Assembly (NCBI RefSeq): GCF_000145215.1
Contig: NC_014392.1
Location: forward strand, 2,427,001 to 2,491,000
Direction: 5' to 3'
Source of the DNA: Caldicellulosiruptor obsidiansis OB47
GTDB lineage: Bacteria; Bacillota; Thermoanaerobacteria; Caldicellulosiruptorales; Caldicellulosiruptoraceae
Length of the DNA stretch: 64,000 nucleotides
In this document: piece by piece, positions 1 to 64,000 of the stretch
Layout: every line of letters begins with the position of its first letter
Numbering within the stretch: the first letter of the stretch is position 1
Program-made: the position numbers and the translations under genes
The notes under the pieces: generated by a model
What the model was told of the DNA's origin: nothing
What the model saw: the letters and a program-made list of their open reading frames with translations, nothing else
Database searches by the model: none

Positions 1-1215
1 ATGGGAAAGCTTTCTGACACATTTGACAGGACAAAGATATTCAAAACAGGGCTTTTGTTGTTTACACTTTCAACCCTGATGTGTGCTCTTTCAAACACGG
101 TAGAAATTCTTTTTGTCTTTCGTGCTCTGCAGGGATTTTTCTCAGCCTTCACATTTGTTACATCAATGGCAATCTTGATTGAAAATCACTCACCACAAAT
201 AAGAGGAAGGCTTTTGGGAATAAACACAGCAGTTGTGTATTTGGGAACATCCTTAGGACCTTTTTTGGGTGGTGTGCTTGTAAAGCTGTGGGGATACAGG
301 AGTGTATTTTTTTTCGGATTTGCCATAGGAGTTGTTGGATCATTTGTGAGTTTATTTTTGCTCCAAAAAGAAGTGAAAAATACAAGGCAGGCAAAACTGG
401 TTGACAGCCTCAAATCGCTTGACAAAGTCGGGGCTATTTTGTCAATGACAGGGCTTTTTCTTTTGATGTACGGAGCATCTACATTTGAGCTTGGGAATAC
501 CTCTAAAATTCTGTTTTTTGCAGGGTTAATTTTGATGGTAATTTTTGTTGTTGTGGAGGCAAAACTTCAAAATCCCATTTTGGACGTAAAACTGTTTGTA
601 AAAATCCCTCAGTTTGGATTTTCAAACTTGGCAGCGCTCATAAACTACAGCTGCACATTTTCTGCATCTTACCTTCTGTCGCTTTATCTTCAGCTTGTAA
701 AAGCTCTGCCTTCCCAGCTTGCAGGTTCTATTTTGATTGTCCAGCCGCTTTCGCAGGTTATAACCTCATTGATTTCTGGCAGAGCTTCTGAAAAGATCGA
801 GCCGCGCAAACTTGCAACAGCCGGTATGGTCCTCACAACCATAGGTCTTTTTGTTTTTTCGCTCTTTAGCAGTAAGACAAGCCTTGTCTTTGCAGTAGCC
901 AACCTTATTGTGATGGGAATTGGTTTTGGACTTTTTTCGTCGCCAAACACAAATGTTGTCATGAGCTGCGTGCCAAAATCGCTTTATGGCACGGCATCAT
1001 CAACAATATCTGTCATGAGAGTTGTAGGCCAGGCATTTTCAATGGCAATTGTCTCGTTTGTATCGAGCATATTTTTGAAGGGTGTGAGACTGTCGCACGA
1101 AAACTATCTTCTCATTCTAAAGAGCACGAAGACAAGTTTTTTGGTGTTTGCAAGTCTTTCCATTCTGGGAATTGTTGCGTCGTACAAGAGAGGGAATATA
1201 TATAGTAGGAAATAG
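1..1215 (+). CDS. MFS drug/solute exporter, 5'-truncated by window edge
   Basis: Integral membrane secondary transporter of the major facilitator superfamily, probably a proton-driven exporter of the DHA2 (EmrB/QacA-like) type; substrate unknown. The visible 404 residues begin inside the loop that follows helix 2: GKLSDTFDRTK is the MFS motif A. The ATG at base 1 is therefore almost certainly internal and the real start lies upstream of the window. About ten hydrophobic helices follow, with RALQGFFSAF and a LGPFLGG antiporter-type motif near residues 80-90. The last helix ends just before a basic tail (YKRGN..SRK). A terminator follows directly. The family call is firm; the substrate is not inferable. 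Confidence 0.85.
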   Translation: MGKLSDTFDRTKIFKTGLLLFTLSTLMCALSNTVEILFVFRALQGFFSAFTFVTSMAILIENHSPQIRGRLLGINTAVVYLGTSLGPFLGGVLVKLWGYRSVFFFGFAIGVVGSFVSLFLLQKEVKNTRQAKLVDSLKSLDKVGAILSMTGLFLLMYGASTFELGNTSKILFFAGLILMVIFVVVEAKLQNPILDVKLFVKIPQFGFSNLAALINYSCTFSASYLLSLYLQLVKALPSQLAGSILIVQPLSQVITSLISGRASEKIEPRKLATAGMVLTTIGLFVFSLFSSKTSLVFAVANLIVMGIGFGLFSSPNTNVVMSCVPKSLYGTASSTISVMRVVGQAFSMAIVSFVSSIFLKGVRLSHENYLLILKSTKTSFLVFASLSILGIVASYKRGNIYSRK

Positions 1216-1223
1216 CTGAGCTG

Positions 1224-1265
1224 AAAAAGGGGCAGTACTTTGAAAAAAGTGCCTGCCCCTTTTGT
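1224..1265. terminator. Bidirectional intrinsic terminator
   Basis: AAAAAGGGGCAG (1224-1235) pairs with CTGCCCCTTTT (1253-1263) and T-rich sequence follows. It lies between two convergent genes (MFS exporter and the 226-aa membrane protein). The A-tract on the left and T-tract on the right suit termination in both directions. Confidence 0.75.
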
Positions 1266-1289
1266 TTTTGCTTCAAATTACATCATTTT

Positions 1290-1970
1290 TTATTTTAGAA
1301 CCTTTATATCCTCAACAACCGGATTTGACTGGGGATTTTTAGGATTTGTCTTAAAAGTAACCTCAACATCGGTATTTTCATCAAGATAAGAAACCTTGTC
1401 TGCAACATTACTTATCTGCAGAACAACATGTTTTTGGTCAAACAGAAACTCTGCAAAGTTGTTGTCCGCAAGCCCTACAAACTTCCCCCTGAGCGTCACT
1501 TTATCAGGCTTGTCGATTTTTATAATTCTTGGATTTGCACCTTCTTGCGGTTTTTCAAACTCAACCTCTACAATGTCGCCTGGTGATAGGTTTAAGTTTG
1601 GTATCTGCCCATCAATTTCAAACTCTTTAAAATCAAAAGCTGTATTAAGAAGTGAAAGCTGTATTGTGTGGGCATCAACATCGCCATAAAATCTTGCAAC
1701 AGCCTTATAAGTGTCCAAAGTTTGCGAAAAATCTTGCACCAGTTGTTGATTCTGCCCTGCCGTAGTTACTTGGTCCTGGGGTTGAGTTTGGCTTTCTTCT
1801 GAAGGTTGCTGCTGAGCATTTTGTGTGCTTTGGGGAATCTGCCCTGATGTTTGTTGCTTGTTTGTAAAATGTCCTGCCATGTAATACCCTGCCAAAATTC
1901 CCAAAACAACTATACCCATCACTACAATGACAATCAAAACCCTCTTTTTGCCACTTTTTGCCCTTTTCAT
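1290..1970 (-). CDS. Membrane-anchored protein, unknown function
   Basis: 226 aa. The N-terminus is basic (MKRAKSGKKR) and is followed by one hydrophobic segment at about residues 10-32. A Gln/Ser/Pro-rich linker (about 37-72) comes next, then a soluble beta-rich domain of about 145 residues. This topology is that of a protein anchored by an uncleaved signal with its domain outside the cell. I recognise no enzymatic motif. The domain has OB-like alternation (phrases such as GDIVEVEFEK and KVTLRGKFVG), so binding of a ligand or polymer is possible but unproven. The ATG start has an AAAGGGG Shine-Dalgarno about 10 nt upstream. It converges on the MFS gene and shares its terminator. Confidence 0.7.
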   Translation of the reverse strand: MKRAKSGKKRVLIVIVVMGIVVLGILAGYYMAGHFTNKQQTSGQIPQSTQNAQQQPSEESQTQPQDQVTTAGQNQQLVQDFSQTLDTYKAVARFYGDVDAHTIQLSLLNTAFDFKEFEIDGQIPNLNLSPGDIVEVEFEKPQEGANPRIIKIDKPDKVTLRGKFVGLADNNFAEFLFDQKHVVLQISNVADKVSYLDENTDVEVTFKTNPKNPQSNPVVEDIKVLK

Positions 1971-2059
1971 GAAATAAATACCCCTTTTTATATCTAAAAA
2001 AGCCCAAATTATTTTTATACCTATAGTCTACAGCAAAGCCATATCAAAATCAATGGAAT

Positions 2060-3115
2060 TTAGCTCGCAGCAGCTCTTTTGTAGTGCCTGCTTTGTCCTT
2101 TTCCCTGTCCCACTTTTCTGCCAAGTGAAACAATGATTGACTCAATGCAGCCTCTACACTTTGTAGCATCCTCATTTATACAAATCTTTCCAGGATATAG
2201 CTCATATTTTAGCTTGTACTTGAGGTGATTTACATTTGGCATCACAATATTAGCACCGCACATGAGCCCCTTTTGTCTTCCAAGGGGGTCTAAAGTACCA
2301 AGCGCAGTTGTTGCCGGAATATTAGCATCTGGAATTAAAAGCCTCAAAATGGCAATGCTCTTGAGTGTCAAATCCACCGAACCTTCCTTTGCATCTTTTA
2401 GAGGCGTCTGTGGGTGAGGAATAAAAGGTCCAATGCCTATCATGTCTGCATCAAGCTCTTTTACAAGAAGTATGTCCTGTGCCAGATCATCAATAGTCTG
2501 CCCTGGAAGACCTATCAAAAAACCTGTCCCAAGTTCATATCCAAGACTTTTAAGCCATTTTAAGCACTCAATTCTTTTTTCAAAGCTCATGCCAGGATGA
2601 TATTGTCTGTAGAGTTTTTCATTTGAAGTTTCAAACCTCATCAAAAACCTGTCTGCTCCGGCATCTTTGAACGCCTTGTACTCATCATACGACCTTTCAC
2701 CAATCGAAAGTGTTATTGCAACATCAACATTTTGTTTTATCTTCTTTATTATTGAGCACATTCTATCTTTTGTGTAAAACATATCCTCACCAGACTGCAA
2801 TACCACCGTGCGGTACCCCATCTGATACGCCCTTTTTGCAACCTCTACTATCTCATCTTCTTGCATTCTGTATCTTTGAGCTTGGCTATTGCTTTTCCTC
2901 AATCCGCAGTAAAAACAGTCGTTTTTGCAGTAGCTTGAAAATTCAATAAGTCCTCTTAAAAAAACCTCGTCGCCCACATGCTCTTTTCTTACCATGTCTG
3001 CTGTTTTGAAAAGAAGGTTTTTATCCTCACCTTCTGCCATCAGCAAAAGCTTTATTTCATCCTTGGTAAGAATATTCTCATGACATGCTTTTTCTATAAT
3101 ATCTCTCACTTTCAT
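2060..3115 (-). CDS. hydE: [FeFe]-hydrogenase maturation radical SAM enzyme HydE
   Basis: 351 aa, the usual HydE length. HydE is a radical SAM enzyme that, with HydG and HydF, builds the diiron subcluster of [FeFe]-hydrogenase. The radical SAM cluster motif CX3CX2C is at C63, C67 and C70 (YCKNDCFYCGLRK). The barrel motifs LQSGED, LSIGE, GTGFLIGLPGQT and PATTALGTLDP are characteristic. A second C-terminal CX7CX2C set (ICINEDATKCRGC) matches the auxiliary cluster of many HydE proteins. GGAGAG lies about 11 nt before the ATG. No hydF, hydG or hydrogenase gene is in the window, so hydE stands alone here. The alternative, PylB/BioB-like radical SAM, is less likely given the motif set. Confidence 0.9.
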   Translation of the reverse strand: MKVRDIIEKACHENILTKDEIKLLLMAEGEDKNLLFKTADMVRKEHVGDEVFLRGLIEFSSYCKNDCFYCGLRKSNSQAQRYRMQEDEIVEVAKRAYQMGYRTVVLQSGEDMFYTKDRMCSIIKKIKQNVDVAITLSIGERSYDEYKAFKDAGADRFLMRFETSNEKLYRQYHPGMSFEKRIECLKWLKSLGYELGTGFLIGLPGQTIDDLAQDILLVKELDADMIGIGPFIPHPQTPLKDAKEGSVDLTLKSIAILRLLIPDANIPATTALGTLDPLGRQKGLMCGANIVMPNVNHLKYKLKYELYPGKICINEDATKCRGCIESIIVSLGRKVGQGKGQSRHYKRAAAS

Positions 3116-3255
3116 GTTATTGGTTCTCTCCTGCCATAAAGAAAATTTTAAGTATTTCTATCTACTTTGCTGGTATTAATTATACCACATTTCAAACAGG
3201 TTTAAAAGTCAATTGCCATCCACCTTTTCCCAGAATGGTATACATATTTATTTTT

Positions 3256-3265
3256 GTGGTATAAT
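3256..3265 (+). promoter_or_regulatory. Extended -10 promoter of the PBP gene
   Basis: TGTGGTATAAT is an extended -10 (TGnTATAAT) with TATAAT at 3260-3265. No good -35 is visible. It lies 30 bases before the chosen TTG start, so any start overlapping this -10 can be ruled out. Confidence 0.6.
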
Positions 3266-3294
3266 TGAATAAGGAAAGAGGGGAGGAATATTCG

Positions 3295-5742
3295 TTGCAA
3301 AGAAAAGATAAAAAAGTAAAAAAACAAATGCCGTTCAGGCTTTTTCTCAAAAGTTTTTTAAAAGCTTTTCTAGTGCTTTTGATTGCAAGCATGGCAGTTT
3401 TAATCGGTGCTGGTTTTGGAATGGTCACAGGATACATAAAGGCCATACCAGCAAATGCTCTTGACATAATAACTTCTTCTTCAGATTCTCAGACAACAAT
3501 TGTTTACGACCAGAGCGGAAACGAAATTGCCCGGCTTCATGGCAATGAGAACAGAATAAGAGTGCCCTATAGCAAGATTCCAAAAAATCTCATAAACGCT
3601 TTTGTTGCAATTGAGGATGAGAGGTTCTGGCAACACAACGGCATAGACATAAAAAGAATATTCGGAGCCATCTTAAAAAACATTAAAAGCGGAAGTCTAT
3701 CTGAAGGTGCAAGCACAATTACCCAGCAGCTTGTTAGAAACAAACTTTTAACATTTGAAAAGTCGTTCAAGCGAAAAATTCAAGAACAATACCTTGCTAT
3801 TCAGCTCGAAAAAAGATGGACAAAAGAACAAATTTTAGAGGAATATCTTAACACAATCAACCTTGGAAGCGGTGCTTATGGAGTTGGAGCTGCAGCATAC
3901 ACCTATTTTGGAAAGGATGTATCGCAGCTGACATTAGCAGAGTGCGCTCTCATTGCCGGAATTACTCAAAATCCTTCATACTACAACCCTTATGTATTTC
4001 CAGACCATGCAAAGAAAAAGCAGGAACTTGTTCTAAAAAAGATGCTTGAGCTTGGATATATAACCGAACAAGAGTACTTAGAGGCAAAAAATCAGCCACT
4101 TGTGTATGTAAAAAAAGACATTTCTACAGAAAGTGCATATAAACATCCTTATTTTGTTGATTCTGTAATAGACGAAGCCATTGAAATTTTATCTGAAAAG
4201 AAAAGAATTTCTGAAGATGAGGCAGAAAACTTAATCTATGGCGGCGGGCTTAAAATATACACAACAATGGACGAAACCATACAAAGCACAATTGAAGATG
4301 TCTTTTCAGACCCGTCAATCATGCCAAAGATAAGACACTACGATGCATCTGGCACACCACAGCCTCAGGCAGCAGCTGTTTTGATTGATTTTAGAACAGG
4401 TGCTGTCAAAGGTATAATGGGTGGAAGAGGAAATCTGAAAGGTGTCAGGCTATTAAACCGCGCAACAATGTCTGTACGCCAGCCTGGCTCTGCCATAAAA
4501 CCAATTGCTGACTATGCTTTAGCTCTTGAAAATGGATATACTGCCGCAACTGTAATTGATGATGCACCTTTTTCTGTTGGCGGGTACACCCCTAAAAACT
4601 GGTATAAAAGCAATGTTGTTTCTGGCAAGAGAGGTTATAAAGGATTGATGACAGTAAGAGAAGCTTTGCAGTGGTCGGCAAATGTTCCTGCTGTAAAGGT
4701 TGCATATAATCTTGGAATTCAAAATGTCTACAGGAACTTAAAAAGGTTTGGGTTTACTACCTTAGCTCCGCAGGATATGAACAGTCTTTCAATTGCAATT
4801 GGTGGATTTACTTATGGAGTCAAACCTATTGAGCTTACTGCTGCATTTGCTGCAGTTGCTAACAGTGGTGTGTATATAAAGCCTTATTTTATAACAAAAA
4901 TTGAAGATAAAAACGGTATCACAATATTTGAGAGAATACCTTATAAGAGAAAAGTAATGGATGAAAAGAATGCATATATACTTACAAATATCTTGCAAAG
5001 CGTTGTTACAGCAAGAATAACAGTAGGTGTAAAATTCTCATATCCTGTTGCAGGAAAAACTGGAACAACCGATGACAGCAAAGATAGGTGGTTTGTAGGA
5101 TACACTCCAAACTATGCGCTTGGTGTATGGGTTGGCGAAGACAAGCCTGTTGCTCTTAGCTATTTGACAGGAACAAACCCTGCTCTGAAAATCTTCAAAG
5201 GAATAATGGACAGAATTGTTCAGCAAAAAGGCGTGAGCCCAGAGTTTCCAAGACCTGCTGGAATTGTTGAAAAGTATGTCTGCAAAGAATCAGGCAAACT
5301 TGCAACAGACCTGTGTAGGCAAGACCCAAGAGGAAATCAAATTATAAAAGAGATATTTGCAGAAGGAACAGAGCCAACAGAGTACTGCGACAGGCATGTA
5401 AAACTTAAAATCTGCACTAAGTCCAAAAAACTTGCAACAGAGTACTGTCCAAGCGTTATAGAAAAGATATTTATAAAAAGAGACAACCCAATCTGGCCTG
5501 GTTCATCTTTGATTCCACCTGATGATTATATGTACCAGGCACCTGCTGATTACTGTGACATCCACACAGCACCAGAACAAACATCTATTCCTCAAGAGCA
5601 GCAAAATACCTCTGAGCAGAATCAGAATTACTCAGGGGAAAATCAGTCTCAGCCTGCTGAACAAGGCAATTTTCAAAATAACCAAGAAAATGGTACTTTT
5701 GATAATAACACAACTCAATCTCAAACTTATTCTTCACACTAA
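3295..5742 (+). CDS. Class A penicillin-binding protein (PBP1A type)
   Basis: Bifunctional peptidoglycan synthase, 815 aa from the chosen TTG, which has GGGAGGAA 6 nt upstream; the upstream TTG at 3265 overlaps the -10 box. The cytoplasmic tail is basic, with a membrane anchor at about residues 16-45. The GT51 glycosyltransferase domain shows VAIEDERFWQHNGID, GASTITQQL and the EEYLNTINLG motif. The transpeptidase domain has SxxK at S399-K402 (GSAIKP), a WSANVP motif and KTGT from about residue 588. Past the transpeptidase domain there is a Cys-containing extension (CKES..DLC, CDRH, CTKS) and a Gln/Asn-rich tail of about 60 residues. The gene stands alone. The call is firm; the paralogue number cannot be given. 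Confidence 0.93.
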   Translation: MQRKDKKVKKQMPFRLFLKSFLKAFLVLLIASMAVLIGAGFGMVTGYIKAIPANALDIITSSSDSQTTIVYDQSGNEIARLHGNENRIRVPYSKIPKNLINAFVAIEDERFWQHNGIDIKRIFGAILKNIKSGSLSEGASTITQQLVRNKLLTFEKSFKRKIQEQYLAIQLEKRWTKEQILEEYLNTINLGSGAYGVGAAAYTYFGKDVSQLTLAECALIAGITQNPSYYNPYVFPDHAKKKQELVLKKMLELGYITEQEYLEAKNQPLVYVKKDISTESAYKHPYFVDSVIDEAIEILSEKKRISEDEAENLIYGGGLKIYTTMDETIQSTIEDVFSDPSIMPKIRHYDASGTPQPQAAAVLIDFRTGAVKGIMGGRGNLKGVRLLNRATMSVRQPGSAIKPIADYALALENGYTAATVIDDAPFSVGGYTPKNWYKSNVVSGKRGYKGLMTVREALQWSANVPAVKVAYNLGIQNVYRNLKRFGFTTLAPQDMNSLSIAIGGFTYGVKPIELTAAFAAVANSGVYIKPYFITKIEDKNGITIFERIPYKRKVMDEKNAYILTNILQSVVTARITVGVKFSYPVAGKTGTTDDSKDRWFVGYTPNYALGVWVGEDKPVALSYLTGTNPALKIFKGIMDRIVQQKGVSPEFPRPAGIVEKYVCKESGKLATDLCRQDPRGNQIIKEIFAEGTEPTEYCDRHVKLKICTKSKKLATEYCPSVIEKIFIKRDNPIWPGSSLIPPDDYMYQAPADYCDIHTAPEQTSIPQEQQNTSEQNQNYSGENQSQPAEQGNFQNNQENGTFDNNTTQSQTYSSH

Positions 5743-5799
5743 AGTTTGAAAAGAAATTAAGTAAATTGTGCAGTAAATAATAAGGAAAGGAAAAAAAGA

Positions 5800-5923
5800 A
5801 TGAAGATTACCTCTATTCAGCAAAAAGACCTGCTTACATTGAGCCTGATGCTGGGCAGGGGGAAAATGGGAAATTGTTGAAGATGACGAAAAAGGAATAT
5901 TAAAAAAAGCAATATATGGATAA
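5800..5923 (+). pseudogene. Frameshifted remnant of a very small gene
   Basis: AAGGAAAGG precedes an ATG at 5800. The first frame runs 26 codons and stops. Other frames continue with residue runs such as PAYIEPDAGQGENGK and then WEIVEDDEKGILKKAIYG, which read like the C-terminus of one small acidic protein. At least two frameshifts would be needed to join them. Family unknown; the call rests only on the coding-like composition. Confidence 0.25.
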
Positions 5924-5963
5924 AAGAGGCTGTCTGAAAAGATGAGGTGCCAGCCTCTTTTTT
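5922..5963 (+). terminator. Intrinsic terminator
   Basis: AAAAGAGGCTG (5922-5932) pairs with CAGCCTCTTTT (5951-5961), followed by more T. It ends the PBP transcription unit and the small remnant after it. Confidence 0.75.
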
Positions 5964-6029
5964 ATGTAGATTTCTATTTTTCCAAAAAACCTTGAAGAAA
6001 CCTCGTCATTTTATAGGACGGGGATGAGT

Positions 6030-6650
6030 TAAAGCCTTTTAATCCCTTGCCCGTGAACAAGTATAATCTTTTCTGGATTTAAAACTTTTAGTGTATGCAA
6101 TATTTCGAAGTAGTTTGAATGCGCAGAAAGAGGAACATCAAAATAATGAACCTCATAATTTCTTATTACCTTAATTATCTCATGAATATATTGTTTTTCC
6201 TCAATATACCCACTCTTTATAAATCAAAAAGTACTACCGTTTAAACATTGAATATATTTCAGAGCCATACTATTTGGTTGTAACATGCCCGAACTTGCAA
6301 TTACAACATCAGCATTTACAAGATTGTTTTTAACATCATTCGAATTCCCAAGACTGACGTTGTAGAAAAAAATTTCTTTCTTCAAAGTAGTTTTAATAGT
6401 AAATACTTACTTTTTACCTTTTATTGGCAATTATTCTGGGTTTTGTTCGACAAAATGTATTTATTATTGCCAAAACTTCTTGAGTTCTGCCAATAGAAAA
6501 TGCAGGAATAAAAATTTTAAACTCCAATTTTACTAGAAAATCTACAGCATATGCCAAACATCTGGCAGCATCTTCATAGCTGATTGCAAAATTTTCATTC
6601 CATATATGTGTTTGCAAACAAGATATTCAATTTTCCCTCTTTCTAAAATT
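6030..6650 (-). pseudogene. Decayed beta-CASP metallo-beta-lactamase nuclease gene
   Basis: Pieces of one protein lie in different minus-strand frames. The upstream piece contains IFIPAFSIGRTQEVLAII (about 6450-6510). The middle piece contains VVIASSGMLQPNS. The last piece contains PLSAHSNYFEILHTLK and NPEKIILVHGQG, ending at a TAA at 6030-6032. The FSIGRTQE, SSGM and HxxN/HG motifs are those of beta-CASP MBL-fold RNases and exonucleases. The N-terminal HxHxDH metal site is missing and there are internal stops and frameshifts, so the gene is dead. It sits directly upstream of the CR1 leader. Confidence 0.6.
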
Positions 6651-6679
6651 TCTTTCACTAATATACCTCTTGACAAACA

Positions 6680-6975
6680 AGTGCAAGTTTATACTAAAAT
6701 TTAAGCTTTATCTATCATATTTATGCTTTTTGACCAAAAGTCATATCTGTCGACCTCCAATAGCAAAATTTTAAGTCTCATATTGTATTCGGTTTCAAGC
6801 CTGCAGTACGTAGATTAGACCAAACTTCTGGCATCTGCTGGATAGACGGAAGGGTTTTATGGGCTTTTATCCCTTGGTTTTTCTGGGTTGATTTGAGTTT
6901 TTCACAGATGTTTTAATATAAAAACATTGACAGGGGTGTATAATCTTGATATAATAAAATCAAGTTCTTGAACGT
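6680..6975 (+). promoter_or_regulatory. CR1 leader, class A
   Basis: AT-rich leader shared with the CR4, CR8 and CR9 loci. Conserved blocks are TTTTTGACCAAAAGTCATA, GTCGACCTCC, CTGGATAGACGGAAG and GATATAATAAAATCAAG. It carries a consensus promoter: TTGACA at 6927-6932, a 17-nt spacer and TATAAT at 6950-6955, which puts the transcript start about 14 nt before the first repeat. The array is therefore transcribed left to right and new spacers should enter at 6976. Confidence 0.85.
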
Positions 6976-8109
6976 GTTTGTAGCCTTCCATTTGGGGATT
7001 GAAACGATTCAAATAAAAATTTGATTTTTTAAAAAAAATCTGGTTTGTAGCCTTCCATTTGGGGATTGAAACGGTTTATCTTCAATAACCTTTTCTTGTT
7101 TTTGCTTTGTTAAGTTTGTAGCCTTCCATTTGGGGATTGAAACAAAGTTATTAAATGCTTTCCCATTAGCCCCCCACCTGTTTGTAGCCTTCCATTTGGG
7201 GATTGAAACTTAAACACCTTTCTTATATCATTGTCTATAGCAGAGTTTGTAGCCTTCCATTTGGGGATTGAAACGCTTTAACTGTGCAGGTATTATCGCT
7301 ATTGGTCTGTGTTTGTAGCCTTCCATTTGGGGATTGAAACAATTATAACATACAAGGCGAGGGAGTTTTAGATTTTGTTTGTAGCCTTCCATTTGGGGAT
7401 TGAAACTTTGCATTCAATGTGAATACCATTCAGTCCTACAACGGTTTGTAGCCTTCCATTTGGGGATTGAAACGGCTTTAGCTGTATATAATACAGGTGG
7501 CACATATAGTTTGTAGCCTTCCATTTGGGGATTGAAACAGAAGTTGTTACTACCCGGTGAGATAAGCGCTTTGTATAGTTTGTAGCCTTCCATTTGGGGA
7601 TTGAAACGAATTAAAAAACATTATAAAAGAAGTAGTGTATAATGTTTGTAGCCTTCCATTTGGGGATTGAAACTTAAGTTGTTCCAAAGTTTCTATCCCT
7701 TGTTCCTTCCAGTTTGTAGCCTTCCATTTGGGGATTGAAACGGTGCAGGCATGACCTGTACAATGTATACCGCTGCGGTTTGTAGCCTTCCATTTGGGGA
7801 TTGAAACTAGAAAGCGAGACGTTATATGACATCATCATGAAGGGTTTGTAGCCTTCCATTTGGGGATTGAAACGTCTATCATTCTGTCTTGCTGTGCTAC
7901 TAATATAATATGTTTGTAGCCTTCCCTTTGGGGATTGAAACATCAAATAAGAACACACATCAGGTTTGAGAGCACCTTCGTTTGTAGCCTCCCCTTTGGG
8001 GATTGAAACGGTAATCCCCAATCGGGATGATACCATGTTCCTTTGTAGTTTGTAGCCTTCCCTTTGGGGATTGAGGAGAGAGGAGAGCCTCCTATTTGGG
8101 GATTGAAAC
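6976..8109 (+). CRISPR. CRISPR array CR1 (about 17 repeats, 16 spacers, variant repeats)
   Basis: 30-nt repeats start with GTTTGTAGCC and end with GGATTGAAAC; spacers are about 35-38 nt. Repeats 1-14, next to the leader, carry CTTCCATTTGG. Repeat 15 (7912) has CTTCCCTTTGG. Repeat 16 (7980) has the CTCCCCTTTGG form found in every other array. Repeat 17 (8048) has CTTCCC and loses its 3' end to GAGGAGAG; a further degenerate copy ends at 8109. Long reading frames across the array are translation artefacts of the repeat. Confidence 0.97.
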
Positions 8110-8388
8110 CAATTTGCCAAAGGGTTATAAGAAAAAATACAGCGACCAACCAGATGAGTAGCAAAAAGCTGTTGGAAAAGTAAAATTAGCAGAGTATTAA
8201 TTTGGTATATACCAGTATCAAATAAAAGATAAAACATACAACTACAAAATAAAAAGAACTTCAACGAAAGGGAAAAAAAGAACGAAGGTTAAATATGTTG
8301 GGGATAGTTTTTGGAGTTGATGGGTTACAAATGGGGAAAAAGAGAATAGCTCTTTTTGAATTGGAGGCAAGAAAATTTTTTAATAATA
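8110..8388. other. Intergenic, no recognisable gene
   Basis: A-rich plus strand between CR1 and the PP2C gene. Short runs such as KGKKRTKVKYVGDSFW can be read but there is no open frame or start. It could be eroded transposase sequence; I cannot support that. Confidence 0.3.
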
Positions 8389-9150
8389 TTAATCCAAAAG
8401 TTGGGTAACCAAAATAAAAGAAATATTATCACTTAGTTTTTTATTCTGAATTCTCTTTTGAAACTCCGAACAAAAGTCATCAGTAGAGAAAATTTGTGAT
8501 ATCTCATTTTCGAATTCTTCCCAGAACCCATCACTACAAATAATAAATTTGTCTTTATCAAGAATTTCTGTTTCATTTTTGTAAATTTGAATCTCTGTTT
8601 GATAGTTGTCTGCCACTATTGCAGAAGTTAAAATATGTTTTTTAGAATGTACCTTCGCTTCGTCTACAGTTATACAACCGCTTGAAACAAGTTCTTCAAC
8701 CACCGTATGGTCTTTGGTTAATTTCACTATTCTTGGGCCAAGCAATCTATATACCCTGCAGTCGCCCACGTTGAAAATGTAGAGTTTACTGTCAATAACC
8801 AAGATTCCTGCTATTGTGCATCCCATTCCAGAACTGTTTGGGCTTATACGGTTATAATTTTCTAACTCATCTCTTGCTTTTTTAATTGCATCTTCAATAG
8901 AGAGCTTTTTAGTCATTATATCTTCTTTATAGCGTTGCAAAACTTCTAAAACTATCTTTGACGCCAATTCACCTTTAGTATTTCCTCCAATACCATCTGC
9001 CACAGCAAGAAGAACACTTCTACTATCAATATTTAAACTCTCGCATTTATCCATATCTGTACTACTTATAATTTTTTCAAAAACTAACAAAGAATCTTCG
9101 TTTGTATCTCGTAAATTTCCTTTATTTGTAAAATAAATAACTCTAAACAT
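8389..9150 (-). CDS. PP2C-family Ser/Thr protein phosphatase
   Basis: 253 aa, a complete single-domain PPM/PP2C phosphatase, which removes phosphate from Ser/Thr using two Mn/Mg ions. The conserved motifs are all present: GNLRDTNEDS near the N-terminus, VADGIGG (metal-binding Asp), SGMGCTIAG, NVGDCRVYR, LTKDHT, ICSDGFWE and SDNISFI. There is no membrane segment or sensor domain. It is the last gene of the six-gene operon, 21 nt after the FHA gene, with GGAG before its ATG. Its partner is presumably the kinase encoded at the head of the same operon, with the FHA protein as phospho-reader. Residues are intact, so activity is expected. Confidence 0.9.
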   Translation of the reverse strand: MFRVIYFTNKGNLRDTNEDSLLVFEKIISSTDMDKCESLNIDSRSVLLAVADGIGGNTKGELASKIVLEVLQRYKEDIMTKKLSIEDAIKKARDELENYNRISPNSSGMGCTIAGILVIDSKLYIFNVGDCRVYRLLGPRIVKLTKDHTVVEELVSSGCITVDEAKVHSKKHILTSAIVADNYQTEIQIYKNETEILDKDKFIICSDGFWEEFENEISQIFSTDDFCSEFQKRIQNKKLSDNISFILVTQLLD

Positions 9151-9171
9151 ATTTTCAACTCCTATTCGGGA

Positions 9172-9645
9172 TTAATGTAAGTCATCTACTGTAAGCTCAA
9201 GAGACAACGAAAGTGATATCCTGTCACCTTTTTTGATTATTTCTTTGCCATTTATCCTTTTTCCATTTATATAAACTCCATTTGTGCTATTTAAGTCCTC
9301 CACATACCAGATACCTGCCTGTTTAAAAAATTTTGCATGTTTTCTTGAAACAGTCTTATAATCTTTCAAATATTCTTTCCCCTTTTCATGTCTGCCAACT
9401 ACATCGCCGCTGAAAACCTCTATAAAGAAATTTTCTCCTTTCAAAATAATTTTCGGAATTTCAATTGTTGTTTTATCATCAATATATAAATTTTTCTTTC
9501 CCGAATCAACAGTTTTTTCAACTTCTTCAACCACATACTCTTCAGTTACTGGCACATTACTTATGTCTGCCATACAATTAAAGCATATTATCTCGTCTGG
9601 AGAATTTTGTAAATTACAACTCGGACATATTTTATAACTCTTCAT
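9172..9645 (-). CDS. Zinc-ribbon plus FHA domain protein
   Basis: 157 aa. The N-terminal zinc ribbon has two CxxC pairs (CPSCNLQ and CFNCMAD, about residues 7-25). A linker and then a C-terminal FHA domain (about 70-150) follow. The FHA motifs are GRHEKGKEYLKD, SRKHAKF (S, R, H phospho-peptide contacts), STNGVYINGKRI and GDRISL. FHA domains bind phosphothreonine peptides, so this is the probable reader of the operon's kinase. The ATG overlaps the end of the radical SAM gene by 14 nt and has GAGGTG upstream, implying translational coupling. The binding partner is unknown. Confidence 0.88.
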   Translation of the reverse strand: MKSYKICPSCNLQNSPDEIICFNCMADISNVPVTEEYVVEEVEKTVDSGKKNLYIDDKTTIEIPKIILKGENFFIEVFSGDVVGRHEKGKEYLKDYKTVSRKHAKFFKQAGIWYVEDLNSTNGVYINGKRINGKEIIKKGDRISLSLSLELTVDDLH

Positions 9646-10216
9646 TTACCAACACCTCTATATCTTTTTGGTAAGGAATACCTATCATAATTATTTTATC
9701 CTTTTGTTCAACAATCTGAAGAATCTTTTCTTTCCTCTTTTTTATCCATGGTAAATAATCTTTGCTCAAAGACTCATTAAAAAGGAAAAAACGCTGATTT
9801 TCTGAACCCTTCCAGATTAATTCACTCTCAAGCCCTTTTATAAAAGGAGAATCTACCATTGCATCTATTAGTTTTAATAAATCTTTATCTTTACTTAAAA
9901 GGTATTCATATGTATATCCTGTATAAACAAGAATGTCATCAAAAAACTCTCTTATAGAATTCAAAAGAACTTTCAACGCCTCATTCTGATCAAAAGGCTC
10001 ACCACCGCTTATTGTTAGTCTTTTGCAGCCAAAACTTTTAAGGATATCAGCAACTTCTTCTATCTTAATTGCTTTGCTTTTGTCAAATTCCCATGTATGC
10101 ACAGACATGCATCCCTTACATCTTATCGAGCATCCCTGTAACCAAATACCAACTCTTTTTCCAGGTCCAAGTGTGTAAACCGGATAATGTATAATACTAA
10201 CTAACAACTCGTCCAT
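9632..10216 (-). CDS. Small radical SAM protein, activase-like
   Basis: 194 aa from the ATG at 10216, chosen over a GTG seven codons upstream because AGGTGGGA sits at the right distance. The radical SAM cluster CX3CX2C is at C29, C33 and C36 (LQGCSIRCKGCM). GIWLQGC before it and TISGGEPFDQ after it are the pattern of the NrdG/PflA activating-enzyme branch with a minimal barrel. No glycyl radical enzyme is nearby, so the substrate is unlikely to be a classical NrdD or Pfl; it may modify another protein of this operon (inference). It overlaps the AAA+ gene by 20 nt and the FHA gene by 14 nt. Confidence 0.8.
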   Translation of the reverse strand: MDELLVSIIHYPVYTLGPGKRVGIWLQGCSIRCKGCMSVHTWEFDKSKAIKIEEVADILKSFGCKRLTISGGEPFDQNEALKVLLNSIREFFDDILVYTGYTYEYLLSKDKDLLKLIDAMVDSPFIKGLESELIWKGSENQRFFLFNESLSKDYLPWIKKRKEKILQIVEQKDKIIMIGIPYQKDIEVLVNEEL

Positions 10217-12023
10217 CAAGTTCCCACCTATCTTCACGTTTAAGCAGTCTGTCTACTCTAACAATGCTTCCTTCCTGGGGAAATAACTTAAACAGAAGTT
10301 CAGCTAAAGGATTTATAAATAAAAGTTCAAGTTTGTTGCCTATACCCCTACCCCCCATAGACAGATCTTTTGTAACTTCTTCGAAGATTATCTGTTGGAC
10401 ATTATCTGAGATTTCAAGTTTTATCTTTTTGTCTTCCTCAAGTTTTATCTTAACGTTATTTAGCATCTTATTCAGTATTTTTTTCACATTTTCATTGCGT
10501 ATAAAATCAAATACAATGATATTTTCCCCTATACGATTTAGAATTTCAGGTCTTGCAATTTTGAAAGTAAAATATTCCTTTATAGCTTCAGTCAAAATCT
10601 TTTCAATTTCTTCATAACTCATTTCTGGCAAGACACGCTGTATTTTTCTTCCATCCAAAGTCATCTCGTAAACCCCAAGATTAGATGTAAATATTATTAA
10701 GCTCTCAGAAAAGTATACAGTCTCACCCCTTCCTGACGTAAGTCTGCCATCATCAAGTATTTGTAAGAAAATATCAAGTATTTTTGGATGAGCCTTTTCT
10801 ATTTCATCAAAAAGTATTACTGAAAAAGGATTTTGTTTTACAGCATTAGTCAATTCTCCCCCTACATCATAGCCCACATAGCCAGGAGGTGCACCTATGA
10901 GTCTTTGGTCAGAATGTTCATGGGAAAACTCTGACATATCAAACCTTATATAATGATGTTCACTTCCAAATATTAGTTCTGTTATGGCTTTTGCAAGTTC
11001 TGTCTTGCCCACGCCAGTTGGTCCTGCAAAGAATAAAACACCCTTCGGTCTGTTAGAATACCTTGAAAACTGTGAACCTGACAGATTAAAAAAAGCTCTT
11101 CTTAGTATAGTAGCAGCTTGTTTTACTGCTTTTTCCTGTCCCATAACTCTGCTGTTTAAAAACTCTTCTGCATTATTCAATCTGTCTTTATCTATTTTTG
11201 CCCATGGATTTTCGCTTACACCTACTTTGTATCTTCTTGTCGCTTCTCCAATCTCTCTTACACTCAAATTCTCTCTTTTTGACAAAACTACAATAGAAAG
11301 CATTTCTCTTGCAAACATGCCAGACGTCAGATTTACAAAGTCTTTTATTACTTCTTCTTTTTTTACTTCGTTCAAACTTGCCCACTCATCCATTCGTGGT
11401 AAGAGAGACTGGGCTATCCATCTTCTTATCTCAAAATCAGGTTTTGGAATAGGAATTGTTCTTATTCTCGGATTTTCCACTGTATACCACGGTGGCAAAT
11501 CATTTTCTTTTTCTACAAGGAAAATTATTGGATTAAAAGAAGGTGGATTGCCTTTTTGGTTTATGTTTATAGATAGTTTGAAAGTGTGGTAAAGAAAATC
11601 TGGTAAATCTCTGCTACAAGAAATTTCCGGTAATCTTGATGAAAAATTAATTAAAACAGCTGTCTTTTCATCTCCCACAAGAAATTTTTCTATGGTTTCA
11701 TATGCATCAAGTAAAAACACAATTTTGTCGCTAATTTTTCTTCCAGTGAGGTTTGTAAATATTTCTTCATCTCCTTTTAATAGTCTGAAGCCCTCAAGAG
11801 GTATATATTCTATTACAGTCTTGTAATTATCATAGGTAGTAAGCAAACTTGCAATAAACTGTGTAATATTCATGGGTATATATTTATCACCCTGGGGAAA
11901 TGGGAAAAGGTCGTAAATGTTTCCAAAAAGAATAAACTGAGACGTTATTGAACAAAACCTTAAAATCTCTTTTGCAAATTTGGGTACACCCTGAATTTTT
12001 TCAGGTACTATATTGTTTCCCAT
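10197..12023 (-). CDS. ClpB-like AAA+ ATPase with degenerate first AAA module
   Basis: 608 aa. The C-terminal half is a Clp/Hsp100 D2-type AAA+ domain: Walker A GPTGVGKT at 334-341, pore-loop motif GAPPGYVGY (about 377-385), Walker B ILFDE at 403-407, sensor 1 IFTSNLG and sensor 2 GGRGIGN. The N-terminal half (about 20-265) looks like a second AAA module without Walker A; it keeps hydrophobic strands such as IVFLLDAYE and NPIIFLVE. There is no Clp N-domain and no ClpP-binding loop that I can identify. The likely role is unfolding or remodelling a specific target. The ATG lies 2 nt after the coiled-coil gene, and the 3' end overlaps the radical SAM start. Confidence 0.85.
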   Translation of the reverse strand: MGNNIVPEKIQGVPKFAKEILRFCSITSQFILFGNIYDLFPFPQGDKYIPMNITQFIASLLTTYDNYKTVIEYIPLEGFRLLKGDEEIFTNLTGRKISDKIVFLLDAYETIEKFLVGDEKTAVLINFSSRLPEISCSRDLPDFLYHTFKLSININQKGNPPSFNPIIFLVEKENDLPPWYTVENPRIRTIPIPKPDFEIRRWIAQSLLPRMDEWASLNEVKKEEVIKDFVNLTSGMFAREMLSIVVLSKRENLSVREIGEATRRYKVGVSENPWAKIDKDRLNNAEEFLNSRVMGQEKAVKQAATILRRAFFNLSGSQFSRYSNRPKGVLFFAGPTGVGKTELAKAITELIFGSEHHYIRFDMSEFSHEHSDQRLIGAPPGYVGYDVGGELTNAVKQNPFSVILFDEIEKAHPKILDIFLQILDDGRLTSGRGETVYFSESLIIFTSNLGVYEMTLDGRKIQRVLPEMSYEEIEKILTEAIKEYFTFKIARPEILNRIGENIIVFDFIRNENVKKILNKMLNNVKIKLEEDKKIKLEISDNVQQIIFEEVTKDLSMGGRGIGNKLELLFINPLAELLFKLFPQEGSIVRVDRLLKREDRWELDGRVVS

Positions 12024-12025
12024 AC

Positions 12026-13570
12026 CTAAACACTCCTCTGCCTCTGATGCATATCAATTTTCTTGATATCCTGTTGCTTTTTTGTAGTTTTTGTTTTTTC
12101 TTTTGTTATATAATAAAACCTTGTTTCAGGTTCTATCCTTATTTTATCTTCAATCATTATTCCTTCCTGACTTAAAAGCTGTTTAATTTTGTCATAATCG
12201 GAACACCACTTTTTAGCTATAGCTATATCCTTATGTTTCTCATATTCACTCAAATTTTTTTCATCTTCAACATATCTTACAAACATAATTTTTAGTCCAT
12301 CATCTTCATATTTTAACCTCAACATATAATCTTCTCCAAAAGGAGTTTTTATTTCTACTATTTTGCCCATTGACAATTCTTCCATTAAATCATCCTTGAC
12401 TACAGAATAACCTAACTCCATAACTTTGTTAATAAACTTTTCCAATGAAGCCCTTCTTCTTTCCTGAGCCATAATTTGCCTTTTTTTGTTGAGCAAATTT
12501 TTTATAAAGTTATCAACCTCTTCTTTATTCAATATACTCATCTTCATTAGTTTATTAAACTCTGTTAGCATCCCTGTTTCTTCTGCAAGTGTTTCAAATA
12601 CTTTTAAATCATTCTTTAAAACTTCAGTTTGAATATACAATCTTCTTGTGTTTATATAATTCATTTTAAGGTCCTCTAAAATCAGTCTTATTCTCTGAAT
12701 ATCATCTGTTTCAGTTGCCTCTATAACCAACTGCCTCTTTTCTTCAGCAAGTTCAGGATTTATAGTTTTTAACTTGTCAAATACAGCCTCAATCTTTTCT
12801 AAAATCCTTTGTTTTTCTATAACCTCACTAATTTCTTTTTCAGTAATTCTTTCTCTTTCCACTTGCTCTTTTATTTTTATAGTTTTTTGTTCCAGAAGTT
12901 TTTGTTTTATCTTTCTTACTATACCATAATACTCACTTGGTATCTCTTGTAAATATTTGTTTAGTTTTTCAATAGTTGAAGGTGTATCAAATGTGCATTT
13001 TTCTATATCGTATAGAATTTTGGCATAGTGCTGCATTGTTCTGTAAAACTTAATATTTCTCAGATCCTCAGGAAACATATTTAAATACAGTTCAATAGTC
13101 TCTCTATTCGCAGCAGGGCTTTTAAATTCTTTCTCTAAATTTTCAAATAATTCTATAATTTTCTGTATCTTTTTTCCGGTTTCTTGGACCCCCTCCGGTA
13201 ATGCATTTAAAAAAGTTTTAAGTGTTTGGATATCTAAATTATCTGTTAGTTCTGTTTTAACTAAAATAATATACTCCTTCGTTTTTCGGATAATATCTTG
13301 AATTTTTGCTATTTGGGAATCAACCCACTGAGTATGGCTTTCACTTGACAAAATTTCTAACGTATACCTTTCCAAAAAATCTTTTTCGTGTCTCTCAAGA
13401 TTTTCTATTAAAGAATAATCTAAAAATGTAGATTTTGTATTTTTTAACATTTCTCTTACATGGCTTATAGAGTTATCTATTTGCTCCTTGAAAAACTTTT
13501 TGTTATCTCTGAAAATCTCATCTAAATTCTTCCCGGTGTCAAAGTGCCAAACATAAGTAAAACTACTCAT
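12026..13570 (-). CDS. Coiled-coil protein of the kinase/AAA+ operon, unknown function
   Basis: 514 aa, highly charged and mostly helical. Heptad-rich stretches cover roughly residues 30-170 and 210-370; examples are EQVERERITEKEISEVIEK and the DKLKTINPELAEEKRQL region. A compact C-terminal domain (about 375-500) has beta-strand character, including VEIKTPFGEDYMLRLKY. I do not recognise a family. It precedes the AAA+ gene by 2 nt, so the two are probably co-translated, and a scaffold or adaptor role for the AAA+ ring is a reasonable guess only. GAGG sits before the ATG. Confidence 0.75.
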   Translation of the reverse strand: MSSFTYVWHFDTGKNLDEIFRDNKKFFKEQIDNSISHVREMLKNTKSTFLDYSLIENLERHEKDFLERYTLEILSSESHTQWVDSQIAKIQDIIRKTKEYIILVKTELTDNLDIQTLKTFLNALPEGVQETGKKIQKIIELFENLEKEFKSPAANRETIELYLNMFPEDLRNIKFYRTMQHYAKILYDIEKCTFDTPSTIEKLNKYLQEIPSEYYGIVRKIKQKLLEQKTIKIKEQVERERITEKEISEVIEKQRILEKIEAVFDKLKTINPELAEEKRQLVIEATETDDIQRIRLILEDLKMNYINTRRLYIQTEVLKNDLKVFETLAEETGMLTEFNKLMKMSILNKEEVDNFIKNLLNKKRQIMAQERRRASLEKFINKVMELGYSVVKDDLMEELSMGKIVEIKTPFGEDYMLRLKYEDDGLKIMFVRYVEDEKNLSEYEKHKDIAIAKKWCSDYDKIKQLLSQEGIMIEDKIRIEPETRFYYITKEKTKTTKKQQDIKKIDMHQRQRSV

Positions 13571-13710
13571 GGTATCATCCTCTTAATTTTTATTTATGAA
13601 TATTTATATTGAACATTCCACAACTAAAGCGCTTCATTCCCATGCATTGCCTTTTTAAGGCTATAACCTGCAATGTCCACAAATTCAAATAGTGTGCAGA
13701 CATTTTTTCA

Positions 13711-15816
13711 TCAATCGTCATAAGGTCTTAGAATCTTTGATAAAACTGAAATAATAGATAATGTAAAATAAAAATATACAGAGTTAATTAAAATTTCGTT
13801 CGCTTTTCCTTTAATGAAATACTCATAAGAAGAAAAATATGAAAAATAGAATATAATGGCACAGAAATATAAAATTGATAATCCTGCAATTTCAAGCTTT
13901 TTAAACTTCGAATATGCTATTTTCCATTTCGAAGATTTTTTAAAGCATTTTCTTAATACCAAATAATATGATATAGCAATAGCTAATAATAAGCATATGT
14001 AATACTTTGTGTTACTATCAAAGTATTCTTTGGACAGTTTGCAAAAATACTGATCTGTTGTAAAATATATTAGCAACCTCGTGGCTGCTAATCCCCCAAG
14101 ATAAAATATTACCATCTTACACATATATTTTAACATTTTTTTAGTAGCATTTATCAATTTTCGTCTACGAATTGCTTGATGTAATTTATAACCTTTTATT
14201 ATCCAATTAATTGCTTCAGATACTGAAAATCCTGCTGTACACCAATCAACTATCTCTTTGGCAATTCTTTCTAAAACCTTTTCATCTTTTGCTCCTTTGC
14301 TAACCATTTCTTCAACTTCGTCAATACTAAATCCTAAATTTGTTAATTTTGTAGCTAGCATTGGCTTAACTTTTATTATTTTCCAACGGATAGCTTCAGT
14401 TAAGCTAACATTATTTCTTCTCCATTCCTCAGCTTCGTCAGCATCAAAGCCTTTTTCAGCCCAATTCTTTGCTTCATCAACAGCAAATCCATTTCTATTC
14501 CATTTTCGAGCTTCAGTTTCTGAAAAACCTTTCATAATATAATGAAAAATACCCTCTTCTACAAAATCAAATATTTTATTTTTGTCTATTCCTTTTTCTG
14601 ACAGTTCAAGTATATCAAAAGCATTGATCCCCTTTTTCAGCCATTCATATGCATTTTTAGGACTAAGTCCAAGATTGTCAAATATACTGGCTTCCTGCGG
14701 CTTAAAAGCATAATTATACCATTCTAAAGCTATATTGCCTTTCCTGAATCCATTTAAGGCCCATTCCTTCATGTCTTTTACAGAAAAGCCAGCTTCCCAA
14801 AAAGTTTTTACCTCTTGTGGACTGAGGTTTATTTCAATACCTGTTTTTGCCCATTCAGAATCAGAAGAAAAACCAACTTTATCCCATTCATCATTATCAT
14901 ATTTTTTATCCGCTTCATTATACTCTTCATAGAACACAGGTATATTTTCTACGTTATTTAACCACTGTTTTACCTGTTCATATCCCCATCTTTTTTTATA
15001 ATTCCGCGTAAGAAGTCCTTTTAATAAAATTTTAAATCTTTTAGGAATATCTTCTGGGATTTGTACACCCTGGGTAACAAGAGTATTTATAATAACAGCT
15101 TCTGATAAGCCAGCAAAGGGATTCTTGCCTTTTAATAGTTCATATATTATTATCCCTAAATGCCACCAATCAATTTCTTTGCCAAAATAACCTGAAACTT
15201 CTTCCGGAGCCATATAAGAATATGTCCCCTTTAACGCAGTGACAACCTTCGACATCTCCTCAGACATAGCAGAAGATATTCCAAAATCAATTAGCACAAG
15301 GTCTAAAGATTCTAAATCTCTTATAAGAACATTAGAGGGTTTCAAGTCTCTGTGAACAATTCCTCTTTCGTGCAGTGCTTTAATAGCTTCTGCAATTTCT
15401 TTAACTACAATATCAACTTTGCCTTTTACTTTTTCTAAATTATCTTTTAAACTGCCATATTGAATATACTCCATTAACTCAAAATATCTGCCGGTTTCTT
15501 CATCTTTACCTACTTCAAAAATTGTTACAACATGTTCTTTGAGTTCAAAAGAAATCTTTTTTAATCTTTCTAACACTTCAATTTTAGGAGTAATACCCTT
15601 TCTGTATAGCTTTAAAAACATCCTCTTGCCACTTTCTTCTACAATATAAGCATCGCATTCTCCACCTTTCGCCGGAAGTTCCTCTACTATTTTGCAGTTT
15701 CTGAATATTTTTAAAGACAATCTATCTTTTTTATTTAAAATATCTTCCTCTCTAATAGTGATCTCTTGTATGTTTTCTTCATCCCACCAGCTCTCTACTA
15801 TTGTTCTTTCATCCAT
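13711..15816 (-). CDS. Membrane Ser/Thr protein kinase with W-x3-GF repeats
   Basis: 701 aa. The Hanks-type kinase domain is at about 40-287: a Gly-rich loop near 49-56, Lys69 (MFLKLY), the catalytic loop HRDLKPSN at 155-162, D177-F-G, APE at 203-205 and D216 of the F helix. All catalytic residues are intact. Residues about 310-550 hold degenerate repeats of the form W-x3-GF-x4-EA-x2-W with a period near 13; the clearest are at W439, W452 and W465, and at W525 and W538. Four hydrophobic segments follow (about 565-585, 603-622, 642-662, 677-694), so the kinase is probably cytoplasmic and anchored by its C-terminus. First gene of the operon, with AAGGAAGGG before the ATG. Confidence 0.9.
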   Translation of the reverse strand: MDERTIVESWWDEENIQEITIREEDILNKKDRLSLKIFRNCKIVEELPAKGGECDAYIVEESGKRMFLKLYRKGITPKIEVLERLKKISFELKEHVVTIFEVGKDEETGRYFELMEYIQYGSLKDNLEKVKGKVDIVVKEIAEAIKALHERGIVHRDLKPSNVLIRDLESLDLVLIDFGISSAMSEEMSKVVTALKGTYSYMAPEEVSGYFGKEIDWWHLGIIIYELLKGKNPFAGLSEAVIINTLVTQGVQIPEDIPKRFKILLKGLLTRNYKKRWGYEQVKQWLNNVENIPVFYEEYNEADKKYDNDEWDKVGFSSDSEWAKTGIEINLSPQEVKTFWEAGFSVKDMKEWALNGFRKGNIALEWYNYAFKPQEASIFDNLGLSPKNAYEWLKKGINAFDILELSEKGIDKNKIFDFVEEGIFHYIMKGFSETEARKWNRNGFAVDEAKNWAEKGFDADEAEEWRRNNVSLTEAIRWKIIKVKPMLATKLTNLGFSIDEVEEMVSKGAKDEKVLERIAKEIVDWCTAGFSVSEAINWIIKGYKLHQAIRRRKLINATKKMLKYMCKMVIFYLGGLAATRLLIYFTTDQYFCKLSKEYFDSNTKYYICLLLAIAISYYLVLRKCFKKSSKWKIAYSKFKKLEIAGLSILYFCAIIFYFSYFSSYEYFIKGKANEILINSVYFYFTLSIISVLSKILRPYDD

Positions 15817-15910
15817 AATTAATCCCTTCCTTATATTTTTACGCTCTGCAGAAACAGTTTTTAAATAAAAGCTTCTCTACCAATATACTTTTATACCTAT
15901 TTTATATTAA

Positions 15911-15939
15911 ATTATACCAATTTTATTTTTAATATACAA
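15911..15939 (-). promoter_or_regulatory. Promoter of the kinase/AAA+/radical SAM operon
   Basis: On the minus strand TTGTAT (15934-15939) and TATAAT (15911-15916) are 17 nt apart, and TGG before TATAAT gives an extended -10. The transcript would start near 15904, leaving a 5' leader of about 88 nt. I see no clear operator. The rest of 15817-16230 is AT-rich with no gene. Confidence 0.65.
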
Positions 15940-16232
15940 TCAAATTTGGTCCTTATGTTAATTTAGATTTCCAATAATTTTGAATTCTTAGTGTCTATAA
16001 TTCTTAGCTGTTTTCATTTGTTTTTATAAAGGTTTAAATATATTTTTCTGTAAATATAATACAGCATTTTGTACAATTGTGCTATTCTTCAATCATTATT
16101 ATTCTAAACATTCCCAATAAAACTTTCTTAACTTTATAGTTCTATTTTGACGTTTACTGTCATTTATGTTATGTTATTTTATTCCATTATGCTATGGGTA
16201 CCTGCATAACTTTATGTACTCTGCATTTTTGT

Positions 16233-16298
16233 ATTTTCCAATTGCTGTCGACCTGCAATACCCTCAAAAACCCCGGGGGTCGACAGCAATTGGAAAAT
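16233..16298. repeat. Perfect 21-bp inverted repeat upstream of CR2
   Basis: The arm at 16233-16253 (ATTTTCCAATTGCTG then TCGACC) is perfectly complementary to 16278-16298, with a 24-nt loop containing CCCCGGGGG. It lies just upstream of a consensus promoter and the two-repeat array CR2. A decayed copy is at 48541-48612, again upstream of a mini-array (CR6). It may be part of a third leader class or an eroded mobile-element end. Confidence 0.85.
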
Positions 16299-16309
16299 TT
16301 TAACACATC

Positions 16310-16338
16310 TTGACTTTCTTGAGCTTGTGGGGTATAAT
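16310..16338 (+). promoter_or_regulatory. Promoter driving mini-array CR2
   Basis: TTGACT (16310-16315), a 17-nt spacer and TATAAT (16333-16338). It points into the CR2 repeats 70 nt downstream. The class A and B leader blocks are absent. Confidence 0.65.
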
Positions 16339-16407
16339 AGAAATAACTTATAGTAGTTTGAAACTTCATCCATTTGTTCCCCATAAGACTTCCCAAGCTC
16401 CCTACGG

Positions 16408-16502
16408 GTTTGTAGCCTCCCCTTTGGGGATTGAAACTCTTTAGCTGCTGCTGTTTGAGACATTTGACCTGAAAGTTCGTAGCCTCCCCTTTGGGGATTG
16501 AG
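16408..16502 (+). CRISPR. Mini-array CR2 (two repeats, one spacer)
   Basis: A perfect CTCCCC-type repeat lies at 16408-16437, then a 37-nt spacer (16438-16474). A second repeat begins at 16475 with a TTCG change and ends in GGATTGAGG instead of GGATTGAAAC. The terminal decay resembles the ends of the larger arrays. An Rpn gene follows 150 nt downstream. Confidence 0.85.
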
Positions 16503-16653
16503 GTATGGAAGGAACTTATCCTTGGGGGATAGAAAAAGAGATGGTAAGCACTGGTTGGAATCTAAAATAAGCAATATATCTTTTGCTTTCATAGTGTGGT
16601 ATAATAAAAGTGTACAGAAAAGTATGCAACATATAAGAAAAAGGAGAAAAACT

Positions 16654-17619
16654 GTGTGCAAAAAATTGCCACCAAAAGAGCACGATACAACATTTAAGTT
16701 TTTGTTTTCAGACAAAGATGAAATACTTTTGCTGGTAAAAGATATACTTCACTATACTTGGGCAGACAGTATTGAAGAAGATTCTATTGAACTTGTCAAA
16801 ACAAACTATGTTACTCATGAGTTTTCACAGGTTGAGGCTGATGTAATTGCAAAAGCAAAACTAAAAGAAAGAGAAGTTTATTTTTATATTCTGATTGAGA
16901 ACCAGTCAACCGTTAAAAAAGAAATGCAGCAAAAGATTTTAAAGTACATGATAAGTATATGGGCTGATGAGATAAGAAAAAATGTTCAGATTCTACCAGC
17001 AATTATTCCTATTGTTGTATACAATGGAATAGGTGAAAGATGGAGTATATCGACCAATCTTATGGAAGCGTTTGACATATTCAAGGATGATGTGTTCAGA
17101 TACAAAGTAGTTGACATAATAGAACTTGATGTAAAAGAACTTTTGGAAATAAAAGAGGATGTGCTGCTCCCTGTAGTGTTTTATCTTGAGCAGGTAAGAG
17201 AAGATAGAAGTGAGCTTATAAGAAGGCTTTTAGAGGTTGAAGAAAACTTAAAAAATCTAAGTAAAAAGAATGTAGATAGATTTTTGGAATGGTCGTATCG
17301 CATTATACGACCAAGGCTTTCTGAAGAACAAAAGTCAGAGTATGATACAGTTGCAAGAAGACTGTCAGAAGGGGGTGTAAATGCCATGGGTGAGTTTATA
17401 TCAAATGTTGCAAGACTTTTAGATGAAGCAAAAACAAAAGACTTTATGGCTGGGAAACTCGAAGGAAAACTTGAAGGGAAACTTGAAGGTAAAATCGAAG
17501 CCACAATAGAGTTTGCGAAAAGATTAATACAAAAGGGATTTAGCGATGAAGAGGTTGCTGAACTTACAGAACTTCAGATTGAAAAGGTTAAAGAGTTGAG
17601 AAAATCCATGGTAAATTGA
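16654..17619 (+). CDS. Rpn-family recombination-promoting nuclease
   Basis: 321 aa from the GTG at 16654, which has AAGGAG 7 nt upstream; an extended -10 (TGTGGTATAAT, 16595-16605) lies before it, so the longer frame from 16498 is unlikely. The PD-(D/E)XK nuclease core is seen as VEADVIAKAK then FYILIENQS, the Asp and ExQ pattern of Rpn/YhgA-like transposase_31 proteins. The C-terminus has four GKLE units encoded by 12-bp direct repeats (17452-17499) and a helix-turn-helix-like end (GFSDEEVAELTELQIEKVKELR). Family members promote RecA-independent recombination through DNA cleavage. It lies directly after a mini-array, as do two other copies here. A terminator follows. Confidence 0.85.
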   Translation: MCKKLPPKEHDTTFKFLFSDKDEILLLVKDILHYTWADSIEEDSIELVKTNYVTHEFSQVEADVIAKAKLKEREVYFYILIENQSTVKKEMQQKILKYMISIWADEIRKNVQILPAIIPIVVYNGIGERWSISTNLMEAFDIFKDDVFRYKVVDIIELDVKELLEIKEDVLLPVVFYLEQVREDRSELIRRLLEVEENLKNLSKKNVDRFLEWSYRIIRPRLSEEQKSEYDTVARRLSEGGVNAMGEFISNVARLLDEAKTKDFMAGKLEGKLEGKLEGKIEATIEFAKRLIQKGFSDEEVAELTELQIEKVKELRKSMVN

Positions 17620-17646
17620 GAAATGTTTGAACATAAAATAGAAAGT

Positions 17647-17685
17647 AGGGCTGTCTAAAAAGATAATTGGACAGCTCTTTCTTCC
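17647..17685 (+). terminator. Intrinsic terminator after the Rpn gene
   Basis: AGGGCTGTC (17647-17655) pairs with GACAGCTCT (17670-17678), with G-U pairs, followed by TTCTTCC. Confidence 0.6.
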
Positions 17686-17698
17686 AATATATGGTTTT

Positions 17699-17728
17699 TG
17701 TTTTGCAGCCTCCCCTTTTGGGATTGGC
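17699..17728 (+). repeat. Orphan degenerate CRISPR repeat
   Basis: GTTTTGCAGCC followed by TCCCCTTTTGGGATTG is the array repeat with a few changes. It has no spacer partner and no leader. It lies about 80 nt beyond the Rpn stop codon, so the Rpn gene is flanked by repeat sequence on both sides. Confidence 0.6.
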
Positions 17729-17785
17729 AGGGATGGACTTTTTCTGGCTCACTAAGAAAAATCAGCACAATACTGTAACAGGAGT

Positions 17786-18100
17786 GTGAGTTTTTTGAAT
17801 AATAACAATGAAAAGGAATTATTTAATGAAAACACTAATGATTTAATTCTGTCAATAATAAATTTTTTAGAGAATCAAAAACAATATATAACAAATCCAA
17901 AAGCAGATCTATCCATTAAATTTTCCGAAGATAATATCTATACCAGTAAATCTTGTCCTTTTTGTGGCAGTGCATCTGAGTATGATATGGAGTATGATAG
18001 TTATTATTGTCCTGAGTGTAATGTATGGCTCGAACCAATATGCGGCAGCGAAGACTGTATGTTTTGTGCAAACAGACCTGAAAGACCTCTCCTGAAGTAG
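17786..18100 (+). CDS. Small zinc-ribbon protein, unknown function
   Basis: 104 aa from GTG, or 101 aa from TTG at 17795; ACAGGAG upstream fits the TTG spacing better. The N-terminal half is Asn-rich and helical. The C-terminal half carries three Cys pairs (CPFCGS, CPECN, CMFC) plus C51-type single Cys in ICGSED, enough for one or two zinc sites. The ending CANRPERPLLK resembles zinc ribbons that flag protein-protein contacts. The gene stands alone between the Rpn gene and a convergent methyltransferase-like gene. No family recognised. Confidence 0.6.
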   Translation: MSFLNNNNEKELFNENTNDLILSIINFLENQKQYITNPKADLSIKFSEDNIYTSKSCPFCGSASEYDMEYDSYYCPECNVWLEPICGSEDCMFCANRPERPLLK

Positions 18101-18298
18101 CAAATTGAAACTTTAGCTACTTCTTGTCAAATTGAATTTATGGCAAAAACCTTCATCAGTAAATTAAATCTTTCCATTCTATGTTTAAAAGTTCGCATAA
18201 AAATTACCTTTCAAGGCAGAGAAAAATGTGTTAATTTTTTTTCGCTGCAGGTTTGCAGCCAAAAAAAGACAAGGAGGTTTTTGAAAAATATTTAATTT

Positions 18299-19225
18299 TT
18301 ATCTTTTTACAACAGCAAGCTGAACACCTCTAAGTTCATTCCACATCCTAAAATAACTTGTCAAATCATGAGGAATCATATCAAGATTTATCTCTTTGCA
18401 AAAATGCGGTTTTCCAAATTTTATAGAATTGTCATTCTCTTTATAAGGGAAATAAAATTTTTCAACTGTCACAAGAGGATTTACAGAAACTTTATCAGCA
18501 ATCAGTTTTAAGATCTCTCTTCCTTTTATCTCAGATGGGTAAAGTTTTGTATAAATATCACGAACATTTGTATCATTGAAGAGTATTATTACCGGTCTTG
18601 GCAAAACTGCAAATGCTGTTTTAATAATTGTTTCTGCAAATTCGCATACCTCTTTCAGCGAAAAAAATTTAGCCATGTCTGATAGAACATACTGAAAGCT
18701 AATTATGTTGGGTTTTTCTTCCTTAATAAAATCTATAACACTATCAATATGTTTTATAACATCAAGCTGATTAACATTGAAATCAATGTTTGTTTTATCT
18801 GAAACAAGATCTTCAATAAAACCGTGAACACTTGCCCAAAGAGGATTTTTATCAAAACCTGTATATATTAATTTCCCATTGGGTCTGCTTTTTCTTACAA
18901 AATTATCAAATGCAACAAAATCTGTGCATGGTCCGCATCCAATCGAAACTACGTTTAGTTTATCTGGAAGGTTTTTTTCAACCTGCTTTATGAGAATATA
19001 AAACTCAGTTGCATGTTTTAGTGTAAATCTTCCACAGTAGTAGTATATCATGTTCTGACAATCGTAATCTCTTATAATACCATTATTTTTTCTTGGAAAA
19101 TGAACTCTGTTTATACAATCAATGCAACCTTCTATTGCCAAAGCATTAATTTCCGGACATCTCAGACATGATTTTGAGTGATTTTCCTTGGCTTTTTTGA
19201 TAAGATCCAAAAAAAGAACTGACAT
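18299..19225 (-). CDS. Rossmann-fold, methyltransferase-like protein
   Basis: 308 aa from the ATG at 19225, which has GGGAGTG at good spacing; the GTG three codons earlier overlaps that site. The N-terminus holds a four-Cys cluster (SCLRCPE, GCIDCINR) and a further Cys pair, likely a metal site. The central part has VVSIGCGPCTDFVAF, a class I SAM-binding glycine motif, followed by YTGFDKNPLW, where the acidic residue would hold the ribose, and IISFQYVLSDM. A substrate cannot be deduced. Codon use looks like its neighbours. It is transcribed alone, with about 200 nt free on either side. A role in defence is not implied by sequence. Confidence 0.6.
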   Translation of the reverse strand: MSVLFLDLIKKAKENHSKSCLRCPEINALAIEGCIDCINRVHFPRKNNGIIRDYDCQNMIYYYCGRFTLKHATEFYILIKQVEKNLPDKLNVVSIGCGPCTDFVAFDNFVRKSRPNGKLIYTGFDKNPLWASVHGFIEDLVSDKTNIDFNVNQLDVIKHIDSVIDFIKEEKPNIISFQYVLSDMAKFFSLKEVCEFAETIIKTAFAVLPRPVIILFNDTNVRDIYTKLYPSEIKGREILKLIADKVSVNPLVTVEKFYFPYKENDNSIKFGKPHFCKEINLDMIPHDLTSYFRMWNELRGVQLAVVKR

Positions 19226-19444
19226 CTTTATCACTCCCTTTTTTCTTTGCCTGTAAAATTGAGCACTTACAAAATTAATTTTAAATGCTAATCTTGTTTT
19301 TCAAAAATCAAAAAATATGCGAAGAAAGATAAGGTTACCTTTTTAAGCTATTATCCTATTTGTTGAAGCCAGCAATTAAAGTTGATATAATTATGATAAA
19401 AAGTTTTTCAAGGTTTGAAACATTCTAATAGGAGAGAAAAGTAA

Positions 19445-20170
19445 ATGAAGGGAAAATGTTATTATTGTGGTAAGGATATAACAAAAACTTATGTAACAAG
19501 ACATCTAAAGTCATGCGAGAAAAGACTTAAGTATCAGGAATTTTTGAAAAACAAAAGAGGAAAGTTAAAAAACTTATTCTTGCTTCAGGTTAACTTTGCA
19601 GAAAATCCTTCTACTTTTTGGATGTATATTTCGGTTGATGAAAATGCTACACTGCTTGATCTTGACCAGTTTTTCAGAGATGTTTGGTGTGAATGCTGTG
19701 GACATTTGAGTTTGTTTAAAATCAATGCAATTGATTATTTGAACAACGAAGAAACTCTTATGGAATTTTTAGATTTTGAAGAAAATGCAACAACAATGAA
19801 AGTTAAACTCAAAAAAGTGTTAGAAGAGGGTTTGACATTTGACTATGAATATGATTTTGGAGATACAACTCATCTTTCAATAAAGGTTATCGAAAAATAT
19901 CAAGGGTACCAAAATAACAAAATTGAAATCATGGCAAGGAACAATCCACCAATTTATATCTGTTCGGTTTGTGGCAACATGGCTACTCATTACTGTTACG
20001 GTTGCTGTAGCTTTTATTGTAATGAATGCAAGGAAAATGATAGTTGCAGTTATGAAGATGAATTAATGGTAGAAATAGAATCCGGGCAAAATTCTCCAAG
20101 ATGTGGAGTATGTGGATATGTATATGACGAATATGGAGACGAAGACTACAAACCACTGGTAGTTGAGTAA
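19445..20170 (+). CDS. Plasmid pRiA4b ORF-3-like protein with zinc fingers
   Basis: 241 aa. The N-terminal C2HC-type finger is CYYCGKDITKTYVTRHLKSC. The pRiA4b ORF-3-like domain (about 35-160) shows the typical start FLLQVNFAENPSTFWMYISV, a short Cys insert (CECCGHLSLF) and the signature YDFGDTTHLSIKV. C-terminal Cys pairs (CSVCGNM, CYGCCSFYCNEC, CGVCGY) suggest a further zinc module. This family is often carried on mobile DNA and its biochemical role is not established. The start ATG has GGAGAG at 7 nt. It stands alone beside an IS256-type relic. Confidence 0.7.
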   Translation: MKGKCYYCGKDITKTYVTRHLKSCEKRLKYQEFLKNKRGKLKNLFLLQVNFAENPSTFWMYISVDENATLLDLDQFFRDVWCECCGHLSLFKINAIDYLNNEETLMEFLDFEENATTMKVKLKKVLEEGLTFDYEYDFGDTTHLSIKVIEKYQGYQNNKIEIMARNNPPIYICSVCGNMATHYCYGCCSFYCNECKENDSCSYEDELMVEIESGQNSPRCGVCGYVYDEYGDEDYKPLVVE

Positions 20171-20356
20171 ATTACCTTTTTATAAACCACCGTAGGTGAA
20201 TTTAAAAAATCTGAACAAAATTTAAGTTGATTATTTTTAAAAGCTATTTCTAAAGGGAGAGTCAGCAACCACAATGCTTACAATTGATAAGATATTACCT
20301 TTTTTGAACAATGAGTTCATTGAAGATGCATCTAAAAACAAAAAAACTGAGACTTG

Positions 20357-20940
20357 TCAAGAATTTTGTGTTTCCAATTTATAACGTAATTTGTAGAGTT
20401 GAGTTATGTTGTTAATGCATTTTCTAATGCTTGGAACTTCATTTTTCCGTTTTGCATAGCGTAAGTTCTCTTCCTGTAAGTAAATATTAATTTCTAAGAC
20501 ACAGGCAGCTGAAAGTATCCACCTGAATTTACTTCTTGCCTTCTCAATCATGCTATTTACACATAAAGCGGCGTTTGTAGAAAAAGCTTTCTTAATTCCT
20601 CAGGGTATTTCATATGGACAGAATAAAACTCTGCTTTTTCTGATATTGCAGCAATAAAATCGAGGATATTTTGAAAGGTATCCATCACAAAGTTCTTTAA
20701 ATTTCAGTACAGCTCAATCAAAATCGGAGGAAGAAATTTTAAGTCTGTTCTTAACTCTTGTTAAAAGCAGAAAGCTTTATCTTTTGTCATATGTTTTCTG
20801 CTATTTTGTTGGAGGTGGACAAAAGCAAGCTAAAGGTCAGCAAGAGGATAAGCAAGTTTGACAGCATCTATAATACCAGGAAAGTCATCGCTTATGACAA
20901 TTAAAACTTCTTTAAGACCTCTTTCAATATACCTCTCTTT
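20357..20940 (-). pseudogene. Decayed mutator/IS256-type transposase, 3' part
   Basis: Minus-strand frames hold successive pieces of an IS256-family transposase: VLIVISDDFPGIIDAVKLAYPLADL, then AFVHLQQNSRKHMTKDKAF, then ELRTDLK, then KYPEELRKLF, then a fragment beginning SMIEKARSKFRW. Several stops and frameshifts separate them, and the N-terminal part with the first catalytic Asp is absent. The 5' edge (near 20940) meets coiled-coil coding sequence that belongs to the next gene upstream, so insertion or recombination broke both. Confidence 0.65.
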
Positions 20941-21033
20941 TTCAATTAGCAAACTTTGACGTTTTTCTTCTAAAATTTTAATTTTATTTTCATGTTCCTG
21001 CTTTAAAACTTGACTTTCCCTTATGATTTGGTC

Positions 21034-21651
21034 TTACCTTTTCGTAATCTCATTCAATTCATTTTGTTGATTTGTTATATCTTCAAAAATTTTATCCTTT
21101 TCTATTTTTTCAATACTAAGCCTTGCTTCAAGTTCTTCTATTTTATTCTCCAGAGAAATATTACTATTAATTATTTTGTTTACCTCATCAGCTATTTTCT
21201 TTAACCTTTTTATATTACCTGTTTTTGAAATAGAAACATCTTCTACTCCGTTATACCCTCTCTTGATTATAAGTTCATTAATATTAGATATAATATCTTT
21301 GATCCACTGGACATAACACTGTTTTAGCCTCTTTGGCAAATCCTGTTTATAAAATAACTCCGAAATTTCTTTATCATCAACGGTATATTTACATCTGGCT
21401 AAATAATCATCCATCGGTTCTTCAAATAATTGATCTATATCAATTCCATATTTATACAAAACATCAAGATAAAATGCTATCAGAGAACCAGCAGATATAT
21501 CATAAATTTCGTTTAGTTTTGTAAATTCCAAAAAAGATTGCCACTCACCTTCATTTGAAAAAATAATCCATATTTTCTTGTTCTCCTTAGACTGCAAAAC
21601 TATATTTTCAATTCTCTCAACCAGATTTTCATATAGGGAACTTTTTCTCAT
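21034..21651 (-). CDS. Coiled-coil protein, probably 3'-truncated
   Basis: 205 aa from the ATG at 21651, chosen for the GGGAG 9 nt upstream; an 18-codon extension to a GTG lacks a ribosome site. A globular part (about 1-130; KKIWIIFSNEGEWQSF) is followed by a long coiled coil from about 150 to the end (ENKIEELEARLSIEKIEK). After the stop, another frame continues with the heptad pattern (ESQVLKQEHENKIKILEEK) before running into the IS256-type relic. The present stop is therefore probably a frameshift product. Family unknown; not obviously related to the neighbouring CRISPR array. Confidence 0.5.
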   Translation of the reverse strand: MRKSSLYENLVERIENIVLQSKENKKIWIIFSNEGEWQSFLEFTKLNEIYDISAGSLIAFYLDVLYKYGIDIDQLFEEPMDDYLARCKYTVDDKEISELFYKQDLPKRLKQCYVQWIKDIISNINELIIKRGYNGVEDVSISKTGNIKRLKKIADEVNKIINSNISLENKIEELEARLSIEKIEKDKIFEDITNQQNELNEITKR

Positions 21652-21894
21652 ATTTTTCAACTCCCATACAATAGTCTTATGACCTGGTTTTTGTTGTTCT
21701 ATCACTTTTTAATTGTGCGAAGACAGACTATTACTAATTTAAAAATTTTATTAAAACCCAGATTTTTATCGTATATTAAATTTATTTTATCATAAATATT
21801 TTGTTAGAACAGCAAATATAAAGTATTTAGATTAGCTTTGCACTTGATTATACAAACACTATCTTGATGTGCATATTTATTTGACTTATAACGA

Positions 21895-22153
21895 ATATAT
21901 TTGCTTTTTGACTAAAAGTCATTTCCGTCGACCTCCGGTGGATATTTTTTGAGGTTTATTTTGTACTCGGTTTCAGTACCTATACCACAGACTTTGAAAT
22001 AATTGCTGGCAGTAGCTGGATAGACGGAAAGAATAGATGAGACTTTAGAGCTTGATTTTTCTGAACTGTGCAGGATTTTGATATGATGTACTGATATAAA
22101 AACATTGACACCATTGCATAAAGTTGATATAATAAAATCAAGCTTTCCAACGT
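21895..22153 (+). promoter_or_regulatory. CR3 leader, class B
   Basis: Shares AAAAGTCATTTCCGTCGACC and the TGGATAGACGGAA block with class A but has its own core, TTGACACCATTGCATAAAG, also found before CR5 and CR7. The promoter is TTGACA (22105-22110), 17 nt, TATAAT (22128-22133). The last 40 bases before the repeat are nearly identical in the three class B leaders. Confidence 0.85.
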
Positions 22154-23708
22154 GTTTGTAGCCTCCCCTTTGGGGATTGAAACTCTTTACTTTTTTCACT
22201 TCTTAACGCTGCTTGTCTGTTTGTAGCCTCCCCTTTGGGGATTGAAACTTTATTTAAAAATCTGGAATTTTCGCACCCGAAAAAGTTTGTAGCCTCCCCT
22301 TTGGGGATTGAAACGGTAATGAAAGAAAACCTTATTTCCCACTCCTGCAAGTTTGTAGCCTCCCCTTTGGGGATTGAAACAGTCATATTCTTCGTTTGAG
22401 AATTCATTACCGTATACGTTTGTAGCCTCCCCTTTGGGGATTGAAACCCCAATTGATCAGGTGTAATTACACCACTTTTTAAAACGTTTGTAGCCTCCCC
22501 TTTGGGGATTGAAACTTCATCGCATCTACAGTCTGCTTGCAATGTAGTTCTGTGTTTGTAGCCTCCCCTTTGGGGATTGAAACTAGTAAGCACCTCCTTT
22601 ATTTAAAAATCTGGAATTTTGTTTGTAGCCTCCCCTTTGGGGATTGAAACGCTTAAATTGTTCTTGCTCTAAATCTGTTCTTATTGTGTTTGTAGCCTCC
22701 CCTTTGGGGATTGAAACAATACAAACGATGCTACATAAACTTGTAAATTTCGTGGGTTTGTAGCCTCCCCTTTGGGGATTGAAACTATAGGAGATGTGCA
22801 TTTAGGGAGTAAATATTTTGAGTTTGTAGCCTCCCCTTTGGGGATTGAAACTATCTCTATTTCTTCCTTCTCTTTCTCATCTTTTATGTTTGTAGCCTCC
22901 CCTTTGGGGATTGAAACGTTTTTAGATACGGATGATTATAGCAAATTAAAGGTTTGTAGCCTCCCCTTTGGGGATTGAAACTCGTTTTCGTAAACGACTT
23001 TAGCTTGAATATCAAGCGTTTGTAGCCTCCCCTTTGGGGATTGAAACATGCCAAGCTTCACAATATCCTTTGCAGCTCTGCAGGTTTGTAGCCTCCCCTT
23101 TGGGGATTGAAACGCTAATGTCCTTACACCGATATGCAGCCTTTCAGCTGTTTGTAGCCTCCCCTTTGGGGATTGAAACAGCGAAACTTCAAAGAAGTTC
23201 GCAAGTTTGATTTTAGTTTGTAGCCTCCCCTTTGGGGATTGAAACTCGTTTTCGTAAACGACTTTAGCTTGAATATCAAGCGTTTGTAGCCTCCCCTTTG
23301 GGGATTGAAACTTTAGTCCTACCATGATAACAATAAGCAGCATATAGTTTGTAGCCTCCCCTTTGGGGATTGAAACCCGATAAGCAATAAACACACGGTC
23401 TTGGCTAAAGCATTGTTTGTAGCCTCCCCTTTGGGGATTGAAACAGCTTTGCTGTGATGATTGCAGTTTGAGAAAAGTCAAGTTTGTAGCCTCCCCTTTG
23501 GGGATTGAAACAAGCTGTTGTTCGTGAAATAAATCTCATTGCTAAACAGGTTTGTAGCCTCCCCTTTGGGGATTGAAACAATTCACCTTCATCTGCCATG
23601 ACCTTTACCTTCATGTTTGTAGCCTCCCCTTTGGGGATTTAGGAGAGGGAAAGCCTGCACATTGGGGATTGGTAAGAGGAGTGGAGTTTTCTCTTTGGGG
23701 ATTGAAAC
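22154..23708 (+). CRISPR. CRISPR array CR3 (about 23 repeats, 22 spacers)
   Basis: CTCCCC-type 30-nt repeats from 22154 to 23615, with spacers of about 35-37 nt. Spacer 13 (22982-23017) and spacer 17 (23246-23281) are identical (TCGTTTTCGTAAACGAC...). Spacers 2 and 7 share TTTATTTAAAAATCTGG and a few more bases. The last repeat ends GGGGATTTAGGAGAGGG, and two more decayed repeat-like blocks run to a final GGGGATTGAAAC at 23697-23708. Confidence 0.97.
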
Positions 23709-23797
23709 GCAAGATGAATAAAATGATAATTAGGAAAATAGTAGACATTCCAGAAGCAGCAAAAAATATACCTGTTGAACTGATAGTCAGAATACCT

Positions 23798-23944
23798 TTA
23801 AATAATCTGAACTGCTACAAGCTCGCCTTCTTTTATCTCATTAATAGCTTTTTTTGTATAATCAAACCAGATTTCTGCTTTGTATCTTGAATAAACATCG
23901 CTGTCATATTTCATCATGCGTCCGACAATCTCTGTATTGAACAT
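23798..23944 (-). pseudogene. Fragment resembling the N-terminus of a HerA-type helicase
   Basis: 48 codons starting MFNTEIVGRMMKYDSDV, preceded by GGAGTG, and stopping at 23798. An opening with IVGR and later EIKEGELVAV resembles the HAS-barrel N-terminus of HerA helicases. Its position just after a NurA-like fragment supports the pair, but the match is from memory of family pattern only. The reading frame is cut short near CR3. Confidence 0.35.
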
Positions 23945-23948
23945 TTTT

Positions 23949-24311
23949 TCACTCCTCATCATCAAACTTGAGACTATCTCGGAACTTTCTAAAAGTCATA
24001 TTAAGCGGATCTTTTTTATAAAGCTGTTGACTGCTCTGGATTATACCTTTTGCAAATTTAAGCAGTGTTTTAGTTCCTCTGTCTGCCTTGTGAAGCGGTT
24101 CTGGATATCCAATCACTTCAGGAAAGTGATTTCTTGTAAGAATATCTAAAAAGTATATATTCATCGCCTGCCCCCAGTTGATAATATTCTTATCAACATG
24201 AAGAAAAGGTGATATCCTTCCAAGCTTGCTGTTATCTACTAGCACACTCTCTAAAAACTGTTTGTCAAGGGCAGGATGCAAAAGCCTTTCGACAAATAGA
24301 TGAAAAATCCT
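23949..24311 (-). pseudogene. 3' fragment resembling NurA nuclease
   Basis: The frame is open from 24311 with no start codon context, so the 5' part is missing. It reads HLFVERLLHPALDKQ, then LGRISPFLHVDKN, IYFLDILTRNHFPEV and TKTLLKFAKGI. The pattern resembles the C-terminal part of NurA nucleases, which pair with HerA. The next fragment starts 4 nt downstream, as expected for a nurA-herA pair. Truncation at both ends makes this debris rather than a working gene. Confidence 0.35.
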
Positions 24312-24348
24312 TTATTTAAATATCATAAAGAATTACTTTTAGACAAAA

Positions 24349-24388
24349 AAAGGCACTGATATCAGGTTTATTTACCATCAGTGCCTTT
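24349..24388. terminator. Intrinsic terminator-like hairpin
   Basis: AAAGGCACTGAT (24349-24360) is perfectly complementary to ATCAGTGCCTTT (24377-24388). It lies between two gene fragments. Confidence 0.6.
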
Positions 24389-24412
24389 ATATTTATCTAA
24401 TTTAACTTGAAA

Positions 24413-24612
24413 TTACTCTTCAATTACATCTTCTCCATCATCTTCATCCAAGCCTTCAGGATAAATGTCCTCAAGGTCTGCATAATAACATATAAGAAAG
24501 TTAAGAACATCGACAGAAGATTTTTGGGAGTTTATTGGAAAAAGTATAAAAGAAAGCGATGTTCTACCTTGTTTATTTTCAAAAGTATCTTTTGATCCAA
24601 GCAGCCTATATC
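24413..24612 (-). pseudogene. C-terminal fragment of an unknown acidic-tailed protein
   Basis: A minus-strand frame without a start reads RYRLLGSKDTFENKQGR, later FFPIN-type strands, and an acidic tail GLDEDDGEDVIEE before the stop at 24413. It is cut off upstream by AT-rich sequence. No family recognised. Confidence 0.3.
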
Positions 24613-24754
24613 TTAAAAAAACCTTTTATAACCCCCAGTTATGAATTTTAACATAAAATATAAAATCCCCAATGAAATAAATATAATTTGATTTTCACAC
24701 ATTAAAACAGTTCAAATATTATGCGAAAAGGCAAGGAATTCATTTCAAATTTTA

Positions 24755-26065
24755 TTAATTCTCACTTCTCCTTTTCAACATCTTTTCAAATAAATTCATT
24801 GCTGAATTTAATAATAATTTGAATTCCTCCACATTTTCTAAGTAGTTCTGATTGCCGCGTGGTGATGAACCATGCACTGCAGCATTCCTTAGATATTCCA
24901 ATTCTTCAATTGTTCTTGCCTCGTCTTGTTCTTTGATTAGTTTGTTTGAATCTGATTTAAATACAACATTTTTCATTTCCAATTTTAGTTTTTTCCTTGC
25001 TTCCTCGCGTGCATCATAACCCATATTATCTTTTATCTTATACACATCTGCAAAAAGTACAATTATTGCTTCATAAAGAAGAATCAAGGCTTTAAGATAT
25101 TGCCTTCTTTCATAGAAAAACTGCGACCTTTTGTACATCCTCTGAAAAAGTTTTTCCTGTCTGTTCATCTCAGAAAACTCTTTGTACATTATCTCAACTA
25201 TTTCTTTTTCAAAAGAATGATCAACCATTTTTTGTTTGTCTTCAAGTCCTTTTATTATCTCTTCAATTTCTCTTCGCGGCTGGCGGTTCATCTCAAGCTT
25301 GAAATAAGTCTTTTCTCTGTCGCCAAGACCTATTTGCTCAAGCAGCGGTACAAAATAACCTGAGTTTTGGAATGTCGCCATAGATTCTATTAATCTGACA
25401 AGCTTGTCAATGAAAGGTATCTCAATAACTGGAGATTGCCCATCCTCAATCCCTGAAAAATAGTCTCGCATATCATGTGCACCATAGAATATTCTTATGC
25501 TGTTTATCTTTCTCAAATACTTCAAAAGCATTATACCATATGAAAAAACTACAGGAATGTTCCTAAATGCATGCGTCATATCAAAGATTACGTTGTACTC
25601 ACCATCTTTATCAAGCTCTTCTAAAAGTATATCAATACCTCTGCCAAGCTCAAGCGGCTTTATTTTGTAAAACTTCAGCTGTGGTACGTACTTTGTTAAA
25701 GTATTCTGCCATGCTGAAAGTGTATTGTCTTGAATACCTTTCTTTTCTTCTTCATATACTTTTAAGCACATCGCAGTTATATCTTCTGAGTTTTGTACAT
25801 CATGAGGTAATATCTGGTAAAGCTCTGACCATGCTGACTGGTCAGTACCAATCAAGATAAACTTGTCAATTTGCATATTCTCTACTTCATTAAGATATTC
25901 GTAAAGTGCAATTCCAAAAAAAGCTGTTCTTGTGGCTATGTACTTTTTACTCTTGTCAGGATTGAAAACATACTCAGTTTGTTCATACCCCACTGTTTGG
26001 TCTTTTTTTAACCGACCTTTGCCTATAACTGAAATTAGAATATTTACGGTTTTATTTTTACTCAA
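24755..26065 (-). CDS. csx1: Csx1-type CARF-HEPN ribonuclease (TM1812 family)
   Basis: 436 aa. The N-terminal CARF domain (about 1-200) begins TVNILISVIGKGRL and contains VIFDMTHAFRNIPVV, the signature of the TM1812/Csx1 group; this domain binds cyclic oligoadenylate made by Cas10. The C-terminal helical HEPN domain carries RNAAVH at R393-H398, the Rx4H RNase site. It is the last gene of the III-A operon in place of csm6. The TTG start has AGGGGG about 10 nt upstream. Expected role: non-specific RNA degradation during a type III response. Motifs intact. Confidence 0.88.
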   Translation of the reverse strand: MSKNKTVNILISVIGKGRLKKDQTVGYEQTEYVFNPDKSKKYIATRTAFFGIALYEYLNEVENMQIDKFILIGTDQSAWSELYQILPHDVQNSEDITAMCLKVYEEEKKGIQDNTLSAWQNTLTKYVPQLKFYKIKPLELGRGIDILLEELDKDGEYNVIFDMTHAFRNIPVVFSYGIMLLKYLRKINSIRIFYGAHDMRDYFSGIEDGQSPVIEIPFIDKLVRLIESMATFQNSGYFVPLLEQIGLGDREKTYFKLEMNRQPRREIEEIIKGLEDKQKMVDHSFEKEIVEIMYKEFSEMNRQEKLFQRMYKRSQFFYERRQYLKALILLYEAIIVLFADVYKIKDNMGYDAREEARKKLKLEMKNVVFKSDSNKLIKEQDEARTIEELEYLRNAAVHGSSPRGNQNYLENVEEFKLLLNSAMNLFEKMLKRRSEN

Positions 26066-26250
26066 CCCAAAAACCCCCTTTTTACTTCAAAAACGTTTTT
26101 TCATATATTTCTATATATATAAATATGTAATCTTTTGCAAAAAATCTGAGACTGTCTAAAATAATCAATAAAAAATTTTGTAGAAAACTTGAGATTGAGC
26201 CCGAAAGATCTGCTTGGAAATTGTTTATGGATATTCTGATTATATTATAT

Positions 26251-26853
26251 CTATCTTATATGAAACATCTGACAAAACATTTCCAAAAGTTCTTTTGATG
26301 CAAAAATTTCAATTTTGCCAAAATATTCTATTCTACCGTCAATAACATGCTGCTTTTTTAAATCTTTGGTTATTAAAAAGAAGAACCTCTGGTCTTCAGG
26401 ATATTTGCCAAATCTCTTGTAGTAGATGTCAAGAAGCTGTTGTCGAAGAGTTTCGGAAAAAATCTCTGGTTCCTTTTCATATTCTATGCACCTTCCTTCT
26501 TTTTGAGCATATACACCGCTGAGCAAAGTTCCTTTTGATTTTACCTCCACTTTCCTGGATGAAATACTCTTTAAACAGATTCCTTTAAATAAGCTGTTCA
26601 AGACTTCATAAATTTTAAATATATTTTGAGTAACAAGCTCAACAAAAGGCGTTGCAAGGTATATTCTGAAATTCTCAAATACCCAAACACCATCTTCTAC
26701 TTCTCTTTTGTTTCTGGTTCTCACAGTCGTTATTGTGAACAGTTCTGTAGAAAGTAGCTTTCTTATTACATGAAAAAGTTCATTATAATAAGAGGATGGA
26801 AGAAAAACTCCATCCTCTTTTGCAAAAAAATTGAAAACAAAATAATGCGCCAT
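26251..26853 (-). CDS. cas6: Cas6-like crRNA endonuclease, lacking the Gly-rich loop
   Basis: 200 aa. Cas6 cuts pre-crRNA in the repeat. The fold pattern fits: an N-terminal RAMP half with YYNELFHVIRKLL (H28 in the usual catalytic-His helix), FRIYLATPFVELV, and a second half with SETLRQQLLDIYYKRFGK and YFGKIEIFASKELLEMF. Typical Cas6 proteins then have a Gly-rich loop and a GFG ending; here the chain stops at CQMFHIR. The remnant at 35250 ends the same way, so the short end is a lineage trait and not a recent truncation. It is the only cas6 candidate near either cas operon. It sits 35 nt downstream of csm5. Confidence 0.6.
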   Translation of the reverse strand: MAHYFVFNFFAKEDGVFLPSSYYNELFHVIRKLLSTELFTITTVRTRNKREVEDGVWVFENFRIYLATPFVELVTQNIFKIYEVLNSLFKGICLKSISSRKVEVKSKGTLLSGVYAQKEGRCIEYEKEPEIFSETLRQQLLDIYYKRFGKYPEDQRFFFLITKDLKKQHVIDGRIEYFGKIEIFASKELLEMFCQMFHIR

Positions 26854-26888
26854 ACTCTACACAACCTTTAAATATTTTTAAGTATTTC

Positions 26889-28058
26889 TTAACCTATTGT
26901 CACCTTTATCCAGCCGGGGATTGTTGCAATCTCGCCATTTTTGAAGATAATTCTTCTTGTTTTTGGAAAAAGTTCAGGATAAATTTTTGAGCTACTATCA
27001 ACAACTTTTAGTTTTGAAAAGCTCTCTTTTTTAAAATACATTCCAACTGTCTTTGAACAATACCCTGTCGAAAATCCTAATTGAATCAAAAACTGATTTG
27101 GAGCAAGTTTTTTCAAAATGTCCATTAACTTTTCATATTCTTTAACAATTTGTATTAGTTTATAATTTCTATAAAACTCTATCTCTTTCGATATATACCT
27201 TTCTGTTGCACTATTTATTACCTTTGTCAAGAATTCTACACTGTCTTTGTAGCCGCTAACTCCATCAAATTTGTCTTTCAAACCAGATGTTACTGCACTG
27301 CCAAAAACAAATTTATCTTCAATCTTCATTGTGCCTTTTAAAGAAGTTTTTGGACTAATCCCTTCTGCAACAATTGAAAGACCACTTTGTGGGTCATCAA
27401 AATTGCCCTGTCTGTGGTACCATTTGACTTTGCCATCGCAGATATTCATTACCTTTATCTCATAGCCAAACATTTTTTCATATGACACAAAATCAGTATC
27501 GCTTATCTGAAGGAACTTAAAAGGTGAAAAATAAGGCTGTGAAAAAATGCTCTCCTCTGGCTTATCATCAACCTCTTTGGGGTCAATTTTATTTCTTGGA
27601 TTTTTTTCTTTTAAATTTTTTTCATATGCAAAGTCAAGAGCCTCTTCATATTTTTTGAGCAAAGGATCTTTTAACGCCTTTGTAATAAACGACCTCACCG
27701 CACCTTTTAAAGACGAACCAGGAATATATGCTCTCCCTGCACTTTTTATAAACGCTACAACCTCATTTTGTAAATTCTTTACACCATCTAATTTTATCCT
27801 GTACCTCGTGCACCTTTCAATATCAATTGCATACTTTTCTATAACATCACTCAATTTAAAGCCTTTTGGATTTGTCTCAAGTGCCTTTGTGATTGTATCA
27901 ATCAAACCTTCTTTGGTAAAACTCATCTCGAACAGCTTGTCAAAATTGATGACCCTTAAAAAATCGCCTTCTTTTATAAACTCAAAGCTTTGGAGTTTAT
28001 CCTGCCCACCTATCACAACCGGGGTTAAAACCTCAACTTCATATATTCTGCTCCCCAA
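26889..28058 (-). CDS. csm5: Csm5, type III-A RAMP subunit
   Basis: 389 aa. Csm5 caps the 3' end of the crRNA backbone in the Csm complex. The start YEVEVLTPVVIGGQDKL and the loop YIPGSSLKGAVRSFI (RAMP Gly-rich region) are typical, as is the late QLGFSTGYCSKTVGM segment. The start is a TTG at 28058, with GGGGGTGAG upstream, overlapping the end of csm4 by 20 nt; no better start lies downstream. Translational coupling with csm4 is likely. Confidence 0.9.
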   Translation of the reverse strand: MGSRIYEVEVLTPVVIGGQDKLQSFEFIKEGDFLRVINFDKLFEMSFTKEGLIDTITKALETNPKGFKLSDVIEKYAIDIERCTRYRIKLDGVKNLQNEVVAFIKSAGRAYIPGSSLKGAVRSFITKALKDPLLKKYEEALDFAYEKNLKEKNPRNKIDPKEVDDKPEESIFSQPYFSPFKFLQISDTDFVSYEKMFGYEIKVMNICDGKVKWYHRQGNFDDPQSGLSIVAEGISPKTSLKGTMKIEDKFVFGSAVTSGLKDKFDGVSGYKDSVEFLTKVINSATERYISKEIEFYRNYKLIQIVKEYEKLMDILKKLAPNQFLIQLGFSTGYCSKTVGMYFKKESFSKLKVVDSSSKIYPELFPKTRRIIFKNGEIATIPGWIKVTIG

Positions 28059-29025
28059 TAAAGCTCACCCCCTTTGGCAGGGGAATCAAAAACGCCAAAC
28101 CATATCTGAGGATAGGATGTGAATCATAACCGTTTGGTGTGACATCTACCACCCTGCCGAAAATTTCACCTTTTACAATGCTTCCCTCAGAAAACATCCT
28201 AACAGCCTTCTTTTTCGTACCAAAATCGCCTTTTGAGTAGATATACCCTGACCTTGTGGTGATATCATAGAACTTAAATTTTTCTATTTCGCTGCTGTCT
28301 TTTGGATTTGTCAGTGAAAGTGTCATGTAATATTCACTCTCTTTCGTGTCTTTGGAAGATGCATCTAAGAATTCTGGCTTAAATAACCCTAAGCCGGCTG
28401 TTCTATCCCCGCCTATGCCTTCATCTCCCAAAAGCCTGATTGCAGCCTTTATCTCATTTTCTAAAGCAGAATCTAATATCTCAAGGTAAAACCAAAGACC
28501 TGCATTTTCTTTAAACTGGCAATGTGAAAAATAGTAGATGTTTGAAGAAGATGTAGCTCTATCTATCGTTACTCTTGCCCTTTCTTTGGTTGTCAAGAAA
28601 GTAGAAGAAAGTTTTTCCTTTTCATCTGATTTTACTAAAAACTCACCTGCTGGCTCAAAATTCCCTTTAAAAAGGTTTGTTAAATCCTCTTCATCAACAA
28701 ATCTGACTTTTTTTATCTTCTTAATATCATCAGATTTTACATATTCATGCAAATCTAACCCCATAGGTTTGAACACAAAAAACTTATCCTCTATATATGG
28801 CATTGTTGATGATACTTTAAAAGCAGGTTTGCCATCCAAAAAACCTTTAATTAGCTCATCTGTCTTTTGCTTTCCAAAAAGTAGCGAATACGCATTTACA
28901 ATCCCACTCATGATTGTGTCAGAGTGTGCCATGGTCTGGGTTGTATTGTAAGTCTTTTCTTTTGCTCCAAAATGAACAGGTGTTTTGAACTTGATTTTGA
29001 CTTTAAAAAGCTTTTTTGTCTCCAT
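28039..29025 (-). CDS. csm4: Csm4, type III-A RAMP subunit
   Basis: 328 aa. Csm4 binds the 5' repeat tag of crRNA and contacts Cas10. It begins KVKIKFKTPVHFGAKEK and has SDTIMSGIVNAYSLLFG near residues 35-50, matching the Csm4 group. The Gly-rich motif GDEGIGGDRTAGLGLF (about 205-220) is the RAMP signature. It lies 14 nt after csm3. Confidence 0.92.
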   Translation of the reverse strand: METKKLFKVKIKFKTPVHFGAKEKTYNTTQTMAHSDTIMSGIVNAYSLLFGKQKTDELIKGFLDGKPAFKVSSTMPYIEDKFFVFKPMGLDLHEYVKSDDIKKIKKVRFVDEEDLTNLFKGNFEPAGEFLVKSDEKEKLSSTFLTTKERARVTIDRATSSSNIYYFSHCQFKENAGLWFYLEILDSALENEIKAAIRLLGDEGIGGDRTAGLGLFKPEFLDASSKDTKESEYYMTLSLTNPKDSSEIEKFKFYDITTRSGYIYSKGDFGTKKKAVRMFSEGSIVKGEIFGRVVDVTPNGYDSHPILRYGLAFLIPLPKGVSFIGEQNI

Positions 29026-29039
29026 AGCCTATCCATCCT

Positions 29040-29837
29040 TCAAAATTGAAGATTTTTGAGGTCTCTTGCTTCAGCAATCACTTTTGGCTGGCCTTCAGTC
29101 AGGTAGCATTCCTTGTCTTTATACTCAATCTTTATACCAACAAACTGAACCTTGCCATTTCCTCTTGTACCCTGCCCGCCAAGATAATCATCTTCAAGCA
29201 GCCTCATTGCCTGTATTAACTTTTTAATGTAAAGGTCACCATCATCCTTGCCATCAACCTCAAACCTGTTCACAACAAACTCAGCCTCAAACTCTGCACC
29301 TGCAGGTACTCTTTCGCTCTGTCTTGGATTTGCTTTTGATGTTATTCTATCTATGTTGTTTTCAAATTTGACTTCTGTCCACTCAAGTTCCAGATTCTCT
29401 TTCATCTCGTCTGTGATAGAAGTTTTTATTAGCTTTGCATCACGAACAATTAATCTTGTTGGAATAACAGCATCTGTAAAATCTACTTTTTTGCCGTTTT
29501 TAAGCTCATGCTCGCCGTGGTTTCTGCCAAAAAGTCCACATACAACACAGTCTTTGTCGCCACACATATGAATGCAAATCCCAGATGATCCGTCTTTTTC
29601 TTTTTTGGTTACCACCAGCAAATCCTCTTTGACTTTTTTCTCTGCAAATTCCATCAACGCACGCATTTTACCTTTCAGCGAAGAACCTGGTATGTATGGC
29701 TTGCCTTCAGCATCTTTTATAACAGAATTATCAATACCACCTATCTCTAAGCTGTTATTCCCTTCTCCTATGTGAAGACCTGTTACTGCCTTTATTTTAC
29801 ATGTAACAACATACTTGCCCTTTAAAATAACATCCAT
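29040..29837 (-). CDS. csm3: Csm3, backbone RAMP with target-RNA cleavage Asp
   Basis: 265 aa. Csm3 forms the repeating backbone and cuts target RNA every 6 nt. GLHIGEGNNSLEIGGIDN holds the loop whose Asp is catalytic in characterised Csm3 proteins, so target-RNA cleavage should be intact. The Gly-rich RAMP loops PYIPGSSLKGKMR and YLGGQGTRGNG are present. A Cys/His cluster (CIHMCGDKDCVVCG, about 90-103) probably binds zinc. Confidence 0.95.
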   Translation of the reverse strand: MDVILKGKYVVTCKIKAVTGLHIGEGNNSLEIGGIDNSVIKDAEGKPYIPGSSLKGKMRALMEFAEKKVKEDLLVVTKKEKDGSSGICIHMCGDKDCVVCGLFGRNHGEHELKNGKKVDFTDAVIPTRLIVRDAKLIKTSITDEMKENLELEWTEVKFENNIDRITSKANPRQSERVPAGAEFEAEFVVNRFEVDGKDDGDLYIKKLIQAMRLLEDDYLGGQGTRGNGKVQFVGIKIEYKDKECYLTEGQPKVIAEARDLKNLQF

Positions 29838-29873
29838 GTTGCATTCAACCTCCCAACAGCTTTTGATTGTTTT

Positions 29874-30275
29874 TTATTCTCTTCCACCAAAGAATTTGTG
29901 GTATGCAACAACTGCCTCAAAAAAGTCTTTAAATCTCTGTAATGTTTTTTCATTTTGCTCTGCAACTGGCAATGCTTTATTGACTATCTCTTGGAAATCT
30001 TTTAGTTTCGGAAATCTTCCTGATGTATACGCCATTTTTGCTTTCAAAAGCTTTAGCTTGTACTTATAGTTTTCATTCTCTGGAGAAAGTCTTTTGACCT
30101 CTGTGAAGACTTTTCTCAGCTGTGTAACCGTTACATTGGACTCTTTCAAAAGCTGACCTGTTTTCTCTGCAACCTCAGAAAATGCTTTGCCATCCTTGTC
30201 CTTACCAGGATCAATAGCAGTCTCAATTTTGCTCAATATATCATTTTTTAAAGCTCTGATATCAACGCCTGGCAT
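29874..30275 (-). CDS. csm2: Csm2, small subunit of the Csm complex
   Basis: 133 aa, all helical and basic, the usual size for Csm2. Motifs TVTQLRKVFTEVKRL and AYTSGRFPKLKDFQEI are typical. It lies between cas10 (31 nt) and csm3 (36 nt). Csm2 lines the target-RNA channel. Confidence 0.88.
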   Translation of the reverse strand: MPGVDIRALKNDILSKIETAIDPGKDKDGKAFSEVAEKTGQLLKESNVTVTQLRKVFTEVKRLSPENENYKYKLKLLKAKMAYTSGRFPKLKDFQEIVNKALPVAEQNEKTLQRFKDFFEAVVAYHKFFGGRE

Positions 30276-30306
30276 ATCAAAAATTCCCTCCTTCCAATCT
30301 AAATCA

Positions 30307-32772
30307 TTAATGTCTCATCTCAAGCTCAGCCCATCGGGCTGCTAAATAAGCATGCTTGTAGAGTGAATTTGTTTGTTCCTCGATTATAGCTTTTAAAATT
30401 TCATCAAGTTCATCTTTTAATTTTCTGTATCTATCTTTTAGCTTTGCTATATAATATACAAATCTCCATGATTTAAATATTTCGCCATTTTCTTTTGCCA
30501 TTTTTCCAAGCTTGTCAACTGTGTATATTGCATTTATTAGAGCTTTTGATACATTTTTTTCACTTACAAGGCTCACTATCTTTTCTTTTATATTCTTAAG
30601 ATCATCAAACTCTTCCCAGCCAACAAAATGTCCTGAAAAAGCAAAGCAATCCTTCTTCTTCCCATTATCACGTTCAAACTTCTTTGCCTCATCAAGATGA
30701 TCGCCGCAAACCGTTGCAACTCTGTAAATTGGATACTTTTTATCAGGTGCTATCTCAAAACCCATAGAGAGTGTTATGTCTTTATTCTGGCAAACATATT
30801 CCCTAAATTTTTTATAAACTGCGCCAGCCAAATAAGGCATGTCTGTCCACGGTCCAAGTACGCAAAAATCATCCCCGCCTGCGTAAATCACAATTGAATT
30901 GGTGCTCTGTTCTTTCGTGAGTTTATTAAAGAAATAGCCAAAAAACAACGAAAACTCCTGAGACAATGTCATTACTCTTGAAAGTGAATTTTTCTCTTTT
31001 AAACCATCCTTAAAAATTCTTCCTAGATTATCAACATCACCTCGCACTATTCCCCATGTTGAAAGCCCTTTTGATTCTTTTACAATATCATCTAAAAGTT
31101 TTATATTGCCACTTTTGTCAATTGGTGCATATGTTGATATGTTAAGTGCTTCATAATATTCTGGATCAAATGCCTCTCTTTTGAGCAACGAATTCCCATT
31201 CTTTAACTCTTCTTGAACCTTTACCATATCTATTATTATGGTGTTTGAAATGCTTTCATAGTTGGATGAAAATTCTATCTTTCTCCCAAAGGCAGTCAAA
31301 ATTTTATATATATTATCCAGCTTTTCCGAAACTACTGGTTTATGCCAGCTGTCAATTATAAACAAACTCTTTATGAGTCTTTCCCCAAGGTCAACAAAGC
31401 TATCACAGAAAGAACATACAACTTCACCTAAATCATTTGTGTTTGCTATATTGCCACAATGCGGACATTTGTTTTCAAAATCATCAAATGGCTCAAAAAA
31501 TCTCATCTGCTCATTTTTGATGATATCACTGAACTTTTTACTCTTTCTGATTTGAATTTTTCTTGCAACCTCATCAAACTTTTCACCAATATTGCCCATA
31601 AATGATGCAAGGTCAATGCTGCAACTTTCAAGAAGCACATTAAGTGCCCCTTTGTGGGCTTTGAACATAACATTGTCAATCATGCTCTGGTATTGATGTA
31701 GCCTCTCTTCAAATGACTTGGGCATCAAAAGGTAAAAATGTCCTCCACCGTTGTATATAAGATTACAAATGGGCATATTTTCTTCTTTTAGTATAAACCT
31801 TGCTATTGTGTCCAGCAGAAATGCTATGTAAAATGACTTTCCTTTGAGAGCTTTTAGTGCACCGTCCATTCTGGTATCAAATACAAAATCTTGAATGCCT
31901 GAAACATCGCCTTTTACAAGACAAAACAGCTCCCCATCTCCTTTTTGAATTGAGCTTTTGTTCTTCAGTTTTGTCAAAATTCCTTCAAGCTCTTTTTTCA
32001 TCTTTACTATATCATCTTTGAATCTGTATTTTAACTCTCTATCAAGGCAGAATGCAATTGCTGCTGTCGATTTGCTGTGTGCCCAAAGTGAAATATCTGG
32101 TTTGCTATGATAAAAGGCTGATGGGATGTTGTATGTATACTGCTGCATAAGATTGTAAACTGCTGTTATGTAGTTCTCCTCGTCAATTGAATGATCCTCA
32201 AAATGCTTGCGCAATTGATTCATCTTAGAGACAAATTCTTCCCATAAGTTTTGATAATCCTCTGAGAAGTCATTTTTTGGTAAAGCTTGAGGAAATTTTA
32301 CATCGTATTTCTTCGACAAAAATTTATAACTCACATTTTGTTCTGGTTTTTCATCATCTTGCCTATCAAGTATGATGTTTGAAAAGATTGAAATCATTTG
32401 CTTTACTTTCTGGCTATTTTCCTCTGATTCACTGTAGTCTTCTCTGTCAGTTGCAGCAGAAATTCTGTCAGCAATGGAAATCAAAAGTTCTTCATACTCC
32501 GAAGGTTTGTGATGGTTTAAAATTAGTGATGTTACCTGTAATTTCTTTGGAATTGTATTTTCTGCAAAGAATGCACCCCATTCTTGGTGGCGTGGTGCAA
32601 AAGCACCTTCTTCTTTGTAAAATGTCTTATATCCTTCTTCTATTGTTTTTTTTGCATCTTTGTTATTTGTTCTCATATAAAACTTTCCAACATCGTGCAA
32701 AAGCGCACCCAAAAAAAGACGTAAATTAAAACGCTTTTCCTCCTCAGATAAGTTGGTGTTATAAAAGACCAT
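30307..32772 (-). CDS. cas10: Cas10 (Csm1), HD nuclease and cOA synthase
   Basis: 821 aa from the ATG at 32772, which has AAGGTGGT 8 nt upstream; the longer frame to 32820 lacks one. The HD motif ALLHDVGKF (H26, D27) predicts ssDNA cleavage. The zinc ribbon is CPHC..CSFC (C436, C439, C453, C456). The Palm 2 motif YAGGDDF (GGDD at 632-635) predicts cyclic-oligoadenylate synthesis. The family-typical KGDVSGIQDFVF and RGDVDNLG motifs are also present. First gene of the minus-strand III-A operon. All catalytic motifs are intact. Confidence 0.96.
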   Translation of the reverse strand: MVFYNTNLSEEEKRFNLRLFLGALLHDVGKFYMRTNNKDAKKTIEEGYKTFYKEEGAFAPRHQEWGAFFAENTIPKKLQVTSLILNHHKPSEYEELLISIADRISAATDREDYSESEENSQKVKQMISIFSNIILDRQDDEKPEQNVSYKFLSKKYDVKFPQALPKNDFSEDYQNLWEEFVSKMNQLRKHFEDHSIDEENYITAVYNLMQQYTYNIPSAFYHSKPDISLWAHSKSTAAIAFCLDRELKYRFKDDIVKMKKELEGILTKLKNKSSIQKGDGELFCLVKGDVSGIQDFVFDTRMDGALKALKGKSFYIAFLLDTIARFILKEENMPICNLIYNGGGHFYLLMPKSFEERLHQYQSMIDNVMFKAHKGALNVLLESCSIDLASFMGNIGEKFDEVARKIQIRKSKKFSDIIKNEQMRFFEPFDDFENKCPHCGNIANTNDLGEVVCSFCDSFVDLGERLIKSLFIIDSWHKPVVSEKLDNIYKILTAFGRKIEFSSNYESISNTIIIDMVKVQEELKNGNSLLKREAFDPEYYEALNISTYAPIDKSGNIKLLDDIVKESKGLSTWGIVRGDVDNLGRIFKDGLKEKNSLSRVMTLSQEFSLFFGYFFNKLTKEQSTNSIVIYAGGDDFCVLGPWTDMPYLAGAVYKKFREYVCQNKDITLSMGFEIAPDKKYPIYRVATVCGDHLDEAKKFERDNGKKKDCFAFSGHFVGWEEFDDLKNIKEKIVSLVSEKNVSKALINAIYTVDKLGKMAKENGEIFKSWRFVYYIAKLKDRYRKLKDELDEILKAIIEEQTNSLYKHAYLAARWAELEMRH

Positions 32773-32909
32773 CTTTAAATACCACCTTCTTTTATGGGTT
32801 TTTGTAAAAACACCATTCAAGGGTTTATGTTTAGATCATTCTAAAGGTGAGTTCGTGGACTTGAAAAAATAATAACATTATGTCGAAACCAGCAGTTTTT
32901 GGCACTTTA

Positions 32910-32922
32910 TTTAATTATACCA
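32910..32922 (-). promoter_or_regulatory. Extended -10 promoter of the III-A operon
   Basis: On the minus strand GGTGGTATAAT, with TATAAT at 32914-32919, forms an extended -10. The -35 region is weak. It is about 140 nt before the cas10 ATG. The remaining gap to the CR4 leader carries a roughly 50-nt segment (about 33010-33065) that is duplicated near 59120. Confidence 0.5.
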
Positions 32923-33084
32923 CCTATATTCAAAAATGAAAATATTAAATTTATATCTACTTTTCAATCATTGTTTTTATCCCCATTCTAAAAGGACAAG
33001 GCTTTCTTCTAAATATTTTGTAGATTGCGCAATTAAAATTCTGTACTGTTTTAGTTTTAGTATTCTCTATAGCCATTTTACAGA

Positions 33085-33382
33085 CAATTGCAAGTTTATA
33101 CTAAAATTTGAGCTTTATTTATCATATTTATGCTTTTTGACCAAAAGTCACATCTGTCGACCTCCGATAGCAAAATTTTTAAGTTCATATTGTATTCGGT
33201 TTCAAGCCTGCAGTACGTAGATTAGACCAAACTTCTGGCAGCAGCTGGATAGACGGAAAGATTTTATGGGCTTTTATCCCTTGATTCTTCTGGGTTGATT
33301 TGAGTTTTTCACAAATGTTTTAATATAAAAACATTGACAGGGGTGTATAATCTTGATATAATAAAATCAAGCTCTTGAACGT
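33085..33382 (+). promoter_or_regulatory. CR4 leader, class A
   Basis: Near-identical to the CR1 leader (blocks GTCGACCTCCGATAGCAAAA, TGCAGTACGTAGATTAGACC, TGGATAGACGG). The promoter is TTGACA (33334-33339), 17 nt, TATAAT (33357-33362). It diverges from the cas10 promoter. Confidence 0.85.
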
Positions 33383-34875
33383 GTTTGTAGCCTCCCCTTT
33401 GGGGATTGAAACGATCGCCTTCACACACTGTAAACGAGATTATACCCGTTTGTAGCCTCCCCTTTGGGGATTGAAACGGTCAACGATCAGTATTTTATTT
33501 CTATTCTTGACCCGTTTGTAGCCTCCCCTTTGGGGATTGAAACTCACAGACTACATAGGTAGCAAATATTATTCAAGCGTTTGTAGCCTCCCCTTTGGGG
33601 ATTGAAACGAATCATAATTAGCAAAATCATCAAGTTCATTATTATGTTTGTAGCCTCCCCTTTGGGGATTGAAACACATACTGGTTAGATCCTCCAGCAA
33701 GTCCTAACATGTTTGTAGCCTCCCCTTTGGGGATTGAAACATACTTAATTTTAAGCAAAATACTAACAAAATCATCGTTTGTAGCCTCCCCTTTGGGGAT
33801 TGAAACGCCTGCATATAAGAACCATGATGAACAACTGATACAACGTTTGTAGCCTCCCCTTTGGGGATTGAAACTGTCATCAGGTTGTTTATATTCTACT
33901 TCTTTTACAGTTTGTAGCCTCCCCTTTGGGGATTGAAACGGGTACAGGAGATTATTGGCATGTGCTAAGTTAGGAAGTTTGTAGCCTCCCCTTTGGGGAT
34001 TGAAACTGTCAATAATCTCTTTAGCCCTGATTAATTTGGTATGTTTGTAGCCTCCCCTTTGGGGATTGAAACCTATTATTTGATATATATCCAAAATCCT
34101 TTAAAGTAGTTTGTAGCCTCCCCTTTGGGGATTGAAACTCCTCAAAATTAAATCTTCTTGAATTATTCCTAGTAGTTTGTAGCCTCCCCTTTGGGGATTG
34201 AAACACCTCTTTCTCTACTTTTTTTACCCTTAACATCTTATAGTTTGTAGCCTCCCCTTTGGGGATTGAAACTCCTCAAAATTAAATCTTCTTGAATTAT
34301 TCCTAGTAGTTTGTAGCCTCCCCTTTGGGGATTGAAACTTGTATAAACCATAAAAACTTTTGTCTCGTTATAATGTTTGTAGCCTCCCCTTTGGGGATTG
34401 AAACCCTCTAATCGTCGAAACTTCTCTTACTTCAAAATATCGTTTGTAGCCTCCCCTTTGGGGATTGAAACTCATTACCCGAAGATAAACCATCATTACC
34501 ATCAACATAGTTTGTAGCCTCCCCTTTGGGGATTGAAACCCAACTGTTTTTACTCTTTCTCGCCCTTCATGATAGGTTTGTAGCCTCCCCTTTGGGGATT
34601 GAAACCTTATTTTTGTTGTGTCACCGTTAACTAAGTATCGTGTTTGTAGTCTCCCCTTTGGGGATTGAAACACTCATACTGGCATTCTTCGTAACGCTTT
34701 AAAATTTCGTTTGTAGCCTCCCCTTTGGGGATTGAAACCCTATGTTATATGAATCTGGACCTTCATCGATGACGGGGTTTGTAGCCTCCCCTTTGGGGAT
34801 TGAGGAGAGGGGAGAGCCTCCCCTTTGGGGATTGAGGTGGGAGAGAGGATTTGTAGCCTTTCCAGTGGGGATTGA
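33383..34875 (+). CRISPR. CRISPR array CR4 (about 22 repeats, 21 spacers)
   Basis: CTCCCC-type repeats from 33383 to 34777. The spacer TCCTCAAAATTAAATC... occurs twice, before the repeats at 34175 and 34309, with one spacer between. The repeat at 34642 carries GTAGTCTCCCC. The last repeat decays to GGGGATTGAGGAGAGGGG, followed by two more repeat-like blocks ending GGGGATTGAG near 34875. Confidence 0.97.
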
Positions 34876-34974
34876 GATATGATCCTTCTCCGAAAAAAAG
34901 CTTGGAAAAGCCATTTTGTGGCTCCCAAGCCCTTTTAGAGTGTTGTCAGAAGCTATTATTCCTTTGCAAATACA

Positions 34975-35118
34975 TTAATTTTTTGCAAGCGCCTTTTTAA
35001 AACCTTGACAAAGCCCTTTTATAACAAACCCCAGAACAACAATAATTGCAAAAACTTTTAACCCTTCTGCAAGTCCATTGAGCATTATTGATGCGCCAAG
35101 AAGAGAACTTAGCGACAT
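34975..35118 (-). CDS. 47-aa single-span membrane protein
   Basis: The sequence starts MSLSSLLGASIMLNG and has one strongly hydrophobic segment (VFAIIVVLGFVI, about 22-33). A basic amphipathic tail (KGLCQGFKKALAKN) follows. AGGTGAG lies 5 nt before the ATG, which supports real translation. I recognise no family. It lies between the distal end of CR4 and the remnant of a second type III locus, on the same strand as the III-A genes. Small size and topology are compatible with a holin-like, toxin-like or structural peptide. Confidence 0.5.
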   Translation of the reverse strand: MSLSSLLGASIMLNGLAEGLKVFAIIVVLGFVIKGLCQGFKKALAKN

Positions 35119-35249
35119 CGCTTCTCACCTCGCAACACTTTTCTACTACTTATAATTTACCCTTTATGAAAAGCTTACAAAAGTTAATTTTTCTGCGAAG
35201 AAAATTAGAATCTAACCTGCACAAGCTGAAAAGCAAAGTTTTATAAAAT

Positions 35250-35730
35250 CTATTTTACATAAACCATCTGACAAAACATGTCAAGAAGCTCTTGTGAGGC
35301 AAATACTTCGTATCTACCAAAAGCTTTAATCACATTGTAAATATCAGAAAATCCTAAAAACCCTTTTTCCTTTCCCCATGAATCTATAATAAACAAGCTC
35401 TTCATAAGTTCATCGCCAAGATCTACAAAGCTTTCGCAAAAACTACAAAAATCGAGGTTATTCTCTTTTGGTTCTATCTTCCTTCCACAGTTGAGGATCC
35501 TTTTGTTCATAATCTTCCCATGGCTCGAAAAATTCCATTTTTAACTCTTCAATCACGTCCTTGAACTTGCAAGCCTTCTTTCTCTGAATATTTCTTAAAA
35601 CCCTATCTAAACAGTCACCAAAGTTGTATGCAAAGTCGTAAAGATTAACCTCTGCAGCTTCTAAAAGCACGCTCAGAGCTTCTCTGTATGCAGAAAAGAT
35701 AATTTTGTCAATTTTTGCTGATATTGCTAT
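35250..35730 (-). pseudogene. Collapsed second type III locus: cas10 fragment fused to cas6-like 3' end
   Basis: Two overlapping frames together follow Cas10 of the intact operon: ALSVLLEAAEVNLYDF, then FFEPWEDYEQ, a zinc-ribbon piece NLDFCSFCESFVDLG and LMKSLFIIDSWG (compare LIKSLFIIDSWH). A frameshift falls near 35500. After VIKAFGR the sequence switches to YEVFASQELLDMFCQM, matching the end of the Cas6-like protein (EIFASKELLEMFCQM). Everything between, including csm2-5, is gone. The fusion point is where Cas10 has AFGRKIEF and Cas6-like has YFGKIEIF. Confidence 0.8.
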
Positions 35731-35804
35731 ACAAAAAATATGCGAAGTTTCGCTTTTGATTCTTTAAATAACTCTTTAATTACACAAATGATCTGACCTA
35801 TTTT

Positions 35805-37190
35805 TTAAATGTCAAATTCACTGACTAAAAACACATGAGGATTTTGTTTAGCAAAACTTATTACCTCATCCGTAAAACCACTTTTTGAAAATAATACATA
35901 GAATTTCTTATGGTGATTAAAAATCATACTCTTTTCTATCAGGTTATTTAAAACAGACATGTCAACCTTCTGGTTTCTCCATTTGCACTCGCCAAAAAGT
36001 ATATTATCTTGATTGAATGCTACTATATCAATTTCTTCTTCACGCTTTTTATAAGGATTATTCCCCCACCATTTACCTATATTTTCAAAGATAAAAGGCA
36101 GTTTCTTCTCCCTGTTCAAAATCTTGAGGTAATCCATACATACCTGCTCGTAAACCTCTCCAATAAAATCGCTCATGAAAGGTCTGATTTTATTCTCAAC
36201 AACTTCATCAATCAACCCCTGTTCAATTAGAGTCTTGTTGGTAAAAACAAATCGATACCAGAATCTAAAGAAATTATCTTTGATTCTGTAAATGCTCTTT
36301 CTGCTCTTTGCTTCAAGCTTCAAAGGTGTTACCTTTTCAAGAATTTTCAGGTCTATGAGTACAGAAATATATTTTGCACACTTATCAGTATCAACTCCCA
36401 CTTTTGCAGCTATCTCGTTTAATTTGCTGCTGCCTGTTGCTATTGCTTCTATTATCGAATTATACAAAGCAGGTTCCCTTACTTCTTGTCTTAAAAGCAG
36501 TTTTGGTTCTTCATAAAGATATGATGACTTGTCCAATATTTTTGTCTTGATGTTTTCGTATATGTCTTTTGTGCTGTCAAAGATACTCAAATATTGAGGA
36601 ATTCCTCCCAAAACTCCATAAGCAGTAACCTGATCTTCAAAACTATAATTGGGAAAAAACTCTCTACTTTCAAAAAAATCAAATGGTTCCACTATTAACT
36701 GAGTAGTTCTACGACCATATAAAGGGCTTTTATAACTTAAAACTTCCTTTTCGATGAAACTTACCAAAGATCCACAGATAATCAAAAAAAGTTTGGTGTT
36801 CTTTAAATGATGGTCAATCAAATTTTGCAGAAGCGATGGTATACTTTTGTTCGAATTTACTATATAAGGAAATTCGTCAATTACGACAATTAACCTTTTA
36901 TCCTTTGCTTGCTGTGCCAAAAATATGAATGCCTTCTCCCATGATTCAAATTTGCTTAACAATCCCCCAAGGCTAAAATAAGAGAGTACCTTATCTGAAA
37001 AAGATTCAAGGTTAATTTTATTATTGTATTCCTCAGCAACAAAGAATATTGAGGGTTTGTTTTTGCAAAACTCAGTAAGCAGAGTAGTTTTTCCAACACG
37101 TCTTCTTCCATACACAACAACAAAGTGGAATTTGTCTTCATTATAAAGTCTGTTTAATGTTTCAAGTTCATACCTTCTTCCAACAAACAT
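35805..37190 (-). CDS. Archaeal-type ATPase with DUF234/PD-(D/E)XK-like C-terminus
   Basis: 461 aa. The N-terminal P-loop ATPase (about 1-220) starts MFVGRRYELETLNRLY, with Walker A GRRRVGKTTLL and Walker B RLIVVIDEFPYI, and an arginine-finger-like YGRRTTQL; this is the STAND-like archaeal ATPase family. A winged-helix region (about 235-330; NEIAAKVGVDTDKCAKYISVL) comes next. The C-terminal domain (about 330-461) has EEEIDIVAF...LFGECKW, the D-E-x-K pattern of a nuclease fold. The cellular role of the family is unsettled. AGGTGA is 5 nt before the ATG, and four phased palindromes lie immediately upstream. Confidence 0.85.
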   Translation of the reverse strand: MFVGRRYELETLNRLYNEDKFHFVVVYGRRRVGKTTLLTEFCKNKPSIFFVAEEYNNKINLESFSDKVLSYFSLGGLLSKFESWEKAFIFLAQQAKDKRLIVVIDEFPYIVNSNKSIPSLLQNLIDHHLKNTKLFLIICGSLVSFIEKEVLSYKSPLYGRRTTQLIVEPFDFFESREFFPNYSFEDQVTAYGVLGGIPQYLSIFDSTKDIYENIKTKILDKSSYLYEEPKLLLRQEVREPALYNSIIEAIATGSSKLNEIAAKVGVDTDKCAKYISVLIDLKILEKVTPLKLEAKSRKSIYRIKDNFFRFWYRFVFTNKTLIEQGLIDEVVENKIRPFMSDFIGEVYEQVCMDYLKILNREKKLPFIFENIGKWWGNNPYKKREEEIDIVAFNQDNILFGECKWRNQKVDMSVLNNLIEKSMIFNHHKKFYVLFSKSGFTDEVISFAKQNPHVFLVSEFDI

Positions 37191-37199
37191 AAAATCACC

Positions 37200-37257
37200 T
37201 ACTTTAAAGTTACTAACTCCAGAGTTACTAACTTTAAAGTTAATAACTTTGAAGTCA
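37200..37257. promoter_or_regulatory. Four tandem 14-bp palindromes, 15-bp phase
   Basis: Units lie at 37200-37212 (TACTTTAAAGTTA), 37214-37227 (TAACTCCAGAGTTA), 37229-37242 (TAACTTTAAAGTTA, perfect) and 37244-37257 (TAACTTTGAAGTCA). Each is an inverted repeat of the form TAACTYNNRAGTTA. They begin 10 nt upstream of the ATPase ATG and would cover its ribosome site or transcript start. They look like a cooperative operator, possibly autoregulatory through the ATPase's winged helix (inference). Confidence 0.75.
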
Positions 37258-37449
37258 ATAAATATTATAACACGGTTTCAGTTAGATTTCTATTGCGTTT
37301 TTGATTTTCTGAAGTTCACGCCATCTTATGCTAAATTTAATTCTTCTTTGTAGCTTGGATCAATTATTCTTAAGCTATATACTCTTTGAGGTACTCGTGA
37401 AAGTCAAATCAAAATAGCTAGGAAGACAATGCTTTTTGAATATTATTCA

Positions 37450-37719
37450 AAATAAGATTTATATTCATTCATTTTGACCAAAAGTCATATCCGTCGATCT
37501 TAAGTGCAAAAATTCTGGGGTTCAATTTGGACACGGTTTCATTTAGATGTGGTAAGATTTTGAGTTGATTTCTGGCAGCTGCTGGATAGACGGAGGGGTT
37601 CGAGAGTGTTTTATCCCTTGAATTTTCTGAACTGTGTGTTATTTTGATATGATGTACTGATATAAAAACATTGACACCATTGCATAAAGTTGATATAATA
37701 AAATCAAGCTTTCCAACGT
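37450..37719 (+). promoter_or_regulatory. CR5 leader, class B
   Basis: Carries GACCAAAAGTCATATCCGTCG, CAGCTGCTGGATAGACGG and the class B core. The promoter is TTGACA (37671-37676), 17 nt, TATAAT (37694-37699). It is almost identical to the CR7 leader over at least 250 nt. The preceding 37260-37450 has no gene. Confidence 0.85.
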
Positions 37720-39680
37720 GTTTGTAGCCTCCCCTTTGGGGATTGAAACTTCATTAATTCTTCTAAATTTCTAATAGTTCTTGCAATTGTTTGTAGCCTC
37801 CCCTTTGGGGATTGAAACGCTTGACTCATTGAAATTTTTGAAAGCCAATCAAAGTGTTTGTAGCCTCCCCTTTGGGGATTGAAACACTTCTTCCTGTGTC
37901 ATAACTGCAATTTCATCTTTATGGTTTGTAGCCTCCCCTTTGGGGATTGAAACATTTTATAATACTTGACCCTGCAAAACTTGTTATACGTTTGTAGCCT
38001 CCCCTTTGGGGATTGAAACTTATCTATACCTAATAAACCTGCAAAATCTTTTAATCTGTTTGTAGCCTCCCCTTTGGGGATTGAAACCTTCACTAAAGCA
38101 ATATTTCTACCATTTGAATCTTTCCGTTTGTAGCCTCCCCTTTGGGGATTGAAACCTGATTTTTTTGCCATCAAGCAACTCAGTACCTGCTTGTTTGTAG
38201 CCTCCCCTTTGGGGATTGAAACCTGATTTTTTTGCCATCAAGCAACTCAGTACCTGCTTGTTTGTAGCCTCCCCTTTGGGGATTGAAACAGGTTAAATAA
38301 ATGGGGCGGCTAAAGCCGCCCCAAAGTTTGTAGCCTCCCCTTTGGGGATTGAAACATATTCTGAGCTAATGCTTCTAACAGTTCACTGTTAGTTTGTAGC
38401 CTCCCCTTTGGGGATTGAAACACTGTAGCATCTTCAACATCTTTTTGCAACTGATCTAGTTTGTAGCCTCCCCTTTGGGGATTGAAACGGCTCTAAACTG
38501 TTATACATATCAATTATTTCTTGTGTTTGTAGCCTCCCCTTTGGGGATTGAAACGCCATACTTGTATCAACACTATATTTATACAACAAAGTTTGTAGCC
38601 TCCCCTTTGGGGATTGAAACATTACCTTCAAAAAATTTTTTTACAACTTCTTTATTGTTTGTAGCCTCCCCTTTGGGGATTGAAACTTAGACCAACTATC
38701 TCCAACCCCGCCACCATTGTACGTTTGTAGCCTCCCCTTTGGGGATTGAAACAAGGGCTGGTTGAATTTTTTGCTTGATGTTAAAGCAGTTTGTAACCTC
38801 CCCTTTGGGGATTGAAACTCAATATTGACTACATCTGTCATTTCAGGTTTTTTAGTTTGTAGCCTCCCCTTTGGGGATTGAAACCCGTTGAAGAAAGCCA
38901 AGCCGTCGGCTTTGGTGAGGGTTTGTAGCCTCCCCTTTGGGGATTGAAACCGCTAACAATTGTTCAAAAACAGTTCGTGGAAAAGTGTTTGTAGCCTCCC
39001 CTTTGGGGATTGAAACGCTTGTCAGTTCCACATTCTTTTTTAGCTGTTTCAAAGGTTTGTAGCCTCCCCTTTGGGGATTGAAACTTGTTTGAAATCAATA
39101 AATTCGCATTGCCTTGATAGTTTGTAGCCTCCCCTTTGGGGATTGAAACGCCTGTTTCTGTGAAATACCTGCCTTTTCAGAAATTGTTTGTAGCCTCCCC
39201 TTTGGGGATTGAAACATTAAATATTTTTATAAAAAGGGTGGGCACAAAGAGTTTGTAGCCTCCCCTTTGGGGATTGAAACAATAATATAACGTTTTAATC
39301 TCCTCTGTATTTAACAGTTTGTAGCCTCCCCTTTGGGGATTGAAACGTATAAATTAATATATCATCAAATCCTATATACCTGGTTTGTAGCCTCCCCTTT
39401 GGGGATTGAAACCCATCACCATTAATATCAAATGCTAACCCTGTTGCATTAGTTTGTAGCCTCCCCTTTGGGGATTGAAACAATTTAACTCTCTCTTTAA
39501 ACCTTCCATAAATTTCTCGGTTTGTAGCCTCCCCTTTGGGGATTGAAACCCATAAGGGATCCTAAAGTTGTGAATATAAGACCTCGTTTGTAGCCTCCCC
39601 TTTGGGGATTGAAACTATATCTCATACCCAAGCGTCCTCTTTATCGCCTGTTTGTAGCCTCCCCTTTGGGGATTGAGGAG
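37720..39680 (+). CRISPR. CRISPR array CR5 (about 30 repeats, 29 spacers)
   Basis: Largest array. CTCCCC-type repeats run from 37720 to 39650. The spacer CTGATTTTTTTGCCATCAAG... is present twice in succession (after the repeats at 38126 and 38193). The spacer after 38260 contains a perfect hairpin, GGGGCGGCTAAAGCCGCCCC. The repeat at 38789 has GTAACC. The last repeat ends GGGGATTGAGGAGAGGG. It lies 375 nt upstream of cas4. Confidence 0.98.
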
Positions 39681-40054
39681 AGGGAAAAGCACCATTGGTG
39701 GATGAGAAAAAGCACTCAATGCCTAAAGACAAATCAAAATATCTTTTCTGATTTTACATATGCAATGCATTTCAATTATCCTGTATAGAGCAATCTATCC
39801 TGTCTTGATGTTTTGAAATATCAAAATTGGTATCTCTGAACAAAAAAATATTCTGAACAAAAACATATAAAGAAATTAAGTGTATAGAAGAAAATAGAGA
39901 TGAAGAATAAACAAGTTTTTTAAAATTCTACTTCTTGTGGTAACATTTCCCATAAACTTCGCATAAAATTTGACCTTTCTTAAAGGTTTTAAAGCAGGTA
40001 AAATTGTAAATGCAAAGTTAAAGATTAACCTTTTACGAAAGAAAGAAGGGTTAG
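39681..40054 (+). other. Spacer region between CR5 and the type I-B operon
   Basis: No gene. At about 39695-39745 it carries TGGATGAGAAAAAGCACTCA followed by GCCTAAAGACAAATCAAA, nearly repeated at 56101 after CR8. A TTGACC near 39970 could be a -35 for the cas operon, but no good -10 is 17 nt away, so the operon promoter is not assigned. Confidence 0.4.
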
Positions 40055-40564
40055 ATGCATACGGAAAAGCTTTTTGAGGTTAAAGGTTCGATTGTACAAG
40101 CGTACATTGTTTGCAAAAGACAAGCATGGCTTTTGTCACGAAACATTGGACCATCGTCAGACAACCCATTTTTGGAGATAGGCAAGTTAATATCGCAAGA
40201 GTATTACAAAAACGACAGAAAAGAAGTATACTTTGACGGGGTAGTTTTAGACCTTATAAGGAAAGAAGATGAAGTGTTATTGGTTGGGGAAATCAAAAAA
40301 TCGTCACGTGCAAAGAATGCTGCAATTTTGCAACTAAAATTCTACCTGTATAAGCTCTTTAAAAACAATATTAAAGCGCGCGGCAAACTTCTTATTCCTG
40401 AAGAGAAAAAGACTTTTGATGTTGAACTCACCACTGATGATATAGAAGAAATAGAAACTCTTACACAAGAGATTGATTCATTTTTGTACTCTCAATTACC
40501 ACCCCAGCCGCAAAAAATCAAAGCATGTTCAAAATGTTCGTATAAGGAGTTTTGCTGGGCATGA
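40055..40564 (+). CDS. cas4: Cas4 RecB-like nuclease
   Basis: 169 aa, single-domain Cas4, which trims prespacers and selects PAM-proximal ends with Cas1-Cas2. The RecB motifs are seen as NPFLEIGKLISQEYY, VVLDLIRKEDEVLLVGEIKKS (D, E-x-K). The Fe-S ligands are Cys in YIVCKRQAW and the C-terminal ACSKCSYKEFCWA. First gene of the plus-strand type I-B operon; its stop overlaps the cas1 ATG (ATGA). Confidence 0.93.
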   Translation: MHTEKLFEVKGSIVQAYIVCKRQAWLLSRNIGPSSDNPFLEIGKLISQEYYKNDRKEVYFDGVVLDLIRKEDEVLLVGEIKKSSRAKNAAILQLKFYLYKLFKNNIKARGKLLIPEEKKTFDVELTTDDIEEIETLTQEIDSFLYSQLPPQPQKIKACSKCSYKEFCWA

Positions 40565-41556
40565 AAAGATCACTTTATATTTTTTCAGACGGCGTCTTGA
40601 GAAGAAAAAATAACACTCTGTATTTTGAAAGCGAAGGTGTACAAAAGTTCATTCCAGTTGAGAATACATCAGAAATTTACATCTTTGGAGAGGTTGAGCT
40701 GAACAAAAGATTTTTAGAGTTTTTGACTCAAAGCGAAATAATCCTACACTTTTTCAACAGGTACGGCTACTACGTTGGAAGCTTTTATCCACGTGAGCAC
40801 CTAAACTCTGGTTATATGATTTTAAAACAGGCTGAGCATTATCTTGATACACAAAAGAGGCTTTTTCTTGCCAGAACATTTGTCGAAGGCAGCTACAAAA
40901 ATATGAGGCAGGTTTTAAAATACTACCAGAGCCGTGGCATTGATGAGCTTGAGCAATATATCCAGCAGATGGAGAACTTATTTGGCAGCGTTTTTAACAT
41001 CAATGATGTTAACTCTCTTATGGCAATGGAAGGAAACATTAGGCAAACCTATTACTCAGCCTTTGACCTCATCATAGGAAAAGATGATTTCAAGTTTGAA
41101 AAAAGGTCAAAACGTCCACCAAAAAATGCACTCAATACACTCATTAGTTTTGGCAATTCAATGATGTACACAGTTGTTCTTTCCGAAATCTACAGGACCC
41201 ACCTTGACCCACGGATAGGATATCTTCACACTACAAATTTCAGAAGATTTACACTCAACTTGGACGTTGCTGAAATCTTCAAGCCAATAATTGTCGACAG
41301 GCTTATTTTTTCAATAATCTCAAAGAACATGTTAAAGCCAGAACACTTTGAAGAGGATTTAGAGGGAATAGTTATCAAAGACGACGCTAAAAAGCTCTTT
41401 ATTGATGAACTTGAACAAAGACTTTCAACAACAATCTCTGTTAAGAACATTGGCAATTATGTCTCATACAGGCAGCTTATAAGAATCGAGCTTTACAAGA
41501 TTGAAAAGCATCTTATGGGCGAAAAGGAATATCAACCATACGTAACCCAATGGTAA
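40561..41556 (+). CDS. cas1: Cas1 integrase, type I-B
   Basis: 331 aa from the ATG that overlaps the cas4 stop; a TTG three codons earlier is less likely. Cas1 inserts spacers at the leader-repeat junction. Catalytic residues are visible as Glu in MAMEGNIRQTYY, His in GYLHTTNFRR and Asp in LNLDVAEIFKP. The start RSLYIFSDGVLRRKNNTLYF is typical of the HMARI/TNEAP-type Cas1 of I-B systems. An AAGGAG is 11 nt upstream of the ATG. Confidence 0.96.
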   Translation: MKRSLYIFSDGVLRRKNNTLYFESEGVQKFIPVENTSEIYIFGEVELNKRFLEFLTQSEIILHFFNRYGYYVGSFYPREHLNSGYMILKQAEHYLDTQKRLFLARTFVEGSYKNMRQVLKYYQSRGIDELEQYIQQMENLFGSVFNINDVNSLMAMEGNIRQTYYSAFDLIIGKDDFKFEKRSKRPPKNALNTLISFGNSMMYTVVLSEIYRTHLDPRIGYLHTTNFRRFTLNLDVAEIFKPIIVDRLIFSIISKNMLKPEHFEEDLEGIVIKDDAKKLFIDELEQRLSTTISVKNIGNYVSYRQLIRIELYKIEKHLMGEKEYQPYVTQW

Positions 41557-41572
41557 TTGAGGTGAAGCGGAT

Positions 41573-41836
41573 TTGTACACCATCCTTGTGTACGATGTCA
41601 ATGAAAAACGCGTTGCAAAAGCATTAAAAGTGTGCCGAAAATACCTCAACTGGGTGCAAAATTCTGTGTTTGAGGGCGAAATCTCAGAGGCAAAGCTGAA
41701 AAAGTTAAAGTTTGAACTTTCTCAAAAGCTAAACCTTGAAGAAGATTCTGTTATTATTTACAACTTTCAGAGTCGCCTCTATTCCCAAAGAGAAATACTT
41801 GGAGTTGAGAAAAACAACTTAGACAGATTTATTTAA
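41573..41836 (+). CDS. cas2: Cas2
   Basis: 87 aa. Forms the bridge between Cas1 dimers during integration. It begins YTILVYDVNEKRVAKALK, with the usual first-strand Asp, and contains NWVQNSVFEGEI and DSVIIYNF. The start is TTG with GGTGA upstream; no ATG is available. 16 nt after cas1. Confidence 0.94.
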   Translation: MYTILVYDVNEKRVAKALKVCRKYLNWVQNSVFEGEISEAKLKKLKFELSQKLNLEEDSVIIYNFQSRLYSQREILGVEKNNLDRFI

Positions 41837-41916
41837 AAAATTTAGGTACATGGTTGAAATTCTAACTTGGTTGTGATAAGCTAAATTTTAGTAAAAATTA
41901 AAGAGGTGCCAAAAAA

Positions 41917-43848
41917 ATGATTGAAGCTGTTGCTGAACTGGGTAGATTTGTACTGGAGGGAAAATCAAAGTCAGTCTCACAAGAGGATAGCCCCTCTGAT
42001 GTTCTATCAAATAATCTTTCTTCTTTTTTATCGCGAGTTGAAAGCGAAAAAATCCTTTTTATCCTTTTAAATCAAAACCAAGGAAAGTTTGAATACTGCG
42101 GACTTGAACTTCAAGCACCTGTTGAATCAAAAGCAAAATTTTATCTTTTCAGCCAAGGTGCAAAAGGCGGTGGAACAAACTTTTCACCTACATGTACTGT
42201 TGTAAAGCCAAAAGCTACAAAAAATATGTCAGAAGTCGAAATAAAAAATAACATAAAATCCCAAGTTGAAAAGACGTTTCAGCTAAAGGTTGAAAACTGG
42301 TTTTTGAACAAAGCGCAGCCTCTTGCTAAGAAATTTTTGAAATTGAAAATTTTAAGTCAATCTGATGCAGATTTTATTGAAAAGATAACACAAGCCATAA
42401 AAGAACATAGAAAAAGAATTATAGATGATATTTCCCAAAAAATTTTTGATACTGAGCTTAAAAAAGGAAATAGTATACTTCTCTCTCTTCTCATAGATAA
42501 AAAGTACATTGGCGAATATGAAATTTTCAAACTGTTTTTGCTTGAACTTATAAAAGAGAAAAACCAAAGGTCAAGTTCACAGGATAAAACATGTTCTTTA
42601 TGCAAACAAAAAAGAGAAAAGGTCTCTGGCATGGTCAACGTTTTCAAATTCTATACCATTGATAAGCCGGGGTTTATAAAAGGTGGATTTTCATCTGAGA
42701 ATGCATGGAAAAACTTCCCGGTATGTTCAAGCTGTCAAACACATCTTAGTGAAGGCAGAAAGTACTTGGAGGAAAACCTTAGATTTGAATTTTATGGCTT
42801 TAAGTACCTTCTCATACCAAAGCTCACACTCGGAACTGACTCTGAATATACAGAAGTTCTTGATATCCTTGAAAAAACCCAAAAAGACATCCGACTTGGT
42901 GAGAAAAAATTAGAGCGTATCACAAACGATGAGAATGAAATACTTGAAATTGTCAGCGAATTTAATGACTTTGTATCAATTACATTTTTGTTTTTAACAA
43001 CACAAATGGGTGCTGAGAGAATTGTTCTTCTAATTGAAGATGTTTTCCCATCACACCTAAAGAACATATTTGATGCAAAAAGACATACAGAAAAGAAATT
43101 TCGCAAACTCTTTGACAACCCTGATATTCAATTTACATTTCACCAGATTAAATACTTTTTCTCAAAGAGCAACAGGCTTAGGAAAAAGTCAGATCTTGAC
43201 AGCTATTTTTTAGAGATAACAGAAAGCATTTTTAAGAAAAAACCTATTGCCTTTGACTTTTTACTCTCTCATTTTTGCCGAAGGCTTCAAGATGACATTG
43301 TAAATAGCGACTTATCAGGTTTTTATGTTTCTTGTAGCTATGCAATGGAAGTTTTAGAATTTCTGGGTAAACTAAACATTCTAAAGTTAAAAGGAGATGA
43401 GATGAATATGTCTTTTGAAACTCCGTTTGACGAGATTTTAAATGAATTTCCTGTTGCATCTGCAAACCCTGCTGTAAAAGGAATTATCCTTGTTGGTGCG
43501 CTTTGTGACATGCTTTTGAGAATTCAGGCAGCTGGTCTTAAAAAAGCTCCTGGAAGAATGCCACCATTTGCTAAAAATTTGAAAGGACTTAGGTTAAAAC
43601 AAGCTGATATAATCTCACTTCTGCCGAAGATTGAAAACAAACTTATGGAATACTCAGCGTTTGGCAAGGCAAAGAAACTTGTTGCTGCTACAGCTTCTGA
43701 GCTTTTGCTAAAAGCACCAGCTGACTGGAAATTGTCTTCCGACGAAGTGAGCTTTTACTTTGCCTGTGGTATGAATCTTGGTCAAAAAATCAGGGACCTT
43801 GCAAAGAAATTGACAAACGACACAGAAGAGACTGAAGATGAAGAATAA
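41917..43848 (+). CDS. cas8b: Cas8b large subunit (Csh1/TM1802 type)
   Basis: 643 aa. Large Cascade subunit that recognises the PAM and recruits Cas3. The start MIEAVAELGRFVL and the zinc-finger region with CSLCKQKREKVSG and FPVCSSCQTHLSEG (about 225-290) are those of the TM1802/Csh1 group. The C-terminus is helical (PPFAKNLKGLRLKQADIISLL) and acidic. 80 nt after cas2, with an AGAGGTG ribosome site. Confidence 0.88.
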   Translation: MIEAVAELGRFVLEGKSKSVSQEDSPSDVLSNNLSSFLSRVESEKILFILLNQNQGKFEYCGLELQAPVESKAKFYLFSQGAKGGGTNFSPTCTVVKPKATKNMSEVEIKNNIKSQVEKTFQLKVENWFLNKAQPLAKKFLKLKILSQSDADFIEKITQAIKEHRKRIIDDISQKIFDTELKKGNSILLSLLIDKKYIGEYEIFKLFLLELIKEKNQRSSSQDKTCSLCKQKREKVSGMVNVFKFYTIDKPGFIKGGFSSENAWKNFPVCSSCQTHLSEGRKYLEENLRFEFYGFKYLLIPKLTLGTDSEYTEVLDILEKTQKDIRLGEKKLERITNDENEILEIVSEFNDFVSITFLFLTTQMGAERIVLLIEDVFPSHLKNIFDAKRHTEKKFRKLFDNPDIQFTFHQIKYFFSKSNRLRKKSDLDSYFLEITESIFKKKPIAFDFLLSHFCRRLQDDIVNSDLSGFYVSCSYAMEVLEFLGKLNILKLKGDEMNMSFETPFDEILNEFPVASANPAVKGIILVGALCDMLLRIQAAGLKKAPGRMPPFAKNLKGLRLKQADIISLLPKIENKLMEYSAFGKAKKLVAATASELLLKAPADWKLSSDEVSFYFACGMNLGQKIRDLAKKLTNDTEETEDEE

Positions 43849-43897
43849 AACCTTGTGTTTTAAAAAATTCAAATAATCAGAAGGGGGAATTATCAAT

Positions 43898-44881
43898 ATG
43901 GAAAACTTAAACAATAACATTATCAAAAACAGGTCAGAGATTTTGTTGTTATACGATGTGACAGACGCAAACCCAAACGGTGACCCACTTGATGAAAATA
44001 AGCCAAGAATTGATCCTGAGACAGATATATGCATAGTAACAGACGTGCGCTTAAAAAGAACATGCAGAGATTACTGGGCAGAGTACAAGAACTTGCCTGT
44101 GTTCATCTTAAGAGAAATCTCCGAAGATGGAAAGCTCATGACAAAGTCTGACAAATTTTCAAAGTATAATCTCAGCAAAGACAAGCTAAAAGAATATATC
44201 GACATAAGACTTTTTGGTGGTACTACCACTTTAAAGAGCAAGGACGAAAAGAGAAAAAGTAAGTCAGAGGAAGACTCATCAGAGGAAACCGGTGCAATTA
44301 CATTTACAGGACCTGTTCAGTTTAAATTTGGAAGGTCTTTGCATAAAGTCGAGTACATGCTTGTAAAGGGCACAACAGTTATGCCATCGGGTGAAGGTAA
44401 AGACCAAGGGACATTTACAGAATGCTATATTCTACCGTATGCTCTGATTGCTTTTTACGGTGTTGTAAATGAAAATGCAGCTTTACGTCAAGAGTTGCCT
44501 GTAACAGAAGAAGATGTTCAGCTTCTTTTAGAGGCTCTTTGGTGCGGAACTAAAAATCTCATCTCACGTTCAAAGTTTGGTCAGATGCCAAGGCTTCTTA
44601 TGAGGGTTGAATATAACCAGAGCGGTTTTTACATTGGTGAACTTGACAAACTTGTGAAGCTTATCTCCCAAAAGCCAGATACTGCTATACGCTCACCAGA
44701 GGACTTCCATCTTGATATAACAAGACTTGTTGAAAAGATTTCAAATTATCAGGATAAGATTCAAAAGGTTGAGATAGCTGTTGACTATTCTATCAGCTTT
44801 GTATGCGAAGGCAAATTTGTTCAGCTAAAAGATGCTCTTTCTTTCTTGGGTGACAGGATCAAACTTCTTAAGTTTGAGTGA
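43898..44881 (+). CDS. cas7: Cas7 (Csh2), Cascade backbone
   Basis: 327 aa. Cas7 polymerises along crRNA. The hallmark DVTDANPNGDPLDENKPRID is at about 18-37, followed by VTDVRLKRTCRDYW. ITFTGPVQFKFGRS and GTFTECYILPYALIAFYG are also typical of Csh2. A charged insert (KDEKRKSKSEEDSSEE, about 115-130) looks like a surface loop. Good AGAAGGGGG site upstream. Confidence 0.95.
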   Translation: MENLNNNIIKNRSEILLLYDVTDANPNGDPLDENKPRIDPETDICIVTDVRLKRTCRDYWAEYKNLPVFILREISEDGKLMTKSDKFSKYNLSKDKLKEYIDIRLFGGTTTLKSKDEKRKSKSEEDSSEETGAITFTGPVQFKFGRSLHKVEYMLVKGTTVMPSGEGKDQGTFTECYILPYALIAFYGVVNENAALRQELPVTEEDVQLLLEALWCGTKNLISRSKFGQMPRLLMRVEYNQSGFYIGELDKLVKLISQKPDTAIRSPEDFHLDITRLVEKISNYQDKIQKVEIAVDYSISFVCEGKFVQLKDALSFLGDRIKLLKFE

Positions 44882-44903
44882 TTAAATTTCAAGGTGATGT
44901 GAT

Positions 44904-45635
44904 ATGAAAGTAGCTGTTTTTGATATCAAAGCCGACTTTGGTTTTTTTGGTAAGTTTTACTCAACATCCTCGCCAATAACATACCCCTTCCCACCATTCC
45001 CAACCATTCAAGGAATGGTGGGAGCCATCTTGGGACTTGACAAAAAAGAGTATCTTGACGTTTTAGAGTATGGTAAGTTTCGTGCGGGGATTAGAATCTT
45101 AAATCCTGTGAAAAAAATCAGAATAGGAATAAATCACATAGACACAAAAGAAGGAAGATGGCAACCTATAAAAACCAAAAACCGCCAGCCAAGAACACAG
45201 ATGAGGTTTGAGCTTTTAAAAGATCCTTGTTTTAGGATATACGCCACACATACTTCAGAGAGCATTTTTTTTAAGCTTGTAGAGTTTTTGGAACAACACA
45301 GAAGTTACTTTACCCTTTCAATGGGTCTTTCTGAATTTCTTGCTGACTTTGAATTTGTTGGAGTATTTGAGGCTTTTGAAAAGGACATGCCAGACGATTA
45401 TGTAAGCCTTTGTACACCAATTCCTTTAAGCTATTTAGACAGCAAAGCAGATACACCCTTGAGGTTTGAAGCTGGAAAAAGCTACTTTAAAGAGAGAATG
45501 CCACTTTACATGCTCACAACAAGAGAAGTTGTAAAATACGAAGACGTCATTTTCGAACCTACAGGAAAAGAACTTTTAGCAAGACCATCAAGTTATGTGG
45601 AGGTCCAAAATGGAGAGAACATTCTCTTGTTTTGA
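44904..45635 (+). CDS. cas5: Cas5, Cascade 5'-handle RAMP
   Basis: 243 aa. Caps the 5' end of crRNA. The start VFDIKADFGFFGKFYS and PPFPTIQGMVGAILGL are the Cas5 N-terminal signature. It overlaps the beginning of cas3 by 26 nt with the start chosen for cas3, suggesting coupling. Confidence 0.93.
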   Translation: MKVAVFDIKADFGFFGKFYSTSSPITYPFPPFPTIQGMVGAILGLDKKEYLDVLEYGKFRAGIRILNPVKKIRIGINHIDTKEGRWQPIKTKNRQPRTQMRFELLKDPCFRIYATHTSESIFFKLVEFLEQHRSYFTLSMGLSEFLADFEFVGVFEAFEKDMPDDYVSLCTPIPLSYLDSKADTPLRFEAGKSYFKERMPLYMLTTREVVKYEDVIFEPTGKELLARPSSYVEVQNGENILLF

Positions 45636-48081
45636 TAACCAAAATCTGTCTGGACTTTTTTCTCATCCCGGCAAAGACGGCGGTATAGAAGGTGCAAAGC
45701 CATTAGAGGTTCATCTTGCAAACACCAGCATTTTAGCTAATTTTTTTGCTTCAGAAAAAAAATTAGCACTTTGTTCAACAAAGTTTCTTTCCCAGATTGC
45801 AAAAATTACAGCCTTGCTACATGACATAGGCAAGGCAACTTCTTTTTTTCAAAAGTATCTTTTTGACAAAAAGAAAATAAAAAGGAGGCTCACGCGGCAC
45901 TCTCTTATCTCTGCTATCTGTGTGTGGGGAACATTAAACAGGCTCATTGAAGAAAAGAAAATCCAAGAGGACAAAGTTTTTGAAGGCTTTACTGCGATTT
46001 TAGCATTTTTTGCTACTTTAAAACACCATGGCGATTTAGAAGCAGCATCAGATATGCTCTTGCTCTCAGAAGACGATATAGAACTCTGCTATGAGCAGAT
46101 TGAGAATATAGAAAAAGAGAAGTTTGACACTCTGATTTCTAATATTTCCTGTGTTTGCCCTGAAATTGGTTTTTTGACAACAGACACCTTAAAAGAATTT
46201 GTAGAGCATGCAAAAGATTCAATAAAGGTCTTTAAAAGAGGCTTCAGAAAGCTTTTTGACACAGAGATGAAATTCTTTTTCATGCTAAATCTGTTGTATT
46301 CTATCCTTCTGGATGCAGACAAAACAGAGGCAATATTTGGCACTCTGGTTGATATTCCGGAGCTAAATCTTTCTTACACCGATGTTGACAGTTTCAGGAG
46401 AAGAATTTTCAAGCCTGAAAACTTCGAAAATTCAATAAAAACCTTAAGAGACAGGGCTTTTGAAGAAGCAATAAATTGTGAGATTGACGAAAATAGACGT
46501 ATCTATACACTCTGTCTTCCAACAGGGCTTGGAAAAACTATTATCTCTTTTGCTTTTGCGCTAAAACTCAGAGAACTTGCTCAAAATAAATTTGGTAGCA
46601 AGTTTAGAATAATTTACTCACTTCCTTTTTTATCTATCATTGAGCAAAATTATAACGCTATCTCACAGATTTTGAGCTTTTGCGGTTTTGACATAACTTC
46701 AGATATCATTTTAAAGCACCATCACTTAAGCGATATTGTCTACAAAACCAAAGATAGTTGTCAGGACAACCAAGAGGAAATCTTTGACACAGACGTTGCA
46801 AAACTTTTAATAGAAGGTTGGAACTCAAATATAATTGTGACAACATTTGTTCAGTTTTTGGAGAGTATTCTGACAAATAAAAACTCCAACATGAGAAAAT
46901 TCCACAGAATTGCAAATTCAATCATCATTCTTGACGAGGTGCAGGCTATAAACTCAGAGTACTGGTTTTTGTGCAAGAACCTTTTTGAGGCGCTCTGCAC
47001 CAGCTTAAACTGCTATATAATCCTTTCAACTGCTACAATGCCGTTTATTGTTGACAAAAGCAAGACCATCAGTATTGTAAAACCGGAGAACTACTTTGAC
47101 AAACTTTGTCGAACAGAGCTGTATTTTGACACTAATTTTTCAAAAATAGGGCTTGAAGAATTTGTGGCAAACTTTGAGTTTGAAAAAGAACAAACTTACC
47201 TTTTTGTTACGAACACTGTGAGCAGTGCAAAAAACCTGTACAAGCTTATAAATCAAAGACTTCCTGACATGCAGCACAAAATTACAATTCTGACAACTCA
47301 TATAATTCCAAAAGAAAGATTGAGAAGAATTGAGCAAATAAAGAATAAGAAATACAAAATTGTTATATCAACCCAGCTTATTGAGGCAGGGGTTGACGTT
47401 GACTTTGACCATGTTATAAGAGACATTGCTCCGCTTGATTCAATCATCCAGGCAGCAGGAAGAGCAAATAGAGAAGGCAAAAATGCAAAGAGCAAAGTAA
47501 CAGTTGTTGAACTTGTGTCTGAAGAAAGAGGAAGACTTTTTACAACAGAGGTTTATGATAGTCTATTGATTGATGTAACCAGAAAGATTTTGAGTCAATT
47601 TCAAAAGGTGGACGAAAGTAAATTTGCAGAACTAATCCTTGAGTATTATAAAGAACTTGTAAGGCGTGGTGTTATTGAAACAACCAGTGATGACAGGGAA
47701 ACATCCCAAAAATTTCTTGAGGCAATTTACAGACTTCTTTACACCTCATCCGACTGTGAAACAGCTGCAATCGGAAGCTTTAAACTCATCCAGGATGAAC
47801 CTTACAAAGTAGATGTGTTTGTTGAAGCAGATGAGGAAGCAAAAATTATCTGGCAGAGATTTGCAAAAATTTGTGAGATTAAAGACATTTTTGAAAGGAA
47901 AAAGAGGTTTTTGGAGATTCGCAAAAGTTTTTATGACTATGTTATCTCTGTGCCAAAGACAGATAATATCCCTATCAATTTTGAAAACATTATACTCTAT
48001 GTGCCATACAGCCAGCTTACTGACTTTTATGACCCGATGACAGGTTTTAAAACAAAGGGAGAAAGCTACCTCAGTTTTTAA
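45610..48081 (+). CDS. cas3: Cas3 HD nuclease-helicase
   Basis: 823 aa from the ATG at 45610, which has GGAGG 6 nt upstream and lies inside cas5. The HD domain shows SHPGKDGG, then ITALLHDIGKA (H71, D72), HSLISA and LKHHGD. The SF2 helicase has Walker A LPTGLGKT (about residue 301), a DEVQ box instead of DEAH (about 442), LSTATMP (motif III), VVIST-type motif V (KIVISTQLIEAGVD) and QAAGRANREG (motif VI). It degrades DNA bound by Cascade. No cas6 follows. Confidence 0.95.
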   Translation: MERTFSCFDNQNLSGLFSHPGKDGGIEGAKPLEVHLANTSILANFFASEKKLALCSTKFLSQIAKITALLHDIGKATSFFQKYLFDKKKIKRRLTRHSLISAICVWGTLNRLIEEKKIQEDKVFEGFTAILAFFATLKHHGDLEAASDMLLLSEDDIELCYEQIENIEKEKFDTLISNISCVCPEIGFLTTDTLKEFVEHAKDSIKVFKRGFRKLFDTEMKFFFMLNLLYSILLDADKTEAIFGTLVDIPELNLSYTDVDSFRRRIFKPENFENSIKTLRDRAFEEAINCEIDENRRIYTLCLPTGLGKTIISFAFALKLRELAQNKFGSKFRIIYSLPFLSIIEQNYNAISQILSFCGFDITSDIILKHHHLSDIVYKTKDSCQDNQEEIFDTDVAKLLIEGWNSNIIVTTFVQFLESILTNKNSNMRKFHRIANSIIILDEVQAINSEYWFLCKNLFEALCTSLNCYIILSTATMPFIVDKSKTISIVKPENYFDKLCRTELYFDTNFSKIGLEEFVANFEFEKEQTYLFVTNTVSSAKNLYKLINQRLPDMQHKITILTTHIIPKERLRRIEQIKNKKYKIVISTQLIEAGVDVDFDHVIRDIAPLDSIIQAAGRANREGKNAKSKVTVVELVSEERGRLFTTEVYDSLLIDVTRKILSQFQKVDESKFAELILEYYKELVRRGVIETTSDDRETSQKFLEAIYRLLYTSSDCETAAIGSFKLIQDEPYKVDVFVEADEEAKIIWQRFAKICEIKDIFERKKRFLEIRKSFYDYVISVPKTDNIPINFENIILYVPYSQLTDFYDPMTGFKTKGESYLSF

Positions 48082-48097
48082 CTTTTTGCTTTCTCCC
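48057..48097 (+). terminator. Hairpin spanning the cas3 stop codon
   Basis: GGGAGAAAGC (48057-48066) is perfectly complementary to GCTTTCTCCC (48088-48097); the TAA is in the loop. The 3' side is not T-rich, so termination is uncertain. It may act as a 3'-end stabiliser of the cas transcript. Confidence 0.4.
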
Positions 48098-48239
48098 ATA
48101 ACTTTGAATTTACATTATTCAGCCTATGCTGGAGGTAACCCTACACCCTTTATCCATCTTCAAATGCTTCAGGGAATACTTGTATTGAAAATGTATAAGC
48201 ATTGTTATATCTTATAAGCACAAAAATGATGTATTCTTA

Positions 48240-48711
48240 TTTTAAGCAAATTTATTTCTCTCGATCTTTGATGGCAAAATTTTAACAAAAATTTGTATGC
48301 ATTTTCAAGCTTGAGGTGTATTGGTTGATTTGATTTTCTTGCAGCTGCTGGATAGACTAAAGGGTGTGAGGTGGTTTGAAGTGTAAGATTCTATTTACAA
48401 ACTTATTGAATTTTCATTTGTGAAATTTTAATATTAACTTTAACATTGTATTTACAGGATTTTTTGGTTTTATTTCCTTAGTTAATATTATCTTGATGTT
48501 TGGCAGGTTTTTTGGTGATTCTTATTGTCATATCTTCCCTTGGCAATTGCTATCTACCTATAAAAGAGAGCAAAACCGCCGGGGGCAACTGCAACTGGAA
48601 GTTTTCTTTCTGTATTGATTTTTTGACTTTGAAGCTTACAATAGAATTAAACTATTTATTTTTACATATTCTCTTTTATATTCCATGTGATATTTCTCAA
48701 TACATCCTCAG
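48240..48711 (+). other. Decayed leader of mini-array CR6
   Basis: No gene. At 48258-48370 it shows a worn version of the common leader (TCTCGATCTTTGATGG, then CAGCTGCTGGATAGACTAA). At 48541-48640 it is clearly related to the CR2 upstream region: GGCAATTGCT, CGCCGGGGGCAACTGCAACT and TTTTTGACTTTGAAG align with the inverted-repeat block and its TTGACT. The inverted repeat is no longer perfect and the -10 is weak. Confidence 0.6.
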
Positions 48712-48810
48712 GTTTGTAGCCTATCCGTTGGGGACTGAAATAGTCTTTACTGCTTTCGACATTGTAATGGTTTTGCAAAGGTTTGTAGCCTCCCCTTTGG
48801 GAATTGAAAC
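48712..48810 (+). CRISPR. Mini-array CR6 (two worn repeats, one spacer)
   Basis: The first repeat (48712-48741) has several changes (CTATCCGTTGGGGACTGAAAT). The second (48781-48810) differs by one base (GGGAATTGAAAC). The spacer is 39 nt. The Rpn gene begins about 97 nt downstream. Decay of the first repeat suggests no recent acquisition. Confidence 0.8.
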
Positions 48811-48906
48811 GCAGAACTTTACTTCTTATCTTGGATAAGAAAATATGTTTGATATTATCCTTTTCATTTGTTATAATGTTCTTAGAAAAATCTTTGGGTG
48901 AAAATA

Positions 48907-49863
48907 ATGAATAATCAGCTTCCTCACAACATAAATGACCTGGAGTACAAATACATATTCTCTAACAAAAGCATTTTTCTTAGGCTTTTAAAAAGACTTG
49001 ATGAGATTGGAGTATTTAAAAATCTCACAGAAGACCAGCTTGAAAGAATTGATAAAAGTTACATCTTGCCAGACTTTTCTGAACAGGAAAGTGACATCCT
49101 CTATAAAGTCAATTTAAAAGAGAAAGAGATTATCTTTTACATTTTGTTTGAACACCAATCAACAGTTGACCATTCAATGTCAATAAGGCTTTTATTTTAC
49201 ATCACAGATTTATACAGAGACTATATCAAGGACTTTGACAAAGGAGAAATAAAGAAAAAGGGGTTTAGATTGCCAGCAGTTGTGCCGATAGTGTTTTACG
49301 ATGGAGAAGACAGGTGGACAGCTACAACAAGGCTGAGGGAGAAGATTTTAGGATTTGAGGAGTTTGGAAATTGCGTAATTGATTTTGAGTACATATTGAT
49401 TGACTTGAACCAAGCAGAAAGCATTTTGCAAGTGAAAGACATACTTAGCTTAATACTGAAGCTCAACAGAATTAAGAGATATGAGGAGTTAGAGAGATTA
49501 TTTTTGGAGCTTAGAGAATATTTATGGGGGGCAGAAGAGAAGGAGATAGAGGTGTTGAAGGTGTGCTTGCCAGTTGCTTTGAGGGAGCTTGAGGATATAG
49601 AAGTTGAGGCTGCCAAAAGAGCAATTGATGAGACTGTAATAGGGGGTGAAAAAGCTATGCCACTATTTCAGAATTTGAGAAAGATAAGAGAAGAGTTGAT
49701 TTTTGAAGGACTTCAGCAAGGACTTCAGCAAGGTTTTGAGCAAAGTAAAATAGAGACAGCTGAGAGGATGATTTTAAAAGGATACAAAGATGAGGAGATA
49801 GCAGAGATTACAGGACTTTCGCTTGAAAAGATAAAAGAACTTCGTGCAAAACACAGAAACTGA
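48907..49863 (+). CDS. Rpn-family recombination-promoting nuclease
   Basis: 318 aa from the ATG at 48907, which has GGGTGA 7 nt upstream; a GTG three codons earlier overlaps that site. Promoter-like TTGTTATAAT lies at about 48868-48877. The nuclease core shows SDILYKVNLKEKEIIFYILFEHQS, cut here as D-(x)n-E-x-Q, the Rpn pattern. RLPAVVPIVFYDGE is the conserved strand-loop after it. The C-terminus has the repeated unit GLQQ and ends in GYKDEEIAEITGLSLEKIKEL, a helix-turn-helix-like motif shared with the 16654 copy although the rest of the two proteins is only distantly related. A terminator follows. Confidence 0.85.
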   Translation: MNNQLPHNINDLEYKYIFSNKSIFLRLLKRLDEIGVFKNLTEDQLERIDKSYILPDFSEQESDILYKVNLKEKEIIFYILFEHQSTVDHSMSIRLLFYITDLYRDYIKDFDKGEIKKKGFRLPAVVPIVFYDGEDRWTATTRLREKILGFEEFGNCVIDFEYILIDLNQAESILQVKDILSLILKLNRIKRYEELERLFLELREYLWGAEEKEIEVLKVCLPVALRELEDIEVEAAKRAIDETVIGGEKAMPLFQNLRKIREELIFEGLQQGLQQGFEQSKIETAERMILKGYKDEEIAEITGLSLEKIKELRAKHRN

Positions 49864-49882
49864 TTGAAATTTTAAGATTTGT

Positions 49883-49921
49883 GGGGGCTGTTCAAAAATA
49901 TCAAGCAGCAGCCCTTTTATT
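49883..49921 (+). terminator. Intrinsic terminator after the second Rpn gene
   Basis: GGGCTG (49885-49890) pairs with CAGCCC (49909-49914), followed by TTTTATTTT. Confidence 0.6.
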
Positions 49922-50289
49922 TTAGACTTAGAATTTGGAAGATACATTTTTGGGCTTTATTTCTTGTTTTGACAAAGCCTACTTAGGTTGAAAGATGTCT
50001 TTTAAATTTTATTCAAATTTAATCTCCCTTATCAAAGTATTGTCTTAGCTCACATTTTTTAAGGTTTTGCTGTTCCACCATTTATATATCTCTTCAAAAA
50101 ATAATCTGCACATATCTTTATATACCCTATTCAAGAAAATGATTCAAAAAAGATTTTACCCCTAAGTCTTTGAAATTCTAAGCAGGATAAAAACAAACGT
50201 TGACATTTATAATTCAATTCAATTCAATTTTAATAACGAATGCAATATAAGCCAAATTTCTTTTTTAAAACTGCATCTTGGTGTATATA
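49922..50289. other. Intergenic, no gene seen
   Basis: AT-rich, with stops in all frames. It includes short simple repeats (AATTCAATTCAATTCAATTT near 50215). No promoter or family remnant that I can name. Confidence 0.4.
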
Positions 50290-50565
50290 TTTGCAAAATT
50301 TATGAATAAAATCGTCATTTTGACCAAAAGTCATTTCCGTCGATCTCAAGTGCAAAAATTTCGGGGTTCAATTTGGACACGGTTTCATTTAGATGTGGTA
50401 AGATTTTGAGTTGATTTTTGGCAGCTGCTGGATAGACGGAAGGATTCAAGAGTGTTTTATCGCTTGAATTTACTGAACTGTGTGCTGTTTTGATATGATG
50501 TACTGATATAAAAACATTGACACCATTGCATAAAGTTGATATAATAAAATCAAGCTTTCCAACGT
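50290..50565 (+). promoter_or_regulatory. CR7 leader, class B
   Basis: Nearly identical to the CR5 leader (GACCAAAAGTCATTTCCGTCG, CAGCTGCTGGATAGACGG). The promoter is TTGACA (50517-50522), 17 nt, TATAAT (50540-50545). First repeat 20 nt downstream. Confidence 0.85.
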
Positions 50566-51857
50566 GTTTGTAGCCTCCCCTTTGGGGATTGAAACCTATA
50601 CTGAATATAACACCTACAAGCCTATCTACTGTTTGTAGCCTCCCCTTTGGGGATTGAAACTGAGGGATATATTTTGAGTGATGGGACTTTAGATGTTGGT
50701 TTGTAGCCTCCCCTTTGGGGATTGAAACTTCTCTACCTTAAGAACTTCTTCTAACACACTCCACAAGTTTGTAGCCTCCCCTTTGGGGATTGAAACTTTA
50801 ATGTAAACATAACTTATACAGGTCGATTAGATGTTTGTAGCCTCCCCTTTGGGGATTGAAACACAATATTTTTATCAATACCTAAAAACACCTGTAAGGT
50901 TTGTAGCCTCCCCTTTGGGGATTGAAACATATGACAATTTGAACATCTAAAAGTTCCCATCCAGGTTTGTAGCCTCCCCTTTGGGGATTGAAACAAAAAT
51001 GAAAATAGGGCGGAATTTTTACCGCCCGCCCCGTTTGTAGCCTCCCCTTTGGGGATTGAAACAGAAGGTGTAGATATTTTTTCAGAGAAATCAAAAAAGT
51101 TTGTAGCCTCCCCTTTGGGGATTGAAACATTAAACCTGTAAATACTCTTTGTAAAACATTTCCAGTTTGTAGCCTCCCCTTTGGGGATTGAAACTAACTT
51201 TGTGAAGTAGTTAAATAAACTTCTCCCTTGTTTGTAGCCTCCCCTTTGGGGATTGAAACACTTAAAATCTGCTGATATAATTGCATAATCTGTTCGTTTG
51301 TAGCCTCCCCTTTGGGGATTGAAACTCTTTTATAGCTTGCTCTAATTTCCCTATATCTTCTTTGTTTGTAGCCTCCCCTTTGGGGATTGAAACTTTTTAA
51401 AATTAAAAATCAACCCCTTTCAAAAATTTGTTTGTAGCCTCCCCTTTGGGGATTGAAACTGGTTATGAGCCAAATGTGCAGAGTTCGAAAAGAAGTTTGT
51501 AGCCTCCCCTTTGGGGATTGAAACTACAGAAGGTGGTTTTTGTTAAAATTGATTGTCGGTTTGTAGCCTCCCCTTTGGGGATTGAAACATTAACTCTTTA
51601 GTACTTACAAATTCACCATTAACAGGTTTGTAGCCTCCCCTTTGGGGATTGAAACAACTGTGTACATATAACTCCCTCTTTTCATTCTTCTAAGTTTGTA
51701 GCCTCCCCTTTGGGGATTGAAACGTGTCTCTTATAGAACATTTCTTTGGTATTAAAATATTGTTTGTAGCCTCCCCTTTGGGGATTGAAACTAAACATAC
51801 CTAATCTCATCAGCCTTGCTCTTCTAAGTTTTTAACCTTTCTTTTGGGGAATTTTAT
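50566..51857 (+). CRISPR. CRISPR array CR7 (about 19 repeats plus worn terminal copy)
   Basis: CTCCCC-type repeats run from 50566 to 51762, with a degenerate copy at 51828 (GTTTTTAACC, TTTCTTTTGGGGAATTT). The spacer before the repeat at 51033 contains a hairpin (GGGCGG...CCGCCC). The distal end lacks the GAGGAGAG trailer of the other arrays; instead the tnpB transposon starts within about 25 nt, so the original end was probably displaced. Confidence 0.97.
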
Positions 51858-51885
51858 GCAATGAAGAGGTGACCAAAGTGAACTA

Positions 51886-51990
51886 CCATCCACCTAAAGA
51901 GGTGGAGGCTTCGTGAGAAGTTTGGTAGCAGCTAAGCTACCCTTATTCTCACAGGGTGGTTCACACACCCACTACTGACTATCTGCTTCT
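51886..51990 (-). ncRNA. Putative reRNA (omega RNA) of TnpB
   Basis: The 3' end of tnpB and its flank fold into nested stems: GTGAGAA (51913-51919) with TTCTCAC (51946-51952), inside it GGTAGC (51924-51929) with GCTACC (51936-51941), followed by the CCACCT/AGGTGG stem (51890-51905). This is where TnpB guide RNA scaffolds lie. The guide would be copied from sequence just left of the element, next to the CR7 terminus. Confidence 0.5.
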
Positions 51991-53158
51991 TTGCAGACTC
52001 GCCAGCTACCTTCGCAAGTATATTTAGCGCTCCATTTATATCTGCATTTACTACATACCCACAATCTTTGCACACGTATAGCCCTCTGTGCTTCCTGTTA
52101 CTTTTCTCGACTGTCCCACACCTGTTACATCTCTGCGAAGTGTAACTCTCGTCCACTTCTACATACTCTAAACCATAATATTCACACTTCGCTTCTAACT
52201 TTCTCTTGAACCTTTCATATGGTATGTTCACAAAGTTTTGATTGTTTACAACCCCAAGATTTATTTTCTGCTTTATATCTTTCATTTCCCCAATAACTAC
52301 TGTACCTATTTGATTGTTCAGACAATGCTTGATTATATAATTGACAGCTTGATTCAAAAAGTTGTCAATTATATGCTGTCTTCTAAGACAAATCCGAGCA
52401 AGTCTTTTGCCGTATTTAATATTTTGCTTGCTATATATCGACTGGAGTCTTGCCTTTTGTTTGTTATACCATCGGTTGACTGATTTTATATACCTGCCTT
52501 CTATTAAAAAGGCAGTCCCGATGGTATCAACTACTGCTGCAAAATTGTCAAGACCTAAATCTATTGATAAGTACCTGCTTTTATCAAGATTATAATTCTG
52601 TTCTTCTTCTTCTTCTTCTTCATACACATACTCAATCTCAAACCATTTGCCATGAAACCTTGGCACTATCCTGACCTCTTTTATCTTTTTGCCTCTAATG
52701 TTTTGTGGCAGGTCAAAATACAAGTACCTTACTCCAAATTCCTTGTAGAAATTTCTGCCAAGACTGAGTCTCAGTTTATTCCCTTCTACCTTGAACTGGT
52801 CTTTAGGAAAAACAATCTGGTACATCCCTTCCTTTGGCAGGTATGTCGGTATTGAAATTTTTTTATCTATTCTCCCTTCTTTTTTAGCTTTCAAAAGACT
52901 TAAAAAAGATTTAAAAGCTTCGTCCACAGAAATAAGAGTTTGCTGGGCAACCTGAGAAGGCAAAAGTCTGTAATTTTCGTTTTCCTTCACAAGATGATAT
53001 ACGCTTTCATATGGCAGATATTCCTGAGTTTTAAAATAGTGTTGCCTTATATGATACAAAGCATAGTTGTACAAGTTTTTAGAAAAGTGACATAACATAC
53101 GCAGAAGTTTGTATGTTTGTTTGTCACATCTTATATGATTTTTCTGTGTTTTGTACAT
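51932..53158 (-). CDS. tnpB: TnpB RNA-guided nuclease (IS605 OrfB)
   Basis: 408 aa, full length. RuvC-like residues are D200 (SIDLGLDN), E291 (VVIGEMKDI) and D373 (NADINGALN). The zinc ribbon has C344, C347, C363 and C366 (CNRCGT, CKDCGY). The N-terminal helix-turn region and WED-like strands (SIPTYLPKEGMYQIVF) are complete. A run of eight Glu near 180-187 is unusual. GGGTGAT precedes the ATG. All catalytic residues are intact, so the protein is probably active as a guide-dependent nuclease. Confidence 0.93.
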   Translation of the reverse strand: MYKTQKNHIRCDKQTYKLLRMLCHFSKNLYNYALYHIRQHYFKTQEYLPYESVYHLVKENENYRLLPSQVAQQTLISVDEAFKSFLSLLKAKKEGRIDKKISIPTYLPKEGMYQIVFPKDQFKVEGNKLRLSLGRNFYKEFGVRYLYFDLPQNIRGKKIKEVRIVPRFHGKWFEIEYVYEEEEEEEQNYNLDKSRYLSIDLGLDNFAAVVDTIGTAFLIEGRYIKSVNRWYNKQKARLQSIYSKQNIKYGKRLARICLRRQHIIDNFLNQAVNYIIKHCLNNQIGTVVIGEMKDIKQKINLGVVNNQNFVNIPYERFKRKLEAKCEYYGLEYVEVDESYTSQRCNRCGTVEKSNRKHRGLYVCKDCGYVVNADINGALNILAKVAGESAKKQIVSSGCVNHPVRIRVA

Positions 53159-53240
53159 CTGAAATCACCCAAAAATATTGTATCATACTTTTAGCAATTC
53201 ATCTCCCACCTTAAAGAGGTGGGAGTCTTCTTGCTAAATT

Positions 53241-53889
53241 TTTGATAAAAAAAGCTGGGCAACAAATCATTGATGCCAGCTTATGTGATAACCTATAAAG
53301 AAGGCAGTAGTTCTGCCCATCTGACTTGTTTTCAAACAGAAACAGAATTAGTCCCAAAAACATATCATGGCTCAGTTCAGCATCGGGTGAAATATTGCTC
53401 TAAAAATTTTTAAAATCTTCTGGAAGTGAAGTTATTTGCGATGCACATAGTTTATTTTTCGCTTCTTTTTTCTGTTCCTTAGTTAGTTGATGGTTGAAAA
53501 TTAAAAACAGCTTGTTCACATTTTCTCTCTCCTACAAAATTGTTCTGGCACCAAAATATCAAACCAAAGGGATTGTCGCCTCATTTTGGTTCGGCCATAA
53601 AAAGCTATATTAAATCTATCTTATTAAGTCATAAGCTACACAATACAAATTTTCTTTAAAAAAACATTGAATTTTGGAATGTATAGTGTTTTTTATAAAC
53701 CAAAGACGTGATTATTTGCTTGGCAGTTGAAAATAAGAACTGGTGTTGTGTGTCTTTGGCAGATGAAAGGCAACTTTGAGTATTTGCCTGATGGGAGAAA
53801 GCTTGCTGGGAGTAAAAAAATAGATCAAAAGATGGGTAAAAAAAAGAAAAAAGCAACTTCACAGCCTTTTTGTTTATTAAAAGTTTTTC
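53241..53889. other. Intergenic, no gene seen
   Basis: AT-rich sequence between the tnpB element and the DUF1848 gene. No frame of useful length shows a ribosome site or family motif. It may hold eroded coding sequence. Confidence 0.35.
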
Positions 53890-54945
53890 TCAGCTAAAAA
53901 TTGATCTTTTGAGCTTTGATATAATCCTTTCAAGTTTGCTCTGAGTATCATCTTTATCATCTATAAAACTCCTCTGAAATATTTCATTCTCCGATTTTCT
54001 ATAATGTAAAATTTCATCAAGTTTAATAGGATATGACTTATCTTCTATTCTAATCCTAATCTCATCCCTTGTTAAATCAAGCCTGCTGCACAGAAGTGGT
54101 GAGTTTTCATCAAACATTTCCTTTACATTCTTTTCTATAGCCTTACGGTTATAGTTTGCATAGCAGTATGCGCAAAAGTGCATGCAAGTGTTAAAAATCC
54201 CCACATCAACACTCTGAACACATCCGCACGCAAGTCGCTGGTTCTTGTCTTTTTTAAAATCATACTTCTTCCCTCTCAGCTCCTCAATCAGCGCACCATC
54301 TATACAGTGGGCTTTTCTGAGACCAATTTTCTCTACATCAACCGCTTCGGCACATGTCTCCACAGAAAGCCCATACTTTTTGGCAATTTGCCCTACATTA
54401 TAAAAAAGTTCTAACTTTTCGTCATCTGACAAATCAACTGCCTTGATTTTTTCCAAAGAAGGAACGGCACTTTTGTAAAAGTCAACATAACTGATTATGC
54501 ACTTTGTAGTGAACTTGGATAGTTTTTCGCAAAGCTCTTCGAATTTCTCAAGATGGTACATCATATCCATCCTAGGTGTGATAATAATTGGGTCATATCG
54601 CCAGATGACTCTTTTGGGTCCAATTATATCTGATAGCCTTATAAATGTATCTATCAGAACATTCTTATCTGGCAGATTTGGCTCTAAATCTGTGTCGTAT
54701 GGGTTTAGTGTAAATTGAAAGTAATATGTGTAATCTTTTAAGTATTCCAACTTTTCTAAAAAAGGTTTTGGGTTTTTTGTCCAAAAGACAATTGCATCAA
54801 CATCTTCAGGAAAAAGTGAGATGGCAAAAACTTGGGTTGGGCGCATAGGATTTCGGAACATTGCAAAGCCTTGCAACAGCCTTTTTACAAACCACTCTCC
54901 AAAAAAGGCAGGAATGTCTGTTCTTCTGCTTGCACTAATTATCAC
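53890..54945 (-). CDS. DUF1848 family protein, putative Fe-S/radical SAM-like
   Basis: 351 aa. The start IISASRRTDIPAFFGEWF and the block FRNPMRPTQVFAISLFPEDVD, split here as FRNPMRP and VDAIVFWTKNPKPF, are diagnostic of DUF1848. Cys motifs are CGCVQSVDVG and CMHFCAYCYANYN near residues 245-270, giving a Cx3CxxC-like set that could hold an iron-sulphur cluster. RYDPIIITPRMD is also typical. Function unproven. Starts at GTG after GGCGGTGA. A decayed copy lies at 58720-59163. Confidence 0.85.
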   Translation of the reverse strand: MIISASRRTDIPAFFGEWFVKRLLQGFAMFRNPMRPTQVFAISLFPEDVDAIVFWTKNPKPFLEKLEYLKDYTYYFQFTLNPYDTDLEPNLPDKNVLIDTFIRLSDIIGPKRVIWRYDPIIITPRMDMMYHLEKFEELCEKLSKFTTKCIISYVDFYKSAVPSLEKIKAVDLSDDEKLELFYNVGQIAKKYGLSVETCAEAVDVEKIGLRKAHCIDGALIEELRGKKYDFKKDKNQRLACGCVQSVDVGIFNTCMHFCAYCYANYNRKAIEKNVKEMFDENSPLLCSRLDLTRDEIRIRIEDKSYPIKLDEILHYRKSENEIFQRSFIDDKDDTQSKLERIISKLKRSIFS

Positions 54946-55055
54946 AGAGTATCACCGCCTTTGAAATATTTGAGTAAACTTTTCTTTAATTTTTTTACCA
55001 GAATATTATAACACAAATTTTTGTTCGTCTCAAAATTTATATAAACCTTTATTTT

Positions 55056-55151
55056 TTAACATAGCCTTAGCAGATTCTCTTTTAAAATATTCTTTGCAAT
55101 CTCAGGAGCCCTCTTTTTGAAATCTTCATAGGTTGAGATATCTCTTGCCAT
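55056..55151 (-). pseudogene. Short C-terminal gene fragment
   Basis: 31 codons, MARDISTYEDFKKRAPEIA..., ending at a TAA; an in-frame stop lies 5 codons before the ATG and no ribosome site is seen. It looks like the tail of a longer helical protein. The rest of 54946-55340 holds nothing I can name. Confidence 0.25.
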
Positions 55152-55351
55152 GCCAAAAATTTCTCATATAAATTTCGAAATTGATGACTTCAATTTTACA
55201 AACACAAAGTTGTATTTTCTATTCAGATTTTATGCGAAGTTTTTAAAAAGATAATTGAAATTTTGTGTATTAAAAATTGCTAATTTGCATCAAAATATTT
55301 ATAATTAATGCTATAATATTTTCATAAGAACAGGTTGAAGAGGTATTTGGG

Positions 55352-55557
55352 ATGAAAGAGAATCTTCCGAATTGTCCAAAGTGTGGCTCAAAAAAGGTTG
55401 TGAGAATTATCTATGGGTTTGTTCTTCTATTGTTAACTATGTTCATTTGAGATTTTTCAAAGACGAAAATATCCCATTTCATCCAAAGGCATATATTGTA
55501 GAATATCCCCATTGCAATGAAGACATATTTATGTCACTTACACGCGCTGAAAATTAA
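55352..55557 (+). pseudogene. Frameshifted small zinc-ribbon gene
   Basis: GAGG precedes an ATG at 55352. Frame one reads MKENLPNCPKCGSKKVVRIIYG and stops after 32 codons. Another frame then continues with FHPKAYIVEYPHCNEDIF to 55557. The opening resembles small CPKCG zinc-ribbon proteins of Firmicutes, whose second CxxC is missing here. A promoter-like TATAAT lies at about 55313. Confidence 0.4.
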
Positions 55558-55714
55558 CCTGAGGATGAGAATTAAACAACCAGCAGTGTCATTTTCATCA
55601 TGGTGTACTAAGAATCTATTTAATCTATCTGCTCTATTCAAACACTCCTATTTCTCTCCATCCCTGTTCCTGCTGGAATTGATTTGCCTGGGTGGTAAAT
55701 ATGTCTTCACCACG

Positions 55715-55952
55715 TGCTATATCTGTCAACCTCAGGTGATAAAATTTTAAGGGTTGATTTGTATTCGTTTTCATGTAGATTTGGCATGGTTTTTGTAAAG
55801 TTTTTAGCAGTTACTGGATAGACGGAAGAGGTTGAAGTGGTTCTGTAGCTTGATTTTTGTGACTTGATTCGACTTATCCACAGATGTTTTGATATAAAAA
55901 CATTGAAATAGGTGTTATAATCTTGATATAATAAAATCAAGCTCTTGAACGT
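55715..55952 (+). promoter_or_regulatory. CR8 leader, class A, partly worn
   Basis: Keeps ATCTGTCAACCTCAGGTGA, ACTGGATAGACGGAAGA, and AATAAAATCAAGCTCTTGAA. The promoter is TTGAAA (55903-55908), 18 nt, TATAAT (55927-55932), weaker than in the other leaders by one -35 base and spacer length. Confidence 0.75.
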
Positions 55953-56012
55953 GCTTGTAGCCTTCCCTTTGGGGATTGAGGAGAGAGGAAAGCCCCCTTT
56001 GGGGATTGAAAC
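55953..56012 (+). CRISPR. Zero-spacer locus CR8: leader, one repeat, trailer
   Basis: A single repeat begins GCTTGTAGCC (one change), has the CTTCCCTTTGG form and runs directly into GAGGAGAGAGGAAAGCCCC, then CTTTGGGGATTGAAAC. This is the same trailer that ends the multi-spacer arrays, but no spacer is present. Confidence 0.8.
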
Positions 56013-56292
56013 TCATAAATGTAACAGTTTAGAAATAGTGATTAGAATTATATTACCTAAAAAAGTAAAGTCGCCTATGAATCGTATATCAATGTAAATT
56101 GGATGAGAAAAAAGCCCTCAATGCCTAACGACAAATCAAAAATATCTTTCAATATTTTTTACCCTGTTGCATTTAACTTTACAACAAACAAAATTTTTTA
56201 TTTTAAATTTTGCATGTTATTTTTCCCTTATTTTTGGGTATTTAAGAATTAGCTATTTTTAAAAACTTAACTTTGTAAAGGAGAATTTCTTC
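56013..56292 (+). other. CR8 trailer and upstream region of tspO
   Basis: At 56101 a block beginning GGATGAGAAAAAAGCCCTCA nearly repeats the sequence after CR5 (39700). No gene. AAAGGAGAA precedes the tspO ATG. Confidence 0.4.
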
Positions 56293-57096
56293 ATGGAAAG
56301 GAAAAGAAAAGCTATCATAAGCGGTGTTCTTTTGGTAATTACTTTAATTGTAAACGCACTGGGATCAATGGGAATTATAAACGGAAATTCACAAAAGGCT
56401 GTGTCTGACAAGTATCAAACTTTGATAACTCCATCTCCGTCAACATTTGGTATATGGGGTTTGATTTATTTGCTTCTTATAATTTCTGTTGTGCTTATGA
56501 TTTTCAAACACAATGACGATTATTTTGCAAAGGTAATTGACAGCATAACATATCTTTTCTGGCTTTCGTGTGTACTGAATATTATCTGGATTGTATTTTT
56601 CTCTTATGAGATGCTTGGGCTTGCAACAATTGTAATTCTGGGGATGTTAATAACACTGACACTTATTGTGAAAAACATTAGCAAAATGCAGACGCAAAGA
56701 AGACGTCTTCTACCCTTAACATTTGGACTTTATTCAGGATGGCTTTTGATTGCAACTGTGGTTAATATTTCAGCATGGCTTGTAAAACTTAAGTGGAACG
56801 CCTGGGGAATTTCACCTGAAATCTGGGCAATTGTTGTTCTTATTATATCCATAGCTTTATCCACGATTATAGCTCGAAATATAAAAAATGCGGCATTTAT
56901 TCTTCCGGTTGCATGGGCATATTTTGGAATTTACAACAACCTCATCTCTGCTTCTGGATTCAACAACAAATTTATTGTTTTGCCAAAGATAGCTATAATA
57001 GGTTCTGCAGTTTTGATTGCTATATTTGCAATAGAGTTTTATAAAAACAAATATTGTATAACACCAATAGTTGAATCTGAAAAGAAGGTAAAATAA
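56293..57096 (+). CDS. TspO/MBR-family tryptophan-rich membrane protein
   Basis: 267 aa. TspO proteins are five-helix membrane proteins that bind porphyrins or related ligands. The motif TPSPSTFGIWGLIYLLL (about 47-63) is characteristic, and Trp residues recur through the helices (FWLSCVLNIIWIVFF, GWLLIATVVNISAWL, WAYFGIYNN). It has more hydrophobic segments than the 160-aa TspO core, as in the longer bacterial TspO-like branch. Expressed alone, with a good ribosome site and a strong terminator. Confidence 0.8.
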   Translation: MERKRKAIISGVLLVITLIVNALGSMGIINGNSQKAVSDKYQTLITPSPSTFGIWGLIYLLLIISVVLMIFKHNDDYFAKVIDSITYLFWLSCVLNIIWIVFFSYEMLGLATIVILGMLITLTLIVKNISKMQTQRRRLLPLTFGLYSGWLLIATVVNISAWLVKLKWNAWGISPEIWAIVVLIISIALSTIIARNIKNAAFILPVAWAYFGIYNNLISASGFNNKFIVLPKIAIIGSAVLIAIFAIEFYKNKYCITPIVESEKKVK

Positions 57097-57111
57097 TGCT
57101 GATTGTGAAAT

Positions 57112-57155
57112 AAAAAGAGGCTATCTAGCTGTTTGCCTTGATAGCCTCTTTTTTT
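57112..57155 (+). terminator. Intrinsic terminator
   Basis: AAAAAGAGGCTATC (57112-57125) pairs with GATAGCCTCTTTTTTT (57140-57155). It separates tspO from the convergent csx1 gene and may serve both. Confidence 0.85.
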
Positions 57156-57173
57156 GATTTGTTTATTTATTTT

Positions 57174-58595
57174 TTATTCTATCCTTGACTTTAGCCAGCA
57201 GTTTATAATGTTCATGTTAGTGTTATGTGCGTACCTTACAAATATTTTTCCTTCATTCATTCTCACTTCTGTTACATTCCTTTCAAATCCACTGTGTGCA
57301 AAATAATTTCGCTCATCAGGGTCAGTTTGAGAAGATGAAGGACTGATTAATTTATAAAGTCCTGTCCAATTTTTGATATCATCTAATTCATTTAAAAACT
57401 TTTCTGTATTGGAAATTTCATTGCCAAGCATGACATAGTTTGTAGGAATTTTGAATATATCGTAAATACCAATAAAATTCTTTTTGATAGTATCAAGTTC
57501 AATTCCTCTATCTTGGCAAAACATTGTTATGTTGAACATTTCAAGCACCCTTATAATACCCAAATAAAATCCAAGGCTTAGAAGTGCTTTAAGGTAAGCA
57601 CCTTTGTCAAGGTAAGCTGAACTTTTAAAATCTTTCAAAAGCTTTTCTTTAGCATTTTCTATGAGCTTTAAAATCTCTTCAATAACCTCTCCTTCACTGT
57701 GATAGTGCTGATAGTAAAGATACAGCGGAACATTGTTTTTGATTGCAGAAAATAAATAACAAAACATCTCTACCTTTTCTCTGAGTTTTTTCCTCTTTTC
57801 TCTTATTTGTTGTTTTATTTTAGTACCTTCTGCTCCTTTTGGAACATCTTTAGGTTCAGAATATATATTTCTCAAAAACGAAAAATTGTGCTCTGAAGCT
57901 TCTTTCCTATTTATAAGTGAAGCAAAAAAAGCTGTAAAATTCTGTTTTTGGATATGTATCTCGTAGCTGGAAGCTGAACTTCCCAGGATAGGATCTGAAA
58001 AGCTTATATATATCTCAGGCACATTTTTTTCGTCAACCCAGTGCATAAGATACGAAAAAACTGCAAAATGTCTTGATGCTTCAAGCATAGCTGATATGTA
58101 TATGTTATGCCCGCTTGATATATCAATGTAAAGTCTTTTAAATGGTTCTTCTAAATACCTTTTGGTAATGTCAAAAAGAACCTCAAGAACAATATCGTCA
58201 TAGCTTGCATCAAGAGATATTCCCATATATTCACCAAGTGAATGAACAATAAGCTTATCATCTCTTTTATTCTCAAGATTTATTTTGCTGATAAAATCAT
58301 CTGGATTTTTCAAATACATTGAAGGAGTTTCAAAAATTGATAAAAGCTCAGATTTCATACTATCCGGTGTAATATAATTAACAAACTTATTGTTAAAGAC
58401 AATGCTCACAGGATAAACAAGAACTGTCTTTGCTTCAAAGCCTTTTTGCAAAAGAAAGTCTTTCAAAAATAATGAAGAAAGTTCTGCCCAATTGCTATAA
58501 TCCACTTTTTCGCCGTGAAAATCTTTTATAAAAAAATTTTTGACTGAATCTTTCGGATTGTCAAACCTGCCAACTTGATATATCAATGCTTTCAA
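57174..58595 (-). CDS. csx1: Second Csx1-type CARF-HEPN protein (MJ1666-like)
   Basis: 473 aa. The N-terminal CARF domain starts MKALIYQVGRFDNPKDS and has LYIDISSGHNIYISAMLEA (about 155-173), the ligand-binding strand-loop of MJ1666-type Csx1 proteins. The C-terminal HEPN domain carries RNYFAH at R429-H434 (Rx4H). The TTG start has AAAGGAG 9 nt upstream; the extended -10 AGGTATAAT is at about 58645-58653. It stands alone, 25 kb from the III-A operon, so it is probably a separate cyclic-oligoadenylate-activated RNase. Confidence 0.82.
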   Translation of the reverse strand: MKALIYQVGRFDNPKDSVKNFFIKDFHGEKVDYSNWAELSSLFLKDFLLQKGFEAKTVLVYPVSIVFNNKFVNYITPDSMKSELLSIFETPSMYLKNPDDFISKINLENKRDDKLIVHSLGEYMGISLDASYDDIVLEVLFDITKRYLEEPFKRLYIDISSGHNIYISAMLEASRHFAVFSYLMHWVDEKNVPEIYISFSDPILGSSASSYEIHIQKQNFTAFFASLINRKEASEHNFSFLRNIYSEPKDVPKGAEGTKIKQQIREKRKKLREKVEMFCYLFSAIKNNVPLYLYYQHYHSEGEVIEEILKLIENAKEKLLKDFKSSAYLDKGAYLKALLSLGFYLGIIRVLEMFNITMFCQDRGIELDTIKKNFIGIYDIFKIPTNYVMLGNEISNTEKFLNELDDIKNWTGLYKLISPSSSQTDPDERNYFAHSGFERNVTEVRMNEGKIFVRYAHNTNMNIINCWLKSRIE

Positions 58596-58719
58596 TCCGG
58601 TTTACTCCTTTCACAACAAAAAGTTAATACCTTTTTTATCTTAAATTATACCTGAATCTTTTATATATGAAAAGTCAAAGAAAATTTATCTTATAAAATC
58701 TAAAAAGTTGCTAACTTAT

Positions 58720-59163
58720 CTTTTTACCTTTTCAAATACTTCTGTACCTTGTTCATTATAGAGACTTTGCTAAAGTTTGCATAGTAGTATGTGCAAAAAT
58801 GTTTATACGCATTAAAAATCCATATATCTACACTCTGAACACAGCCACATTCTTTTTTTCTGGTTGCTATCTTTTTTGAATTCTTTATCATCAACAAACC
58901 ATTTTTCTTTTCTCAAATTTTTTTATAAGCTCCCCATCCACACAGCGAGCTTTGCCAAGGCCTATCTCTTCAACCGGAACCTCCTCTGCGCAAGTCTCTA
59001 TTTTGAAATTATATTTTTTGCCAATATCCCCAATTTGCTTTGAAATATTAAATATTTTTTCTTTTGGCAGAACAAGGACACCATTGCTTTTTGAAGCATT
59101 CTCTGCCTTTATGCAAATTGCGCAATTAAAATTCTGTACTGTTTTAGTTTTAGTATTCTCCAT
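58720..59163 (-). pseudogene. Decayed DUF1848 copy
   Basis: Minus-strand pieces follow the DUF1848 gene at 53890: NFKIETCAEEVPVEEIGLGKARCVDGELI (compare VETCAEAVDVEKIGLRKAHCIDG), written here only as matching blocks ETCAE, EIGL and CVDGEL. A second frame has CGCVQSVDIWIFNAYKHFC. The first 200 or so residues are absent. Its upstream edge runs into the CR9 leader flank. Confidence 0.7.
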
Positions 59164-59169
59164 ATCAAC

Positions 59170-59475
59170 TTGATAGACAATTGCAAGTTTATACTAAAAT
59201 TTGAGCTTTATTTGTCATATTTATGCTTTTTGACTAAAAGTCATATCTGTCGACCTCCGGTAGCAAAATTTTTAAGCTCATATTGTATTCGGTTTCGAGC
59301 TTGCAGTACGTGGACTTGACCAAACTTCTGGCATCTGCTGGATAGACGGAAAGGTTTTATGGTCTTTTGTCCCTTGATTCTTCTGGGCTGATTTAAATTT
59401 TCCACAGATGTTTTAATATAAAAATATTTACAGAGGTATATAATCTTGATATAATAAAATCAAGCTCTTGAACGT
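59170..59475 (+). promoter_or_regulatory. CR9 leader, class A
   Basis: Close to the CR1 and CR4 leaders (GTCGACCTCCGGTAGC, TGGATAGACGG). The promoter has TTTACA (59427-59432) in place of TTGACA, 17 nt, and TATAAT (59450-59455). Confidence 0.8.
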
Positions 59476-59938
59476 GTCTGTAGCCTCCCCTTTGGGGATT
59501 GAAACTAGTACCATCCACCATACAAATCATAATCATAGTCAGTTTGTAGCCTCCCCTTTGGGGATTGAAACTAGTACCATCCACCATACAAATCATAATC
59601 ATAGTCAGTTTGTAGCCTCCCCTTTGGGGATTGAAACCCTCCTACTCATTTTTTTAACCAGCCCGATTAGGGCTGGTTTGTAGCCTCCCCTTTGGGGATT
59701 GAAACAATATTTTTTTGTTGCTGACACTGTCCCATACTTCTGTGTTTGTAGCCTCCCCTTTGGGGATTGAAACTGCACAGATATACCAGATTCCAAACTG
59801 GAATGCGGTGTTTGTAGCCTCCCCTTTGGGGATTGAAACAAAGAAAAATCAAAGTCCAAAGGTGCACTCATACCCAAGTTTGTAGCCTCCCCTTTGGGGA
59901 TTGAGGAGAGGGAAAGCCTTTTCTTTGGGAATTGAAAC
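59476..59938 (+). CRISPR. CRISPR array CR9 (7 repeats, 6 spacers)
   Basis: The first repeat reads GTCTGTAGCC (one change); the others are CTCCCC-type. Spacers 1 and 2 are identical (TAGTACCATCCACCATAC...). Spacer 3 contains AACCAGCCCGATTAGGGCTGG, a hairpin that extends into the next repeat. The final repeat (59878) ends GGGGATTGAGGAGAGGG with a worn copy to 59938. Confidence 0.96.
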
Positions 59939-60046
59939 TCAGGATTTTTGCACACGACTAATGTTATTTTAATCTAAACTTAACATTTCCTCTAACAAAC
60001 ACTTGCATATTTCTGATTGAAATGTTATATTTTGATTGAGGAGGGG

Positions 60047-60349
60047 ATGAAGATAAGCGATATTAAAATCATCCAAGAGGATATTAAACACGAAGTTGGT
60101 ATTGACTTGATATGCAGCCTTGCAGGTAAACTTACAAATATAAAAATTAACATTGAAGACTCAAATCTCAACGAAGAAGATAAAAAGCGAAAAATTGAAA
60201 AACTTGAAAAACTTATAGCTACTCTCTGGAAAGAAAGAGATGAAGCATACAGAGGAAACAAGGACACCATCGAAAGAGCTTACAACATATATGCTATATT
60301 TTCAGATCTAATCTCCAAAAACAAGTCAAGTTTTGTAGAGATCTTGTAA
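60047..60349 (+). CDS. Small charged helical protein, unknown
   Basis: 100 aa from the ATG with GGAGGGG 1-2 nt plus spacer upstream (60038-60044); a TTG-type start 10 codons earlier has no such site. The sequence is helical and strongly charged (EEDKKRKIEKLEKLIATL), with no membrane segment or Cys. No family recognised. It lies between CR9 and the decayed Rpn gene; an accessory role to either is possible but not supported by motif. Confidence 0.5.
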   Translation: MKISDIKIIQEDIKHEVGIDLICSLAGKLTNIKINIEDSNLNEEDKKRKIEKLEKLIATLWKERDEAYRGNKDTIERAYNIYAIFSDLISKNKSSFVEIL

Positions 60350-60359
60350 AAAGAGCTGA

Positions 60360-60618
60360 AGAGGAGTTGAAGAAAACTTAAAAAATCTGAGCAAAAAGAA
60401 TGTAGATAGATTTTTGGAATGGCGGTATCGCATTATACGACCAAGGCTTTCTGAAGAACAAAAGATTTTAAGGCTGGCAAACTTTAAGGTAAAATCGAAG
60501 CTATAATAGAGGTTGCGAAAAGACTAATACAAAAGGGATTTAGCGATGAAGAGGTTGCTGAACTTACAGAACTTCAGATTGAAAAGGTTAAAGAGTTGAG
60601 AAAATCCATAGTAAATTG
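60360..60618 (+). pseudogene. Decayed third Rpn-family copy
   Basis: Almost identical at DNA level to the 3' part of the Rpn gene at 16654: the stretch AAAAAGAATGTAGATAGAT and the final 110 nt (GATGAAGAGGTTGCTGAAC onward) match. An internal deletion removes the region between the KSEYD-like segment and the GKLE repeats, of which only a trace remains. The nuclease core is absent. Confidence 0.8.
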
Positions 60619-60742
60619 AAAAAAGTAAAATTGATATAGCTATATTTGAGGTGAAATAATGGTCATGGATATAATTAAATATATTAAGATGGAAGCCGAA
60701 ATTTTAGATAATTTAGAAGAATAAGTAAACTAAATCATAAAC

Positions 60743-60788
60743 AAAAAGGGACTAGTTCCGGTCAAAACGTTAGAACAAGTCCCTTTTT
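60743..60788. terminator. Intrinsic terminator
   Basis: AAAAAGGGACT (60743-60753) pairs with AGTCCCTTTTT (60778-60788). It lies before a convergent gene, so may act in both directions. A 21-codon frame at 60659-60724 precedes it, with too little sequence to call a gene. Confidence 0.75.
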
Positions 60789-60855
60789 ATCTTTATTAAA
60801 ATACCACTGTCTCAATCTTTTTTGCCACCATATATCTTAACGCGCAAAGATATTT

Positions 60856-61839
60856 TTACATTTTCATAACACTTGCAAGATGATGAACAGCAAATCCAAT
60901 ATTTGTATATCCTTTGGAATCAAAATAAGCTTTAACACTGCTTAGCTCACTGTACATTGTTGCAAGCCCTTCTTCAAAAAATGTAACATTCTCACCTTCG
61001 CTCGATGGCTGTGTTTCTACAGAAATTACAAGTCTTTTACCAAAGTTTTTTGCATAACCTGCTTCATTCTCAGCAATTGCTATAATCTCATGACTGCTGT
61101 CTCTGTATGCCATGATGTTTGTCCAGCTTGTTTTTGAAATTACCCACTGTGCAAGATTACCTGAGCCATAGTTATTAGAATAATATATCTCATCAAACCA
61201 GAAGGGTATATCAAATACAACCGGAAGATTTAATCTTGCTGCCTGTAAAACTGCCTCATCAACAAAGTTCTGATAGTTTAAAATTACATTATCTCTTGCC
61301 GTGTTCCACTCAGCGTTTTGATAAGGCTCAACATCAAGGTGAATACCACAAAACTTTTCGTTCTCTGATACACTCAAATTATAATTCTCAACCCATCTGA
61401 TGAAATTATAAAACCCTTCTCTTTTGTCCTGCCATATCCATATACTATCCCCAGACAGCGCATATACATTTATCCCATAAGATGTAGCAGAAGATACAAA
61501 ATCTCTGTAATACCTTAAATCAAGAGTACTATCAATCTGAAGATATAACTCAGAATATCCATTTATCCGCAAATAGTTCAAAATCTCATCTTTGCTGCTT
61601 ACAATTAACCAAGGGTTCCAAAGCCATGTACCAAAACCTGTGTTATTGCTGGATATAGCCGTTTGAGATGGCTGCTTTGTTTCCTCTTGAGATACAGGAG
61701 TCTGCTCTGGCTCAGATATCTCATAAGACTGTGTTTTCTTTAGACCTGCAATCTGTCTTTTCTTTGCTGCAAATGCCATTGCACTTGAAATTGATAAAAT
61801 TAATAAAATAATAATGAAGACTGAAATCAATTTTTTCAT
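60856..61839 (-). CDS. Secreted protein with TIM-barrel glycosidase-like fold
   Basis: 327 aa. Signal peptide (MKKLISVFIIILLILSISSA, cleavage near the AFAA). A Ser/Thr/Gln-rich linker (about 25-65) comes next, then a domain of about 260 residues. GFGTWLWNPWLI, YSELYLQIDSTLD, CGIHLDVEPY and TNIMAYRDSS read as successive strands of a beta/alpha barrel; HLDVEPY resembles the catalytic strand of GH18-like enzymes, with Asp and Glu as candidate catalytic residues. No carbohydrate-binding module. Substrate unknown. Expression is under a c-di-GMP-I riboswitch, and AAGGAGG precedes the ATG. Confidence 0.65.
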   Translation of the reverse strand: MKKLISVFIIILLILSISSAMAFAAKKRQIAGLKKTQSYEISEPEQTPVSQEETKQPSQTAISSNNTGFGTWLWNPWLIVSSKDEILNYLRINGYSELYLQIDSTLDLRYYRDFVSSATSYGINVYALSGDSIWIWQDKREGFYNFIRWVENYNLSVSENEKFCGIHLDVEPYQNAEWNTARDNVILNYQNFVDEAVLQAARLNLPVVFDIPFWFDEIYYSNNYGSGNLAQWVISKTSWTNIMAYRDSSHEIIAIAENEAGYAKNFGKRLVISVETQPSSEGENVTFFEEGLATMYSELSSVKAYFDSKGYTNIGFAVHHLASVMKM

Positions 61840-61908
61840 ATCAAAATACCTCCTTATATGGAGTTTATTATCATAATTTTTTGCTGGAACTCCATATAAG
61901 GAGTTCCT
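61840..61908 (-). promoter_or_regulatory. Riboswitch expression platform (ribosome-site switch)
   Basis: After the aptamer, GGAACTCC..TTATAT..GGAGTTCC (about 61884-61905) can form a hairpin. The downstream CTCCATATAAGGAG, which contains the ribosome site, is complementary to the CTCCTTATATGGAG part of it. The two stems are mutually exclusive, which suggests control of translation. Confidence 0.6.
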
Positions 61909-61990
61909 GGCAGCCTGGCAACCATAGGGGGTTTTTCCCCCGACAGGCCCATGGCTTTGCGCCCACAGGTTTCCCTGTGTTTGCCTTTTT
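61909..61990 (-). ncRNA. Cyclic di-GMP-I (GEMM) riboswitch aptamer
   Basis: Read on the minus strand: AAAAAGGCAAACACAGGG, then AAACCTGTGGGCGCAAAGCC, ATGGGCCT, a GGGGG/CCCCC hairpin, and ATGGTTGCCAGGCTGCC. The GGCAAAC start, GCAAAGCCA and GCCAGGCTGCC blocks are the conserved GEMM-I elements, including the tetraloop GAAA and its receptor region. It lies 70-150 nt upstream of the secreted protein ATG. Confidence 0.88.
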
Positions 61991-62104
61991 CAGGAATATC
62001 ACTTTAATTTTTTAACAATTTAAATTATACTCTTTTTATTTTCAAAAATCAATTTCAAAATTTCTGAATTGTCTGCTGCATTCAACTCTTTTATCTCTGA
62101 GGAT

Positions 62105-62914
62105 TTATTTTCTTGGCACCCACAGATAATCGACAGAAGACTTTTTGTTAACAGGTTGCGGATATAAACACATGAGCTGTTTTATTTCTCTATCCATATC
62201 GCATCTTACTTTTAACCCCAGTTCTTTTGCCTTTTCATATGTTATTGGAAAATCATGTGTGTATTTGCCCTCAACAAGCTCTTTTGCTATGTTTTGAGCA
62301 ACATCTTCAGGGTAGTTATCAGAAAGAAGTTCTAAAACAGCATCTTTTGTCTGCTTTAAAGCCTTTCTTGCAATGTCTGCTAAAATCAATGTTTTGTCAT
62401 CAACCTCATTCAATGTCTTTTGTTTTACAACCTCAAGGATAGACACTGCCGGAAATTCCCCAATCTGAGGATCAACAGGACCTAAAACCGCATCCTCACA
62501 CATAACTATCTCATCTGCAGCAAGAGCAATGAGAGTCCCGCCCGACATTGCATAGTGAGGAACATGAACCGTAACCTTCCCTTTATGTCTTTTTATTGCT
62601 CTTGCTATCTGGAGCGAAGCTAAAACAAGCCCACCCGGTGTGTGTAGAATTATATCAAGTGGAATTGAGGGGTCAGTCATGTTTATTGCCCTTACGACTT
62701 CTTCTGAGTCGTTTATGTCAATGTATCGGTACACCGGAAAACCAAGAAAACTCATTGTCTCTTGCCTGTGAACAAGAAGAATAACTCTTGAACCTCTTTT
62801 TTTCTCTATTTTAGCAATAAGCTTTTGTCTTGCAGATTCAAGCATTCTCTGTTTCATAACTGGCTGAAGTGAACTTGCTATGATGAAAAATATCAGCAAA
62901 TCCCAAAAACTCAT
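62105..62914 (-). CDS. SDH-type (SppA/ClpP-class) serine protease
   Basis: 269 aa from the ATG at 62914 (AAAGGAG 10 nt upstream; the GTG three codons earlier is too close). One N-terminal membrane segment (about 4-18) anchors it. The ClpP-crotonase fold of the serine dehydrogenase proteinase family shows IILHTPGG (oxyanion-hole loop), then YAMSGGTLIAL with the nucleophile Ser at about 124, and ADEIVMCEDAVLGPVDPQIG. It may cleave membrane or signal peptides. 24 nt after the rhomboid gene, so the two are co-transcribed. Confidence 0.85.
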   Translation of the reverse strand: MSFWDLLIFFIIASSLQPVMKQRMLESARQKLIAKIEKKRGSRVILLVHRQETMSFLGFPVYRYIDINDSEEVVRAINMTDPSIPLDIILHTPGGLVLASLQIARAIKRHKGKVTVHVPHYAMSGGTLIALAADEIVMCEDAVLGPVDPQIGEFPAVSILEVVKQKTLNEVDDKTLILADIARKALKQTKDAVLELLSDNYPEDVAQNIAKELVEGKYTHDFPITYEKAKELGLKVRCDMDREIKQLMCLYPQPVNKKSSVDYLWVPRK

Positions 62915-62938
62915 GTCATACACTCTCCTTTTTAAATC

Positions 62939-63733
62939 TTAATAATATCTGTAGTAAAAAATCTCATCATCGAAAAAATTATGATATCTGCGATACTTCT
63001 TTTTAAAGAAGTTGACAGTCAGCGCTCCAAATACAAATCCGCCAATGTGAGCCCACCAGGCAATTCCACTTCCAAACACAGGTCCAAACAGCTCAAGAAT
63101 CCCGGACGACACCTGTGATAAAAACCACAAACCAAGGTAAAACACAGCTGGAATTTCAATAAACAGAGGGATAAATCCTATTGGAATTAGAGTAACAATC
63201 CTTGAAAGTGGGAACATCAAAAAGTACGCACCCATAACACCAGATATTGCCCCTGATGCGCCAACAATCGGAACATTTGAGTCTGCATTAAAAAACCAGT
63301 GGGTATAGGCTGCAAAGAATCCACTCAGAAGATAAAAAATCAAAAATCTGAAATGACCTACCCTGTCTTCAACATTGTCACCAAAAAGCCACAAAGACCA
63401 CATGTTAGATATAAGATGCATCCAGCTTCCATGCATGAACATTGAACACATTATTGGAAATATGGAATATACAATCGCAACTATTAAACCATGCGAGAGA
63501 GCATGAGAAAAACTGTCAGGAACAAATGCATATTTTAAAACAAACTCAGAAGCTGCTTCAGGTGGAAGTGAAACCTGGTATAAAAAAACAAGAATGTTTA
63601 CCGCTATCAAAAACCATGTCATAAAAGGTTTTTCCCTGCTCGGGATAGTATCTCTCAAAGGAATCAAGCTTTTTTTCCTCCTTTTCAAATTTAAAATTGA
63701 TGCTACATTATTAAATACCCATTTTAGAAACAT
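62939..63733 (-). CDS. Rhomboid intramembrane serine protease
   Basis: 264 aa. Six or more membrane helices. The catalytic Ser160 is in GASGAISG and His229 in WWAHIGGF; HGSWMHLISNMWSLWLFG (about 101-118) is the conserved loop/helix 2. It is a complete rhomboid of the bacterial GlpG/YqgP type without a cytosolic domain. The basic Tyr-rich tail (KKKYRRYHNFF) is unusual. It cleaves single-pass membrane proteins. First gene of a two-gene operon with the SDH-type protease. Confidence 0.92.
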   Translation of the reverse strand: MFLKWVFNNVASILNLKRRKKSLIPLRDTIPSREKPFMTWFLIAVNILVFLYQVSLPPEAASEFVLKYAFVPDSFSHALSHGLIVAIVYSIFPIMCSMFMHGSWMHLISNMWSLWLFGDNVEDRVGHFRFLIFYLLSGFFAAYTHWFFNADSNVPIVGASGAISGVMGAYFLMFPLSRIVTLIPIGFIPLFIEIPAVFYLGLWFLSQVSSGILELFGPVFGSGIAWWAHIGGFVFGALTVNFFKKKYRRYHNFFDDEIFYYRYY

Positions 63734-63844
63734 TATTATACATATTATATCAATTTATTTGCCAAAAATAAAAGAAGGCTAACAGAATTTTGCCGAAAAT
63801 TATCGAGCGTTGCCGAAAATTAAAAATTTGGTCAATTTTAATTG

Positions 63845-63907
63845 TTGACAAAAGCCTCTTATTTTGCTATTCTATTTGTAAACCTGATTTAATAATATGG
63901 TTTACAT
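63845..63907 (+). promoter_or_regulatory. bioY promoter with BirA-type operator
   Basis: TTGACA (63845-63850), 17 nt, TATTCT (63868-63873) with TGC before it. Just downstream an inverted repeat TTGTAAACC (63876-63884), 14 nt, GGTTTACAT (63899-63907) matches the biotin repressor BirA box layout. The operator covers the expected transcript start, so biotin-loaded BirA would block transcription. Confidence 0.8.
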
Positions 63908-63923
63908 TGGGGGTAGAAAAATT

Positions 63924-64000
63924 ATGTCGCAAAATGTTGAAATGGTAACTAAAACAAGAATGATTATTTTATCTGCTCTTTTTGCAGCAATAACTGCCAT
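63924..64000 (+). CDS. bioY: BioY biotin transporter, N-terminal fragment at window edge
   Basis: The 25 visible codons read MSQNVEMVTKTRMIILSAL and continue FAAITA before the window ends. KTRxIILSALFAA is the usual opening of BioY, the substrate-binding membrane subunit of ECF biotin transporters. GGGGGT is 9 nt before the ATG. The BirA box upstream is independent support. Confidence 0.75.
   Translation, partial: MSQNVEMVTKTRMIILSALFAAITA

Follow-up and report, generated by a model that had tools for sequence, protein, structure and literature searches.

A mobile gene cassette in Caldicellulosiruptor obsidiansis unites Ser/Thr phospho-signalling, an HSP100-type AAA+ protein and a radical SAM protein: a candidate undescribed conflict system

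Six adjacent genes in the window, i.e. the whole stretch of 64,000 nucleotides of Caldicellulosiruptor obsidiansis OB47 DNA that was analysed, are a conserved, movable set rather than chance neighbours. We see about an even chance that this cassette represents, in its complete form with phospho-signalling, a mobile and modular conflict system not described so far, most likely directed against phages or other elements. An HSP100 unfoldase with two tiers would make up the core of the system, together with a coiled-coil adaptor and a radical SAM enzyme of the activase type. The role in defence, the function of the cassette and the substrate of its radical chemistry are what we infer in the following. 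ORF calling in the window confirmed all six minus-strand reading frames (8389-15816), and together with family profile matches it bears out the original prediction of a single transcription unit encoding the following families:

13711-15816, minus strand: Ser/Thr protein kinase (STK), 701 aa (Pkinase PF00069, 2.4e-37), with C-terminal TM-like segments
12026-13570, minus strand: coiled-coil/helical protein (CC), 514 aa, whose C-terminus forms a small alpha/beta domain; without a Pfam match
10197-12023, minus strand: HSP100-type AAA+ protein, 608 aa, degenerate D1 plus ClpB-like D2 (AAA_2, 1.9e-48; ClpB D2-small)
11214-11990, minus strand: degenerate D1 of the AAA+ protein without Walker A (residues ~12-270), aligning with the first module of ClpC/ClpB
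10200-11201, minus strand: second module (D2) of the AAA+ protein, residues ~275-608, with Walker A GPTGVGKT, pore loop GYVG, sensor 1, Arg finger and GGRG sensor 2
9632-10216, minus strand: minimal NrdG-like radical SAM protein (rSAM), a domain with a single 4Fe-4S cluster (Fer4_12 PF13353, 7.4e-31; Radical_SAM PF04055)
9172-9645, minus strand: FHA protein with zinc-ribbon (FHA PF00498, 2e-16)
8389-9150, minus strand: PP2C-type Ser/Thr phosphatase (PP2C_2 PF13672, 8.7e-13; NF033484, 7e-45, below its cut-off)
6976-8077, minus strand: CRISPR array of 17 repeats just past the 3' end of the operon (repeat scan; two repeats reach RF01315)
16408-16504, minus strand: CRISPR remnant of two repeats, a short way upstream of the operon (repeat scan)

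The AAA+ and rSAM genes overlap by 20 nt and the rSAM and FHA genes by 14 nt, while gaps of 140, 2 and 21 nt separate STK from CC, CC from AAA+ and FHA from PP2C, respectively. The rSAM start was placed at the ATG at position 10216, with a GTG at 10237 as an alternative. As predicted, the operon lies between CRISPR loci, namely the array and the remnant listed above. DNA comparison within the genus revealed that the cassette is a discrete block of ~7.4 kb among CRISPR arrays: similarity begins at 8395 and ends at 15832-15940, and the flanks are different. The six-gene operon of this genome does not contain an effector gene.

A GTDB survey yielded at least 572 loci encoding relatives of the N-terminal half of the AAA+ protein. 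Linkage was counted for 88 loci, with same-strand genes at a distance of up to 8 kb taken as partners. Near the AAA+ gene, rSAM was present in 60, FHA in 56, CC in 51, PP2C in 48 and STK in 44 of the 88 loci, and gene order proved to be shuffled. The synteny of AAA+, rSAM and kinase genes, which had been proposed as a check, is thus not confined to this species. The gene trees are concordant (pairwise r 0.61-0.92, Mantel p<=0.001). Chance clustering was rejected on the basis of linkage and tree agreement; the set of families turns up repeatedly in genomes that are only distantly related. Spread thinly and patchily over about a dozen bacterial phyla, the cassette was found in 4 of 12 genomes of the genus, 7 of 299 Lachnospiraceae and 7 of 398 Pseudomonadota. 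It resides on plasmids of Polaromonas, Acinetobacter, Photobacterium and Rhizobium, and one known copy is located on a conjugative plasmid next to an integrase and ArdA. The proximity of plasmid copies to integrases, ArdA and transposases, along with movement of the block among CRISPR arrays, would also be in line with a plasmid- or element-borne system that serves the element through stability, inter-element competition or entry exclusion and not host immunity. We hold this to be unlikely, as in many cases the cassette sits in the chromosome, with no obvious mobility genes around it. Because the mechanism would be similar, such a system would differ from the conflict system favoured here mainly in its beneficiary. 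Full-length relatives were absent from the viral contigs and phage records searched. A phage-borne system was rejected, since 80 viral loci match only the query region around the start of D2, none of them with two or more convincing families, and phage records match only ClpA/ClpB-like halves. A DNA search of E. coli with the Moellerella core gave no match.

The common core consists of CC, AAA+ and rSAM, and there are two kinds of addition to it, the STK/FHA/PP2C module and a helicase plus a nuclease. The phospho-module is frequent but replaceable, because plasmid variants from four proteobacterial genera lack STK, FHA and PP2C and instead carry the arrangement helicase-PIN-CC-AAA+-rSAM. The predicted six-gene set holds up as a conserved unit. 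Loci combining helicase, PIN, CC, AAA+ and rSAM are L046, L268, L269, L270 and L272; L270 belongs to Polaromonas naphthalenivorans. In Clostridia, a DUF4011/Vsr-like helicase-nuclease gene adjoins the kinase gene; in L093, a PDC-S37/Hhe-like gene with relatives in nine Clostridia loci is situated 3 nt upstream of STK, and a helicase-nuclease partner gene is also present at the Aristaeella cassette. Four proteobacterial genomes (L271, L274, L284 and L285) encode a kinase-helicase-nuclease fusion adjoining the AAA+ gene, and a partial one occurs in L283; L271 is the locus of Rhizobium leguminosarum. In the majority of loci the operon itself lacks a nuclease gene. The recurring helicase-nuclease partner, kinase-fused in Proteobacteria, is not visible from the window sequence alone. 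A candidate FHA domain in the Rhizobium kinase-helicase fusion was rejected, as the match spans the zinc-ribbon part only.

The linked helicases score 295-346 bits against MkoA and up to 1231 bits against PDC-S37/Hhe. These helicase-nuclease families are in part mere candidate defence families themselves. Some PDC-S37/Hhe-like and MkoA-like helicases travel with the core, and the cassette places them in a context. What some cassettes have in common with Mokosh and the Hhe/PDC-S37 candidates is a linked helicase matching MkoA or PDC-S37/Hhe, and kinase-helicase fusions occur. On the other hand, most cassettes, including the one described here, are devoid of a Mokosh/Hhe-type helicase, and we know of no AAA+ unfoldase, radical SAM or CC gene in the Mokosh and Hhe/PDC-S37 entries. 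The operon studied here does not belong to Mokosh: it encodes no helicase, and the kinase in the window matches MkoA over the kinase domain only.

The fold of the AAA+ protein is that of the HSP100 (ClpA/B/C) superfamily, with two AAA+ modules in a stack; D2 has Walker A/B, sensor 1, an Arg finger and a pore loop. In the structure model, residues 12-608 align to two-module ClpC/ClpB (Z ~27). A dead first module had been predicted, and indeed a Walker A motif (GxxxxGK[ST]) in the N-terminal half was found in 0 of 88 relatives, while Walker A and Walker B of D2 are intact in all 88. The protein shares the two-module fold and the D2 motifs with ClpB and ClpC but differs from them by its dead D1, the absence of both N-domain and M-domain and the ClpP-loop motif, which is missing in 87 of the 88 relatives; five of them have a zinc-ribbon-like insert at that site. 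With 275 bits against a cut-off of 1232 for TIGR03346 and no D1 Walker A, it is not a ClpB disaggregase. The HSP100 architecture with threading pore loops and the TM-like segments of the kinase could nevertheless be reconciled with signalled, stress-responsive protein quality control or disaggregation by a regulated ClpB relative without any function in defence. The same applies to a clade of rumen Clostridia in which the AAA+ gene stands alone, adjoining CotH/DUF4956/VTC/CapA-like genes with partner genes not found nearby, and which looks more housekeeping-like. We consider this explanation rather unlikely, as the genome encodes other ClpB/ClpC-like proteins, the occurrence of the cassette is sparse and uneven even among members of the genus, and general proteostasis would not account for the presence on plasmids, the radical SAM partner and the fusions with a helicase-nuclease.

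The radical SAM protein carries its CX3CX2C cysteines at residues 29/33/36. This motif is present in 58 of 60 relatives, as is the GGE/DP motif, which establishes membership in the radical SAM superfamily. Fold family, CX3CX2C and a GSxNQ motif are shared with the NrdG/PflA activases; while the latter are partnered by a glycyl-radical enzyme, the partner in the cassette is the AAA+ protein. The score for the class III RNR activase NrdG is below the cut-off (TIGR02491, 100.9 vs 126.1 bits), and no NrdD gene is adjacent. Maintenance of a radical or Fe-S enzyme, for example anaerobic ribonucleotide reductase, which the AAA+ protein would open and into which the NrdG-like protein would re-install the radical, was weighed as an alternative, given that NrdG/PflA activases are the nearest relatives of rSAM, that many carriers are anaerobes and that the genome encodes NrdD. 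However, the NrdD gene (genome position 581256) is distant from the operon, which lies at 2.43 Mb, and another region of the genome encodes a separate activase-like protein (L131). A search of the genome for the Gly_radical domain (PF01228) was negative, and the scanned operons did not contain a glycyl-radical gene. In addition, the four plasmid-bearing genera named above are aerobic or facultative organisms, and neither the patchy spread nor the helicase-nuclease partners would be expected. This makes the maintenance function quite improbable, and NrdG serving NrdD was rejected as the main reading on grounds of score, distance and L131. The prediction that vWA, secretion and glycyl-radical genes are missing stands for vWA and the type VI secretion sheath and is corrected by NrdD, a glycyl-radical enzyme encoded far from the operon. 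A viperin-like small-molecule antiviral was likewise rejected, with scores far under the cut-off for prokaryotic viperin (NF038283, 16.5 vs 180 bits; pVip, 22 bits).

In line with the predicted membrane location, the kinase shows three or four TM-like segments, all of them within residues ~603-693. A zinc-ribbon CxxC is conserved in 55 of 56 relatives of the FHA protein and the SDG motif in all 48 PP2C relatives. The structure model of CC (pLDDT 79) is mainly helical with strands at 405-432, and Foldseek returned nothing at E<=0.001. In a further structure comparison CC matched helical bundles, and its residues 370-474 matched KA1 domains weakly (Z about 7); no conclusion is drawn from this.

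A kinase, a PP2C, an FHA reader and an HSP100 ATPase also work together in the threonine-phosphorylation pathway of type VI secretion (PpkA, PppA, Fha and ClpV; PMC5995506). All four are present together here, and ClpV matches the cassette AAA+ protein at 3.7e-64, such that threonine-phosphorylation control of a secretion or contractile apparatus has to be considered. We regard it as very unlikely. The AAA+ protein remains far under the ClpV/TssH cut-off (TIGR03345, 217 vs 885 bits), the sheath protein VipB (PF05943) is absent from the genome although the same search was positive in the E. coli control, and the scanned neighbours include no secretion genes. Plasmid variants retain AAA+ and rSAM but not kinase, FHA and PP2C. 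Besides the frequent CC, it is rSAM that is the most constant partner, and to our knowledge a radical SAM gene does not occur in type VI secretion. The TerY-P triad consists of a TerY vWA protein, PP2C and a zinc-ribbon kinase; the cassette shares kinase, PP2C and zinc ribbon, but Pfam revealed no vWA domain in the operon, which sets it apart. AAA+ ATPase and radical SAM domain are common to the cassette and the ternary conflict systems of Kaur et al. 2020 (PMC7159879), in which a peptide effector may be the target that the radical SAM domain modifies. Those systems are defined by vWA and MoxR/FtsH, whereas none of the six genes has a vWA Pfam match and the ATPase is a ClpB-like, two-module HSP100 protein. 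Nor do the genes form a MADS system, since NF047741 (mad6 kinase) scores 85 vs 460 bits and no other mad gene is convincingly present in the operon. In agreement with the original prediction, no match to a characterised secretion or stress cassette was found. The gene combination was not found described in the literature covered, subscription papers and preprints lying mostly outside it; PMC7159879 deals with different systems, and PMC10853773 and PMC10250203 do not describe the cassette. We found no described system with an HSP100 unfoldase and a radical SAM enzyme as its common core.

For the conflict system we propose that the kinase would sense a cue and phosphorylate a component, with the zinc-ribbon/FHA protein reading and PP2C erasing the mark; the domains are observed, the order and the targets are deduced. 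Phosphorylation may recruit or license the AAA+ protein, the dead D1 serving as a collar while D2 would thread protein by means of its GYVG pore loops. Because of its constant neighbourhood, CC would bring the client or be the client itself. The radical SAM protein may then irreversibly modify the client while it is held open by the AAA+ protein, a chemistry suggested by its family and with a precedent in NrdG/PflA-type activases, which act on an exposed protein segment. Where present, a nucleic-acid effector would execute the output, in the form of a helicase-nuclease fused to or adjoining the kinase or of a helicase paired with PIN; in this genome the effector may belong to a nearby system, be encoded by an unlinked gene or be identical with the client. 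Only tentatively do we go as far as a new class of bacterial immune machine in which a phospho-gated HSP100 unfoldase hands an opened protein to a radical SAM enzyme of the activase type, which would mark or activate it irreversibly, and interchangeable helicase-nuclease modules respond. If true, bacterial conflict would make use of radical chemistry under the control of Ser/Thr phosphorylation, carried out on a protein that has been opened mechanically. Since natural part-versions exist (core with helicase and PIN, six-gene cassette, kinase-helicase fusion), the roles of the modules can be tested by gene removal.

The defence context that had been predicted is present here in the form of CRISPR and also at loci in other genomes, where matches comprise BREX PglZ, PDC-S37/Hhe-like, MkoA-like, CARF-HEPN, SduA and type IV restriction proteins. 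Enrichment of defence genes among neighbours is modest: about 9 of 110 sampled neighbours matched PADLOC at 1e-20 compared with 2 of 110 random genes (one-sided p about 0.03), in a single sample in which at least one counted match adjoins type III CRISPR in this genus. In L086, the gene for BREX PglZ follows the cassette.

The six minus-strand open reading frames of the original prediction, from 15816 down to 8389, were borne out at their coordinates. They run in the order STK-CC-AAA+-rSAM-FHA-PP2C (Ser/Thr kinase, coiled-coil protein, HSP100-type ATPase, NrdG-like radical SAM protein, zinc-ribbon/FHA protein, phosphatase), with spacings of 140, 2, -20, -14 and 21 nt, negative values denoting overlaps. 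The family scan returned Ser/Thr kinase, AAA_2 with ClpB D2-small, 4Fe-4S single-cluster radical SAM, FHA with zinc ribbon, and PP2C domains, and no match for the CC protein. None of the proteins attains a named equivalog: AAA+ scores 275 vs 1232 bits for ClpB and 217 vs 885 bits for ClpV, rSAM 101 vs 126 bits for NrdG and PP2C 153 vs 230 bits for Stp1. In the host genome, a single contig of 2.53 Mb, the operon is flanked as follows:

6976-8077, CRISPR array with 17 repeats, on one side
15816-8389, minus strand, the six-gene operon
16408-16504, CRISPR remnant with two repeats, on the other side

Scanning 84,980 species genomes turned up at least 572 loci with relatives of AAA+; the 80 retrieved for study span twelve phylum-level groups by title, some being metagenome bins. 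Prevalence is low (7/299 Lachnospiraceae, 7/398 Pseudomonadota), and the seven carrier genomes searched again hold one copy each. Within the genus, 4 of 12 genomes have the CC gene, and among 398 genomes of the phylum seven from outside the genus have AAA+ relatives reaching into the N-terminal module. Near-identical cassettes in a Muribaculaceae (L117) and a Blautia (L104) locus, both from one study series, probably reflect a binning error rather than transfer.

In 88 non-duplicate loci, partners on the same strand within 8 kb of the AAA+ gene were counted as linked. The commonest is rSAM (60), followed by FHA (56), CC (51), PP2C (48) and STK (44), all six genes occurring together in 31; these counts are minima, as many contigs are short. 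The order varies (CC-FHA-rSAM-AAA+-PP2C-STK, CC-AAA+-rSAM-FHA-PP2C-STK and AAA+-PP2C-STK-CC-FHA-rSAM also occur), and pairwise tree distances among the genes correlate with r of 0.61-0.92 (Mantel p<=0.001), to which shared species history contributes. Linkage kept despite shuffled order, together with concordant trees, is strong evidence from sequence comparison that the genes act jointly. Three related loci carry BspA-type LRR_5 genes between rSAM and AAA+ (L087:8899-9984, L091:7829-8929, L094:8891-9985).

The predicted AAA+ model (mean pLDDT 80) superposes with residues 12-608 on the two-module body of ClpC/ClpB at a Z of about 27, the overall rmsd being large, as expected of two hinged modules. 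Walker A of the first module (D1) is lost in all 88 relatives, while Walker A and B of the second (D2) are kept in all; the GYVG pore loop is kept in 85, and sensor 1 with the arginine finger in 87. A ClpP-docking tripeptide is a feature of ClpA, ClpC and ClpX; it is absent from the corresponding loop in 87 of 88 relatives. Because of this motif pattern, AAA+ is most likely an ATPase that threads its substrate through one motor ring and one passive ring and does not partner ClpP. A zinc-ribbon-like insert at this D2 loop in five relatives (L047, L048, L049, L051, L053) suggests a different docking partner.

The nearest families of the cassette rSAM are the NrdG and PflA activases, and 58 of 60 relatives keep the CX3CX2C and GGE/DP motifs. 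A domain search of the host genome returned no Gly_radical domain; NrdD is encoded at genome position 581256, and a candidate activase that by eye resembles NrdG2 lies at 354726. The CC proteins begin with exactly MSGPK in 19 of 51 cases, in Clostridia and also in Rhizobium (for example L079:7444, L093:7463 and L271:18730); one may speculate that this terminus is a docking or modification site.

In thirteen or so of 43 long loci, mostly from rumen-type Clostridia (a clade with L078, L081, L092, L095, L098, L102 and related loci), AAA+ stands without a detected nearby partner. Several of these genes adjoin genes that by eye are CotH-like, DUF4956-like, VTC-like or CapA-like, and a protein of about 223 residues and no known family also lies beside AAA+ in this clade. 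Two gammaproteobacterial genomes with a partnerless AAA+ have an rSAM relative at another site, in one of them grouped with FHA, PP2C and STK, so that the set is split there. In six other such genomes searched, a weaker rSAM relative is present in three; the remaining three have none.

A version lacking STK, FHA and PP2C, helicase–PIN–CC–AAA+–rSAM, occurs on plasmids of Moellerella, Photobacterium, Polaromonas and Acinetobacter and in the Bacillota locus L046. The Moellerella plasmid is conjugative, and its cassette adjoins an integrase and ArdA. The helicase of this version resembles MkoA (about 269-346 bits in those scanned) and also SMUBP2/UPF1. Extra radical SAM genes, some SPASM-type, lie beside this version in three unrelated genomes (L046:12221-14106, L269:1-1514, L272:12712-14694). 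In nine Clostridia loci a protein of the DUF4011–helicase–MTES_1575/Vsr-like–DUF3320 type is encoded upstream, adjoining the kinase; that of L093 scores 1231 bits for PDC-S37 and 527 bits for Hhe and lies 3 nt from the kinase. An Aristaeella element with integrases has the same arrangement. In the proteobacterial loci L271, L274, L284 and L285, and partly L283, the same kinase family is fused to this helicase–nuclease in proteins of 2,086-2,366 aa. The fusion gene adjoins AAA+, with rSAM also beside it except in L284; in L271 a CC-like gene follows these genes. Since fusion and adjacency recur in distant phyla, the gene arrangements indicate that the system has helicase–nuclease proteins as partners and CC, AAA+ and rSAM as its common core. 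The Pseudomonas aeruginosa defence hotspot cDHS1 is flanked by a core DUF4011 gene adjoining a radical SAM gene (PMC10250203), a pair that is possibly a distant relative of the cassette.

Onto the observed gene content, motif integrity, linkage, fusions and plasmid carriage a scheme can be laid in which phosphorylation would gate AAA+, CC would act as deliverer, the client would be opened and then modified by radical chemistry, and the output would be directed at nucleic acid. For the output side there is a precedent in Hachiman, a nuclease–helicase pair whose helicase senses and then frees the nuclease (PMC12278908). We give even chances to a conflict or defence system in general; the specific unfoldase–radical mechanism is a tentative proposal, less likely than not to hold as drawn.

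Among the systems described in the papers searched, the closest combines vWA and FtsH with a radical SAM gene in a ternary system (PMC7159879); membership fails on vWA and on the type of ATPase. The phospho-pathway of type VI secretion (PMC5995506) works with similar parts; here membership fails on the ClpV score and on the sheath gene, which is absent from the genome. The original prediction of an undescribed system thus stands to the extent that the cassette is set apart from every kind of system testable here, which does not prove priority: the open-access papers searched yielded only different systems, and subscription papers or preprints could describe this gene combination.

A block of DNA similarity within the genus starts at 8395 and ends at 15832-15940, with about 82% identity and differing flanks on both sides. 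In one genome of the genus (G003) it adjoins relatives of the type III CRISPR genes of the window. Another (G005) has no CC gene; behind the same PBP gene, sizeable similarity is first seen with window 16885-17667, so the operon stretch is unmatched there. When 110 non-core neighbour proteins from 47 loci were compared with PADLOC models at 1e-20, about nine matched (CARF-HEPN, PDC-S37/Hhe, SduA, mad3, SspH/mad8, type IV REase, PbeA, Cas12f-like, LmuB-like) vs two of 110 random Bacillota proteins (one-sided Fisher p about 0.03). The enrichment in defence genes is modest, because family counts had to be used to work out the number of matching proteins, and the genus's own CRISPR region supplies at least one case. 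A complete PglZ (BREX) gene comes directly after the L086 cassette, and an FtsK/SpoIIIE-like protein of 1592 aa with an SspH-like match is encoded just downstream of the kinase in L106 (16144-20922).

Elsewhere in the window, many CRISPR arrays of a single repeat type (22154-39676, 50566-51791, 59476-59904) are interspersed with YhgA-like transposase genes. By eye, the stretch at about 24755-32820 carries type III CRISPR genes, and that at about 40055-48081 a second Cas set. A c-di-GMP-I-GGC riboswitch (61905-61994) lies upstream of the gene at 60856-61839, whose product is probably secreted.
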